Below, piece by piece: positions 1 to 43,466 of a stretch of DNA of 43,466 nucleotides. The notes under the pieces are model-generated. The model was not told where the DNA came from. It saw nothing but the letters and a program-made list of their open reading frames with translations, and did not search any database. The position numbers were made by a program, and so were the translations under genes. Numbering within the stretch: the stretch's first letter is position 1; every line of letters starts with the position of its first letter. The stretch covers positions 1-43,466 of IMG/VR virus record IMGVR_UViG_3300014932_000381. The stretch is one strand, 5' to 3'. Source of the stretch: a virus.

Positions 1-31
1 CCGGGGGGGTAGGTCCCTCAGGGACCGGGGG
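1..31 (-). repeat. 24-bp coding tandem repeat at the left contig end
   Basis: Read on the minus strand, this stretch encodes PPVPEGPT followed by the start of a second copy (PP). The right end (43425-43450) carries the same unit. Each copy contains a 7-bp palindrome arm pair (GGTCCCT/AGGGACC) and a G/C homopolymer of 5-8 bases. The true number of copies in the circular molecule cannot be known from this contig. Confidence 0.85.
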
Positions 32-388
32 TGAAGTATTATTAGACAACATACATGATTTAATTGTATTCCAACAATGAGCTATAAAAGTTTTTCCACC
101 AACAGTAATTTCTCGCTCTTCACGTTTTATATAACCAAATTCTTTTAATTTTTTTTGCATTACACCAAGTTTTCTTGATGTAAAACTAACATCTAATATG
201 TCGCATAAAGAACGATCATTAATAAAAACATCATTCATAGATGATTCCATTTGCTCAATAATTCCATACAGAGCTAATTCTTTTTTAGACAAACGAGGGT
301 CAAGAAGAACATAAAGAGGTATGCATGCACGATAATTTAATTTAAATGACTCAATATTATATTCAGGTGTTGCGCTTTTATTATCCAT
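1..388 (-). CDS. Replication initiator-like winged-helix protein, N-terminal part (gene crosses the contig junction)
   Basis: The ATG is at 388, preceded by an AAAGGA ribosome site about nine bases upstream. The reading frame runs open to base 1 and continues in phase at 43440, giving one protein of about 269 residues. Residues 1-110 look like a winged-helix replication-protein domain: SKKELALYGIIEQM, a recognition stretch around CDILDVSFTSRKLG, and a wing near KREEREITVGGKTF. After SNNTS comes the repeat PPVPEGPT. The C-terminal part precedes and overlaps a DnaB-type helicase gene, so the context is that of a lambda O or DnaD-like initiator. Family assignment is by shape and context only. 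The DNA-binding role is inferred. Confidence 0.72.
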   Translation of the reverse strand, partial: MDNKSATPEYNIESFKLNYRACIPLYVLLDPRLSKKELALYGIIEQMESSMNDVFINDRSLCDILDVSFTSRKLGVMQKKLKEFGYIKREEREITVGGKTFIAHCWNTIKSCMLSNNTSPPVPEGPTPP

Positions 389-432
389 TTGTTATGATTC
401 CTTTGTCCGTGAAGACATTAAAGGGTTTACAC

Positions 433-450
433 CGTATGCTGAAACATACG
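433..450 (-). other. Small perfect hairpin upstream of the replication gene
   Basis: CGTATG and CATACG form a 6-bp perfect stem with a 6-base loop, between the 39-residue gene (stop at 479) and the initiator start at 388. No T-run follows on the minus strand, so it is not a clear terminator. It may be a processing or attenuation element. Confidence 0.3.
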
Positions 451-478
451 CGTTGGGGCGGGATGCCCTATTTACTTC

Positions 479-598
479 CTAGTACTTGCGTCTCGCCAGC
501 AGTTTCAGCATATCTTCCGCAATACGAACAAATTCTAAATGATAAGACTCTGGCATATGAGGCGCAAAATTAACACTCATTTGATACAAATCTAACAT
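479..598 (-). CDS. Small hypothetical protein (39 aa)
   Basis: A 39-codon frame starts at the ATG at 598 with AGGGA nine bases upstream and ends at TAG. The product begins MLDLYQMSVNFAPHM and ends LLARRKY. It has an amphipathic C-terminal helix with basic residues and no transmembrane segment. It lies last in the Cro operon, directly before the replication gene. I do not recognise a family. The good ribosome site and its position fit a real small early gene. Confidence 0.5.
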   Translation of the reverse strand: MLDLYQMSVNFAPHMPESYHLEFVRIAEDMLKLLARRKY

Positions 599-714
599 AA
601 TTAATATCCCTATTAATAAAAATACTTGCGATTAACTCTTGGTATGTATAAAATACACGCATAATCTGCTTCCCAATAAAGCACGGTTATGTCAACGAGC
701 TTCGCTCACGACAG

Positions 715-736
715 GGCTAGAGCTAGAACTCTGGCC
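715..736. other. Intergenic hairpin in 599-770
   Basis: GGCTAGAG and CTCTGGCC form an 8-bp stem with one G-T pair and a 6-base loop. It sits in the 172-bp gap between two minus-strand genes, where I see no frame with a ribosome site. No U-tract follows in either direction, so the function is unclear: RNA stability or a weak terminator. A TTGACA box occurs nearby on the minus strand (rc of 690-695) but no matching -10 at 17 bp. Confidence 0.3.
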
Positions 737-770
737 ACGTCGGTCACTTTATACAAAAAATTGTTAATAA

Positions 771-1010
771 TCAATGAGCAACAGAAGTGTCAACATGAAA
801 TTTATTGTTATAATGCTTATACATTAACAAAATATCATCGCACAATGTTGTAGTGATATAAGCGCACAAAACTTCACTTGCCACGCAAGCGTTTGTTAGC
901 ATGGCAATATCATTTGAGCTTAAATCAGTTTTAAATTGACAAATAACGCTTTCCAGCGCTTTAATATTTTGCATTAATTGTTCGATCAATGTGGTTTTTG
1001 TGTCTGCCAT
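771..1010 (-). CDS. Hypothetical early protein (79 aa)
   Basis: Begins MADTKTTLIEQLMQNIKAL. It is a helical acidic protein with four cysteines (C24, C42, C49, C57) and no obvious zinc motif. Its ATG overlaps the stop of the membrane protein gene upstream (TAATG), so the two are probably translationally coupled. It is part of the Cro operon. No family recognised. Confidence 0.6.
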   Translation of the reverse strand: MADTKTTLIEQLMQNIKALESVICQFKTDLSSNDIAMLTNACVASEVLCAYITTTLCDDILLMYKHYNNKFHVDTSVAH

Positions 1011-1141
1011 TAACGTTCCTCGTAAATTAATGCTGAATCATTTCGTCCTAAATCAAAAACGTACTCACAAATTAAAATGCCGATGAGCGTTAATGCGGAA
1101 ATCCCCAGAAACATCGTAACCGCTCTTAGAAATTTGATCAT
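1010..1141 (-). CDS. Small single-span membrane protein (43 aa)
   Basis: The frame encodes MIKFLRAVTMF, a hydrophobic span (about residues 8-29, rich in L, I, G) and a short charged tail. The start overlaps the previous stop as ATGA, and the stop overlaps the next start as TAATG. This tight packing strongly supports it as a real gene despite its size. Positive residues before the span predict N-in, C-out topology. It could be an early membrane effector such as a superinfection-exclusion peptide, but that is inference. Confidence 0.65.
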   Translation of the reverse strand: MIKFLRAVTMFLGISALTLIGILICEYVFDLGRNDSALIYEER

Positions 1142-1464
1142 GGATGTCGACGCCAATCAACCAATTCCGCAGGAGCGCATAAAGTGCCTGCTTCGTATCG
1201 GCTGGATGATAGCGACCTAACGTACCCTATTTTGTCGATCGTAGCGCTATAACCATTTATAGCCCCTTTAAACGCATTAAAAACTTCATTCGCCGTCTCT
1301 AATGACAAAAACTTAAATTCATCCACATCATTTTGAAAAATAATCTGAAATATCGCCTCGTCTTCATCATTATAAAAATAAGTAAAACCGACTAAATGGT
1401 CAGAATTAACCAAACACTCCTTGGGCGCACTATCTAAACACTCCAATTGAAACTCAATCCACAT
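1138..1464 (-). CDS. Hypothetical protein (108 aa)
   Basis: Begins MWIEFQLECLDSAPKECLVNS, preceded by AGGGA seven bases before the ATG. The N-terminal 60 residues read as alternating beta strands (VGFTYFYNDEDEAIFQIIFQ). The C-terminal part, ending CAPAELVDWRRHP, is more basic. The strand pattern loosely resembles the small gene product at 41420-41671, which also has an FxI...F strand core, but I cannot show homology. Cro operon member, coupled by ATGA to the membrane protein. Confidence 0.6.
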   Translation of the reverse strand: MWIEFQLECLDSAPKECLVNSDHLVGFTYFYNDEDEAIFQIIFQNDVDEFKFLSLETANEVFNAFKGAINGYSATIDKIGYVRSLSSSRYEAGTLCAPAELVDWRRHP

Positions 1465-1480
1465 GATTTTTCCCTAACGT

Positions 1481-1663
1481 TTATTTATTGTGCTGCAATT
1501 TAATAACGTGAGACTGCAACAAAGCCAACTGTTTTTTTATTTTTTTAATGTCTTCGTACATTTCATTAAAAACCCATAAATCATCTTGTGTTCTTTTCTC
1601 ATGCGGTCTATTTTCTATACGTATTAAAAAGTCATGAAATGTTTCGCTTTTAAATTCCGTCAT
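1481..1663 (-). CDS. Hypothetical helical protein (60 aa)
   Basis: Starts at the ATG of the GTG-ATG pair at 1666/1663, with AGAGGTG upstream. The product is a charged two-helix protein, and the second half (YEDIKKIKKQLALLQSHVIK) has coiled-coil heptad spacing. It overlaps the previous gene by about 14 bases. Early operon, no family recognised. Confidence 0.55.
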   Translation of the reverse strand: MTEFKSETFHDFLIRIENRPHEKRTQDDLWVFNEMYEDIKKIKKQLALLQSHVIKLQHNK

Positions 1664-1832
1664 CACCCAACACCTCTAATCGTTCACACTCCACTAAATT
1701 AACAAAACCATCTTTCCATCGAACCCAAGCACGACCTTTGCCGTCATAATCCAAAATATAAACCGCATCTAAATCGCCATTATTATACTTGTAATATGCC
1801 GGCATACTCATGCCGTCGTCCCTTTCTTTCAT
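1650..1832 (-). CDS. Hypothetical small beta protein (60 aa)
   Basis: The ATG overlaps the upstream TGA (ATGA). A second start at MSMPAYYK is possible. The sequence has a compact SH3-like strand pattern: YYKYNNGDLDAVYILD, GRAWVRWKDGFVNLV, CERLEVL. Phage proteins of this look often bind nucleic acid or modify a host enzyme, but there is no specific match. Cro operon member. Confidence 0.55.
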   Translation of the reverse strand: MKERDDGMSMPAYYKYNNGDLDAVYILDYDGKGRAWVRWKDGFVNLVECERLEVLGDDGI

Positions 1833-2032
1833 GTTGGAATTAACTCCTTTTTCAATAACGACAATCCTGTCGCCAACAAACGATAAGCCTCACCAGGCAT
1901 TCTAGGTGAAAATCCCCGCGAGGACGGTTCATTTAACGAAGACTCAATTTGAAAAAATATCTCCTCTAATTGATTCTTGTCTTTCGCTCGTTTCCAAGCC
2001 CTAAAAGCTTCCAATTCTTCCTGTTCAGTCAT
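1829..2032 (-). CDS. Hypothetical helical protein (67 aa)
   Basis: I place the start at MTEQEELEAFRAWK, two bases after the Cro stop codon. An in-frame ATG at 2065 would overlap Cro by 31 bases. The product is helical and mixed-charge, with a central NEPSSRGFSPRMPGEAYRLL segment. Second gene of the Cro operon. No family recognised. Confidence 0.55.
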   Translation of the reverse strand: MTEQEELEAFRAWKRAKDKNQLEEIFFQIESSLNEPSSRGFSPRMPGEAYRLLATGLSLLKKELIPT

Positions 2033-2034
2033 AT

Positions 2035-2238
2035 CTATCCCACATTGTTTGATGCTTTCGTGCAATGATTAATGTCGGCAACCAACGCACCGTTCGTTTT
2101 TTCTTGTATCCTTATTTGTGTTTCAATCGGAACATAACCCAACCGCCACCAATGATAAGCACTGCTTGGCGATAACCCCAATCCCTTCGATACCTTGTAA
2201 ATCGTACCGTAGTAATCCATCAAATCATCTAACGTCAT
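2035..2238 (-). CDS. cro: Cro-like transcriptional regulator (67 aa)
   Basis: The start is the ATG at 2238 because AAAGGAG lies five bases upstream; the frame is open to 2274 without a ribosome site. The protein reads MTLDDLMDYYGTIYKVSKGL, then GLSPSSAYHWWRLGYVPIETQ, a typical P22 Cro/YdaS helix-turn-helix (helix 2 at about residues 12-18, recognition helix at 23-33), followed by a short strand with VADI. It is the first gene after a minus promoter whose -35 lies inside the operator shared with the plus-strand recombination operon. It probably represses that promoter and its own. No CI-type partner is visible. Operator identity is inferred. Confidence 0.8.
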   Translation of the reverse strand: MTLDDLMDYYGTIYKVSKGLGLSPSSAYHWWRLGYVPIETQIRIQEKTNGALVADINHCTKASNNVG

Positions 2239-2273
2239 ATTGCTCCTTTTGCCCAATTTTGCGTTAAAAATCA

Positions 2274-2302
2274 ATTATAATTTAGTTGATATTATTAATC
2301 AA
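2274..2302 (-). promoter_or_regulatory. Promoter of the cro operon
   Basis: On the minus strand, TTGATT (2302-2297) and TATAAT (2279-2274) are separated by exactly 17 bp. The -35 box lies in the operator of the divergent recombination promoter, so one bound repressor could act on both. Expected start is near 2267. Confidence 0.7.
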
Positions 2303-2314
2303 TAATAATATAAT
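2286..2314 (+). promoter_or_regulatory. P1: sigma70 promoter with palindromic operator (recombination operon)
   Basis: TTGATA (2286-2291), 17-bp spacer, TATAAT (2309-2314). An inverted repeat TATTATTA-ATCAA-TAATAATA (2290-2310) fills the spacer. The same arrangement occurs at 27666, 32836 and 39807. This copy is perfectly self-complementary but has A where the others have G in the left arm. Confidence 0.75.
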
Positions 2315-2360
2315 GAGCTGGTCATTTACCGACACAACGACACATTAAAAAGGTATAAAT

Positions 2361-2756
2361 ATGCAAGATATAGACGTTGATCACACCGATATGATTCAAG
2401 AATTAATTCATTCTATTCGTTTGGCTGATGCTGAAATTGAACGGTGGAGCGCCGCCAAGCAATTAATGAATCAGAAATTGTCCGATTTATTAGGTCACGA
2501 TAAAGATGGTTCCCACACCCATCACTTTCGAAATTACAACATCACCGTAACGACTGGTTGGAATTACAAGCTAAATCCTGCCAAGTATGTTGATTGTGCG
2601 CCGCTGATGAATCCTAAGTTTGATCCCGTTCGCATCACCACAAAATACGAATTAAATAAAAAACGAATCAAAGATTGCGAGCTATACGGTTCTAGCGATG
2701 ATTTAAAATTGTTGTCTGAATTTTGTGTTAAAACACCTAAAAAACAATCCTGTTAA
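2361..2756 (+). CDS. Hypothetical early protein of the recombination operon (131 aa)
   Basis: Begins MQDIDVDHTDMIQELIHSIRL, preceded by AAAGG. The N-terminal third is a helical, coiled-coil-like region. It is followed by a short strand region (HFRNYNITVTTGWNYKLN) and a basic helix (TTKYELNKKRIKDC). I recall similar small proteins beside phage Sak4/SSB/nuclease clusters but cannot name a tested function. It is the first gene after P1, with a 36-base gap to the next. Confidence 0.65.
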   Translation: MQDIDVDHTDMIQELIHSIRLADAEIERWSAAKQLMNQKLSDLLGHDKDGSHTHHFRNYNITVTTGWNYKLNPAKYVDCAPLMNPKFDPVRITTKYELNKKRIKDCELYGSSDDLKLLSEFCVKTPKKQSC

Positions 2757-2791
2757 AATATCAGCCAACACATTAATGGACGGAATAGAAC

Positions 2792-3091
2792 ATGAATAAA
2801 CTAACCAAAAAACGCATGATTATTTTAACAGGATTGTTTTTGACCGGATGTTGCCAAGATTATATTTACATCCCAGATGATGTTGATATGCGGCGCGAGC
2901 AACAACGTGACTATTATCATGAGTCACAATACCTTCCTCGACGACATGTCGTGACTCACAAAAAACAACCAAAAGTTTATGTCGTAAACAATACCCCGCA
3001 CATAAAGAAACAACCATTAAATAAAGGCTATCACGAAGGACGCAGACCCGCTGACGTTGGTCTTGTCGATATGAATGGTGAGCTTCTATGA
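2792..3091 (+). CDS. Small lipoprotein (99 aa)
   Basis: A basic N-terminus (MNKLTKKR), a hydrophobic core and the lipobox LTGC (cleavage before C20) predict export and lipid attachment. The remainder is polar, tyrosine- and histidine-rich, with many basic residues and no domain I recognise. The stop overlaps the ATPase start as ATGA. A membrane lipoprotein made early with recombination genes is odd. Superinfection exclusion or receptor blocking, as known for T5 Llp, is a reasonable guess only. Confidence 0.7.
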   Translation: MNKLTKKRMIILTGLFLTGCCQDYIYIPDDVDMRREQQRDYYHESQYLPRRHVVTHKKQPKVYVVNNTPHIKKQPLNKGYHEGRRPADVGLVDMNGELL

Positions 3092-3858
3092 GCATCCTAG
3101 ACAGTGTTATTACAACACGCCCCGAAGCGCCGTCGATTATTTTATACGGGGCTCCCGGAATAGGGAAATCAACGTTAGCATCACAGTTTCCTGACGCGCT
3201 ATTTCTTTTGACAGAAGACAATGCTTTAACAAACATTAAAGCGCTTCCTGTGGTTCATAGCTATGTTGATATGTGGAACAATGTCAAAGCATTGCTTGAC
3301 ATAAAAGACCTGCCATTTAAAACCATCGTCGTTGATAGTATCACTGCTTTAGACGCCCTTGTTGTGGCCAGGACAATAAGCGAAAGCCCTCCGGGGAAAC
3401 GCGGCGAAGAAGTCAGCACCATAGCACAAGCATTCGGAGGCTATGGCGCGGGATTTATGAAGGCGGCCTCGCTGCATCGCGCACTAAAAGCTAAATTTGA
3501 TTTGTTTAAAGAAAGAGGCGTTACGGTTATTTATATTGCTCATGTTGAAATTAAAAAATTTAAATCACCCGAATCCGAGGATTTTGATACGTTTTCAGTT
3601 GCTATGAATTCTGATTTATCCCGCAGCGTCTACATCAACAATGTCGATATGGTTGCTTTTTGTAAATTAAAATCAAATCATGTGTCTACAGAGTCAGGCA
3701 GAACCATTGTAAAAAGCACCAGCAAACGAGTTATTTATTCAGGCGTTAGTGATTTACATGTGTCTAAAAATCGTTTTGCAATTCCAGATGAGATCGAAAT
3801 GTCTTATGCTGCAATCGCAAAACATATTCCATTTTATAACAAGGATAATAAACAATGA
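3088..3858 (+). CDS. Sak4-like RecA-fold ATPase (recombination, 256 aa)
   Basis: Walker A is GAPGIGKS at residues 21-28, followed by T29. Walker B is IVVDS at 80-84, after a hydrophobic strand. A later strand, GVTVIYIAHVEIKKF, resembles the sensor region of RecA-like AAA_24 proteins. Length matches phage Sak4 ATPases, which promote single-strand annealing with a partner SSB. The neighbouring genes agree: an SSB-like protein and a Cas4/RecB-like nuclease follow at once. Starts by ATGA overlap with the lipoprotein gene and overlaps the next start at 3855. Confidence 0.8.
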   Translation: MSILDSVITTRPEAPSIILYGAPGIGKSTLASQFPDALFLLTEDNALTNIKALPVVHSYVDMWNNVKALLDIKDLPFKTIVVDSITALDALVVARTISESPPGKRGEEVSTIAQAFGGYGAGFMKAASLHRALKAKFDLFKERGVTVIYIAHVEIKKFKSPESEDFDTFSVAMNSDLSRSVYINNVDMVAFCKLKSNHVSTESGRTIVKSTSKRVIYSGVSDLHVSKNRFAIPDEIEMSYAAIAKHIPFYNKDNKQ

Positions 3859-4445
3859 GTAATTTTTGGTCTAGCGGCAGTGGCCGCAAAATAACTGGCG
3901 CAGCTGAAGAAGCATTTTTGGGTGACTTCACCCTTATTCCAGACAATACCGTGGCCGACGCCATGATTAAAAAATTTGTCATTGTAGAAAAACACAACGA
4001 CTACACGCAAATAACCGATAAATATTTTGAAATTACATGGAAATTGGTTTCTGGCGATTTTAAAAATCGCGAAGTATCACAAAAAATAAAAGCATTCGCA
4101 GGCAAACCAGAAGCCATTGACCGCGCATTAAACATGCTCATGCTTGTTATGAAACTTTGTGACTACAAACCATCACACACAAACGCACCCGTAGATGCAG
4201 AATTAGCTGAAATGAACGGCAAAATACTCACTATTAAAGTTCGTGAATGGCACATGCCTAAAGCAGATGGCTCCATGATGGACGGCAATCACGTCACCGA
4301 AGTTCACCCATGCGGCGCACTGCCAACAGAAACAGGCACATTATTACCGCCACAAACACGCACCCCATCAGAAAGAAAAGATAGCGCGCTATCCAGAAAT
4401 CCACGCGTTAATGAAGCTGAGCTAAATGACGATATACCGTTCTGA
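3855..4445 (+). CDS. Single-stranded DNA-binding-like protein (DUF669-like, 196 aa)
   Basis: Begins MSNFWSSGSGRKITG. The body (about residues 30-130) has an OB-like strand pattern with YFEITWKLVSG, then VREWHMPKADG. The extreme C-terminus, NDDIPF, is the classical acidic tip of bacterial SSB proteins that recruits partners. A disordered, Ser/Pro/Thr-rich linker precedes it. Directly after the Sak4-like gene, this fits the annealing partner. The protein differs from classical SSB in sequence, so the DUF669 link is by resemblance. Confidence 0.72.
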   Translation: MSNFWSSGSGRKITGAAEEAFLGDFTLIPDNTVADAMIKKFVIVEKHNDYTQITDKYFEITWKLVSGDFKNREVSQKIKAFAGKPEAIDRALNMLMLVMKLCDYKPSHTNAPVDAELAEMNGKILTIKVREWHMPKADGSMMDGNHVTEVHPCGALPTETGTLLPPQTRTPSERKDSALSRNPRVNEAELNDDIPF

Positions 4446-4467
4446 TATTATACAAGGAAGACATAAA

Positions 4468-5142
4468 ATGGACATTAACAAGCTTATAATAGAATCAATT
4501 GCAAAGCAACCAACAGATGAGCCCCGACGTTATATCGGGGCTAGTAGTATTGGGAAGGAGTGCTCTAGAAGTATTTGGTACGGTCTTCATAATGCGCAAG
4601 GTAAGCCGATTGATTCGCAGTTACGGATCACATTTAAAATTGGGAAGATACTTGAGGTTATGATTTTAGATGGTGTTAGCAAGCTTGGTTTTGAGTTAGA
4701 TCGCCCATCAGAAATAAATAATTATTTGTTTTGTCAAGAAGAAAATCTACAAATATTCCAAGGCCACATGGATGCTGTATTGTACTTAAACCGTGAATGC
4801 CCTGTTGTTTTCGAGGCAAAAACGTGCAAAAACTCAAGCTTTAATGCGTTTAAAAAAGATGGTCTGCGTGTTTGGTCACAAACGTATTTTGCGCAACTAC
4901 AATCTTACATGGGAATGACAGGAATACCTTCGGCGTGTTTGTTGGCATTGAACAAAGACACATCCGAATATCACCACGAATGGGTTGATTATGACGAGAT
5001 TTATTATCATGAGCTGGTAGCTAAGGCTCGAGACATATCGATTGCTACAGAGCCTCCTGAGCGCATTAACAAGAGCCCTTTGTATTGGGTTTGTGCCTCA
5101 TGTAAGTTCAAAGACATTTGCCATGGAGGAGCAGAGGGATGA
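4468..5142 (+). CDS. PD-(D/E)XK exonuclease with iron-sulfur cysteines (224 aa)
   Basis: The start is at MDINKLII because AAGGA lies nine bases upstream. The RecB/Cas4-type core shows GHMDAV (D102) and FEAKT (E116, K118), then the QLQSYM motif (Q143, Q145). Cysteines C32 and the C-terminal C209-x2-C212-x5-C218 match the four-cysteine iron-sulfur staple of Cas4 and AddB. It should resect DNA ends to feed the Sak4/SSB annealing pair encoded just upstream. Overlaps the next gene by ATGA. Confidence 0.82.
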   Translation: MDINKLIIESIAKQPTDEPRRYIGASSIGKECSRSIWYGLHNAQGKPIDSQLRITFKIGKILEVMILDGVSKLGFELDRPSEINNYLFCQEENLQIFQGHMDAVLYLNRECPVVFEAKTCKNSSFNAFKKDGLRVWSQTYFAQLQSYMGMTGIPSACLLALNKDTSEYHHEWVDYDEIYYHELVAKARDISIATEPPERINKSPLYWVCASCKFKDICHGGAEG

Positions 5143-5387
5143 GTTACGATTGGGTTGATTTGCTTTTGCTGTCTATTTGCGGGGGATGCTTAGGCGGTAT
5201 TATTGTTATGTCATTATTTTACTGCCATTTTAAAATGGCTTACCGTGAATACAAATCAGCAATTGATTCATTGAAGGCAACTATAGATTTAAAACGAATG
5301 AACGACGAAATGGATGCGATGCGCATTCAAGTCAAAGCATTGTTTGGTGAATTTTATCAACAAGAACAGGACTATCGAAATGATTAA
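5139..5387 (+). CDS. Small membrane protein with cytoplasmic coiled coil (82 aa)
   Basis: Starts at MSYDWVDLLLL, overlapping the nuclease stop (ATGA) with GGAGGA upstream. A hydrophobic segment at about residues 7-31 contains the small-residue run GGCLGGIIV. The rest is a charged helix (YKSAIDSLKATIDLKRMNDEM). No family recognised. It may anchor something to the membrane. Confidence 0.62.
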   Translation: MSYDWVDLLLLSICGGCLGGIIVMSLFYCHFKMAYREYKSAIDSLKATIDLKRMNDEMDAMRIQVKALFGEFYQQEQDYRND

Positions 5388-5856
5388 GATTAAAACGGAC
5401 ACTTGCGCAGCAGAAGGATGTACTAATAAGCGCAAGATTTCACCAAAAAATGAAAAAAGAACCATGCGGTCGTCTCGTTTTTGCTCCACCCATCTATCGA
5501 GATGGAATAGAACAAAAAAATTAGAATTAGATAAAAAAACGCCTGCGCCTGAAGGCGTTGTGAAACATTGCGCTCAACACGGCCCTTTGATGGAAAGCCA
5601 AGTTTATCGCGTAGAAAATTATTTACGATGCAAAGAATGCCAAAGACAAAACATGTTAAAAAATTATATAAAAAAACATGGTCGGGCGCCTAAAGTTAGA
5701 AAAGACAAAGAAACACGGTACACTAGAAAACCAAATACGTTTGCCGATATTGCGCGATTAGATGTAAATAAAATCCGTTCTGATTTAGACATGGATTTTA
5801 AAGAAATAAATGATGTACTTATTCGTTACGAAACAGAGAGTATTGATGGCTATTAA
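5380..5856 (+). CDS. Zinc-binding protein of unknown role (158 aa)
   Basis: Start MIKIKTDTC with AGGA eight bases upstream; it overlaps the membrane gene by eight bases. Two metal-binding clusters are visible: C9-x4-C14 with C35-x2-H38, and C64-x2-H67 with C84-x2-C87. The middle is very basic (KNYIKKHGRAPKVRKDK). The second cluster resembles the zinc ribbons in the HNH protein at 28213, but no HNH catalytic motif is present here. Likely a nucleic-acid-binding early protein. Confidence 0.65.
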   Translation: MIKIKTDTCAAEGCTNKRKISPKNEKRTMRSSRFCSTHLSRWNRTKKLELDKKTPAPEGVVKHCAQHGPLMESQVYRVENYLRCKECQRQNMLKNYIKKHGRAPKVRKDKETRYTRKPNTFADIARLDVNKIRSDLDMDFKEINDVLIRYETESIDGY

Positions 5857-6070
5857 AGCTAAACAATTAAGTGGGGTGCGTGTCTATAATGTAGCTGGAC
5901 GCGTGCCTAGCGCTAAAATTAATACCATAATAACGTGGCAAGATATTGTTAATGCCGCAATGAATCCTGTTGTAATTTATTTGAAAAACAAACGAAACGC
6001 TTCGCTTATAACGTCGACGCCCCTACCTGCATCCAGCGAACTTGAGAAGAAGCGCGACACATCATCATAG
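5846..6070 (+). CDS. Hypothetical protein (74 aa)
   Basis: Starts at MAIKAKQLSGVRVYN, overlapping the zinc protein by 11 bases, with AGAGAG upstream. Basic, with one hydrophobic strand (NPVVIYLKNKRNA) and a Ser/Thr-rich tail. Last gene of the P1 operon, converging on the VRR-NUC gene with a 4-base gap and no clear terminator between. No family recognised. Confidence 0.55.
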   Translation: MAIKAKQLSGVRVYNVAGRVPSAKINTIITWQDIVNAAMNPVVIYLKNKRNASLITSTPLPASSELEKKRDTSS

Positions 6071-6074
6071 CTGA

Positions 6075-6419
6075 TTACTTGATGCCGTAGATGTTTTTTA
6101 TCATCAAAATGCATTCGTCCGCACCGTATGCGCATCCCGCATAATACCCTTCGGCAACCATGTCACTCATAAATTGTAATTGTAAAGGTGTGGGCTTGTT
6201 TCGGCCTACTTTAAGCTCTATCCATGCGCCTTTAAATAAGTCGGTGCTTCTGGGTATAAAGATGTCTGAAACGCCTGCTTTGGTTCCCATGCGCTTTAAT
6301 AATGCGCCGTATTGTGGTGAACATTTTCGTTCGCCAGCGAAATGATAATAAGGTAGGTCTGTTGCTAATTTTAACCAGTCAATAACGGTGATTTGATGCT
6401 GTCGTTCCAATTGATTCAA
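6075..6419 (-). CDS. VRR-NUC domain nuclease (114 aa)
   Basis: The domain spans nearly the whole protein: an N-terminal helix (ERQHQITVIDWLKL), then GVSDIF (D52), WIELKVG (E68, K70) and PTPLQLQF (Q80), the VRR-NUC catalytic set. I prefer a TTG start at 6419, since it overlaps the lysozyme stop (TTGA) and has GGGGTG five bases upstream. The alternative ATG at 6488 lacks a ribosome site and overlaps lysozyme by 73 bases. Such phage nucleases cleave branched DNA before packaging or join replication and repair. Last gene of the late transcript. Confidence 0.8.
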   Translation of the reverse strand: MNQLERQHQITVIDWLKLATDLPYYHFAGERKCSPQYGALLKRMGTKAGVSDIFIPRSTDLFKGAWIELKVGRNKPTPLQLQFMSDMVAEGYYAGCAYGADECILMIKNIYGIK

Positions 6420-6847
6420 GCGTACACCCCATGTTCTAATCGGTATCGTATGTCCGCCACACGTGTTGGTTGTATTTGTTTGGCCCATAACGAATCAAGC
6501 AATGCTTCTGAAGCTGCTTTGTAATCTTTTATTTTTAATGCGTCCAACATGTGTTTGAACCCAATTAAATTTTCAAGACCCATGTTAAAGGTTAGCTCTA
6601 CTAAAACGCCTTTGCGAACGTCGTCTTGTATTTCGTACCATGATAAACCGCTTAGTTCGTTTTTGCATGCGGCTATGTCGTTTTTGAGCATCAGCTCCGC
6701 TTCATCAGCTGAGATGTGACCATTTTTTCTGGGGTCTAATAATCTTCCCCATCCAATCGTAGCGTAACCTAAAGAATCTTTGTATAACGTTAACTTAAGA
6801 CCTTCGCCTCGCTTGATGCGTTTAATTAATTCATCGTCGTTACTCAT
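6416..6847 (-). CDS. Endolysin, T4-type lysozyme (GH24, 143 aa)
   Basis: Starts at MSNDDELIKRIKRGEG with GGGAG upstream; the frame is open beyond this but encodes the preceding gene's overlap. The catalytic triad of T4 lysozyme (E11-D20-T26) appears as E15, D24 and T30 in RGEGLKLTLYKDSLGYATIG. It cleaves peptidoglycan between MurNAc and GlcNAc. No signal peptide or SAR segment is present, so a holin must release it. Overlaps the upstream membrane protein gene by eight bases. Confidence 0.9.
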   Translation of the reverse strand: MSNDDELIKRIKRGEGLKLTLYKDSLGYATIGWGRLLDPRKNGHISADEAELMLKNDIAACKNELSGLSWYEIQDDVRKGVLVELTFNMGLENLIGFKHMLDALKIKDYKAASEALLDSLWAKQIQPTRVADIRYRLEHGVYA

Positions 6848-7037
6848 CGCCACTCCCTTCGATTGTTGTTTCGTTTTGATCTTCAACATCGTCAATATCT
6901 TCAGTGGTATCAAATTTTTCAGAATAATATACCACCTGACGTTTAGGAATCTCATGCGCTTTTCCAATTTTAAATACAATTAAACAGGCAAGTAATAATG
7001 CAATGACAAAAAGACTGAGCTTATGATGATATTTCAT
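6840..7037 (-). CDS. Single-span membrane protein, holin candidate (65 aa)
   Basis: Start chosen at MKYHHKLSLF, giving a short basic N-terminus, one hydrophobic span (about residues 6-25, rich in L, I, A) and a 35-residue acidic tail. The N-in, C-out layout with a single span recalls class III holins, and the gene overlaps the lysozyme gene. The acidic tail is unlike T4 T. A spanin or regulator is also possible. Function rests on position. Confidence 0.55.
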   Translation of the reverse strand: MKYHHKLSLFVIALLLACLIVFKIGKAHEIPKRQVVYYSEKFDTTEDIDDVEDQNETTIEGSGDE

Positions 7038-7135
7038 ATGGGCCCCATGTGAAAAGGCCATGGAATGCACGAAAACCATGGCCCTTGCGTGTAAGCTGAG
7101 GAAGGAAGAAAACCTAGCTTAGATATATAATACTA

Positions 7136-7363
7136 CTATTCTGGCTGAACGGCATCAATAACTTCGCCTACAACTTCATTTATTGCTTCAACAACAGGCG
7201 CTTCTTCTGGCGCAACAACTTCAGCTACTTTTTCTCCTAAAGCTAACAATTGTTTTAACTCGTTTAATCCGCCAACTAAAGAAGCATGGTTGTTTACAAC
7301 TTTAACAATTTCTTGTTCGTATTCGTTAATTCTTGCTTTTAACGCGTCGATTGATAATGACAT
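7136..7363 (-). CDS. Hypothetical acidic helical protein (75 aa)
   Basis: Begins MSLSIDALKARINEYEQEI, preceded by AGGGC. A coiled-coil N-terminal half is followed by an acidic, Val/Glu/Ala-rich tail (VAEVVAPEEAPVVEAINEVV). No transmembrane span, so not a holin. It leads the lysis cluster after a 331-bp gene-free gap. No family recognised. Confidence 0.6.
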   Translation of the reverse strand: MSLSIDALKARINEYEQEIVKVVNNHASLVGGLNELKQLLALGEKVAEVVAPEEAPVVEAINEVVGEVIDAVQPE

Positions 7364-7694
7364 TTTTTGCCCTTTTTAAATTAAAAATGATAACTTGCCC
7401 GTATTTTCACAGAGGAGCAAGCCTTTCGTTATGTTACAACATCCATCCCTTCTTCTCTAGCCTGGTGATTCTTATACCGGCATTGTTATTTGGCCTGAGA
7501 TTGTTTGTGTTATTGCTTGACAAACAAATGGTTGTTGTCTTTTGTTTTTTAACAAAAGCAAAACTGTTGTTTCTTGCTCATAAAGCTTATTAATTCATCA
7601 GGCAGACTGCTCATTTGTTAAAGCAATAATTATTTCGTATATAAAATTGCTTTAACAGGGCTCTTTTTAATAAAAGCGATAATTGCTTTATAAT
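7364..7694. other. 331-bp gene-free gap between fibres and lysis genes
   Basis: No minus-strand frame with a ribosome site is visible. It holds three inverted repeats: GTTAAAGCAAT/ATTGCTTTAAC (7617-7627 and 7646-7656, 11 bp, 18-base loop), CTTTTGTT/AACAAAAG around 7531-7550, and AAAGC/GCTTT just after the fibre stop (7673-7689), which is followed on the minus strand by a broken T-run and could be a weak terminator. A lysis promoter probably lies here, but I could not find a convincing -35/-10 pair. Confidence 0.4.
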
Positions 7695-8552
7695 TTAATT
7701 TGCCCAACCCATTAAGGTAAAACCTAAATATTTAGCTGTAGCAGTAGGGAACTGAGCCGTTGTTAATATGGTTGTTGCAACGCCATTGCCCATGCCGTAT
7801 AAATTTATTATAGGGCTTCCAAAGTTGCCTATATATACCGGAACCATAGAAGTACAAGACGCAGGATAAGCAATAGGAGTTATGCTTATACTTGCGTTTC
7901 CGTTATTAGTGACGACGCCCCCAATCCCCTCTGTGGTAACATCGGCCATTCCTACGGGTAAATTTTGAATAATAAAATTTCCACTTGCAGTGGTATATGT
8001 AGGAGTAAATCTTACAAATACTTTTAGAAAAGCAAGATTCCCCGTAATATGCAAATCCGCAAATGCGGAGCTATAACTAACGCTTAAATTTCCTGGAGTA
8101 GCAAAAGTGATAGTCGGAGTGGTAGAGACCGTTTTTTTTACTAAAGCAGATGCCACACTCCAAGAAGTTGCATTATCAACCGCCGTACTAACACAAATTA
8201 TTTCCGCTGAAGAGCCGGGACTTAATTGAGCAATCTGATCAAATGAAGAGTTATAAACATTTAATAAATCCGTAGTAGAAGTATTTATCAACAAATAAGA
8301 TTGACCTAAAACAAGCGTATTTGTTGCTGGAGTTTGAACATAATCGGTCCCTCCTGAAGCATTGCCAGTAAAAATTTGAATAGCCGTGCTTGCCATAGTA
8401 AGCACATAAGTACCTCCGTTTGTTCGAGAAATAGCAGTCGCTGACTGATTCATGCTATTGGCTGATAGAGCCGCGTTGCTGTCAAACAAAGGCACGGCGC
8501 CCGCCGTAGGCGAAGATGATAAAACTTTATTGATTGCATTATTTATAGCCAT
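7695..8552 (-). CDS. Tail fibre or receptor-binding protein (285 aa)
   Basis: The N-terminus MAINNAINKVL matches the opening of the two upstream fibre genes (INNSINNTLQ), so the three are related there. The body is Ser/Thr/Gly/Ala-rich beta sequence and the C-terminus (LGFTLMGWAN) differs from the other fibres. AAGGA precedes the ATG. A distinct C-terminal half suggests a different receptor target or an adaptor. Confidence 0.68.
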   Translation of the reverse strand: MAINNAINKVLSSSPTAGAVPLFDSNAALSANSMNQSATAISRTNGGTYVLTMASTAIQIFTGNASGGTDYVQTPATNTLVLGQSYLLINTSTTDLLNVYNSSFDQIAQLSPGSSAEIICVSTAVDNATSWSVASALVKKTVSTTPTITFATPGNLSVSYSSAFADLHITGNLAFLKVFVRFTPTYTTASGNFIIQNLPVGMADVTTEGIGGVVTNNGNASISITPIAYPASCTSMVPVYIGNFGSPIINLYGMGNGVATTILTTAQFPTATAKYLGFTLMGWAN

Positions 8553-8561
8553 TATTTATCC

Positions 8562-10001
8562 TTATACGATGGTGAGGCCAGCCGATTGAGGCGCATTCAC
8601 GTTAGCCCATTTTGTATTAGCAACCACACAAACTAACGTCAATCCGTCCGTTCCTGCTTGTGAAGAAACACTGCCCGATGTTCCTGACGTAGTGGTATTT
8701 ATGCCCACCTGAATACTTTGTCCAATTGTTTGCGCTATCTTCCACCCACCTGTATTAATACCCCCTACGGCTAATTGGTCGCCAACGGAAGACGTAGCAG
8801 GCAATGTGTAAGTGATTAATGTCGCAGCGTTTGAAATATAACCATTGTTCGTGGTCATCGCCTGCGTTGTACCCGTCACCACAGTATAAGGCAAACCACC
8901 ACTAACAGCCGCCCAAGTCCCATCTCCACGCCAATACGTGCTAGACGACGCACCTGTTCCGCTATTTAAGCTTCCTGTGGCAACTTGCACCGCAGAAGGC
9001 AATGAAGTCGTCATCGAAGGAACACCACTACCATTTGTAGCCAACACACTGTTATTGGCAGTCGTAAGACCTGCAACCGTGTTCACCGAAGAGCTATACA
9101 GCAATTGATTTGCTGTAGTCGACGACGGATAAGTAGCCGTTGTATACGAAGGCAGTGCGGATGAGCCACCAGATTGCAACAATTGTCCAGGGCTTCCCGT
9201 AGCAACAGATTGCAAGCCGCCCGTTGATGTTGTGCCTGCGGCTATTAGACCATAAGCAGTAAACGAACCCACACCAGTGCCGCCATAAGCAACGGTTAAA
9301 TATCCGTTAGAATTAATGCTAACCGGCGGAAGAGACCAACGCCAATCCCATTGCCCAGCCGCTGTGCCAATGTTTAATATAGTCAATGTTAAAAAGCTAG
9401 CGGATTTCATCGTGGTGATTGTTGCCCCACCATTAGATTGTATCGTTACAACACCCGTCGAATTATTATTGATCGTAAATGTTTGGCCTAACGTTAATGT
9501 TGTTGCATCAGGCATAACAACGGTTTGTGTGGTCGTGCCTGTTACAACCAATGTTTGTGGCGACGTGCTAATTAACGTTATTAGTGCGCCAGAAGATGCA
9601 ACACTTTGAAATCCTTCAATCACATTTTGAGGATAAAACAATGTCGTTGTTAACCCAGAAGGCAACGCTGTGCTTAAGCTAGGAACTCCACCAGAGCTTG
9701 TCACGAGCACAGAGCTATTCGCTGTGGCAAGACCCGCAATGGTTGACGTGGATGAGCTATACAATATTTGATTGGCAACAGTAGACGAAAGCCCTGTACC
9801 ACCGCTTGTAACAGCTAGCGGGCTTGATAGTGTCAAAGAAGACAACGTCGGTGCTGTAGCAAACACAACAGAGCCTGAACCTGTCGTGCCTGTAGCGGCA
9901 TTTAAATAATTAAGTTGTGTGCCAGTTGTTGTAACACTGACAGCACCTATTTTAAACGGGGTCTGTAGTGTGTTGTTAATGCTGTTATTAATGATGCTCA
10001 T
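8562..10001 (-). CDS. Tail fibre protein, paralogue A (479 aa)
   Basis: The N-terminus (IINNSINNTLQTPFKIGAVS) is close to that of the 10050-10907 gene. The middle carries repeats of the form IAGLATANSSVLV...GVPSLS and VAGLTTANNSVLA...GVPSMT, plus SGGTG motifs common in phage fibres. The last 90 residues (GGWKIAQTIGQSIQVG, then DGLTLVCVV) share a domain with two other fibres here. Expected to form a trimeric beta-rich fibre at the baseplate. Confidence 0.75.
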   Translation of the reverse strand: MSIINNSINNTLQTPFKIGAVSVTTTGTQLNYLNAATGTTGSGSVVFATAPTLSSLTLSSPLAVTSGGTGLSSTVANQILYSSSTSTIAGLATANSSVLVTSSGGVPSLSTALPSGLTTTLFYPQNVIEGFQSVASSGALITLISTSPQTLVVTGTTTQTVVMPDATTLTLGQTFTINNNSTGVVTIQSNGGATITTMKSASFLTLTILNIGTAAGQWDWRWSLPPVSINSNGYLTVAYGGTGVGSFTAYGLIAAGTTSTGGLQSVATGSPGQLLQSGGSSALPSYTTATYPSSTTANQLLYSSSVNTVAGLTTANNSVLATNGSGVPSMTTSLPSAVQVATGSLNSGTGASSSTYWRGDGTWAAVSGGLPYTVVTGTTQAMTTNNGYISNAATLITYTLPATSSVGDQLAVGGINTGGWKIAQTIGQSIQVGINTTTSGTSGSVSSQAGTDGLTLVCVVANTKWANVNAPQSAGLTIV

Positions 10002-10020
10002 GAAAACCCCGAATAAATTA

Positions 10021-10043
10021 AAATAAGGGGGGCTTTCGCCCCG
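10021..10043 (-). terminator. Intrinsic terminator after fibre paralogue B
   Basis: On the minus strand GGGGC-GAAA-GCCCC forms a five-pair GC stem with a GNRA loop, followed by CCTTATTTTAATTT. It lies just after the 10050-10907 gene and could reduce transcription of the next fibre genes. Confidence 0.6.
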
Positions 10044-10049
10044 GCATGA

Positions 10050-10907
10050 CTAAACTAATGACAATGAACCAGCAAAAGATACAGCTGTCCATGTAACGTC
10101 TTTTACTACGCATAACAAACGAACCACGTCGCTTGCAGCAGTAGAAGACAAGCTTCCACCAACACCAGCAGTAGAAGAAACGCCTTGATATATGATGTTT
10201 TGACCAGCGTTTTGAGCGATTGTCCAGCCACCAGCGCCATAACCGTCAATCTCCATTACAGTGCCAGGACCCGCGCCTAAAGGCAGTGTAAACGTAGTTA
10301 ACGAAGCATTTTGGGTGTAATAATCAACACCAGGAACCATTGCTTGCGATGTGCCGGTCACGCCAACAAATGCAGCATTGCCAAGAGCAGCCCATGTTGC
10401 ATTACCCAAAGAATCAGATGTTAATACTGCGCCAGCGGCAACTGGAGTCAAATCAATGGTTAAGCCTGTGTTAGCAATCCCTGTACCGCCATTTGCGCCA
10501 GGAAGAATGCCGCTCACGCCAGTAGCCAATGGCAATGCTGTTGCGTTTGTTAAGTTTAACGCAGAAGGTGTGCCCAAATCTGGTGTGACTAACGCGGGGC
10601 TTGTTGCTAAAACGATACCGCCAGAACCGGTAACAGCATCCGCCAAAGCAGCGCCCACGCCTGTTCCAAGGCCTGTAATACCACTAATAGGCAAGTCTGT
10701 GGCATTGGTCAATACTAACGCAGAAGGTGTGCCTAATGCTGGAGTAACTAAAGTAGGGCTTGTGCCATAAACAACACTGCCTGTACCTGTGACTCCTGTT
10801 GCAATGTTAAGATAGTTTAATTGTGCGCCAGTGGATGTAACCGAGGTCGCTCCAACGTAGAAATTGGGTTGAAGCGTGTTATTAATACTGTTATTAATTA
10901 TAGCCAT
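10050..10907 (-). CDS. Tail fibre protein, paralogue B (285 aa)
   Basis: N-terminus IINNSINNTLQPNFYVGATS, almost the same as paralogue A. Residues 50-130 hold two copies of a collagen-like phage repeat (LVTPALGTPSALVLTNAT, LVTPDLGTPSALNLTNAT). The C-terminal domain (GGWTIAQNAGQNIIYQG, then DVVRLLCVVKDVTW) is the one shared with paralogue A and the large fibre. GGAG precedes the ATG. A terminator follows. Confidence 0.75.
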   Translation of the reverse strand: MAIINNSINNTLQPNFYVGATSVTSTGAQLNYLNIATGVTGTGSVVYGTSPTLVTPALGTPSALVLTNATDLPISGITGLGTGVGAALADAVTGSGGIVLATSPALVTPDLGTPSALNLTNATALPLATGVSGILPGANGGTGIANTGLTIDLTPVAAGAVLTSDSLGNATWAALGNAAFVGVTGTSQAMVPGVDYYTQNASLTTFTLPLGAGPGTVMEIDGYGAGGWTIAQNAGQNIIYQGVSSTAGVGGSLSSTAASDVVRLLCVVKDVTWTAVSFAGSLSLV

Positions 10908-10927
10908 AATGCTCTCCGTAATTATTA

Positions 10928-13900
10928 TTAACTAACTAAAATGTTCCCTGTGAACCCGGTATCGCCAAATAATGTATTTTCTGAAACGCATGTAATAGAA
11001 ATGTAATCTGTGTCTGCTGTTGACGCCACGTAACCTGAAGTACCTGCGGTAGTCGTTCTATTTCCAACTTGAATTTGTTGCCCGTCGTTTTGCAATATGC
11101 TCCAACCAGAACCTAATGGGCCACCTTTTATTCTAAACTCAACCCCTAGTGCGGCTGTTGCTGGCAAAATAAATTGGTTCTGACCTTCGACATCATTACA
11201 AATATACCAAGTGCCTGGCACGAGAACTACCGGGGACGCGGTAGCATTGATCCATGTTTGTGGCGCAGGAATATCGCTTAACAATGCTACTGTACCCGTC
11301 ACATCCTGAAATGTTACATCAACAGTATTGGCAGTGCTTGGGAAGTTTAAATTCGTTTGATGAACACTAGACGTTCCGCTAAAGACTTTAATTGCGGCAC
11401 CTGTTGCTTCAGTTAATAAATTTAAAGACCCTTGCGATTGTGTTTGCAGTGTTAAAGAAACATTTGCATCTGTTCCTGTGACTTGGAAGCGTGGAGCATT
11501 GCCGCCCACTGCATTTTGCATTTTAAAATAGTTGGTCGCGCCTGTTTGATAAGTGAAATCAATAACAGGGGCATTATCCGTGTCGCAAAGTCTTGATGCC
11601 CCAACAATTTGACCGTCTAATGTTAAATTAGTAAATGATGGCGAGCTGCTGGTCGCAATATCTTGTGGCAATGTTAGCGTAAGAACGCCTGTTTGTGCTG
11701 AGCCTGATGTTCCATTTACTAAAACTTGATTCGCCGTACCTTCTAATGATGTGACGCCAGCACCCGTAATGTCACTCAAATAAGCAACTGTACCGCTTGC
11801 ATCTTGAAATGTAATGTCTATCGAATTATTAGTGCTTGGAAAATTAAGATTACTAATATGTTGACCACTTACACCACTAAGTATTTGCAAGCATAAATCA
11901 GACGAATTTGTATAATAACTAAAAATACCCTGACCTTTCGCTTGAAAACCTATCCCAATATCAGTGGTTGTTCCTGCCGCCGCCATTGATAAATCAATAC
12001 CATCTGGAGAATTATAAAATTCCAAATAATTCACCGCGTCTGGTTGGTATGCAAAATTAAGAATAGGTTCGCTAGTATTACTAACAAAGTTAACTACACC
12101 AGACACATCCCCTGACAAATGCAATCCAGTAAACGTAGGTGAGCTTGTCGTTCCAATATCTTGCGGAAGCGATAGGACTACATCACCCGTTTGCGCTGAA
12201 TCAAAAAAACCGTTAACTAAAACTTGATTTTCAGTCCCTGTTGCTGATGAAACAATTGCATCAGTAGTCGCTAACGTACCAGAAAGAGGCCATTGGATAT
12301 CAGTTGAATCTGGAAGAATGGGTATTTTATAAAACACATCATTAACGCGCGTACGCCAATAATTTGCATTTCCTGCAGGATACGCTGAGCCATCGCCTCG
12401 AAAGCCTACCGGATAAGCTGAGGACCCTATAGCGATGCCAGGGCCTTCGTTGGCGCTTGTGTTGCCATTAGACGCACTAGGAAACGCCATGCAGCCAATA
12501 CCAATTGAGCCAGAAATGTTTTCATTATTCCCGCTGACTTGGCCGCCTATCCATGTATTGTTATTACCCGCATTTAAGTCAAAACTTCCTGGGTTGTTAT
12601 TCGCCAAACCAGTAGACGACCCAATCAAAACGTTTGAGCTACCATTGCCTACAGAGCCCAAACCAAACCCACTAGAGAATCCGATTAAAACGTTTTGGCC
12701 GCCATTGTTTTGATAACCTGCAAAAACACCTAACGCCAAGTTGTCGTTAGTATCAGCCGTAGCTAATAAGGCCCCAAAACCAAACGCGGCATTATTTGAG
12801 CCTGAAGTAATACCGGATAATGCGCTAGCACCTACCCCAGTATTATTTGTGCCGGAAACATTTGACGACAATGCTGCCGCACCTAAAGCGGTGTTGGTTG
12901 CATTGATGTCTTTGTAATTACCTTGGCCAATTGTCACGCCATTAACAACAATATCAGCGCCAATCGAATTGCCAATACTTGGAACGCCTGAGCCGTCGGT
13001 AACTAATAAACCATTATTTGCTGTGCTAAGACCTGATACAGCATTGCCGCTTGTTGCATAATAAGTTAATTGATTGGCCAATCCTGAATTGACGATACCT
13101 GACGCATCGGATGCCAAGGCTAATGTGCCTGACGCATCAGGAAGCGTCCATGTTCGGTTGTCGTTTAAGCTTGCATTGATAAGCAAGCCTTCGTATTGCG
13201 CGGCGTTATCTGCCGCAGCAATTTGTAACGCTCCTTTATCAGTTGTTGGTGGTGTAATAGCTAAATAGCCTGCGGTCCCATTAAATCCAGCTGTAATTGT
13301 AGCTGCTTGAATATTTCCCGAGCCACTGACAATTAAACCAAAACCTCCGGAAATGGTTTGGTCTGAATTGGGAGCCAATAAAACGGAGTTGTTTAAATAA
13401 CCATTTTGTTGCCAAGATGGAGCGGCTGATGCGTTTGCGGTTAAAATATAACCTTCAGTGCCATTGGGTAGCAATGAAGGAACACCAGTATTATCTGTTA
13501 CTAAAACACCATTATTTGCAGTGGCTAAACTGCTAATTGTTGTGCCACTTGACGCATAATAAGCCAAATCATTAATGCTTCCTGCGCCTACTGTTCCGGT
13601 GCCTGGAATAATGGCAGGATTTAATAAAATAAATGCTTCATAGTTTGCTGAATAAATTAATGACGCCATTGAGCCGCCAATAATTTCGCCTGCAATTAAA
13701 GCCCCACCACTAATTCCCACGATGGGTATTGCTGGATAACCATTTAATGTTAGCGTGGACGCGCCGGTGTTGGTGTTGTCTGCTTGTAAAATAACAGACA
13801 AGCCGTCTGATATAGCTAATGGCCTAACGGGCAGATTGGCCTCGTACGCGTCTGCTACGCCAATATCGGGAGCAAAATTAAAATAATTTTTTTGAACTAG

Positions 13901-14302
13901 ATAAGCGTTGGCATTAGATATTGATGGGTTGATAAGTTGGAAATTATCATCCGCTGCGGAATAGATAAATAAATAAGCCGCATTGGCTTGAATGTCATCA
14001 ACGATTAATGCCTCTCCTGACGTGGATACAATCGGTTTTGTCGGTAATGCGTTAATTTTTAATGTGGGCGTTGTTGTTAAATTTGTAAACGCCGATACCA
14101 TGTAGATGGGCAATCCATTGGTTAGCGTTGTTACAGCTGGTGATAAGTTAACAACGAACGCATCGTCTGCGCCCAGGCCTGCGGCAAAATTAAATGCGTT
14201 TTGTTGTACTTGAGCAGCCGTTACGCCGCCGCTACCGCCTCCGCCTGGTTTGTAACCTAATGCGGAAGCCCATTTAATAAAATCACCAGCGCCTTCAATC
14301 AT
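10928..14302 (-). CDS. Large tail fibre (1124 aa)
   Basis: Starts at MIEGAGDF, where ATGA overlaps the preceding stop; a GTG four codons earlier is also open. Residues of about 35-125 and 140-228 are a tandem duplication of one domain (FNFA.G.G..DA....L, ending F.L.NP). TANNG(V/L)LVT...GVPS repeats follow. Residues of about 466-616 read as a YadA-head-like beta-roll (NTALGAAAL, NTGVGASAL, NVLIGSSTG). Two GTSSSPSFT-like segments follow, and the C-terminal 90 residues carry the shared GWSILQNDGQQIQVG domain. Likely the main host-recognition fibre. Confidence 0.8.
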   Translation of the reverse strand: MIEGAGDFIKWASALGYKPGGGGSGGVTAAQVQQNAFNFAAGLGADDAFVVNLSPAVTTLTNGLPIYMVSAFTNLTTTPTLKINALPTKPIVSTSGEALIVDDIQANAAYLFIYSAADDNFQLINPSISNANAYLVQKNYFNFAPDIGVADAYEANLPVRPLAISDGLSVILQADNTNTGASTLTLNGYPAIPIVGISGGALIAGEIIGGSMASLIYSANYEAFILLNPAIIPGTGTVGAGSINDLAYYASSGTTISSLATANNGVLVTDNTGVPSLLPNGTEGYILTANASAAPSWQQNGYLNNSVLLAPNSDQTISGGFGLIVSGSGNIQAATITAGFNGTAGYLAITPPTTDKGALQIAAADNAAQYEGLLINASLNDNRTWTLPDASGTLALASDASGIVNSGLANQLTYYATSGNAVSGLSTANNGLLVTDGSGVPSIGNSIGADIVVNGVTIGQGNYKDINATNTALGAAALSSNVSGTNNTGVGASALSGITSGSNNAAFGFGALLATADTNDNLALGVFAGYQNNGGQNVLIGFSSGFGLGSVGNGSSNVLIGSSTGLANNNPGSFDLNAGNNNTWIGGQVSGNNENISGSIGIGCMAFPSASNGNTSANEGPGIAIGSSAYPVGFRGDGSAYPAGNANYWRTRVNDVFYKIPILPDSTDIQWPLSGTLATTDAIVSSATGTENQVLVNGFFDSAQTGDVVLSLPQDIGTTSSPTFTGLHLSGDVSGVVNFVSNTSEPILNFAYQPDAVNYLEFYNSPDGIDLSMAAAGTTTDIGIGFQAKGQGIFSYYTNSSDLCLQILSGVSGQHISNLNFPSTNNSIDITFQDASGTVAYLSDITGAGVTSLEGTANQVLVNGTSGSAQTGVLTLTLPQDIATSSSPSFTNLTLDGQIVGASRLCDTDNAPVIDFTYQTGATNYFKMQNAVGGNAPRFQVTGTDANVSLTLQTQSQGSLNLLTEATGAAIKVFSGTSSVHQTNLNFPSTANTVDVTFQDVTGTVALLSDIPAPQTWINATASPVVLVPGTWYICNDVEGQNQFILPATAALGVEFRIKGGPLGSGWSILQNDGQQIQVGNRTTTAGTSGYVASTADTDYISITCVSENTLFGDTGFTGNILVS

Positions 14303-14481
14303 TGGGCCACCCACTGTGAAATATCGGTTATATTAGTGCCGTCGTTTAAAAAGGTTTGAATGTATGTAATGGAATTATATACAACGGTTATGGTTGAGAT
14401 AATGCTCCCATCCCATTCAAGAGTTTGTTCTAAGGCGTTAATTTGTAATTCGACGCCATTGCTTGCGGTTACCGTGGACAT
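14299..14481 (-). CDS. Small protein upstream of the large fibre (60 aa)
   Basis: Begins MSTVTASNGVELQINALEQ, predicted to be mostly beta strand (STITVVYNSITYIQTF). It is coupled to the large fibre by ATGA overlap. Such small partners may be fibre connectors or chaperones. No family recognised. Confidence 0.55.
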   Translation of the reverse strand: MSTVTASNGVELQINALEQTLEWDGSIISTITVVYNSITYIQTFLNDGTNITDISQWVAQ

Positions 14482-14505
14482 AGTGAATCCTCATGATTTA
14501 CTAGA

Positions 14506-14925
14506 CTAAGTTTTTAACATGAATTCTTCGTATATCTTAGCCGCTTCGATTGGATCTGTCACTTTAATGACGGTTTTTTCGATAGGTTTATTTTGAGTGT
14601 CGTCTTCAATTTCTTTTGCTTCAGTCCATCGGCCTTGCGTCTTAAGATAAAAAATTATTGACGGGACATTGTCCTCTAAACATAGTTGAACAAGACGGCT
14701 GGCAATAATTGACGTGGTCCTCATTTTTGCGGTTCTGACGACGTGATCTAACTCTTCGTTATCAGCTTTATACCTGTACCAAGTGTCCTCAGACACACCA
14801 TAATATTCAGCTAATTGCTTATTGCTCATTCCTGCTTTCACTAGACCTTCAACTTCAATCAATATATCCGGTGTTATTTCTAGTTTTTTTTTAGGTTTTG
14901 TTGTTGGAAATTTTCTAACGGCCAT
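14506..14925 (-). CDS. Terminase small subunit-like protein (139 aa)
   Basis: Start at MAVRKFPTTK, because AAGGA lies nine bases upstream; an ATG three codons earlier is too close to it. Residues of about 20-60 form a helix-turn-helix (LVKAGMSNKQLAEYYGVSEDTWYRYK). The following SIIASRLVQLCL and IIFYLKTQGRWTE are typical of small terminase subunits, which recognise the packaging site. It lies more than 23 kb from the large subunit, between fibre genes. A generic HTH regulator is the alternative. A strong hairpin covers its ribosome site. Confidence 0.62.
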   Translation of the reverse strand: MAVRKFPTTKPKKKLEITPDILIEVEGLVKAGMSNKQLAEYYGVSEDTWYRYKADNEELDHVVRTAKMRTTSIIASRLVQLCLEDNVPSIIFYLKTQGRWTEAKEIEDDTQNKPIEKTVIKVTDPIEAAKIYEEFMLKT

Positions 14926-14929
14926 TTTA

Positions 14930-14980
14930 AACATTCCTTTTTGTTTTTTTTTGATTTTAGCATGAACAAAAAGGAATGTT
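14930..14980 (-). promoter_or_regulatory. Hairpin sequestering the small terminase ribosome site
   Basis: A perfect 16-bp inverted repeat (14930-14945 and 14965-14980) with a 19-base loop. On the minus-strand transcript the second arm contains the AAGGA used by the gene starting at 14925. No U-run follows, so this is not an ordinary terminator. The first arm begins 11 bases after the upstream stop codon, close enough for a terminating ribosome to open the stem. Confidence 0.7.
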
Positions 14981-14991
14981 ATTAGTAGCTT

Positions 14992-16080
14992 CTAAACGTA
15001 TTTAATGCATTTCCATAACATTGCTGTTTGTTGAACAATCGTTGAAGCTTGGTTTCCGCCTTCAAAAGCTATATCCAAAGGAAAGTCTAACGTTTTATTT
15101 GTGTTTACTCCTCTTGTTGAAGAGCTAACAGAGCCAAGAACATTATAAAGCCCCACTGTACTTCCTGGGTGTCTATGGCTTGGCATCTCATTAACGGTTA
15201 TTGCATGTGTTGAAGAGCCACCTTTTTGTCCTGGAATCTTTAAAGTGGTTGCGCCAGGAATAGGGATTCCTACCGACCCTCCGGCCCCCGCCGTGACATA
15301 AGCACGAAAATCAGGCAAATTATAAGTTGTTGCTCCATCCCCAGCGCCATAGGTAAAAAATCGAATATTAGCTGAGCCTGTCGCTGCAGCCGCTAAACTT
15401 AATTCAATTGTTGTGTCATTGGTGATCGACGCTATAGTCGTATTAGCTTGTAAATTAACCCCTTCTACTGGCATCCCAACATACATTTGTGTCGTGGCAT
15501 TCGTTAACCCTGTTACTGTCGTTAAACTAATGGTCGTGTTAGCTGATTGAACTTGTGTAATAGCATTAAATAAAGCCGAATACGTTGTGCGGTCTTTTGT
15601 CGTGCCATCACAAACAAAATAAAAATTAGGAACAATAGGTCCGGCAAAATCAATCACAGTACCTACAGGTGTCCATTGTGCCATTCCACTTATCGCGACC
15701 CAATTTAAATCAGCACCAGGAACGGATGTGTTTGCATCAATTTGACTTTCCCAAATCCGAACGCCGCTGCCTGTGTCATAAGCAACATAAGCATAAATGG
15801 GATAACTAGCAGGACCGCCATCGACAACAGACACCCACAATGGAAAGCCTTGCGTCTGTAATTGCTTTAACGCATAAGTAATATCAAACATTAATTGATT
15901 CATTTGCAATCGCGGAACGGGGAAAGAACCTATGGTTGCATTAGGCAAAGAATATGGGGTTGTCCATCCGTATTGATAATTTACAGATGAAGAACCTGTA
16001 CCCGTTTCTGGAATAGCTGTTGCATCGCCCAAAACACCAAAAGGATATAAAAAATAGTTGTTCGGTGAAGGTGCAGTCAT
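14992..16080 (-). CDS. Tail collar-domain fibre protein (362 aa)
   Basis: N-terminal 130 residues are a baseplate-attachment region (LQMNQLMFDITYALKQLQTQG). Residues of about 137-262 are a phage tail-collar domain: TPVGTVIDFAG, FVCDGTTKDRTTYSALFNAI, then YGAGDGATTYNLPDFR. The collar is split by a module at about residues 174-243 (VTGL, GMPVEGVNLQANTTIASI, LSLAAAATGSANI). The C-terminus has the collar-typical HAITVNEMPSHRHPG. Stop codon lies 11 bases before the hairpin of the next gene. Confidence 0.82.
   Translation of the reverse strand: MTAPSPNNYFLYPFGVLGDATAIPETGTGSSSVNYQYGWTTPYSLPNATIGSFPVPRLQMNQLMFDITYALKQLQTQGFPLWVSVVDGGPASYPIYAYVAYDTGSGVRIWESQIDANTSVPGADLNWVAISGMAQWTPVGTVIDFAGPIVPNFYFVCDGTTKDRTTYSALFNAITQVQSANTTISLTTVTGLTNATTQMYVGMPVEGVNLQANTTIASITNDTTIELSLAAAATGSANIRFFTYGAGDGATTYNLPDFRAYVTAGAGGSVGIPIPGATTLKIPGQKGGSSTHAITVNEMPSHRHPGSTVGLYNVLGSVSSSTRGVNTNKTLDFPLDIAFEGGNQASTIVQQTAMLWKCIKYV
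15352..15561 (-). other. Inserted beta module in the collar protein
   Basis: Encodes residues 174-243, between the two conserved halves of the collar domain (FNAI and YGAGDG). The pattern V-T-G-L, G-M-x-V, T-T-I-x-S-I, L-S-x-A-A-x-A-T-G-S-A matches modules in the sheath and DUF2612 genes. Confidence 0.65.
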
Positions 16081-16095
16081 TTTAAAAATCCATGT

Positions 16096-17202
16096 CTAAG
16101 TTAATAAAACCGATACGCCCGCAGGTCGCGGCCACAAATCTAAAGTTAAAATTGCATTATATAATGCAACAGGAAACGCATTGATATCACTAAAATGATA
16201 AGTAACCGTCATATCTAGATTGTCTAAACATACAATCGTGTTTGTGCCGTAACCGATTCGCTCAGCAAAATTAAAACATAAATATTGTAAATAGGTGTTA
16301 ATGCTTACTCTAAAATTGTCTTGATATAAAAATGATGTAGGCACATCTGTTTTAAAATTAATGGGTATAAAATCTTGCATTGAACCGCGCGTAATACAAT
16401 CAAAATACCTTAACAACAATAAAAATTGCTGTTGTGGTAATGACAAATAAGTTACTTGAGCATCACCAAACACACCGTTGTCATAGTTTACGTTGTCATT
16501 GACATAACCATTAACGGACAAAATAGTGGTGCCTCCAGGAATATTAACACCGCCATCGCTTATGTTCATACCCGGGGATAAAAAAGACGTAGTTGATAGT
16601 CCTGTAATAATAGGGCTTGATATTAATAATGTACCCGTCAAAGTAATACTAAATGTTATAGATTCTGTTGCCGACGCCGTAGCATTTGCGGACATAATCA
16701 AGCTGTGTTCGTCTATTATTGATAAAATAGTGGTTCCGCTTGGAATGTTTACACCTCCATCACTTATATCCATGCCAATAGATAAATTTATAGTGGATGA
16801 TATGCCGGTAATATGTGAGTTTGATATTAATAATGTACCCGTCAATGGAATGCTAAATGTTATAGATTCTGTAGCCGACGCCGTAGCATTTGCGGACATC
16901 ACAAGCCTAGTATTATCTACAAACTCATTAAAACCCCAAATATCTTCTGGAGTCACTGGCGCAATTGGTGCAAACAAAGGCACGTTTAATATGATAGACC
17001 ATACGGACAATCCAAATAATGTAATCGTCGGACTGGCTAAATTAAATACATTGTTATACCATTTTTCCCAAAACAGGGTTTGGTTTTGATCTAACCATGC
17101 TTGTTTGTATTTTATTAAACCCAATAAATTTTTAGTGTTATCGTATTGCCACAAATTAGCCGCCAGTACATCCGTAGAATAATCAAATTTTTGTATGTTC
17201 AT
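16096..17202 (-). CDS. DUF2612 baseplate protein with duplicated inserts (368 aa)
   Basis: The N-terminal part (ANLWQYDNTKNLLGLIKYKQ, FWEKWYNNVFNL, FGLSVWSIILNVPLF) and the C-terminal part (YLSLPQQQFLLLLRYFDC to LDLWPRPAGVSVL) match the phage baseplate family DUF2612. Between WGFNEF and NYDNGVFGD sit two 68-residue repeats (residues of about 98-232) absent from the family as I know it. It follows baseplate J by ATGA overlap, as usual in this tail cluster. Confidence 0.8.
   Translation of the reverse strand: MNIQKFDYSTDVLAANLWQYDNTKNLLGLIKYKQAWLDQNQTLFWEKWYNNVFNLASPTITLFGLSVWSIILNVPLFAPIAPVTPEDIWGFNEFVDNTRLVMSANATASATESITFSIPLTGTLLISNSHITGISSTINLSIGMDISDGGVNIPSGTTILSIIDEHSLIMSANATASATESITFSITLTGTLLISSPIITGLSTTSFLSPGMNISDGGVNIPGGTTILSVNGYVNDNVNYDNGVFGDAQVTYLSLPQQQFLLLLRYFDCITRGSMQDFIPINFKTDVPTSFLYQDNFRVSINTYLQYLCFNFAERIGYGTNTIVCLDNLDMTVTYHFSDINAFPVALYNAILTLDLWPRPAGVSVLLT
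16517..16899 (-). repeat. Tandem duplication, period 204 bp, inside the DUF2612 gene
   Basis: Copies at 16517-16695 and 16721-16899 align without gaps. The 3' halves are nearly identical at the DNA level (for example both contain CCGACGCCGTAGCATTTGC), while the middles differ more. The unit is 68 codons, so the frame is kept. Each copy encodes IPxGTTILS and LxMSANATASATESITF. Confidence 0.85.
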
Positions 17203-18434
17203 GCTACAGTTACCACAATATCTCCTATCGATATCGTAGGAATTTGGTATTTATAAATAGGCAATTCAGTACGAACAAAACTTCCTGAGTCAGTAAAGTT
17301 CTTAACTTGCAAATCTTGTACGTAAACGCCAGGATATTGGATTCCGACAGAAGCTGCAATTTCAAATGGTGATACATTTTGTCCTACTACAAATCCCGCC
17401 AATCCGTTTACTTCTCCGGCTGCGTATTTAAGAATGGCGTTTTGTATTGTGGCTTGTGGGTCTTGAATAGGTATGTTAATCACAACAGTAATTTCAATGT
17501 TAATCACGATAGGGTCCGGCCTATCAAATAATACATCAATCGTTTGGCCGCTAATCGGTACAACGTAAGGCACGCTAACGTTCGTCGCACTAGCCCCATT
17601 AGAATAACCACATCCACCACTTTTGGTTGCTGTTAATGTCGAAGCAATTGCACTATCTGTTCCACCGTTTACACATACATAAATTGAATTGGCTGTTAAT
17701 GTAACGCCCCCAGGGCCTGTAGGAGGAATAGTTAATGAGCCAGATGTAATGTTTTCTAAGAACGACAAACTTTGAACGCCCGATGTGGCATACAATCCTG
17801 CAATAATAGCGCCGGCTAATGAATTGCCCTGCAAAAATAATGTATTGTTTCTGAATTGCCGTGCTTGTACATCGCTTTGGGTTAATGTCCCTAAATAAGT
17901 TTGTGCAGCAGCATTGGTAATGCTTTCCCATCCCAATACGTTACTTACAATAATTGTTATGCTAGACGCTTCAACAGTAATAGGTCCGGGTTCAACTGCC
18001 GCAAAAGGCGCTGTAATCGAGCCTGACAAAGGGATAGTTGTTGTGGTTAACAATTGCCACAAGTTGCCGTTAGCATCCATGGCTTGCGAGCCTTCTGGAA
18101 TCACAGTGCCTATGACACCGCTAACGGTACATTGCACCAATGACTCTGTTGCCACATTTCTTTGGCTACCCATTAAACTTAAAATCGCATCTAAAAAAAT
18201 ACCGCCAGCAAAATTAGGATTAATTTGATTGGCTAAAGCTGCATTATTATCAACCACGGCGATTCTAGCTTGAGTTTCTGCGTTAATTAATAAGCCTTGT
18301 GGTGTGTTTGGTGAATTAGTCACCATGTCAGAGCCAAATAATGCTACATATTCGTTCTGTACATCGGCTTGAATTGTTGCTGTATCAGGAACAATAACTC
18401 CTGTGCTTGGCACATAACTATAAACATCAGCCAT
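17199..18434 (-). CDS. Baseplate J-like protein (411 aa)
   Basis: Start at MADVYSYVPSTGVIVPDTAT, with AGGAG seven bases upstream; it overlaps the gp25-like gene by eight bases. The opening, NSPNTPQGLLINAETQARI and the central IPEGSQAMDANGNLWQL are hallmarks of baseplate J / gp47-like wedge proteins. The C-terminal half (PDPIVINIEITVVINIP to NVSPFEIAASVG) fits too. It builds the wedge that links the hub to the tail fibres. Confidence 0.88.
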   Translation of the reverse strand: MADVYSYVPSTGVIVPDTATIQADVQNEYVALFGSDMVTNSPNTPQGLLINAETQARIAVVDNNAALANQINPNFAGGIFLDAILSLMGSQRNVATESLVQCTVSGVIGTVIPEGSQAMDANGNLWQLLTTTTIPLSGSITAPFAAVEPGPITVEASSITIIVSNVLGWESITNAAAQTYLGTLTQSDVQARQFRNNTLFLQGNSLAGAIIAGLYATSGVQSLSFLENITSGSLTIPPTGPGGVTLTANSIYVCVNGGTDSAIASTLTATKSGGCGYSNGASATNVSVPYVVPISGQTIDVLFDRPDPIVINIEITVVINIPIQDPQATIQNAILKYAAGEVNGLAGFVVGQNVSPFEIAASVGIQYPGVYVQDLQVKNFTDSGSFVRTELPIYKYQIPTISIGDIVVTVA

Positions 18435-18798
18435 TAATTGCTCCTGAGCCGTAAATTGTTTGTATAACAGCATTATATGTCAAAGTATCACCCGTTTGAC
18501 TAGTCATCAACGAAACTACTTCTGTGACGCCATTAATAGCCAAAAAAGCTTGTCGTAAAGCGGCCTGATATTGCAATTCATTTTTAATTCCCCCCCATAC
18601 TGTTTGTTCAAACGGTATGCCAATGGTGGTATTAAATATGCATTCACCTAAAATGGTTTGTGCGGCTTGTGCGCATTGCTGCAAGATGGCTTGTTGATCG
18701 TAACTTAATGAGATGTTGCCGAATTGATCTAAATAAATATCATTGGCCGCAACGCCTGGTATGTCATTGTTAACGTTTGCTGAAATAGTAATAATCAT
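18427..18798 (-). CDS. gp25-like baseplate wedge protein (123 aa)
   Basis: Small baseplate protein just upstream of baseplate J, with LSYDQQAILQQCAQAAQTIL, then PFEQTVWGGIKNELQYQAALRQAF and VTEVVSL. Length and position match the gpW/gp25-like wedge component of contractile tails. GGATTG precedes the ATG. Confidence 0.75.
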   Translation of the reverse strand: MIITISANVNNDIPGVAANDIYLDQFGNISLSYDQQAILQQCAQAAQTILGECIFNTTIGIPFEQTVWGGIKNELQYQAALRQAFLAINGVTEVVSLMTSQTGDTLTYNAVIQTIYGSGAING

Positions 18799-18805
18799 AA
18801 CAATC

Positions 18806-19522
18806 CTAAGGCGGATAAATAGATGGAAATGGAGGAACTATAGGGGTAACCGTTCCTGCCGTGTTTTCAATAAGCCCAGAAACCTCTAGATTTCCTTTAA
18901 TAACAACATAACCCAATCCGCCATTAGGCGTCATGTTAATCCTATCGGCATTAATATTTACTTCATAATAAGGCGTCAATCCATCTGTTGTATTTAATCC
19001 AAACTGAATTGAAAACTTATGCGATGGGTCATTACTCTGAATAGATACATAACCATCAGGAATATTGCTGGCATTAAACGTTTTCATCGTGTCAGGAATA
19101 AAAACACTATCACCAAAATTATTCATACGAGTTGTATTGGGAATTGTTGTTTGCTTGGGTGGTGATGACGCATTGGTATAATTTTGTTGGATGTTTTGTA
19201 AAAACAAAGAAATATCACGATCGTTTGCTAATACCCAACCAAAATCACCGGCTTTAACCGGAAAGCTTATTGAAAACGCACCGCACCCCATAATCATCAC
19301 AGGAATGCTTGATAGCAACGCTCGCTCAATCGATTGCCCATTCGTCATGATAACATTAACCATTAACTGCACTGAGACGCGATTGGATGCGCGATCGTAA
19401 TTAACTACCTGTGCAGGCAACATGCCTTGCATCGCTTGCTGGAAGTTGTTTAAAGCCGTTTGAAGAACGCCTACTAATGTATAATTGTTTGCAGGGTCCA
19501 GATTAGGCGTGTTATTCATCAT
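18806..19522 (-). CDS. Gp138-type baseplate spike protein (238 aa)
   Basis: The N-terminal OB-like domain reads LPAQVVNYDRASNRVSVQ, SSIPVMIMGCGAFSISFPV and KAGDFGWVLANDRDISLF, matching the Gp138 N-terminal domain of phage central spikes. A beta-rich C-terminus with NADRINMTPNGGLGYVVIKG and a proline-rich end follows. Predicted membrane-piercing spike. The start overlaps the hub gene (ATGATGA). Confidence 0.8.
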   Translation of the reverse strand: MMNNTPNLDPANNYTLVGVLQTALNNFQQAMQGMLPAQVVNYDRASNRVSVQLMVNVIMTNGQSIERALLSSIPVMIMGCGAFSISFPVKAGDFGWVLANDRDISLFLQNIQQNYTNASSPPKQTTIPNTTRMNNFGDSVFIPDTMKTFNASNIPDGYVSIQSNDPSHKFSIQFGLNTTDGLTPYYEVNINADRINMTPNGGLGYVVIKGNLEVSGLIENTAGTVTPIVPPFPSIYPP

Positions 19523-20361
19523 GATCCAACCCTAGAGCACTCGGCTACATAATAAAAAGGAATATCTCTTGCCGTCACATTAAATGATAATTTATAAATA
19601 ACATAATGACCATTGATCGCAGGATAAACCGAAGACTCTATTTGCAAACCACCACCTACCACCGTTTTATTGTCCAACAAAAAAGTAACCCGCAAACCTT
19701 GTTCCGTAAATTCAGGAATCCCAATCAATCCAGTTTCTGAATTCAACAACCTAGTCGTTCCCGACAAAGGTATCAATGCGTCTTTAACAACCAACGTATT
19801 GCCATCAATAAATGCATTAATTCCGCCCAAATTATTTAAAGCCTGGACTTGCTGAATAGAACTACCAGTAAAATTATAATTAGAAATGCTTTTGTTTGTA
19901 GCTTGAAAATTTAACACGGTATTATTGTCTTGTGATATTTGCTGCGAAATGGTTTTTAAAGAAGCCATCCCATTCTGATAACGTGAAATAACATTGTTTT
20001 TTAAAAAATTACCCGTTAAACATTTTAAAATAACACCAATATCCGGCGGTTGCGTTACAGAAGAGCTAACAATATTTCCGGTATAAATTAATGCCGTGCC
20101 ATACGATTGACGACCCGCTCTTACGTATATAGTTTTAGCTGAAGCATTTAAATTAAACGGGGTCGTTTCCGACAAAATATAATCTTGAGTGGTTTTGTCG
20201 AGATTGGTTAACGTCACTTGCGCTTCGTTTTGCAAAGCATTTCCGTACTTTGTACCCGTAGCAATGATATTCAAAGGCGCAGAGTTTTCGGCTGTGTAAA
20301 CTTTTGTTTTGCCGTTAACTTCAAGCGATACGCTGATAATGCGTGGGTCAAGCGCCGCCAT
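19519..20361 (-). CDS. Baseplate hub protein, gp27/gp44-like (280 aa)
   Basis: Start at MAALDPRIISVSLEV, with GGAG ten bases upstream and a 14-base overlap with the previous gene. Strand-rich, with NEAQVTLTNLDKTTQDYIL, SSSVTQPPDIGVILKCLTGN and GLRVTFLLDNKTVVGG. The pattern is that of tail hub proteins binding the spike, and it sits between the plug and spike genes. Assignment by position and shape. Confidence 0.68.
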   Translation of the reverse strand: MAALDPRIISVSLEVNGKTKVYTAENSAPLNIIATGTKYGNALQNEAQVTLTNLDKTTQDYILSETTPFNLNASAKTIYVRAGRQSYGTALIYTGNIVSSSVTQPPDIGVILKCLTGNFLKNNVISRYQNGMASLKTISQQISQDNNTVLNFQATNKSISNYNFTGSSIQQVQALNNLGGINAFIDGNTLVVKDALIPLSGTTRLLNSETGLIGIPEFTEQGLRVTFLLDNKTVVGGGLQIESSVYPAINGHYVIYKLSFNVTARDIPFYYVAECSRVGS

Positions 20362-20689
20362 TAACAATTGCCTCCAGCTCCGCTTGTGACGCATAAATCA
20401 AAGATTGATTATTGTTAAATTGGTTATAATCAGGGTAATCGTCATTATCTGTTATAAAATAAAAATCACCTTGCTCTAAATATTGATATCCAATCAAACC
20501 AGTCGCAGGAACTGCTCTAACATTATCTACAATCAAAACCCCACTTGCTGCAATTGAAACCGTCATAAATGCCGTGCCCGCTATTAATGGCGTGTTATTG
20601 CACGAATGAACACTTAAATCAAAATTAATTCCATTCAACGCAATGGATAAAGATTGATTAGGTATGGCTTGCAAAGGTATTTGTATCAT
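20348..20689 (-). CDS. Baseplate plug-family protein (113 aa)
   Basis: Contains IPLQAIPNQSLSIALNG and a VLIVDNVRAVPATGLIGYQY core, then GDFYFITDNDDYPDYNQF, the layout of the phage baseplate plug family seen between Dit-like and hub genes. Overlaps the upstream gene by ATGA. Likely seals or links tube and hub. Confidence 0.7.
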   Translation of the reverse strand: MIQIPLQAIPNQSLSIALNGINFDLSVHSCNNTPLIAGTAFMTVSIAASGVLIVDNVRAVPATGLIGYQYLEQGDFYFITDNDDYPDYNQFNNNQSLIYASQAELEAIVNGGA

Positions 20690-21273
20690 CCGAATACTCC
20701 GCTATACAAAGACTTCAATCCGCCCGAAGCGTATTTACCAGCATCAAAAAGAAGCGTGGATTGCTGAGGCGTAGCTGCTTTGCCTTGCTGCATACCTGTC
20801 GACATAGTATTAGAATTTGATTTGTTTTTTGGTGTTGTTACAAACTGCGCCATCACAAACTGTACTTGTTTGGTGCTCATAGCAATGGCTATTGCATCAT
20901 ACTGGGACGCATCTTCTTCATGAGGCATTGACTGAATAAGCTGGTTTGTATAAATGCCTGTGCGTGTTTGTATCGTCAATAGCGTGCTGTTTAAATAATA
21001 ACCTTTCAACAAGTCGTATTCGTTGTGAAACAAGTATCTAGGAATGATTAAAGATAGTTCAATTTCTACAGGTAAAATAATTCTATGGTCAACAATCGTT
21101 GCACCTGTTTCGATTGGATGCTCCATCACTTTTGCTGATTCTTTTACAACAACTTTCAAAGGTCTTGCGTTTTTTAATACTTGTGCATAATCCTGAGTAA
21201 ATATTGCAACTGTATCAGTGGCATAACTTGGCAACAACGCGCCTAAAGCTAAATCAATTAAATTGGCGGCCAT
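20686..21273 (-). CDS. Dit-like tail protein (195 aa)
   Basis: The segment LKVVVKESAKVMEHPIETGA-TIVDHRIILPVEIELS is diagnostic of the Dit-like distal tail family found in such myoviruses. The C-terminus is low-complexity (Ser/Asn/Gln/Gly). It likely forms the tube-to-baseplate adaptor. Coupled by TAATG to the tape measure gene. Confidence 0.78.
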   Translation of the reverse strand: MAANLIDLALGALLPSYATDTVAIFTQDYAQVLKNARPLKVVVKESAKVMEHPIETGATIVDHRIILPVEIELSLIIPRYLFHNEYDLLKGYYLNSTLLTIQTRTGIYTNQLIQSMPHEEDASQYDAIAIAMSTKQVQFVMAQFVTTPKNKSNSNTMSTGMQQGKAATPQQSTLLFDAGKYASGGLKSLYSGVFG

Positions 21274-22523
21274 TATGCTTTAGTTCCTTGTGAGTAAAAA
21301 TTAGTCGCTTGCGCAAAATGTCCGTTTGTATAATTTTGTAAACTGGTCAATAACCCTTCGCCGTCATTAGCTTGTGTGTTGATTGTGGTTGGACCAAGAT
21401 TATAATTAATTTGTGGTGCTGCGTTTGCTCCATTTGTTAATAATGGGCTTATGCCTAAAATACTTGAATTTGATGTCGGTTGATTTTTCAGTATATCTTC
21501 AGTCCCGATTCCTAAACTTAATTTAAGTTTTCCTAAAAAAGAAGCTTGAGAATAAGCGGCTTTTAAAATTCTTTCTCGCTCTATTATAGCCGGTGCTCCG
21601 CCTTCATTAACGCCGGATAAATAACCCAATCCAGTATTTATACCGCCTTTTTTAAAAGCTTGGCCTTCTTCATAAAGAGCGCCCACACCTAATGCCGCAC
21701 TTCCTGCAATAGCTATTCCTCTCCCAATGGGCGTTGATAAAGCCGCAATAGTGGCCAATGTTGACAAAGTGGCCGTTCCGCCTTTAATAACATCTCTATG
21801 TTTGTCAGCATAAGCAAATCCTTCTGCCGCTATTTTCTGTAATTTAATTAAAATAGGTAACGCATCGGCGGCTAAATGATTAAATAACACTTGGCTCGCT
21901 TGCTTGGTCTCAACTAAAGATACCCTGAATTTATTAAACAACTCCGAATCATGTTCAGTCACTAAACCCAATTCTTTTTGGCGCTTAATAATGTCTTCAA
22001 CTTCACGCCGACCTTGTTGCAGTAACAAAATAGTACCTTCATCAAAGCCAAGTTGATGACCCACTTGTTGAGCGCGTGCAGGGCTTAATTTATGAAACAG
22101 GTCGCTATATAAGGGTAAAGCTTTAAGAGCCGTGGCAGGGCTTGTGCCGAACTTTGTGGCCAAGCCTTTTAAAGTGTTTTGAAATTGTGCGGCATCACCA
22201 CCAGCTAATTCAACAGCATTTCCCCATGCCTGCAAGTCTGTTGTATTAACGTTTAGTAATCGCGATGTTTGACTAAGATTCACACCAAAATCTAACGCGG
22301 ATTTAAAATGAGATATAGAATAAATGGCGGCGGCTGACGTTGCGGCGAAACTGGCGGCTGATTGTGTGAATTTAAGAAATGATCCACCTACTTTTTCCGC
22401 GCTTTTGTCTGTGCGCTTTAAAGATGACTCAAGTTTGCCAATTTCTTTCTCAGCTTCGTTTAAACCTTTTTTTAGGTCATCGGTATCTGCGCGAAAAAGG
22501 ATGTAAAGTGTCTCAAGATTCAT
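21273..22523 (-). CDS. Tail tape measure protein (416 aa)
   Basis: Begins MNLETLYILFRADTDDLKKG, with a coiled-coil start and a hydrophobic helix (FAATSAAAIYSIS). The middle is helical, and residues of about 250-285 hold a second hydrophobic stretch (TLATIAALSTPIGRGIAIAG). At about 0.15 nm per residue, 416 residues predict a short tail near 60 nm. Start overlaps the stop of the frameshifted chaperone (TAATG). Confidence 0.82.
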   Translation of the reverse strand: MNLETLYILFRADTDDLKKGLNEAEKEIGKLESSLKRTDKSAEKVGGSFLKFTQSAASFAATSAAAIYSISHFKSALDFGVNLSQTSRLLNVNTTDLQAWGNAVELAGGDAAQFQNTLKGLATKFGTSPATALKALPLYSDLFHKLSPARAQQVGHQLGFDEGTILLLQQGRREVEDIIKRQKELGLVTEHDSELFNKFRVSLVETKQASQVLFNHLAADALPILIKLQKIAAEGFAYADKHRDVIKGGTATLSTLATIAALSTPIGRGIAIAGSAALGVGALYEEGQAFKKGGINTGLGYLSGVNEGGAPAIIERERILKAAYSQASFLGKLKLSLGIGTEDILKNQPTSNSSILGISPLLTNGANAAPQINYNLGPTTINTQANDGEGLLTSLQNYTNGHFAQATNFYSQGTKA

Positions 22524-22762
22524 TACCTTTTACTCCCCTTTTTTTGTGCGTATTCCATGGCTAAGTATTCATTGTAACGATTTGTAGCTATGATTTCATA
22601 CAAATCATAAGCTTCTTCTAGCGTATACCATTCTTCAAGTTCTTTTAATGTCGCTTTACCACTGGCCACAATAACGCCGATAAAAGGATCGACATTTTTA
22701 TATTCTATCGAGGGGGCTTCAGAATGAAGCTTGTTGATAAAATCTAGGCTCCCTCGGGTTGA
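22523..22762 (-). CDS. Tail assembly chaperone, -1 frameshift extension (gpT-like)
   Basis: An open frame without its own start, encoding 79 residues from STRGSLDFINKL to AMEYAQKKGSKR. It is entered from the upstream gene by a -1 slip on T TTT TTT, giving a fusion of about 179 residues (100 + 79). It ends with TAATG overlapping the tape measure start. Position, phase and size match lambda gpG-gpGT. The acidic helical extension (LKELEEWYTLEEAYDLYEII) would recruit the tape measure. Confidence 0.82.
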   Translation of the reverse strand, partial: STRGSLDFINKLHSEAPSIEYKNVDPFIGVIVASGKATLKELEEWYTLEEAYDLYEIIATNRYNEYLAMEYAQKKGSKR

Positions 22763-23061
22763 AAAAAACTAAAATTATATTTCAACATAGCTATTTCTAA
22801 ATCAGCTAATACTTCAGCGTTTTCAACATGATTGTTTATAATGTCCCAGTTTGTAAGCGCCATTGCAATTCCGGCGTTATTTTTAACGGTTACAAAACTC
22901 ATTAACTTTAAAACTAAATCTTCGCTTTTTTCATAATCTTCTAATTTATTTGAGGCTGAAGCGAAATAATTAGCCATAATTAAACGACCCACTCGGGTCG
23001 TTAATTTATGCAATGTAAATGTCTTGCCGTTTATTTCTTTATCAAATGGTTCTCTTAACAA
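22744..23061 (-). CDS. Tail assembly chaperone, zero frame (gpG-like, 105 aa)
   Basis: Starts with TTG at 23061, preceded by GGAG eight bases upstream. Reads LREPFDKEINGKTFTLHKLT and ends SFFQPEGA. Length and position between tube and tape measure are those of gpG. The slippery heptamer lies six codons before the stop, so most ribosomes make this short form. Needed for folding of the tape measure; not in the virion by analogy with lambda. Confidence 0.78.
   Translation of the reverse strand: MLREPFDKEINGKTFTLHKLTTRVGRLIMANYFASASNKLEDYEKSEDLVLKLMSFVTVKNNAGIAMALTNWDIINNHVENAEVLADLEIAMLKYNFSFFQPEGA
22762..22768 (-). other. Slippery heptamer T TTT TTT (-1 frameshift site)
   Basis: Codons AGT TTT TTT CAA in the zero frame place seven T residues in the X XXX XXX register. 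A -1 slip enters the 79-codon extension that ends at the tape measure start. Confidence 0.8.
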
Positions 23062-23064
23062 AAC

Positions 23065-23514
23065 TTAAACTCCAACATAAGATTCAAAACTAAATTCATA
23101 ACTACGCGTTTTTAAACGGCCATCAGAACTAACTGGCGATAACGGAACGCCGTTTGTGATTACGCCATTAATTAATGTTACTGGTGTTCTGTTTGATCCC
23201 GGATATGATACAACCATTGTGATCACATCACGCGTACTTATTTTTCCTCGTCCCACACGATTTGCCGCAACTAAAATAGATAGCGCGGTATCGTTGTCGC
23301 TTTGTGCGATGACTGAAATTGTAACTTTTATAGGATTCGCTTTTGACCATGTAATCAAATCGCCATTCAACCCCATCGCTACGTCACCAATTTGTAGCGA
23401 TGGAATATCTAATGGATCTGAATTATCCGCAAATTCTGTAATTTGCAAACCAATCGGATAGGTAACCGAGGCCAAAATATTTACACTTGTACCAAAACCA
23501 CTGACGTTAAACAT
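23065..23514 (-). CDS. Tail tube protein (DUF3277-type, 149 aa)
   Basis: Begins MFNVSGFGTSVNILASVTYP, with GAGGGA upstream. GLQITEFADNSDPLDIPSLQ and the C-terminal GRLKTRSYEFSFESYVGV match the DUF3277 family, which follows the DUF3383 sheath in KPP10-type phages and forms the inner tube. Order sheath, tube, chaperone, tape measure is canonical. Confidence 0.85.
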   Translation of the reverse strand: MFNVSGFGTSVNILASVTYPIGLQITEFADNSDPLDIPSLQIGDVAMGLNGDLITWSKANPIKVTISVIAQSDNDTALSILVAANRVGRGKISTRDVITMVVSYPGSNRTPVTLINGVITNGVPLSPVSSDGRLKTRSYEFSFESYVGV

Positions 23515-23527
23515 GTTTGTCCCTCAG

Positions 23528-25300
23528 TTAGATCAAAATATCCTGACCGATAATTTTACGAACTACATCATCTTTAGAGTAAATTAAAATATACTCAGCC
23601 TGATTAGTTATAGCATCAATAACCACATCAACCCAATAACCGGAATTTTGTACTTGATACCATGCGTTTGCATCACCACTCGTATCAGTAATAAATCCTT
23701 GCTGGGTCGTCGTCAAAGTCTTTCCAACAGATATAACACCATTCAGTAATGCTTGATTAATGACACCCTGTATAGACAATAAAGCTAACGATTGACCTTG
23801 TGTGTTGGCTGGCAATTGTTTTAATCGCATAAGCAACGTAAACAACACAGCGGTCATATCATCTTTTAGCCACAATTCATTAACATAAGTCGTCATGTCA
23901 GGAGGCGAAGTAATCGGGCCTAACATCAAACCACGTTGATATAAATTAAATACTTGCCCTGATGTTTGAGTTTGACCGTAATAATTCACATATTGCGCGT
24001 CATAAACATCGGCCAAATCATCAGAAACCACGCTAGGCGTTAAAAATGGATCAAAATTCTGAAACATGTAATTTTGAACCGAATTGTCAACCGTGTAATC
24101 TGTGTTTGCTTCTATCATCATTGGGCACTGCTCGGGAAACTCATCAGGATAAAATGTAATGGTTTCTGTGGCGCTTCCTGTGGCATTGGCTGACAAAGTT
24201 AATGCGAACGTTGTGCTGTTAATAGATAGGATTGTTGTTCCTGTAGGAATGTTTGTGCCTGAAACCAACATCCCCGCAGTCATACGGTTATTATTTAACA
24301 ATCCTGTCACTTGATTTGATGCTGATGTTACGGTTCCAACGGCTGTAAAAGAGGGCGACTGAAGCGTTAAACAGCATCCACCAATTAACCCTAAGCCTGT
24401 TGTGTCATTTGACCACGCAGCAGCGTTTGCGGCGCTTACAGGCACAGTATAAAGGTATTCGACGTTCTGAGTTTGATTCCAAGTTGCTGCAGCAATCGCT
24501 TGGCTTAAAGTTACGTTTAAATTATTTAAAAACAGAAAAGAGCCGAAATTATTAGATACTGCGGAAGAAGCTGCTAGAACGTCAGATATAGTTTCTGCTG
24601 CCGAGCCTCTAGCCCATATTGCATTTCCTGCATAAATTGCATTAGTAAACAGAGGCGGGATAGCAGATAAATTGCTTGAGTAAGTATTTCCAGGAAACCA
24701 TCCCAGCAAACCTTCAGCTGTTATATCCGTGCCTCCTCCGGCTACTTGTACTGATATTTCAGCCGCGCCAGTAGCGCCAGCTGTAAAAACAAACCCACCA
24801 TTGCTTTCAACTACCGTGGCAGTTGCAAAAGCAGCCCCAGATTGTAATCTAATGGCTGTTTGTAATTCAGAAGCCACGTCAGCGAGAGAGGTTGCCCCAG
24901 TAAAATCAACGCCTGTTAAAACGTGGGAAGTCGCGCCAATTGTTAGTCCAAACGATCCGGCACTAATTGCTTGTAAAGCAGTTAAGTCAGCAGCGTTATT
25001 AGGGATAGAATAAATCATAGGAGCTACCGCTATAGTAGCCCATCGCGCAAACTGAATAGTATCCGCAGTGGTATTTGATTTACTTACCCAAGTAAAATAA
25101 AACAAAGCTCGAGCATATTCTTCAGAAGCAGTACCAAAATAAGTACCGACATCCGTAGCGTTAGTAAATTCAATAAAAGTTTGTGGTGGTAATTTACTAT
25201 TACCTGTAAACAATCTACCAATCAGCGAGCGAACAGGCGGCACGCCACCAGCGCCAACCGTTGATGTTATATCAACGTATCGATTAATATTAATTCCCAT
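23528..25300 (-). CDS. Tail sheath protein (DUF3383) with inserted module (590 aa)
   Basis: Opening NINRYVDITSTVGAGGVPPVR, then FTNATDVGTYFGTASEEYARA, and later FPEQCPMMIEANTDYTVDNSVQNYMFQNF, are DUF3383 sheath signatures; the C-terminal domain (TDTSGDANAWYQVQNSGYWVDV) mediates contact with neighbours. Residues of about 316-384 carry an extra module (VTGL, SGTNIPTGTTILSI, LSANATGSATETITF), making it longer than the family's usual roughly 500 residues. GGAG precedes the ATG. Confidence 0.87.
   Translation of the reverse strand: MGININRYVDITSTVGAGGVPPVRSLIGRLFTGNSKLPPQTFIEFTNATDVGTYFGTASEEYARALFYFTWVSKSNTTADTIQFARWATIAVAPMIYSIPNNAADLTALQAISAGSFGLTIGATSHVLTGVDFTGATSLADVASELQTAIRLQSGAAFATATVVESNGGFVFTAGATGAAEISVQVAGGGTDITAEGLLGWFPGNTYSSNLSAIPPLFTNAIYAGNAIWARGSAAETISDVLAASSAVSNNFGSFLFLNNLNVTLSQAIAAATWNQTQNVEYLYTVPVSAANAAAWSNDTTGLGLIGGCCLTLQSPSFTAVGTVTSASNQVTGLLNNNRMTAGMLVSGTNIPTGTTILSINSTTFALTLSANATGSATETITFYPDEFPEQCPMMIEANTDYTVDNSVQNYMFQNFDPFLTPSVVSDDLADVYDAQYVNYYGQTQTSGQVFNLYQRGLMLGPITSPPDMTTYVNELWLKDDMTAVLFTLLMRLKQLPANTQGQSLALLSIQGVINQALLNGVISVGKTLTTTQQGFITDTSGDANAWYQVQNSGYWVDVVIDAITNQAEYILIYSKDDVVRKIIGQDILI
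24149..24355 (-). other. Inserted beta module in the sheath protein
   Basis: Encodes sheath residues 316-384, between LGLIGGCCLTLQSP and DEFPEQCPMMIEAN. Residue pattern matches the modules in the collar and DUF2612 proteins. It would most likely sit on the outer sheath surface. Confidence 0.68.
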
Positions 25301-25303
25301 CTG

Positions 25304-25852
25304 TTACACTCCGTAGATTGCAGGTACAAAGTCGGTAATAACAGGGCTTGTAGACGTCCTGATGTTTTGATAAACAAACGTTATATCAAAACTAGGTGAG
25401 GCTTCAAAATTGTCCCTATCATCTTGAAAATATGGGTTGCGGATATCTGCTACTCTAAGTACCCCAACGCCAGATGCATTTAGTATATTCCTAGTTTTAT
25501 CACTTTGCATTATGCTTGCAACATCATTTATTAAATCACTCGCTGTAGGCAATGATGTGTTGCTAGGATTCTGCAAAACAAGAGCAGAAAATTGCCAGGT
25601 GCTTTCGATGTATTGTGATTCTGTATGCACCATTTCGGAATCAACATCATTCCAGACGTCATTTCGACCTAAAAACCCATATCGTTTATTAGCAACTTTA
25701 AAAAAATAAACTGTAGGCACAGTATTTATGCCTTGCATGGTCGGTTGATTCGACTGCTTAACAACCGTGGTTGTAAAACCATCTATAATTAATTGCGCAT
25801 TAATGATAGGCAAAAATAATTGTATGAGCGAATTATCAGTTAAATTAGACAT
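25304..25852 (-). CDS. Tail terminator or neck protein (182 aa)
   Basis: Start at MSNLTDNSLIQLFLPIINAQ with GGGAG upstream and an eight-base overlap. TVVKQSNQPTMQGINTVPTVYFF, then SQYIESTWQFSALVLQNPS and FDITFVYQNIRTSTSPV, fit the neck-terminator type protein that sits between the head-closure genes and the sheath. Assigned by pattern and order. Confidence 0.65.
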   Translation of the reverse strand: MSNLTDNSLIQLFLPIINAQLIIDGFTTTVVKQSNQPTMQGINTVPTVYFFKVANKRYGFLGRNDVWNDVDSEMVHTESQYIESTWQFSALVLQNPSNTSLPTASDLINDVASIMQSDKTRNILNASGVGVLRVADIRNPYFQDDRDNFEASPSFDITFVYQNIRTSTSPVITDFVPAIYGV

Positions 25853-26219
25853 TATCCGCTCCCAATCCCACACACAAAATACCTTTCCAGCCATCTAGTT
25901 GATACCAGTCATTATTTGACTCTACTTGATAGCGGCGACCACGATAGGCGATTTGATCGCCCGAAACATCACGTGTAATGTCTAGCAAATTATTTGACGT
26001 ATAAAATGTAAAATAATCTTTTTGCAAATCCAATCCATACAAAACATAAACTTGTCTAGGGACTGGCTGCCAGCTGCCGACGATATTTTGAACCGCAGCA
26101 TAAGTTGCAATATCTTGGCCAACGGCATTAAGTGAGCGGTTTACAAAAGCGTAATACTGTATGGTTTGTTTTGCGATGATTTGCAATGCCATGTTGAGTA
26201 TATTTTGACCTGGAATCAT
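25845..26219 (-). CDS. Collar or head-closure protein (124 aa)
   Basis: IPGQNILNMALQIIAKQTIQYY, LNAVGQDIATY and SWQPVPRQVYVLYGLDLQKDY, with RDVSGDQIAYRGRRYQVES, match the phage collar protein family next to DUF4054 and DUF3383 genes. GGGA precedes the ATG. Confidence 0.7.
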   Translation of the reverse strand: MIPGQNILNMALQIIAKQTIQYYAFVNRSLNAVGQDIATYAAVQNIVGSWQPVPRQVYVLYGLDLQKDYFTFYTSNNLLDITRDVSGDQIAYRGRRYQVESNNDWYQLDGWKGILCVGLGADNV

Positions 26220-26220
26220 T

Positions 26221-26736
26221 TTATTCGTCCCGCAATTCGTGCGTTATCGTATTAAACATGACCCCTGTGTCAATCAATGGTTTGGTCACTGAGCCTAATG
26301 TTGCGTTCTTAATTGGGCCTTTAATGCGTGATAATTTCGAACTGCGCTCAATCCGGGCTAATACAGTTCGTTCTGCTAATGCTGGGTAGTATATTTTGCT
26401 AATCGTGTCTTTAATGTCTACTGTTACTTGTTTACCAAGCAAGTCCAAAACATTATCAATTGTTAATTCACCTTTTAATATTTTTTTTGCGCCATCAGTC
26501 GTAAGCTTTTCCCATTTTTTTTTGTCATGAATTACAGTAGGGCGCATAAAGGGTCGCGCAGGTATGTTTTTATTGGGGTTTCCGAATTCATTTTGTGCTG
26601 CAACTGTTGCAACTTGCGTGCCGTCATCGTAATGTGATTTCTCAAACCAGCCTACAGCTACAGATTTTTTTTCTAAGCGTTGGATCGCATTTAATAATTT
26701 AACGCCGTCAGCACTAAATATCTTAGTTACGATCAT
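26221..26736 (-). CDS. Head-tail completion protein, gp10-like (171 aa)
   Basis: Contains SVAVGWFEKSHYDDGTQVA, VAAQNEFGNPNKNIPARPFM and RPTV, the signature of HK97 gp10-like virion morphogenesis proteins. Basic C-terminus with KPLIDTGVMFNTITHEL. Overlaps the DUF4054 gene by ATGA. Confidence 0.78.
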   Translation of the reverse strand: MIVTKIFSADGVKLLNAIQRLEKKSVAVGWFEKSHYDDGTQVATVAAQNEFGNPNKNIPARPFMRPTVIHDKKKWEKLTTDGAKKILKGELTIDNVLDLLGKQVTVDIKDTISKIYYPALAERTVLARIERSSKLSRIKGPIKNATLGSVTKPLIDTGVMFNTITHELRDE

Positions 26737-27197
26737 AACGACCCACCCCAGCCATATCCATAATTTGGAATGTATCCCTGTAGTCCAGGGAATGGCCCGG
26801 AAACAAAAAAACCACCCACGGACGCGCCTTGTAGTTGCGCTAAAAGCATTTGTCCGTATGGAGACAAGCTAAGCCACCATTGCCATTGACTTTTAAGTGG
26901 CGGAGGTGTTAAAGCGATTGTTACTTTATCTATTGTCGCGTTTTGCATTAACCCAGGCACTTGACCTGCTGCAACAAGCCCTGCAATAAAGACCAGATGA
27001 GCGGTCATATTATTAAGTCCATATTGCCTAGCTGCGCCGTTTACTACGCCAAAATTACCCACATCACTCATATAGTTTGTTGCGCTTGTCCAGTACGCTG
27101 ATAGCGTGGCCTCTGGATACGTGACAACATTGGAATACGCGGGGCATTGAGCTATAAAAGCAGCGTAATCAAATACAAGTAATGTAGGTAATGTCAT
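26733..27197 (-). CDS. Head-tail connector (DUF4054, 154 aa)
   Basis: FDYAAFIAQCPAYSNVVTYP, then ATLSAYWTSATNYMSDVGNFG, MTAHLVFIAGLVAAGQVPGLM and LSPYGQMLLAQLQ are typical of DUF4054 gp6-like connectors. The C-terminus is Gly/Tyr-rich (GYIPNYGYGWGG). Part of the neck between portal and tail. Confidence 0.82.
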   Translation of the reverse strand: MTLPTLLVFDYAAFIAQCPAYSNVVTYPEATLSAYWTSATNYMSDVGNFGVVNGAARQYGLNNMTAHLVFIAGLVAAGQVPGLMQNATIDKVTIALTPPPLKSQWQWWLSLSPYGQMLLAQLQGASVGGFFVSGPFPGLQGYIPNYGYGWGGSL

Positions 27198-27611
27198 TTA
27201 CATGGCCTTTTGAGTATTTGTTGTATAAGTGTTTGTATGATCATCGCTGTTTTTCCCGAGCTTAAAATCAGCAGGAGTTAGAGGCGCGCTCTTGTCTTTT
27301 GGTGCCATGTCGCGTGCTTTCTTTTCTGGCGCTACTTTCTTTTTGTCATAAGTGATAAACCCTCGCTCCATGAATCCTTGAAACGAATCATTTCTTAATA
27401 AAATCTCCATGTCGCGATCTGAAACTTTAGTACAAACACCTTGAGGCGTAAAAAAATGTTTATTGGATACGCCGTGTCCGCCCTCAATGATTACTTTCAT
27501 GGGCGTCCCATCCGGCCATCGCTTCATAATTGCTAATTCATTGGCAGCGTTATCTTCGTATTCGCAAAAAGCGACACCGTTAGTTATTGTTGAATACACA
27601 TAAAAAGGCAT
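27198..27611 (-). CDS. Virion-associated protein of the neck cluster (137 aa)
   Basis: I start at MPFYVYSTITNGVAFCEY, where homologues I know of begin; a TTG at 27638 is also open. VIIEGGHGVSNKHFFTPQGV and KVSDRDMEILLRNDSFQGFM resemble a conserved protein between the capsid and DUF4054 genes. The Lys-rich C-terminal third is probably disordered. First late gene after the plus-strand island. Confidence 0.6.
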   Translation of the reverse strand: MPFYVYSTITNGVAFCEYEDNAANELAIMKRWPDGTPMKVIIEGGHGVSNKHFFTPQGVCTKVSDRDMEILLRNDSFQGFMERGFITYDKKKVAPEKKARDMAPKDKSAPLTPADFKLGKNSDDHTNTYTTNTQKAM

Positions 27612-27665
27612 TGTTTGATCGTCCGTAGTTTTAATCAAGTCAGTATATATTATGTTGATAGCTTA

Positions 27666-27694
27666 TAGTTATTGTTATATAATAATAATATAAC
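27666..27694 (+). promoter_or_regulatory. P2: promoter with palindromic operator (XhlA-like/HNH island)
   Basis: TAGTTA (27666-27671), 17-bp spacer, TATAAC (27689-27694). Operator TATTGTTA-TATAA-TAATAATA at 27670-27690. Weaker boxes than P1, P3 and P4. An ATAACGCC/GGCGTTAT pair (27690-27697, 27733-27740) encloses the start region and the leader folds further. Confidence 0.65.
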
Positions 27695-27776
27695 GCCTAG
27701 GGTAGCCCCCGAAAGCCGCTTCATCCTCGGTTGGCGTTATACTACAAGGGTGATTACTTTTTGATGGAGAGTTGCT

Positions 27777-27953
27777 GTGATTGACAAACAATATATTGAT
27801 CACGAAGTGCGTATTAGGCTAACAGAGTCTTTAATCAAACGTTTTGATGCTCGCTTTGATATGATTGACGCCAAAATGGACAATCAATTCAAATGGATTA
27901 TCGGGACTATTATTACCATGTTTGGCGGGTTAATTATTTCTAAACTGATATAA
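27777..27953 (+). CDS. XhlA-like small membrane protein A (58 aa)
   Basis: GTG start with GGAGA seven bases upstream. Reads IDKQYIDHEVRIRLTESLI, a helix repeating aromatic-aspartate-aliphatic triplets (RFDARFDMIDAKMD), then one C-terminal span of about 18 residues (WIIGTIITMFGGLIISKL). Helix plus C-terminal anchor recalls haemolysin XhlA proteins, which assist phage lysis. It has a paralogue 95 bases downstream sharing YIDHEVRIR. Lies antisense to the late block. Confidence 0.65.
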   Translation: MIDKQYIDHEVRIRLTESLIKRFDARFDMIDAKMDNQFKWIIGTIITMFGGLIISKLI

Positions 27954-27961
27954 ACGAATAC

Positions 27962-28024
27962 GCAAAGTCTAGGCCGGCCAGCCGAATAGCAGATACCTCG
28001 ATGCGTGACTTTGCTTTTATTTTG
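27962..28024 (+). terminator. Terminator or structured RNA between the XhlA-like paralogues
   Basis: Perfect 8-bp stem GCAAAGTC/GACTTTGC (27962-27969, 28007-28014) closing a 37-base folded interior with GGCCGGCC, followed by TTTTATTTT. The long interior loop is unusual for a simple terminator. Confidence 0.6.
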
Positions 28025-28048
28025 AGGATTACTTGAGGAGTAATGATA

Positions 28049-28210
28049 ATGAAAAATGAAAATTATATAGATCACGAAATAAGAATTAGAATGCTTGAAT
28101 TGTTATCTGCGAAGATAGACAAGCATTTGATGTGGATACTTGCTTTATGCGGAGGAATATTAACATCTATTGCAATCCCTGTTGTTCTTCATATTATGAA
28201 ACTGGTGTGA
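28049..28210 (+). CDS. XhlA-like small membrane protein B (53 aa)
   Basis: ATG at 28049 with GAGGAG eight bases upstream (an ATG two codons earlier is too close). Reads MKNENYIDHEIRIRMLELL, a short linker, then a hydrophobic C-terminal segment (WILALCGGILTSIAIPVVLH). Shares the YIDHE(V/I)RIR start with protein A but has a shorter helix and different span. Ends two bases before the HNH gene start. Confidence 0.62.
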   Translation: MKNENYIDHEIRIRMLELLSAKIDKHLMWILALCGGILTSIAIPVVLHIMKLV

Positions 28211-28212
28211 TC

Positions 28213-29007
28213 ATGAATAGCGCGATTGATAGCAAGGCTTGTAGTAAATGTGGCGTTGTTAAAGGGTTTGGGGAGTTTCGTGTTGAACCAAAAGGAAAAG
28301 ACGGCTATACCGCACGCTGCAAAGTATGTCATCGTCTTGCTTGTAAGGAATCCAAATTAAAACATGCGGACAAAGTAAAAGCGGCCGCTAAAACTTATCG
28401 TGAAAATAATCATGAAAAAATGTATGAATTACAAAAGTCATGGAAAATTGCAAACAAAGAAAAACGTAAAAATCAATCTGAATCTTTATGGTTAGAATAC
28501 GAGCAATCTTGGCCTGAAATTTCATTTGTTTGCAGTCAATGTTCAATTGAAAAATCATTTCGTGAATTTTATCGTAATCGCGCAATGGCACACGGTTTGG
28601 ATTATCACTGTAAAGAATGTAGTAAATCAAAATTTAAAAATTGGCGAATAAATAATATTGAACAAGAAAAAGAAAGGCGACTTAATTATTATGAAAATAA
28701 TTTTGAAAAAATAATGATAACTAGAAAAATATATATCGAAAATAATTTGGATAAAATTAATGTGATGCGAGCCAAAAGAAGGGCGGCGGAACTTAGAGCT
28801 AATGTTTCATGGGCTAACCAAGACAAGATAAAAGAGTTTTATGCGGAATCAATTAGAAGAACCAAGATGACTGGAATACAACATCATGTCGATCATATTG
28901 TGCCATTAGTAAATGATCATGTTTGCGGGCTTCACAATGAATTCAATTTGCAAGTATTAACCGCCAGCGAAAATTCATCCAAGAGAAATAAATTTACTCC
29001 TGGATGA
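28213..29007 (+). CDS. HNH endonuclease with two zinc ribbons (264 aa)
   Basis: Start MNSAIDSKACSKC, tightly after protein B. Two similar ribbons: C10-x2-C13 with C36-x2-C39, and C107-x2-C110 with C133-x2-C136. A basic coiled linker follows. The HNH nuclease motif is HHVDHIVPL (D227, H228), HNEFNLQVL (N245) and ASENSSKRNK (N254). This type is usually a free-standing homing endonuclease that spreads by cutting related phages. It lies against the direction of the surrounding late genes. Confidence 0.85.
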   Translation: MNSAIDSKACSKCGVVKGFGEFRVEPKGKDGYTARCKVCHRLACKESKLKHADKVKAAAKTYRENNHEKMYELQKSWKIANKEKRKNQSESLWLEYEQSWPEISFVCSQCSIEKSFREFYRNRAMAHGLDYHCKECSKSKFKNWRINNIEQEKERRLNYYENNFEKIMITRKIYIENNLDKINVMRAKRRAAELRANVSWANQDKIKEFYAESIRRTKMTGIQHHVDHIVPLVNDHVCGLHNEFNLQVLTASENSSKRNKFTPG

Positions 29008-29032
29008 ATAAGTTGCTATTTGTTCTGTATTT

Positions 29033-30151
29033 TTAGATGTTGTACCAATTTGTCACAGCAAAAGGTCGTTTCAGCATCGCCCCTGCAGTTGCGTTCGAAA
29101 AATCTTCTTCGTAGCCTTTAGCTAGATTTTGGACGCCGAGCACGGAAAACTTTGTAGGCACAGGCTGAATCCAAACACGGCCACCATCGGTGCTCATATC
29201 TGCAATGACATCGGCGTACATATAAAACACATTGAATCCACCACTAGCAGCATTTAGCTGTGGAGCAGATACAACTCGCACGCGAGGATAAGCTTCGCGT
29301 AACCAGCTGCGAACGCTAATACCAAAATCAGAAGTTTTAGCCAAGTAATCCACAGAGCTTGTAGCAACTGCAAGAGTAATATCAACAGTTTCTGGGTCGA
29401 TAGTATCTTGTGATTGTGTTCGTAATGTCTGTAGTGCGGTTAACAAGTCTTTCTGGATTTCTAGGAATGTTTTAACAGCCCATGTGCGGCCTGCAACGCC
29501 TGCGGCTACTTGTTGAAACGCGCCTAGGCCGGGATCGTTCAAAAACCCATAAGTATTATTGTCGCCAGCATTAAATCCATTAAAACCAACCAAGTTACGT
29601 GTGATTTCCAAAGAAACCGCAGCAGCTTCGCGTTTCATACCTTGGTCATCAACACGCATTCTAGCGGAGCGTGCAGCTTCCAAGTTACCGACTTTCATAC
29701 CTTCTTCAAATCGCACAACAGTACGATAGTTGAAGTTAACGTTCCAAGAACTTAATGGTACGTTTGTATAATCGCCATAAGGCATTGTAGTACCAGTACG
29801 TTCCAAAATGCCTTGAACAACTTGTTCGTCTTCCCATGAGCCGGTATTTAGAATTCCGATAAACTCATCGATTTTTCTCGCGCCAGTAATGACTTGGACA
29901 AAACCTGGTAGCCATTCCTGCAAGAATTGCACAGGTGTACCGATGCTTCCAGTGGTGACGGTTGGTTGCAAGCTATCTGTTGCGAACATAGAATCGCAAG
30001 CTACTTTGCCGCGCATCATTCTTTGAACGGTTTCGCGATTTAAATTGATACCGATTTTATTCAATGATTCGTATTCGCGAACATTAAAGTTATCTAACGC
30101 TTTAATGTTTCGGCCTGAAATGTAAGACCTTTCTTTGCTAACGCTATACAT
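29033..30151 (-). CDS. Major capsid protein (DUF2184, 372 aa)
   Basis: Reads MYSVSKERSYISGRNIKALD, FLQEWLPGFVQVITGARKID and RTVVRFEEGMKVGNLEAARS, with a C-terminal QPVPTKFSVLGVQNLAKGYEE and KRPFAVTNWYNI. These match the DUF2184 capsid family (HK97 fold) that goes with DUF2213 proteases. Length is normal. The order protease, cement, capsid is typical. Confidence 0.87.
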   Translation of the reverse strand: MYSVSKERSYISGRNIKALDNFNVREYESLNKIGINLNRETVQRMMRGKVACDSMFATDSLQPTVTTGSIGTPVQFLQEWLPGFVQVITGARKIDEFIGILNTGSWEDEQVVQGILERTGTTMPYGDYTNVPLSSWNVNFNYRTVVRFEEGMKVGNLEAARSARMRVDDQGMKREAAAVSLEITRNLVGFNGFNAGDNNTYGFLNDPGLGAFQQVAAGVAGRTWAVKTFLEIQKDLLTALQTLRTQSQDTIDPETVDITLAVATSSVDYLAKTSDFGISVRSWLREAYPRVRVVSAPQLNAASGGFNVFYMYADVIADMSTDGGRVWIQPVPTKFSVLGVQNLAKGYEEDFSNATAGAMLKRPFAVTNWYNI

Positions 30152-30169
30152 AATTATTTATCCTTAAAT

Positions 30170-30697
30170 TTAGGCGTGAGTTGGGATTAAGAAAGTAGGA
30201 TTAACAGTAATCACTGCCAATGCTGTCCCTGCAATGCCTTGTGTAAAGTAACTAACAATTGCATTAGCAAATGTTTTGCCTACGGGTACGTCAACACCTT
30301 GAGCTATGGTTGAGATGGCACCTGTGGTGTTGTCAAATATGACGTTATCGCCAATGTTTGCTGCGGCAGGTAAGGTTACAATCATTACGCCCATGGTTAA
30401 GCATTGAACGGTTTGGAAATTGTTTAATGTCAATGTTGGAGCTAATGGAACGCCACCAGTTCCGAACAGCGCGCTTGCTTTTGGATCAACCAAAAATCCA
30501 GCAAAGCCTAGTGTTCCGCCTGCGCCTGCTTGGCAAAAGCCTTGGCTTGTTATTGTGCAAACGGTTGCTCCAATAATATTGTATGCAGCAGATGCGGATT
30601 GAATAGTATAAGGTTGTGCTTGATAAGGTGAATCAGTGAACAATTCGCCAGGAACGCCGAAACCTTGGATGTTATATACAGTAGATTGGAAAGACAT
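30170..30697 (-). CDS. Structural cement protein (175 aa)
   Basis: Glycine- and alanine-rich beta protein with VYNIQGFGVPGELFTDSPYQ, then FCQAGAGGTLGFAGFLVDPK and TLPAAANIGDNVIFDNTTGA. It matches the structural cement/decoration proteins encoded between protease and capsid in this phage type. Stabilises the expanded head, perhaps as trimers. Confidence 0.78.
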   Translation of the reverse strand: MSFQSTVYNIQGFGVPGELFTDSPYQAQPYTIQSASAAYNIIGATVCTITSQGFCQAGAGGTLGFAGFLVDPKASALFGTGGVPLAPTLTLNNFQTVQCLTMGVMIVTLPAAANIGDNVIFDNTTGAISTIAQGVDVPVGKTFANAIVSYFTQGIAGTALAVITVNPTFLIPTHA

Positions 30698-32058
30698 TAT
30701 TTAACCCCTCTCAAATAAGCATCAATACCGCTAGCTTTTACGCTGCTGTCTTGTGCTGCGATAACTGGACGATTACTTTTTGATGCAGCAAGGTAGCCAG
30801 ATAATACGGATTCTTCGTGCCCTTTACGGCAAGACAATCCTAGCTTTTTAACACCGTATTGTGCGACTTCTTGCACAGTTTTTTGGCTGTGGTCAAATGT
30901 ACCAATGTGATTTGATAGTTTTTGAGCCAGAGCATCACGTCGTGAAATTTCACGCATGATAGACTTGATTTGGCTATCCATCCCTTTGGATGTTTCGCCT
31001 TCTTTTTTTTCTTCGTCTTCGTCACGAGCTTCAGCTTCTTTCTTTTTGCTGGCTTCGTATTCTGGTTCTTCGTCGCTATCTTCGATATCTGCTCGGCTTA
31101 CAAAATCGGCTGGATCTGCTTCTGCGTCTTTAGCGTCGCCTTCAGCTGCTGCTTCTTTGCTTAGCTCTTTTTTGACTTCAGATTCTTCGTCCATGATTTC
31201 AGCTTCTGCTTTTTCTGCTGACATCATTTTTTCGACTTTGCTCATAAGCTCTTTAATCATCTTGCTACATTCTTCAAGCGACATTTCGTCTTCTTGATAC
31301 ATTTCACTGCCGTCTATCTTTTCCATTTCGCGTTTCTCCATGGAGTCTGGTTTCGGTAAATCGGGATGAATCATTCCCATCGTATCGCAAACAAACGTAA
31401 AGCTGTCTAGAACAGCAACGTCCGGGCCAGAACGCCCCTCGTCGACTAAAGCCAGGTGGTTCCCTCGGAGCTCACGCTGAATAAAATCGTACTTCTGCCC
31501 ATCATACTCGCCCGATTTCTGTTCGTACAGACATCGATAGCCGATGGATAACTCTGTTTTGCCTTTTGAAATCAAGTCTTTAAGGTGTTCTGAAAAAACT
31601 CTGATATCGGCTTTTAAATAAGGTGCTTCATAATATACATTAGATGATGTTATTCCGTGAACTCCTTTTTGTTCAGCAGGAATAGTGCCGTCTTCTGCTC
31701 CTAGCATGGCGTGTTCATCGGTAAACGGTAATAGCTTAAACGATTCAATTGTTTCAGGGTCTGCTAACGATGCTTCTGGTCGATAAACCATGTATATGCG
31801 GTCTCCTTCTAGCTCGGGGGCTATTTGTGCGCCTGAATAAGGAAACACGCCTACACGACTAATGTTAGAGCCAGCGACATCCATGTACCCATTTAAATCA
31901 TGAGAACGCGCTGATTCGCTGTCTTTTGATTGTCGAGCTTCTGAATAAGCGATAGCGGCGGCTTGTTTGGGTGACATATTGGGATGTGATTTTAATTCTG
32001 TTTGTATGTTTTTACTGATTGTTTTTTGGCTTTTACCTCTAGCTAAAGGCACGATCAT
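30697..32058 (-). CDS. Prohead protease fused to scaffold (DUF2213, 453 aa)
   Basis: Residues of about 60-225 are the DUF2213 protease: DRIYMVYRPEASLADPETIE, KTELSIGYRC (candidate Ser) and RELRGNHLALVDEGRSGPDV (candidate His). Residues of about 235-370 are a very acidic, coiled-coil scaffold, and the end (SSVKASGIDAYLRGVK) is a capsid-binding tail. ATGA overlap gives the start, but the AGGAG fits better with the GTG two codons later. Cleaves the scaffold during head maturation. Confidence 0.85.
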   Translation of the reverse strand: MIVPLARGKSQKTISKNIQTELKSHPNMSPKQAAAIAYSEARQSKDSESARSHDLNGYMDVAGSNISRVGVFPYSGAQIAPELEGDRIYMVYRPEASLADPETIESFKLLPFTDEHAMLGAEDGTIPAEQKGVHGITSSNVYYEAPYLKADIRVFSEHLKDLISKGKTELSIGYRCLYEQKSGEYDGQKYDFIQRELRGNHLALVDEGRSGPDVAVLDSFTFVCDTMGMIHPDLPKPDSMEKREMEKIDGSEMYQEDEMSLEECSKMIKELMSKVEKMMSAEKAEAEIMDEESEVKKELSKEAAAEGDAKDAEADPADFVSRADIEDSDEEPEYEASKKKEAEARDEDEEKKEGETSKGMDSQIKSIMREISRRDALAQKLSNHIGTFDHSQKTVQEVAQYGVKKLGLSCRKGHEESVLSGYLAASKSNRPVIAAQDSSVKASGIDAYLRGVK

Positions 32059-32339
32059 CTCCTACGATTGCGTATATTATTTATTCTACGCGCCCGCGCA
32101 TGAGTTCGCCACTTGTCTATTAATCCTGACGTTGCTTGATGTGCAACAGCAGCCCCAGCACCTGCTGCAAATCCCCCCGCGGCACTTGATATCATGTGGT
32201 CAACCAAGCCCGGTGATTGCTGCGCTGTTTGTATAGGCTGCGCTTGATTATTGGCTGGCTGAGGCTGAAGCTGTTGCTGAGGCGGCGATTCACAGCTTGT
32301 TAGTAAAATAATGGCGAGCAACAATGAGGAGCGCATCAT
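32055..32339 (-). CDS. Gln/Pro-rich lipoprotein with glycine zipper (94 aa)
   Basis: Signal segment MMRSSLLLAIILLTSC with lipobox LTSC (C16). A Gln/Pro-rich linker is followed by a glycine-zipper-like segment (SSAAGGFAAGAGAAVAHQAT) and an Arg-rich end. AAGGA precedes the tandem ATGs. An outer-spanin-like role would fit the linker, but the zipper and basic end do not, and the lysis cluster is elsewhere. Coupled to the protease gene. Confidence 0.65.
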   Translation of the reverse strand: MMRSSLLLAIILLTSCESPPQQQLQPQPANNQAQPIQTAQQSPGLVDHMISSAAGGFAAGAGAAVAHQATSGLIDKWRTHARARRINNIRNRRR

Positions 32340-32414
32340 TCGTCCTTAATTAATTATTTATATCAAACAAACAGTAATATTAACGCGATGAATGCTTGAT
32401 ATAAAACGCTAAAA

Positions 32415-32621
32415 TCACAATCGAGCAACAATTTGTGATTCGTCGGGTTCAATACTAAGTAAAGGTTGCTGCTCTGTGTTTTCTTTTGGTTTAAAAAAAC
32501 CGCAATAATTACGATTTGAACGCCGAGTTATGTCTAGTCTTAAATTGACAATAGTCGGCACGTGAAGAGACACATGAACATTTGTCTCTGTAGTTTTACT
32601 GATTAAAAATTTTTGCCCCAT
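32415..32621 (-). CDS. Hypothetical late protein (68 aa)
   Basis: Begins MGQKFLISKTTETNVHVSLH, a beta-rich N-terminus, and ends with an acidic tail. GGGG lies eight bases before the ATG. It is the first gene after the candidate late promoter at 32784 and a structured leader. No family recognised. Confidence 0.55.
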   Translation of the reverse strand: MGQKFLISKTTETNVHVSLHVPTIVNLRLDITRRSNRNYCGFFKPKENTEQQPLLSIEPDESQIVARL

Positions 32622-32676
32622 GATGCGCCCCTACTTTAATAAGTACAGCCACGTTCTGGAGTATAGCACAACCAAA

Positions 32677-32727
32677 CCAAACAAGATCGCATGATGTCGG
32701 CCCTACGGATAGGACGATCTTGCTTGG
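32677..32727 (-). other. Strong leader hairpin upstream of the 32621 gene
   Basis: Arms 32677-32689 and 32715-32727 pair at 12 of 13 positions (CAAGATCG/CGATCTTG core), with a 25-base loop. No T-run follows on either strand. On the minus strand it lies in the leader between the promoter at 32784 and the gene at 32621. Confidence 0.55.
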
Positions 32728-32783
32728 CCTAATCTGATTGCACACACAGCATTTCAAATGGAGGAGTTACGCTGTGCAACAAT

Positions 32784-32811
32784 ATTATACCTTATTAATA
32801 GTATAACGCAA
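32784..32811 (-). promoter_or_regulatory. Candidate minus-strand promoter for the head gene block
   Basis: On the minus strand TTGCGT (32811-32806), 16-bp spacer, TATAAT (32789-32784). An operator half-site TAACAATA lies at 32812-32819 with a degenerate partner (TAGTATAA) 5 bp away, so the phage repressor might touch this promoter too. Diverges from P3. Confidence 0.5.
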
Positions 32812-32835
32812 TAACAATAATAACAGATAATTACC

Positions 32836-32864
32836 TTGCTATTGTTATCAAATAATAATATAAT
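32836..32864 (+). promoter_or_regulatory. P3: promoter with palindromic operator (Rha island)
   Basis: TTGCTA (32836-32841), 17-bp spacer, TATAAT (32859-32864). Operator TATTGTTA-TCAAA-TAATAATA at 32840-32860. The leader (ATATTAAATAACAAA) is also like that of P4. Confidence 0.75.
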
Positions 32865-32899
32865 GACTGCATATTAAATAACAAACGGATGAAATAAAA

Positions 32900-33106
32900 A
32901 TGAAAACTTTAGCTGAAAGACATGAATATAAGTTTGGTGCAAACGCTTTCGATATTTGCACTGTAGCGGTACAAAAAGATCAAGATTACGAAAACGAAAC
33001 AACTTACTGGATATTTGAAGATGGATCGGCTTTGTCGTTAAATTCGCACAATATAATTGGGGTGGTTAATAATTACGGATTATCTTGTGACAACGAACAA
33101 TTATAA
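32900..33106 (+). CDS. Hypothetical protein (68 aa)
   Basis: Starts MKTLAERHEYKFGANAFDIC, with GGATG upstream, 36 bases after the P3 -10 box. Mixed alpha/beta with TYWIFEDGSALSLN. First gene of the P3 operon; no family recognised. Confidence 0.6.
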   Translation: MKTLAERHEYKFGANAFDICTVAVQKDQDYENETTYWIFEDGSALSLNSHNIIGVVNNYGLSCDNEQL

Positions 33107-33138
33107 ACAACAGTTTTAAATTTAAAAGGAAAAACAAA

Positions 33139-33429
33139 ATGTTTCAAGGAATTAATGATAATTATATGTTTTGGAATGATGCAACAGAAGTCTTGCCAGG
33201 CAATAAGTTCGGGGATAATGATCATGAATTTTTATTAAGAATATCATTTGAGGATGATTTGCAGTTGCCTATTTATATTATGGCGTTTTTAATTGGCGGG
33301 ACATTTGTCCCCTCGGTTTATTGTTTGTGCTGTGATGATTGTAAGTGTGATTCGTCAGAAAAGGTATTAGCCTTGGATCTAGCCACGATCACTCATTGGG
33401 CTTTAATACGTCATCGAAATGACGATTAA
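33139..33429 (+). CDS. Hypothetical protein with cysteine cluster (96 aa)
   Basis: Starts MFQGINDNYMFWNDATEVLP with AAAAGGA upstream. A hydrophobic middle (PIYIMAFLIGGTFVPSVY) precedes C-x-CC-x2-C-x-C (CLCCDDCKC), a compact possible metal site. The leader before it repeats the TTTTAAATTTAAAAGGA found before the next gene. No family recognised. Confidence 0.6.
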   Translation: MFQGINDNYMFWNDATEVLPGNKFGDNDHEFLLRISFEDDLQLPIYIMAFLIGGTFVPSVYCLCCDDCKCDSSEKVLALDLATITHWALIRHRNDD

Positions 33430-33466
33430 TAAAGATTAATTTTAAATTTAAAAAGGATAAATAAAA

Positions 33467-33673
33467 ATGCACAGATCTAAATTATAATTAATTCAACATC
33501 TATGTTTTGATAGGACAAAGGGCAAGCCAGAATTAACGATAGAAGAAAAAATGTTACATGTAACTTGTCGAATGGCCAAAAAACAAGCCAATGTGTTTTT
33601 TGTATTTTGGTTATGTTTTTGGTTGTGTACGGTTCCTTTTTTGAATCGGGTGTTACCTTGGTTGTGGATGTGA
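33467..33673 (+). pseudogene. Small membrane protein gene with in-frame stop at codon 7
   Basis: AAAAAGGA precedes ATG CAC AGA TCT AAA TTA, then TAA at 33485-33487. The same frame then stays open for 61 codons: LIQHLCFDRTKGKPELTIEE, a basic stretch, a hydrophobic segment (VFFVFWLCFWLCTVPFL) and an end at TGA 33671. Either a nonsense mutation, a reinitiation at the ATG at 33551 (40-residue product), or readthrough. The repeated leader shows this was a real gene position. Confidence 0.5.
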
Positions 33674-33859
33674 GGCGTTGGAAATTAAAATATAATTAAA
33701 TTTGTGTGGCATTACCTAGATTTATATCAATAGTTGAAAATCTTTTCGGATCGGTAATCTGGAAAGATTCAATGAAACATATCGGATTTGAAACGCGGTA
33801 ACTTTACTTTTTCTGGTGATTCGAATAAGATTTATTCTTTTTCGTTTTACAGGGAATTT

Positions 33860-34630
33860 ATGCGGGAATTAATTGTTGTGAGAAATAATGAGGTTTTTAC
33901 AACATCCCAAGCGATTGCGAAGGGTGTTGGTCACAGTCATGAAACTGTGGTTCGTTTAATAAGAAATTCATCTGATTTGCCTCAACTTATGGATTTAAAA
34001 TCGGAATCTTTGAAGACAAAAGGAAGAACGGCCGAAGTATTTTATTTAACTGAAGAACAGGCGACATTGGTTGTTATGCTTATGAAGAACTCTCCTGTTG
34101 TACGTTTATTCAAAAGCACTTTAGCTAAAGAATTCTTCAAACAAAGAAAAATTATTCATCATTTATTATTAAAACAACAAAACATAGAATGGCTGAAAAA
34201 AAGGCAAGAGACAAAAGTTATGCGGAGAGAATGTACAGACGTAATCCAAAAATTTATTTCTTATGCAAAAGAGCAAGGTAGCAAATCGGCAGATCACTAT
34301 TACTCAAACGTATCACGCATGGAACTAACAGGCCTGTTTCTTTTAGAGCAAAAATTTCCTAACGCACGAGATGTAATGAATATTAGACAATTGAATGTCA
34401 TTGAAATGGCCGACCAAATCATAGCAAATTCATTAGAGGATTCTATGAACAAAAACATCCCATACAAAGAATGCTTTCAAATAGCAAAGGAGCGCATAAC
34501 CACGCTTGCAAGTTTGATGCCTAAATCACCGCTTCCAGCATTATTGCAAAAGAAAGAAAAAATCAATCTTGATCAATTTTCTTCGACTCCCGCTCCTGGC
34601 GCTCAACAGCACCTTGATACAGCAATATAA
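33860..34630 (+). CDS. Rha family phage regulatory protein (256 aa)
   Basis: Start at MRELIVVRNNEVFTTSQAIA with AGGG six bases upstream; an earlier TTG has no ribosome site. Residues 1-100 are the Rha domain: HSHETVVRLIRN, TEEQATLVVMLMKNSPVVRL, FFKQRKII. The C-terminal domain (YYSNVSRMELTGLFLLEQKF, then LNVIEMADQIIANSLEDSMN) is the one often fused to it. Rha proteins act as phage regulators or antirepressors. Converges on and overlaps the 34563-34820 gene by 68 bases. Confidence 0.82.
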   Translation: MRELIVVRNNEVFTTSQAIAKGVGHSHETVVRLIRNSSDLPQLMDLKSESLKTKGRTAEVFYLTEEQATLVVMLMKNSPVVRLFKSTLAKEFFKQRKIIHHLLLKQQNIEWLKKRQETKVMRRECTDVIQKFISYAKEQGSKSADHYYSNVSRMELTGLFLLEQKFPNARDVMNIRQLNVIEMADQIIANSLEDSMNKNIPYKECFQIAKERITTLASLMPKSPLPALLQKKEKINLDQFSSTPAPGAQQHLDTAI

Positions 34631-34820
34631 ACACCCTCAATATTTGCAACCCAGATATGCCAGCATTAACAGCGCTGGCATGAATGCCAAACACTTCAAA
34701 CATTTTGTAATATTCGCTGCCCCACACGCCATTAGCAAAAATATCTGTAATCAAAGCAATATCCGCGGCCAACCATTTTGCTTGATAATTACGCACAATA
34801 GTCATCAAATTAATTTTCAT
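34563..34820 (-). CDS. Small membrane protein (85 aa)
   Basis: Start at MKINLMTIVRNYQAKWLAAD with AAGGA eight bases upstream. One clear hydrophobic segment (about residues 52-71, AVNAGISGLQILRVFILLYQ) and a weaker one earlier, then a charged tail. Holin-like in size, but its neighbours are head genes. The 3' end overlaps Rha tail to tail. Confidence 0.6.
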   Translation of the reverse strand: MKINLMTIVRNYQAKWLAADIALITDIFANGVWGSEYYKMFEVFGIHASAVNAGISGLQILRVFILLYQGAVERQERESKKIDQD

Positions 34821-34843
34821 AACCACGTCCTTTTGCGTTATAA

Positions 34844-35731
34844 TTATTCTGATAAGTCTATAATTGGCAATATTGTACATTTACAGTTTATCGGAACCGA
34901 AGGAAGCCCACGGTCACGCTCAGGCACTCCCAGTGCCGCCTGCTCTGCTTCTAGATTTTCAAAGCTAAAAATATGCCCGCTAATCTTCATGTGCGACTCC
35001 CTCGGAGTGACGCCGCCCGCGCTGTGTAGCCATTTAAATTGTTTTACACCTAAGGTAGTTAATTTTTGCGCGTTAATCGTATTGTATGCTTTTCGTGTTT
35101 GGTCTAGCGCAATGTTTTTGGCTCTTCGGTATGTTTGTCCGTCATATTTTTGTATTTCGGGCACCAGGTCTTTGAGTCCCTGTCCTTGAGTGATTGAGCG
35201 CATAACTGAGCCGGTGACGTCATCAAGGTATTTTTGGGGTATGGATTTAATCAAGCTTACATTTTCAGCCACAATGGCTGTGGCAATATCTTCATAGCCT
35301 GGCGACACAATACTTGTTTGCAATGATAAGCCGCCTGACAATTTGTTAAGGCTTGATCTAACCGTAGACGTGCTGGTTTTTTCGGCTCCCGCCAACATTT
35401 GTTCGGCAATAGATTTGGATTTGCTGGCAAATAATTTTGTAAATTTATCCATTAGCGCGTTCATCAAAATCCTGGCCATGCTACCAATGTTAGCATCCAT
35501 TGCCATTTGTTGTTTTTGTTGCGCAACGAACTCTTTGCTTGTATCTGTTTTAAATAATTTTTTTACTTCACGCAATGTTTCGCTGGTCATTTGTATGACT
35601 AAGCGTCGTAACTCGGTGGCGTAGCGTTGTTCAAGACTTGCATTATGAGCTAGCTTGGTTCCCAGCAAACTTGTGTTTCTATTTTCAGCCCAAGCTTGCC
35701 GTTTTTTCGTTAGCGGAAATTGTTTAGGCAT
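34844..35731 (-). CDS. Head morphogenesis protein, SPP1 gp7/Mu F-like (295 aa)
   Basis: The C-terminal domain is diagnostic: RRAKNIALDQTRKAYNTINA, KQFKWLHSAGGVTPRESHMK and VPINCKCTILPI. The N-terminal half is helical. Such minor head proteins bind the portal during assembly, and some are ejected. Coupled to the portal gene by TAATG. Confidence 0.87.
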   Translation of the reverse strand: MPKQFPLTKKRQAWAENRNTSLLGTKLAHNASLEQRYATELRRLVIQMTSETLREVKKLFKTDTSKEFVAQQKQQMAMDANIGSMARILMNALMDKFTKLFASKSKSIAEQMLAGAEKTSTSTVRSSLNKLSGGLSLQTSIVSPGYEDIATAIVAENVSLIKSIPQKYLDDVTGSVMRSITQGQGLKDLVPEIQKYDGQTYRRAKNIALDQTRKAYNTINAQKLTTLGVKQFKWLHSAGGVTPRESHMKISGHIFSFENLEAEQAALGVPERDRGLPSVPINCKCTILPIIDLSE

Positions 35732-37269
35732 TAACTACCCTCGTTTGGATCGCTCTCAATCATTTCACCATGATGTTCATCTGGTGTCATATTAGTATCA
35801 AGGCCGTTATAGCCGCTTTCAGGGTCGCTAGCAATGCGTTGGCGTTCGTCATATCCGTCTATAGCCCCTGATTGCATCAAGATGCTGCCGGTCTCTGCTT
35901 TTAGCTTATTGTATGCAGCCAGCTCTTCTGCGGTCATTGCATCCAATGGATTCCATGCGATTGTCGTGTGGAATGGCTCTATTCCAAAATGAGGGGCAAT
36001 TTCAGAGCGTATCAATAACAAATGATGGCGTTCAATCATAGGTGTTAAATCATGCTTCTGGATGCTTTCAAGTTCTTCATGATATGATGCTTCATCAAAC
36101 TCGCCGGTTGCGTTAAAACCTTTTGGAGTGGTTCCCAAAAGTTTTGTAACCGGTACGTTTGCTGCTGCAGCCACAAGCTGAAATTGCGTCATAATGACCG
36201 CGTCTAAGTCTGCAAGTGAAATATCGTGTTGCTCGTAATCATCGTCTATGCCAATTAATTTAACGCCATAATTGTTACGGTTAGCTACGTATTGATTTAA
36301 TGTTTCGGCAACATTAATTGGGTTTGCTGCCGCTTGCGCTAAATCTATTTTCATCACGTCAGTGCGCTTTGTTGCTGCAAGCATTGGGGCCTCGTTTGCC
36401 GTGCTTTCGGCTGCAAAAACACGCTGAGCTATCTTTTGAGGAATGGGCACGCCTCCGTAAATGTAAGCCGGTTTAAGGATGTCGGCTACTTCTTCGGTTC
36501 TAAAGATAACTAAATGCGTTCTGTGTACGGGCTTGCCGTTAATAATCCACCATGTAGGCTCATAGAAATAAATACTAGCAGGGTTACCTGCGGCTTCTGC
36601 GTCTAATTGTGGTGTCATCCAATAGGGGTCGACTTGTGATATGCCTTTGTAGCTGCCGGGCATGACGCCGTCGGGGTTAAATGGTTTAAGGTAATAATCA
36701 GGATCGTCAGATTCCACAATAAACATAGCATGGCGTATACCAAAAACGCGTCCCATTTGAACAAATTGGATAAGATTTCTGTTGAGTTGATACCGTACAT
36801 CTGCTTCACGAATGTAATCCAAAACTTCAGGGTCGACTTCATCGCCTGTACCTGTGTTAACTGTGACTTCGTAACCGTTTCTTGTTGCGTCTTTAGCAGG
36901 CATTAAGCAGCATTTAGAAATCAACCATTGTTGATCGAGCAAGCTACAAAGCTGGTAGCCAATAAACGACTGGTTCAAGTACCACATCACTTGCGCTTCG
37001 GGCAGGTTTTGCGTGTTAAATGCTTGTTTAGGCGACAGCTGATTGTCCATCGCGAACGTAGAACCGCCTTTGTTTTTTGCGGTATCCATAGCTACAGCTG
37101 GATTGATTGCGTTTTTGAACAAATCTTCCATTTTTTCTTCAATTTGAGCCTGAAGACTATTTTGCGTATTGTCGTAATAAATTTGTCTTGGTCGTTCCGG
37201 TTTGGGCGCAACAGGAGCGGGTGTTTCTGTTTTTTTGTTTGTTAATTTGTTAATCCATTTAGACAACAT
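35731..37269 (-). CDS. Portal protein (DUF1073, 512 aa)
   Basis: Start at [15 protein letters not shown] with AGGAG six bases upstream; an earlier TTG is unlikely. Signatures: [47 protein letters not shown] and [20 protein letters not shown]. It forms the dodecameric DNA channel at the head vertex. Databases sometimes label this family after the anti-CBASS protein Acb1, but full length and neighbours show a portal. Confidence 0.88.
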
Positions 37270-37404
37270 TAAAAACTCCTGCAAGCTAGCGGACGATAGT
37301 AAACGTTATGATGCTACAAAGTTAGATTATATGCCATATCGAGAGTTTTTGATTTATATAATTTAATCAATGGCTTGTGTATAATGCAGCCTAGCTAAAG
37401 GAAT

Positions 37405-37434
37405 GCCGTATAAATTTTCGACGAGATATACGGC
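37405..37434 (+). promoter_or_regulatory. Leader inverted repeat before the winged-helix gene
   Basis: Perfect 8-bp arms GCCGTATA/TATACGGC (37405-37412, 37427-37434). A TATAAT lies at 37380-37385 without a good -35. The repeat differs from the phage-wide operator and could be a separate operator or an RNA hairpin in the leader. Confidence 0.45.
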
Positions 37435-37467
37435 TAGTGTAACGACGAATTACAGGGCAATTATAGC

Positions 37468-38058
37468 ATGACCTCTGAAAAATCAAACCCCATTTATTTT
37501 CAAGTGCCTAAATTAATGACTGATCACCCGAAAATAACTGGCGATCATATCTACATATTTATGCCGCTTTATGATCATCTTCGCCGGTCTCCTTGGGACA
37601 AAATCGGTTATAACAAAACCAATGAATTTTTGCATGAATTTTCAAAAATAGGTTTGCGTCAAGTTAAAACAAAATTAAATCAATTAGAAGAATGGGGATT
37701 TTTAATAAGAAAAGGGATGGGCCATAACCGGAAGTTCTTTATTGGCAAAATATTTAACAACAGTGCGGAATCGGAACCTGTTTTAAACTTGGACAACAGG
37801 GCGGGATCGGAACTAGAACAGGGCGAAATCGGAACCAGTACAGGGTCAAAACGGAACTACATAATTAAGAATGTTATCAAGAATATTAATAAGAAAGAGA
37901 TTGCTCGCGCAAAATCAAAAACAAAAACCCCAACCCCCGAAGAGCATGAGTTAATGCAAAATTATAAATACGGATTAGAACACCCTGAGTTTTTGTTAAA
38001 ACCCGATTTATTGGAGCATGCAAAAAAATTGTATGACAAATTCAACCCTAAAGATTAA
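37468..38058 (+). CDS. Winged-helix DNA-binding protein (196 aa)
   Basis: Starts [20 protein letters not shown]. Residues of about 20-95 form a winged helix: [40 protein letters not shown], then a wing [11 protein letters not shown]. Middle is acidic and disordered, and a basic helix ([18 protein letters not shown]) precedes the C-terminal helices. Layout resembles the phage's own replication protein N-terminus, so a second initiator-like or regulatory protein is likely. Overlaps the terminase 3' end by 11 bases. Confidence 0.7.
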
Positions 38059-39670
38059 ATATGCTTCGTCGTCCGGGTTGAATAGGGGCAAAACAAATAA
38101 CTAAACTATCGGCCAAATTCGGGGATTTGCAACCCGGTGGTTGTTTGTCTACCAGTATTTTACCGTTGTTATTTTGTGAGTAAGTAGGTTGTGACAATTC
38201 GACTAACAGTTTTTTGTAGTCTGGAATTGCGCTTGATATTGAAATAATGTCGCCTGGGTCTACGGGGAGTTGCTCTACAATTGCTCGGTATGTTAATTGA
38301 AATCTGCGTCTTAGCGACCACCAGGCTTGCGCTTTAGCGTTAGCAAAAAAGTCTTCGTTTGTTCTGCCTGGTTCGCGATCTTTAACCTCAGCCGACGATT
38401 GAAACGGATTACCTTCGGGGTCAACAACTGCGCCTGAACCACGGAACGGATTAAAATTGATTTTAGATAATCCAGCAGCCATACGGTCGCGATTAATGAC
38501 GCGAGCATCACCCCTAACGCCAGCCCCAAGACCATCAGCGTCATAATCAGCAACAGGTAAATGCAGCTCATCACAAAGCCTAAAGGCCCTTTCAACCGTA
38601 TCGTATATATCACTGCCTTTCCCGCTCCATGATTCCAAATGTTCTACCAGTATACCATGGCGAGCGCATAGTGAGTTTTTATCGATACCCTCGTCTGCTA
38701 TGTCTATCCCGGCCTTTCGAATGCCTGTAGGCTTTATATTAAGCTTTAAATGGGCATCTACAGCCGACTGCACCCAAACCGATGGAATTAATATACCTTC
38801 GACTGATGCTGAGTAATCTAAATCTATTTCTTGCGCTATGACTACGGGATCATCAATGTCATGACACATCTTTTCATACCATGCCTGGTCTTTTCTTAAA
38901 TCGTCTGTCCAGTGAAAGGTAAATACATTTATTTTCCCGCCGAATCGTTTTCTTGCAAAGCTATTATTCATGCCTCGAGGTGTCGATACATCAATCCTGC
39001 AATTGGTTGTTTGTGACAAAGACGCGTCCAAAAGCTCAGCTCGAGGGATAAAGGCGCTTTCATCGATGAAGGTTATCGAGGTCCTTGCTCCGCGTCCTAT
39101 GCCATCTCCTGACTCGCCTGTAATAACAGAACCGCTGTTTGGAAATTCAATGCGCATGTAAGGGCTATGTTTTTTTTCGTCCCAATCGCCGCGAAATTCT
39201 TTGGGTAATCGCGATATAAATTGTCTTGCTTTCCAGAGTAGTGATTTTGGATCGCCTTTCTTATCCACGTATTCTTCTTTTCTTGAGCCAAATCCTATAT
39301 TCATGCCTTCGTAAAACAAACAAAGCGTTGATGCAACGCTGACCGTAAGCCAAGACAACCCACATTCACGTGATTTTTCTACAAGTCCAGGCTCTCTGTT
39401 TTTCCAACGAGCCAATAACCAATGAACCCATTCTTCTTGTTTTGGAAGCAACAAAAAAGGCATCAATGTAGGAAGCCCACGCTCTACGTTCCTAGGGTCA
39501 CTGGTCACACCCCAGTCAATAATAAATTGGGCGGGGTCGTTTCGATAAAACAATCTAAGCGCATCCCAAACATCAGGATTTTTCTTTAATCGCAAATAAC
39601 GCTCCATGCGCCATTCCCACACCTTGTTGTAATCAGGGTTTTTATAATCAAAATCAAATGGTAGAGGCAT
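38048..39670 (-). CDS. terL: Terminase large subunit (540 aa)
   Basis: Start at [20 protein letters not shown] with AAGG nine bases upstream; a GTG at 39706 is open but lacks a ribosome site. ATPase: Walker A-like EKSRECGLS (98-106) and Walker B ITFIDESA (199-206). Nuclease acids: GIDIADEG (D323), YDADGLGAG (D377) and NLADSL near the end. It is the packaging motor. First gene of the late block, 24 kb from the small subunit candidate. Confidence 0.88.
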
Positions 39671-39712
39671 AACAAATACCTTATTAACAACATCACCACT
39701 TTCCACAAAATC

Positions 39713-39721
39713 TGTGGATAA
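39713..39721 (-). other. Consensus DnaA box (single)
   Basis: Minus strand reads TTATCCACA, a perfect match to the E. coli R1-type DnaA box. It is also one arm of TCCACA-AAATC-TGTGGA. Only one copy is present in this intergenic stretch, so it may be chance, an origin element, or part of the packaging-site region near terL. Confidence 0.35.
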
Positions 39722-39806
39722 ACCTGTGGGTCAGCAGCGCAAACCCTTAGTCTATATGACTTTTAAGCCAAGGTCTAAATCGTTCCATTTTGTATCCATT
39801 TATATC

Positions 39807-39835
39807 TTGCTATTGTTATTAAGTAACAATATAAT
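39807..39835 (+). promoter_or_regulatory. P4: promoter with perfect palindromic operator (tiny-gene operon)
   Basis: TTGCTA (39807-39812), 17-bp spacer, TATAAT (39830-39835). Operator TATTGTTA-TTAAG-TAACAATA at 39811-39831 is a perfect 8-bp inverted repeat and the best example of the motif. Confidence 0.8.
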
Positions 39836-39865
39836 GTCGTTATATTAATAACAAAGGGAGTGGTC

Positions 39866-39964
39866 GTGCAATTGGATGAATATCATGGTGATGAGCCTGA
39901 GCAATATCAAGACGAGCAAACGTTTCGTGAAGAGCAATGGGATTTAGATGGAGAGGAAGAATGA
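39866..39964 (+). CDS. Very small acidic protein (32 aa)
   Basis: GTG start with AAGGGAG five bases upstream, 30 bases after the P4 -10 box. Sequence opens MQLDEYHGDEPEQYQDEQ and ends LDGEEE: highly acidic, like a DNA mimic in charge but very short. Overlaps the next start by ATGA, which supports it as real. Confidence 0.6.
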   Translation: MQLDEYHGDEPEQYQDEQTFREEQWDLDGEEE

Positions 39965-40173
39965 AATTAGAGATAATTAATTTGCGTCCTTTGCATTGTT
40001 TGGAGCATTTAGGTCATGTTCATTTGGCAAAACTTGCTTATGAAAATATGGGAACTGGCTTTAAAGAGAATATATTTTGGACTTGCAATGAAATTGAAGA
40101 TTTTGAAAATCAATTAATGATGATTGTTAAACAACTACAAGATTATAGGATGAAACAAAATGCTGTCGTTTGA
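39961..40173 (+). CDS. Hypothetical protein (70 aa)
   Basis: ATG overlaps the previous stop (ATGA), with GGAG upstream. MKLEIINLRPLHCLEHLGHV opens a mixed alpha/beta fold; the C-terminal half is helical. Second gene of the P4 operon. No family recognised. Confidence 0.58.
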   Translation: MKLEIINLRPLHCLEHLGHVHLAKLAYENMGTGFKENIFWTCNEIEDFENQLMMIVKQLQDYRMKQNAVV

Positions 40174-40330
40174 AACCCAAGAGTGTTGTATGTCACCGGA
40201 TTGCAAAAACAATTGTTGTGAGCATGAGCCAGAAGAAGGCTTTGTGCATTTTGAATTAGACATTGATTCAGAAAACAAAGTAATTGGCATGCAACATAAA
40301 TGCAAAAAATGCGGAGAATTTTATAAATGA
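40160..40330 (+). CDS. Small zinc-ribbon-like protein (56 aa)
   Basis: ATG at 40160 with AGGATG upstream, overlapping the previous gene by 14 bases. Cysteines: CC (9-10), C15, CC (19-20) and C-terminal C-x2-C in HKCKKCGEFYK. The last pair plus the N-terminal cysteines could bind one zinc. Acidic middle. No family recognised. Confidence 0.58.
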   Translation: MLSFETQECCMSPDCKNNCCEHEPEEGFVHFELDIDSENKVIGMQHKCKKCGEFYK

Positions 40331-40494
40331 TAATTTCAGAAAAACAAATTATTCAGTTGATTCTTTTGGCCGAAGGATATTGTAGCGCGCTTCATAAATT
40401 TGGCGAATACAAGCAGGTGGAAATAATTGAAGATTTACTAGCAACAATTAGCGATCAACAATCCGATGAGCTTAAGGAAATCAAAAATGATTGA
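40327..40494 (+). CDS. Hypothetical helical protein (55 aa)
   Basis: Starts by ATGA overlap. Reads MIISEKQIIQLILLAEGYCS, then a helix YKQVEIIEDLLATISDQQSD. All-helical, acidic. No family recognised. Confidence 0.55.
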   Translation: MIISEKQIIQLILLAEGYCSALHKFGEYKQVEIIEDLLATISDQQSDELKEIKND

Positions 40495-40648
40495 TTACGA
40501 AAAACTTAAAAAAATTGTAAATGAGCAAGCAGAAGATGAAAGCTTATGGTTTAACGCAATTTATGCAAGCGAAGATATTTTGCAAAGAGCTTTACGTCGA
40601 TTGCATGCAGCAATTGAAGACTGCGAACACAAAAGAGATTATAAATGA
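40487..40648 (+). CDS. Hypothetical helical protein (53 aa)
   Basis: Starts at MIDYEKLKKIVNEQAEDESL with AAGGA nine bases upstream and an eight-base overlap with the previous gene. Helical, with a CEHKRDYK end. Resembles small phage proteins with ESLWFNA-type motifs, function unknown. Confidence 0.57.
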   Translation: MIDYEKLKKIVNEQAEDESLWFNAIYASEDILQRALRRLHAAIEDCEHKRDYK

Positions 40649-40863
40649 TTGATTTGCACGATTTAACAAAAGAGCACTACACGCCTGATGTATCACCCCT
40701 CGAGATGCTAAAACAGCACGAACTATCGTTTATTAACAAAAAAGAAGATCACGAATTTTCTATCAGCTTAACAACTAACCAGCTAAAGATGCTTCAAACC
40801 AATCTAATTTGGCTTCTAAGCGTCGTAAACAATTACCTACCCAAAGATATTAAGACAAGTTAA
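40645..40863 (+). CDS. Hypothetical protein (72 aa)
   Basis: Starts by ATGA overlap. MIDLHDLTKEHYTPDVSPLE precedes a strand-helix end (FSISLTTNQLKMLQTNLIWL). Last gene of the P4 operon, convergent with the next minus gene across a hairpin. Confidence 0.57.
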   Translation: MIDLHDLTKEHYTPDVSPLEMLKQHELSFINKKEDHEFSISLTTNQLKMLQTNLIWLLSVVNNYLPKDIKTS

Positions 40864-40865
40864 TC

Positions 40866-40882
40866 GGGGCGCTATGCGCTCC
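40866..40882. terminator. Hairpin between convergent genes
   Basis: GGGGCGC-TAT-GCGCTCC forms a seven-pair stem with one G-T pair, squeezed between the two stop codons. It lacks a U-run on either side, so it may be a weak bidirectional terminator or an RNA end protector. Confidence 0.4.
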
Positions 40883-41136
40883 TAAACTCTTAACAACAAG
40901 CTATTTGCGTTACGTCTACCAAAGTTTTGCGCGGACGTTTCGTTTTCACACTCTCCCATCATTCTAAGCCAGCATTTAACATACTCATGCAATAGCTTGC
41001 GGTGATCATCTTCATGGTAATAACTAAGTCTGTCACGTATAAACATAACATCTTCTTCTAGCAGCGCTACACCCATGCGCTCGCAATAATCTTCAAACGA
41101 TCGCAAATCAATATTGCATCCATACTTTTTTTTCAT
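40882..41136 (-). CDS. Hypothetical helical protein (84 aa)
   Basis: ATG with AGGATG eight bases upstream. Begins MKKKYGCNIDLRSFEDYCER and continues as acidic helices (FIRDRLSYYHEDDHRKLLHE). Alone on its strand between the P4 operon and the replication block. No family recognised. Confidence 0.58.
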   Translation of the reverse strand: MKKKYGCNIDLRSFEDYCERMGVALLEEDVMFIRDRLSYYHEDDHRKLLHEYVKCWLRMMGECENETSAQNFGRRNANSLLLRV

Positions 41137-41353
41137 AAAATGACATCCTGTTATATTTTATACAAAATGTATGCAAATACCGTGTTTTTGTCACTATTGT
41201 ACATAATACATATAATATCGTAGACCTATTATGCGATATGATCATAATGTATGCATTGTATATTATCCGATCATATTATCAGCTTGTTTTTTTTATTCAT
41301 TTTCACTCGCAATTAATATAATATTCGTTTGCACATTGTCCTAATCCTGTGTG
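41137..41353. promoter_or_regulatory. AT-rich intergenic region with repeated ATGTATGCA motifs
   Basis: No gene is visible. ATGTATGCA occurs twice (41168-41176 and 41249-41257), and palindromes such as ATGATCAT lie near 41238-41245. A plus-strand TATAAT is at 41317-41322 without a good -35. The region likely carries the promoter of the 41136 gene and may hold binding sites for a regulator or an origin. Confidence 0.4.
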
Positions 41354-41393
41354 TTGAGGCCTTGAACTCCCTGATATCCAAGGCCTCAATTTT
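41354..41393 (+). terminator. Strong intrinsic terminator without an upstream plus-strand gene
   Basis: Perfect 11-bp inverted repeat TTGAGGCCTTG/CAAGGCCTCAA (41354-41364, 41379-41389), 14-base loop, then TTTT on the plus strand. On the minus strand it could also stop the replication transcript, though the U-run is absent there. Confidence 0.65.
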
Positions 41394-41419
41394 AGTTAAT
41401 ATACTTTTTCTTTGGTTTT

Positions 41420-41671
41420 TTAAACAAAAGAATCTAAATCAAATTTAGGAGAATGCGGTTTGTTTTTTTCCTTACGAAGCTGGTTTGTTTGCTCTATAAT
41501 TGACCACAATAAATCTTTGGCTTCTTTTTCTGATTCGCAATTAATATTACAAATATTGTCGTTTCCGACAAAATTTATTTCAATAACAAAAAGACTGTCA
41601 TTAATACAGCTATAAGAAGCAAATAAAATGTTATTTTTGTTTATAATTTTATCTTTTAATTTAATAAACAT
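41420..41671 (-). CDS. Hypothetical protein (83 aa)
   Basis: Begins MFIKLKDKIINKNNILFASY, with strands (SLFVIEINFVGNDNICNIN) and one helix (EKEAKDLLWSIIEQTNQLRK). Starts right after the helicase stop (TAA-A-ATG), with a weak GGGAC ribosome site. Strand layout loosely resembles the 1138-1464 protein. Last gene of the replication transcript. Confidence 0.55.
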   Translation of the reverse strand: MFIKLKDKIINKNNILFASYSCINDSLFVIEINFVGNDNICNINCESEKEAKDLLWSIIEQTNQLRKEKNKPHSPKFDLDSFV

Positions 41672-41672
41672 T

Positions 41673-43019
41673 TTAGCAGTCCCACTTTATTGGTGATTCT
41701 TTTTCTAAATGATAGCCAGTTTGATGTTCGCATTCAGCCAAACAGCTATTGTTCCACAAAAAATTAACATCGAATAACAAACCCTCTCTGCTTTTAAGGC
41801 ATCTAAGATTAAAAATGTTTTTCATGTTGGTGTTTTTATCTTCAATTTCTGGCCTATAAATTCCAAACCAATAACTTGATGAGCGTTGCCCACCCATGCT
41901 ATCGGCAGCATCCGCTATTAAAGGCCTTTTATCAGCTCTACGTGATGAGTTCCTGTTTATCTGCGTGGTTGCTATCACTATACAATTTAATTCAATAGCA
42001 AGCTCTGCAAGACGACTATTAATCATTACATGTCTTAAATAATGTTGTTCTTGATTGTCTGACAGCTCTAACAAACCAATATAATCAATTACAATTAATG
42101 CGACTGGTTTTTTGCTGTGTTCATATCTAGAAAAAGTCATTATTTGTTTTATGTCTTTTGCTTTTGGAGGGTAAACATTGATATCAGCATGATTTTTGTC
42201 TAAATAAGCTATCATTTGTTCGTCTTTGCTCATCAAATCATAATTTTTTTTGTTTTTTAAAGTAAAATATCTTCTCATTATGTCAAGTTCATTCATTTCT
42301 AAATTAAAAAATAATATTTGCTTGTTCGGTTGATGAAGACCGATATTTAAAGAAAGATATAAAGCAAAATGCGTTTTTCCATGACCCGATTCTCCGGCAA
42401 TTGTTATCAAGGAGCCATTATTAAAGCCCCCATCTAAACGCAAATGATGATCTAATGTTTCAATTCCAGTCGGTGTTTTTTTGATTCCATCATAATGACC
42501 CTGAAAATATAAATCGGTTATTTCAAGTATCGTTTTAGGCTTGATGGTGTTTGTTTGATATTGATTGCACATTGTAGCGATCGCGTTATTAATAACTTCA
42601 TTAATAACAAATGGGTTGGATTCGCATAAAATCTTGTCAAACATTGGGATTAAAGATTTTATTGCGTTTCTGTTAGCTAATTCTGTTTTTAACTTATTAC
42701 AATCATAAATAATCGATGCCGAGCTTTTTTGTATATGTGTCACTTCTTGAAGCAATTCAAAAACGGTCGATTGGTCTTTTGGTATCAAATCAATCAAAGT
42801 ATACGTATTAAAATCTAAATTATTATCATAGTGTGTTTTAATTAAACCAAACAAATAACTTGAGTCATTAAAAGAGAAGCATTCTTGAGAAAGTATGTTC
42901 ATACATTCGTAAATTTCTTCATTTTTTGGATCGCCCAAAAAAATCAATTCTCCTAAAACACGTTTTTCTGTTTCTGATGCTGTTAAATTTTGAATGATAT
43001 TTGATAATGCATTTCTCAT
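41673..43019 (-). CDS. Replicative DNA helicase, DnaB-type (448 aa)
   Basis: Residues of about 15-110 are a DnaB_N-like helical domain. The RecA-like core has Walker A GESGHGKT (209-216), NLEMNELDIMRRYF after strand 2, Walker B ALIVIDYIGLL (307-317) and TTQINR (351-356), where DnaB has SQLNR. It unwinds the fork in the 5'-3' direction as a hexamer and needs loading, presumably by the initiator whose gene overlaps it (TAATG). Confidence 0.88.
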   Translation of the reverse strand: MRNALSNIIQNLTASETEKRVLGELIFLGDPKNEEIYECMNILSQECFSFNDSSYLFGLIKTHYDNNLDFNTYTLIDLIPKDQSTVFELLQEVTHIQKSSASIIYDCNKLKTELANRNAIKSLIPMFDKILCESNPFVINEVINNAIATMCNQYQTNTIKPKTILEITDLYFQGHYDGIKKTPTGIETLDHHLRLDGGFNNGSLITIAGESGHGKTHFALYLSLNIGLHQPNKQILFFNLEMNELDIMRRYFTLKNKKNYDLMSKDEQMIAYLDKNHADINVYPPKAKDIKQIMTFSRYEHSKKPVALIVIDYIGLLELSDNQEQHYLRHVMINSRLAELAIELNCIVIATTQINRNSSRRADKRPLIADAADSMGGQRSSSYWFGIYRPEIEDKNTNMKNIFNLRCLKSREGLLFDVNFLWNNSCLAECEHQTGYHLEKESPIKWDC

Positions 43020-43440
43020 TAGGTATTATCCTTTGGTTGTTTTTTGATTATTAAGATGGCTTTTTCAAAGTTGCTGCATCTTAAAACAATATCCATGCTG
43101 TGAGGATTGTCGCCGCACAGCATGAACCACTTCTTTTTTATTAATTCAATTAAAAACCTTTTCCAGTTATCTGGGGTAAGCATTATATCAGGGGATAATT
43201 GATAATCTGTATCTTTATTCAATTCAGGCCAGTATTTAGCTATCTTTTTTAAATTCGTTTCTATCGCTTTCATTTGCTTTTTGTTTTTTGTTCTTACAGG
43301 GCTAAATGGCTGTCCCCGAGCAAGTTCGTCCCATATTTCAATGTATTCTTTTCCAGAAAAAACTGGCGCGTCAGCGCTTTGTTTTTCTTTAAGATCTTGG
43401 GTATTAAGATCATGGGTATTATATGTAGGTCCCTCAGGGA
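43019..43440 (-). CDS. Replication initiator-like protein, C-terminal part
   Basis: Continues in phase from base 1. After the second PPVPEGPT copy the protein reads YNTHDLNTQDLKEKQSADAP, FSGKEYIEIWDELARGQPFS, then a basic stretch RTKNKKQMKAIETNLKKIAK and DNWKRFLIELIKKKWFMLCG. An internal ATG at 43273 would give only the last 84 residues and has no ribosome site, so it is not the true start. The C-terminal part may contact the helicase, whose gene starts at the stop codon. Confidence 0.7.
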
Positions 43441-43453
43441 CCGGGGGGGGAGG
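43425..43453 (-). repeat. 24-bp coding repeat at the right contig end, overlapping the left end
   Basis: Bases 43425-43447 equal bases 9-31. Bases 43441-43453 also match 1-13 except one base (G at 43450 for T at 10), directly after a G-run. Joining 43440 to base 1 keeps the reading frame. Confidence 0.8.
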
Positions 43454-43466
43454 CTGTCTCTTATAC
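43454..43466. other. Sequencing adaptor remnant
   Basis: CTGTCTCTTATAC is identical to the first 13 bases of the Nextera transposase mosaic-end read-through (CTGTCTCTTATACACATCT). It should be removed from the phage sequence. Confidence 0.92.

Follow-up and report, generated by a model that had tools for sequence, protein, structure and literature searches.

A dispersed set of promoter-overlapping dyads as candidate operators of a P22/N15-type Cro in a tailed phage

A divergent promoter region at 2274–2314 of a tailed bacterial phage contains an inverted repeat that recurs at three distant places in the same DNA, which raises the question of whether one repressor governs units scattered along the genome and, if so, which protein it is. 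The window, i.e. the whole 43,466-bp stretch analyzed here, is virus record IMGVR_UViG_3300014932_000381. Its terL is ~60% identical to terL of SEN34-like phages, its minus strand carries the late genes and its plus strand five short units. It was compared with a sister phage (G001, IMGVR_UViG_3300011114_000931) and with a more distant relative (G002, IMGVR_UViG_3300045923_000052; terL 74%, Sak4-like protein 57%), which was the only genome returned when the 2361 protein and the cargo protein 33139 were used to seek further relatives. Phages SEN34, yong1 and Magia have the virion module in common with the window but lambda-type repressor/Cro regions, and the other terL relatives (L027–L036) are mostly fragments without P22_Cro. 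Among relatives by Cro (L080–L088), no 8-5-8 dyad recurred in front of cro, and the window's terL and Sak4-like genes are missing from both near-full-length contigs of this group that were tested (L080, L081); a scan of genome contigs for Cro gave just two weak unrelated matches. Both window ends (9–31 and 43425–43447) share GTAGGTCCCTCAGGGACCGGGGG, and the right end finishes at 43454–43466 in CTGTCTCTTATAC, which resembles a transposon adapter used in sequencing; the ends of the contig are probably not genuine phage sequence.

Candidate operators and their promoters

An earlier note on this DNA had described an 8-5-8 inverted repeat at four places. All four were located, and all are intergenic and precede plus-strand units. 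They follow the 21-bp pattern TATTRTTA-N5-TAAYAATA, with conserved arms and a 5-bp centre that varies among the four sites, and TATAAT/C adjoins each of them. They are listed here with a weaker candidate; mismatches are counted against TATTGTTA-N5-TAACAATA.

2290–2310, operator 1, TATTATTAATCAATAATAATA, 2 mismatches, inside the divergent cro/recombination promoter region
27670–27690, operator 2, TATTGTTATATAATAATAATA, 1 mismatch
32840–32860, operator 3, TATTGTTATCAAATAATAATA, 1 mismatch
39811–39831, operator 4, TATTGTTATTAAGTAACAATA, 0 mismatches, perfect dyad
32799–32819, weaker candidate site with one perfect half, TAACAATA, 41 bp upstream of operator 3, score 13.5

An 8-5-8 search allowing up to 3 mismatches returned 6 places versus 1.0 expected. 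When a weight matrix of the 16 arm positions was applied, the four operators scored 25.0–25.5, followed by the intergenic site at 32799 and then by scores of 7.7 or lower. Thus, the pattern has no equal matches in coding sequence, and the matrix scan of the window revealed no high-scoring site there or away from promoters. The site at 32799 is 21/21 identical in G001 and overlaps a capsid-side promoter of the minus strand, TTGCGT-16-TATAAT (32811–32784); speculatively, this weak conserved site could extend control to late genes.

The promoters predicted at the four operators are the following.

2286–2314, plus strand, TTGATA-17-TATAAT, recombination unit, from a promoter scan
2302–2274, minus strand, TTGATT-17-TATAAT, cro promoter with its -35 in the centre of operator 1
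27655–27683, plus strand, preferred unit 2 promoter from a both-strand scan, TTGATA (27655–27660), 17 bp, TATAAT (27678–27683)
32836–32864, plus strand, TTGCTA-17-TATAAT, unit 3
39807–39835, plus strand, TTGCTA-17-TATAAT, unit 4, divergent from terL (38048–39706, minus strand)

The earlier note had also placed the dyad at one identical offset within a -35/17 bp/-10 arrangement at all four sites. This was correct for 2286, 32836 and 39807, where the operator begins exactly 4 bp after the first -35 base, but not for 27666, since a promoter at 27666–27694 would have a -35 matching at just 3/6 positions (TAGTTA) and TATAAC as -10, and is outscored by 27655–27683. The latter scores as high as any promoter in the window, its hexamers are conserved in G001, and operator 2 covers its -10 and start region; the operator offset is therefore not constant. 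Ten promoters in the window combine at least 10/12 matches with a 17-bp spacer, and five of these ten overlap an 8-5-8 dyad, a type present 40 times in 43 kb. The five are the promoters at the four operators and the cro promoter, which shares 2290. The suggestion that almost all plus-strand transcription falls under one repressor holds as far as four of the five units possess sites, but in the matrix scan no operator site was found for the fifth (37468–38058, an O-like replication gene). A strong promoter without an operator, TTGTCA-17-TATAAT at 41188–41216 (plus strand), lies in a gene-free stretch (41136–41420) with no obvious plus-strand gene behind it.

Conservation and a second operator type

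Palindrome families of at least four members arose in 30/150 local dinucleotide shuffles of this AT-rich sequence, so that the count alone proves little, and it was dropped as proof. The composite of operator plus TATAAT with four members arose in 1/34 shuffles, even at 3 or fewer mismatches, and among the 2.9 million viral contigs of IMG/VR the exact composite TTGNTATTRTTA-N5-TAAYAATATAAT was found in no contig beyond the sister phage. All four sites are syntenic in G001, at 21632, 37233, 32829 and 27316 for operators 1 to 4, respectively, operator 2 being identical. Between the window and G001 the arms are identical at 63/64 positions versus 310/400 for the flanks (surrounding 100 bp per site; Fisher p = 1.1e-5), and comparison of the arms with the upstream flank alone gave p = 0.002.

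G001 carries an additional, fifth site at 23786. It lies in the promoter region of the counterpart (L006, about 3080–3170) of a conserved, structured non-coding stretch at 662–742 of the window (plus strand; folding z = -3.1; no Rfam match), and a small RNA may thus join the regulon in G001. A second conserved non-coding stretch, at 416–478, is 87% identical in G001, contains two potential hairpins and lies upstream of a minus-strand frame beginning near 390.

In G002 the operator is again an 8-5-8 dyad but of another sequence, TATATCAA-N5-TTGATATA. It is found at three TTGATA-17-TATAAT promoters, each with two tandem dyads spaced 19 bp.

9158/9177, cro/recombination divide, syntenic with window 2290
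40699/40718, upstream of terL, syntenic with window 39811
1141/1160, third pair, 1.3 kb beyond the terL-side pair if the contig is circular

All these dyads score 18 or more and the next site 11.9. The matrix was made from the three upstream dyads, whose high scores therefore follow by construction, unlike those of the three downstream ones. Within G002 its composite pattern is found 3 times, whereas other IMG/VR contigs with a match nearly always have a single one; the sole other contig with two matches (L136) is very AT-rich and matches by composition. The G002 cro promoter, TTGATG-17-TATATT (9184–9156), crosses both dyads of its pair. In the window, a further near-dyad of 8-5-8 form but different sequence, ATCAATTA-TAATT-TAGTTGAT, lies at 2270–2290, 20 bp from operator 1; it covers the cro -10, is conserved in G001 and resembles the 19-bp tandem spacing of G002.

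Combined, the uniqueness of the composite, its conservation in G001 and the same layout in G002 settle, at the level of sequence, that the sites are real. Layout, promoter type and 8-5-8 geometry are kept in G002 while the operator differs, and so does the recognition-helix region of Cro, which reads SPSSAYHWWR in the window and G001 versus SAGAPYNWKK in G002. The G002 Cro homologue is 43–45% identical, and its gene is divergent from a homologue (43%) of 2361–2756. As one operator-plus-helix change was seen, the covariation is a single event and not a statistic; it is consistent with Cro as the binder, short of proof.

The candidate regulator and its rivals

The gene next to operator 1 is the following.

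2035–2238, minus strand, P22/N15-type Cro of 67 aa, start ATG at 2238, SD AGGAG, first gene of a leftward operon

Its product matches Pfam P22_Cro (4.3e-8, 33.2 bits versus a cut-off of 30.2) and phrog_409 (1.7e-10), and by sequence the PDB entries of N15 Cro (2HIN/6ON0, 7e-5) and P22 Cro (1RZS, 0.004); designed TPR proteins in the same PDB listing match just as summed weak repeats. An AF2 model from nine sequences (pLDDT 82.5), used in place of a poor one from three sequences (pLDDT 52), has four helices in an all-alpha HTH fold, with N15 Cro as best Foldseek match (TM 0.78). In the window, G001 and G002 alike, cro adjoins overlapping divergent promoters and a palindromic operator (2274–2314 in the window). 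A partner cI is the usual setting of P22/N15-type Cro, outside the protein family definition. Here, neither an integrase nor a CI-type HTH_3 repressor above the cut-off was matched in the window, G001 or G002, contigs that may be incomplete, which makes Cro the best candidate binder.

With a probability of about 0.78, we consider the four elements to be operators of the phage's own Cro, which would shut off the linked early units. The earlier proposal that a single repressor, with Cro as the natural candidate, governs a dispersed regulon is supported in this respect by the conservation of the sites in G001 and from the joint change of operator and helix in G002 with the layout kept. We infer Cro binding, its repressive effect and the timing, the promoters being in silico predictions. 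Each dyad covers part of the region that RNA polymerase would contact at a predicted strong sigma70-type promoter, so that initiation would be blocked once a Cro dimer is bound; dyads over the spacer or the -10/start of near-consensus promoters are in a position suited to blocking polymerase. Since operator 1 lies in overlapping divergent promoters, Cro would silence the recombination unit on one side and the leftward operon that starts with cro on the other, and as the cro -35 is inside operator 1, autoregulation would follow if Cro binds there. The three other operator-promoters would each drive a small plus-strand cassette located between genes of the minus strand. All units would be switched on at once upon infection and go off together as Cro accumulates (early-gene shut-off).

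It is unlikely that the dyads instead belong to another phage regulator, such as an undetected CI-type protein or Rha, or to a host regulator, with Cro binding 2290 alone or none. Rha (33788–34630) does belong to a phage transcription-regulation family, yet tblastn found no Rha in G001 or G002, both of which keep operators. The G002 dyad TTGATATACATCAA happens to fit the FNR consensus, which would count for a host regulator, but the match is limited to one of the three G002 promoters and to none of the window's. The studied members of this Cro family have one binding site each, PY54 Cro binding one 16-bp palindrome (PMC4488713) and phiKO2 Cro just OR3 (PMC4997575); this restriction favours another regulator and tells against the Cro account, as does a 21-bp dyad that exceeds 16-bp sites, unless the protein in fact contacts just the 17-bp core TTGTTA-N5-TAACAA. 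A CI may also have been missed, the contigs being possibly incomplete. Against another regulator stand the lack of a confident HTH_3 or integrase match in the three contigs and the presence, in both lineages, of a site at the divergent promoter of cro itself.

Duplication of one strong promoter cassette with no regulator at all, the dyad being a by-product of an AT-rich spacer, appears improbable. It would account for the 44 bp at 91% between window 32832–32875 and the G001 counterpart of 39811, and families of four palindromes do arise in shuffles. However, the arms are kept although the 5-bp centre differs from site to site, the sites other than 32840 and 39811 share no flanks, the promoter at 27670 is shifted 11 bp with the dyad kept, and G002 has dyads of identical 8-5-8 geometry with other sequence in tandem pairs. 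That the bound protein activates these promoters is very improbable indeed: an activator could in principle coordinate dispersed early units, but no result favours it, and the dyads lie in the spacer or over the -10/start of promoters with near-consensus hexamers and a 17-bp spacer.

Exchange of cargo and comparison with known systems

The units behind the four operators are the following.

2361–6070, plus strand, unit 1, recombination: phrog_2480-like protein, small secreted-looking protein, Sak4-like ATPase, SSB, Cas4-type exonuclease
27777–29007, plus strand, unit 2 cargo: two XhlA-like small membrane proteins, HNH/endonuclease VII-like protein
32900–34630, plus strand, unit 3 cargo: small ORFs and the Rha-type regulator
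39937–40863, plus strand, unit 4: operon of five tiny genes

The alignment of the window with G001 breaks directly behind the promoter at two of the sites, at window 27701 for site 27670 and at 32864 for site 32840. In G001 a single 100-aa ORF replaces the unit 2 cargo and one ~50-aa membrane ORF that of unit 3. Thus, at 27670 and 32840 the operator-promoter is retained with the phage backbone, and it is the cargo immediately beyond the start site that changes. G002 has homologues of the XhlA-like genes (unit 2), of 33139 (unit 3; G002 574–834) and of 40327 (unit 4; behind the G002 promoter at 1154), grouped in two units, one behind 40712 and one behind 1154. Because the former unit spans the contig ends, its link to genes at 142–849 assumes circularity; no terminal repeat was found at the G002 ends, and the ORF that runs into the junction does so out of frame. 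The same genes would thus occupy different places in the window and G002, each time behind the local operator type. This fits the earlier idea that modules plug into phage control, the cargo being swapped in G001 or relocated in G002, always behind an operator-promoter. Unit 2 also contains, at 27962–28028 (plus strand), an int-alpA RNA (RF02996, 39.1 bits), which separates the two XhlA-like genes and has no integrase/alpA setting around it.

A wider reading, plausible but tentative, is that in this lytic-looking lineage a lone Cro may provide global early shut-off, with fixed operator-promoters as docking sites between late genes; newcomers exchanged just downstream of the start would fall under Cro, and the other branch may have rewritten all its sites in step with the recognition helix.

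The window's Cro is like P22, N15 and Xfaso 1 Cro (all-alpha) in family, fold, small single-domain HTH and a divergent early promoter with the operator between; unlike them, it has no cI partner found, and its candidate sites are at four dispersed promoters, not in an OR/OL cluster. Several non-adjacent operators of one sequence (four in the window, five in G001, three pairs in G002), located in predicted promoters at all four window sites, recall the 22 dispersed operators of phage P1 C1 (PMC8546580), spread over the genome as proposed here. C1 is, however, a lysogeny repressor with asymmetric 17-bp sites, whereas here the sites are symmetric, the candidate is Cro and no lysogeny genes were found. 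MrpR of SPbeta binds SPBRE in many promoters (PMC10516654), an intergenic promoter element repeated across one phage, as here, and seen in silico before its repressor; unlike the present case, MrpR is a recombinase-fold lysogeny repressor of a Gram-positive temperate phage, with a 15-bp motif. Lysogeny repressors of Cluster A mycobacteriophages have 20–30 sites whose sequence tracks the repressor (PMC6550527), and these stoperators, as here, are dispersed and change with the repressor between relatives. Stoperators are asymmetric, mostly outside promoters and block elongation, whereas the window sites are in promoters only, with no high-scoring site elsewhere. The cassettes resemble phage morons, cargo genes expressed independently, in being small plus-strand units between oppositely oriented late genes that vary among relatives; here, however, the operator in the promoter is the phage's own, and the promoter persists when the cargo is replaced.

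In the literature searched, no description was found of a Cro-only dispersed regulon with exchangeable cargo. Dispersed phage operators are already known; a Cro-centred, CI-less version controlling swappable cassettes would be new, as far as searched. It offers an answer to how accessory phage genes are timed: by exchange behind a conserved operator-promoter, they would bring no regulation of their own. The lineage pair with two operators is a natural test of joint change in a repressor and its dispersed sites, and an operator scan with the local Cro may serve as a simple rule for finding accessory early genes in uncultured phages.

Follow-up and report, generated by a model that had tools for sequence, protein, structure and literature searches.

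Results

Gene context of the intergenic hairpin

The stretch of DNA analysed here (the window), a virus record of 43,466 bases, comes from a contractile-tailed phage, with its genes for sheath, baseplate, capsid, portal and head protease on the minus strand. At the locus of interest, the sense-strand order is the collar gene, 66 nt, a small-terminase-like gene, a 60-aa gene and a 1128-aa tail protein (Table 1), and the 66-nt gap is mostly taken up by a perfect inverted repeat. The upstream genes are co-directional and the gap is without a called terminator, which bears on whether longer transcripts enter the terminase-like gene.

The product of the gene downstream of the gap matched PHROG 309 with an E value of 4e-17, as did 10 of its 11 homologues, and its identification as a small terminase in the preliminary description is supported by this family match. 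With tblastn, eight phage records were found at 25-32% identity, in six of which a small terminase is annotated under the match. In the fold search, the best match was the Bacillus phage protein 2ao9, at an E value of 0.026 that is weak and obtained with a predicted fold of moderate quality (model pLDDT 74); Sf6 gp1 appeared only at an E value of 0.75 or worse, with TM values of 0.36-0.39. We refer to the gene as terminase-like. The program-called start of its reading frame, the ATG at 14934, sits within the stem of the hairpin and leaves no space for a Shine-Dalgarno sequence. The ATG at 14925, which is located 9 nt past the AAGGA and 4 nt beyond the stem, is the likely start. The small- and large-terminase-like genes are separated by ~23 kb on the map, and in the relatives examined at this locus the small-terminase-like gene lies just upstream of the long tail-protein gene.

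Table 1. Features at and around the hairpin (window positions unless another record is named)
Feature	Position	Strand	Basis or remark
Tail collar domain protein gene, 362 aa	14992..16080	minus	upstream of hairpin
Collar 3' end stretch (codons QQTAM)	15015..15032	minus	16/18 match to inverse of arm 1
Perfect 16-bp hairpin, 19-nt A-rich loop	14930..14980	minus	inverted-repeat scan, RNA fold, shuffles
Arm 1	14980-14965	minus	5' arm of the sense RNA; begins 11 nt past collar stop codon
Loop	14964-14946	minus	19 nt; sequence
Arm 2	14945-14930	minus	3' arm; contains Shine-Dalgarno sequence
AAGGA, Shine-Dalgarno sequence of terminase-like gene	14935..14939	minus	sequence; opening cost computed
-35-like ATAACA	14977..14982	minus	weak (4/6); 17 nt upstream of -10; overlaps arm 1
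Extended -10, promoter-like, TGCTAAAAT	14954..14962	minus	prediction; in hairpin loop
Putative transcription start region, ~14947	14945..14948	minus	placed from the -10 position; RNA without arm 1
Small-terminase-like gene, 139 aa, HTH	14506..14925	minus	PHROG 309, tblastn, fold search
60-aa gene	14299..14481	minus	between terminase-like gene and long tail protein; 95% identical in close relative
Long tail protein gene, 1128 aa	10928..14314	minus	downstream
Large terminase gene	38048..39706	minus	nuclease domain like Gene 2 protein chains
ParB-like gene of nearest relative	L003 3411-3968		between collar gene and terS

Geometry and rarity of the hairpin

The structural elements given in the preliminary description were all recovered. 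The arms are complementary at 16 of 16 pairs (100%), with the AAGGA lying in arm 2; the sequence after the stem has no U-run; and the first arm is found 11 nt past the upstream stop, the collar stop codon ending at 14992 and the stem running from 14980. Four of the 16 pairs are G-C. This is the longest perfect inverted repeat of the window when loops of up to 40 nt are considered, and it was matched in none of 20 whole-window dinucleotide shuffles, where the longest arm was 14. Local 101-nt shuffles gave a 16-pair arm in 0/3000 cases and a 14-pair arm in 2/3000. The 51-nt hairpin of the sense (minus-strand) RNA is predicted to fold at -16.3 kcal/mol, with a z value of -6.4.

A formal match to an intrinsic terminator was rejected on account of the missing U-run, the stem being not G+C-rich, and the terminator scan, which made no call. 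The next longest perfect inverted repeats of the window, of 12 bp at 7616-7657 and 11 bp at 41354-41389, are both intergenic; the repeat at 7616-7657 is situated past the last of the late tail genes, and its sense strand is without a U-run.

A search of Rfam 15 returned 15 matches, all of them below the gathering score and chance-like. An exact search of viral contigs for the arms found 70 stretches with one match apiece and none with both arms, no other pair of arm copies was found in the window, and a phage DNA search with an 801-nt query gave no match.

Predicted masking of the ribosome site

By calculation, the hairpin likely masks the ribosome site of the terminase-like gene, as had been claimed. 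When both arms are present and no constraint is imposed, the cost of opening the AAGGA ranges from 12.5 kcal/mol (transcript from 15100) to 14.0 kcal/mol (transcript from 14995). Among 42 window genes treated alike, the terminase-like gene was the most closed (12.7 kcal/mol vs a mean of 3.2). For comparison, the opening cost in relatives was 0.46-7.4 kcal/mol over 32 distinct terS junctions and 1.8-4.6 kcal/mol at 11 terS loci, most of which belong to the 32-junction set. A stretch of the collar gene, 15077-15090, is 86% complementary over 14 nt to the masked arm and could serve as a backup lid.

Candidate promoter within the hairpin loop

The loop sequence is CATGCTAAAATC, followed by an A run, and it carries a predicted extended -10 site. 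The promoter score was computed with an E. coli promoter matrix that may not fit the host. On this scale, the loop site scored 9.42 and ranked 28th of the 5460 scored sites of the window; with the same E. coli-derived score it ranked 4th of 42 among gene-upstream regions. In local 100-nt shuffles, a score at least equal to that of the loop site was reached at any position in 138/5000 cases, and at one of the 17 positions from which a transcript would lose arm 1 but retain the AAGGA in 36/5000. In RNAs starting at 14950-14945, the predicted cost of opening the AAGGA is 0.7-1.5 kcal/mol.

Comparison with relatives

Of 36 terS loci found, 35 were used, L141 being omitted as a second copy of L140, and the removal of three identical junctions left 32. 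At none of these 32 junctions did the region from 200 nt before to 30 nt past the terS start contain a perfect repeat of at least 11 pairs, and 10 pairs was the maximum observed. Judged by sequence, the hairpin is not conserved and was found in no other phage examined. In L136, a locus beyond the 32, a hairpin of 15 bp and a 4-nt loop is followed by a T-rich tail that ends 98 nt ahead of terS; this structure resembles an ordinary terminator located off the ribosome site.

The nearest relative, G001, shares 92% identity with the window in the baseplate protein and 76-78% in terS. L003 and L004, two contigs that represent the only close relatives, have a 185-aa ParB-like gene between the collar gene and terS and lack the hairpin; the stop codon of this ParB-like gene overlaps the terS start in the nearest relative. 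A search of the window for the ParB-like gene, run without a positive control, did not find it. In L130, L134 and L135, a gene with an N-terminus similar to that of the ParB-like one sits upstream of terS. L127 and L128 have a collar-terS spacing of 8 nt and no hairpin, and in L131 and L132 terS follows opposite-strand ORFs, with a TATAAT that begins 25 nt before the ATG. L138 carries, at 13273-13320 (G001 33273-33320), a perfect hairpin of 21 bp and a 6-nt loop that begins at the stop codon of a 68-aa gene; at the corresponding window junction, ~32357-32405, the hairpin is another one and imperfect. Searching genome contigs with the terS alignment yielded nothing, and searching them with the baseplate protein yielded three distant loci.

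When 31 junctions were divided into coupled ones, where a gene of 150 aa or more ends at the terS start, and uncoupled ones, a rule chosen after the table had been seen, a promoter-like score of at least 9 was found in 6/15 uncoupled vs 1/16 coupled junctions (one-sided p 0.03). Merging three look-alike junctions gave 4/13 vs 1/16 (p 0.11). The high promoter score of L152 lies inside a collar gene and is without a counterpart in its near twin L150. The terS genes of the relatives appear, from their sequences, either to be coupled to the stop codon of the upstream neighbour or to have their own promoter, and the window belongs with the uncoupled class. The contrast in promoter scores is suggestive only, in favour of an own promoter.

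Discussion

The most likely reading of the hairpin, to which we assign a probability of about 0.42, is that of a read-through-proof ribosome site with an internal promoter. Transcripts reading through from the tail genes would hold both arms and fold, and according to the calculated opening costs no terminase-like protein would be made from them. From a sigma70-type extended -10 promoter in the loop, a separate transcript would begin at ~14947, and in this RNA, which would not include arm 1, the AAGGA would be open. As the predicted loop transcript would lack arm 1 and the read-through RNA would be folded, the output of the terminase-like gene would track its own promoter rather than the tail operon. 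The preliminary description had counted a promoter starting inside the loop against its own proposal, and a candidate for such a promoter is present in the extended -10 site. If real, this predicted promoter would turn the proposed timer into a block on read-through messages; it would not abolish a role for it.

Devices of this kind are known from T4, where gene e and I-TevI have a ribosome-site hairpin on long upstream transcripts, while the DNA of the 5' side carries a promoter whose RNA is unable to form this helix; soc and 49 are named beside them in the relevant passages of the two sources (PMC3014915, PMC2988022). The present locus resembles e and I-TevI, as described in those passages, in that the Shine-Dalgarno sequence lies in a helix of upstream transcripts and a candidate promoter would yield an RNA without the 5' arm. 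By calculation, the Shine-Dalgarno sequence is held in a stable helix of upstream-initiated RNA, as in the T4 gene e kind. In contrast to T4, the candidate here is a sigma70-like promoter serving a terminase-like gene, and the arrangement is predicted from the sequence. The T4 late-promoter subtype was not assigned, as TATAAATA is absent from the sequence 14982-14930. The T4 e hairpin, according to the same passages, recurs in close relatives, whereas that of the window does not.

The transposase of IS10 is protected from external promoters in a similar manner, the read-through RNA folding over the ribosome site and the RNA from its own promoter not doing so. Unlike this phage gene, IS10 is a mobile element with known transcripts.

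SPP1 terS has promoter and ribosome site packed together, with a possible DNA signal at that place, as in the window; the passages concerned (PMC6316719) describe pacL and pacR sites and no RNA hairpin, whereas a pac at the present locus is conjectural. Among titles and abstract openings, our literature search retrieved no paper on a terS ribosome-site hairpin with an internal promoter.

With regard to the timer of the preliminary description, in which a ribosome completing the collar gene melts the stem and the terminase gene is then translated, the adjacent genes, the sealed ribosome site and the position of the stem near the stop codon are all in its favour. A ribosome with a stop codon in its A site covers ~10 nt beyond it, as judged from toeprint geometry. 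By this distance, the footprint of the ribosome at the collar stop would end at ~14982, leaving about 1 nt before the stem, and in the calculation the AAGGA stays shut: with the footprint forced to be unpaired, opening the AAGGA still costs 10.8-12.4 kcal/mol, and about seven bases of the stem need to be covered before the cost drops to 4.6 kcal/mol. Moreover, several relatives couple the genes through overlapping or adjoining stop and start codons, which the 66-nt gap abolishes here. As the footprint geometry fails and the arrangement is not conserved, a ribosome-driven timer linking tail assembly to packaging is not supported, and we regard it as very improbable.

Still more improbable is a three-strand kinetic switch, in which the nascent collar end, 15032-15015, would pair with arm 1 and briefly free the terminase ribosome site, until a translating ribosome removes this partner and arm 1 closes on arm 2. 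At equilibrium, arm 1 is paired with arm 2 at 0.998 vs ~2e-6 with the collar end, so that such a switch could act only during transcription. An 86-nt piece with the collar stretch and arm 1 folds at -12 kcal/mol, and as 54/200 shuffles fold as well, this is not better than expected from them. If the switch were true, translation of the tail gene would shut the packaging gene rather than open it.

The hairpin may instead serve the 3' end of the tail transcript, by stabilising the end of the collar mRNA or as a weak terminator or processing site, the hiding of the AAGGA being a side effect. The stem begins 11 nt past the stop codon, each of the three longest perfect repeats in the window lies between genes, and in G001 hairpins of 13 and 21 bp occur 9 nt past a stop and right at a stop, respectively, all of which is consistent with this explanation. 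We nevertheless consider it unlikely: a U-run is absent on both strands, the stem was not called by the terminator scan, a 19-nt loop and 4/16 G-C pairs are poor for a terminator, and the next gene would be silenced unless it has another start.

A quite unlikely origin is a neutral or recent copying error, in which the arms arose as inverted copies of the collar end through template switching, perhaps when the ParB-like gene was lost, and have no selected role. The hairpin is seen in this phage only, and the relative has the ParB-like gene at the same place. Extended by two bases, arm 1 agrees with the inverse of the collar end at 16/18 positions, a match equalled by 1/20000 shuffled 18-mers within the last 300 nt, albeit one noticed after the fact; the relative retains the protein motif VQQTAM at the collar end. 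It is thus possible that the collar gene's end was copied in inverted form to give the arms, but a useless hairpin of more than 12 kcal/mol on the ribosome site of a packaging gene should be selected against, barring another transcript.

The palindrome would be of use as DNA if it were an operator or packaging site for the small-terminase-like HTH protein, lying over promoter and ribosome site like the pac of SPP1, which in the passages describing it covers the PL1 and PL2 promoters, the ribosome binding site and the start of gene 1 (PMC6316719). The window protein does have an HTH. Nevertheless, the G001 protein is 76-78% identical and has nearly the same HTH, yet no copy of an arm with up to two mismatches occurs in its 41,491 bases, and the window has no second pair of arm copies. 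As a pac site or operator bound by TerS, the site would be expected in G001, where the HTH is kept but the site is not, and we hold this explanation to be quite unlikely too.

The masking itself could be incidental, since other long perfect intergenic hairpins occur here and in a relative with no ribosome site seen to be masked. Overall, the hairpin looks like an ordinary, unconserved instance of a known masking device. If the internal promoter is not real, what is left is one lone unconserved hairpin. If it is real, the design of T4 gene e would extend to an unrelated phage with a contractile tail, there serving a packaging gene with a sigma70-like promoter, and the read-through-proof ribosome site would represent a third wiring of terS, besides the coupling to a neighbour and the own promoter of the relatives.
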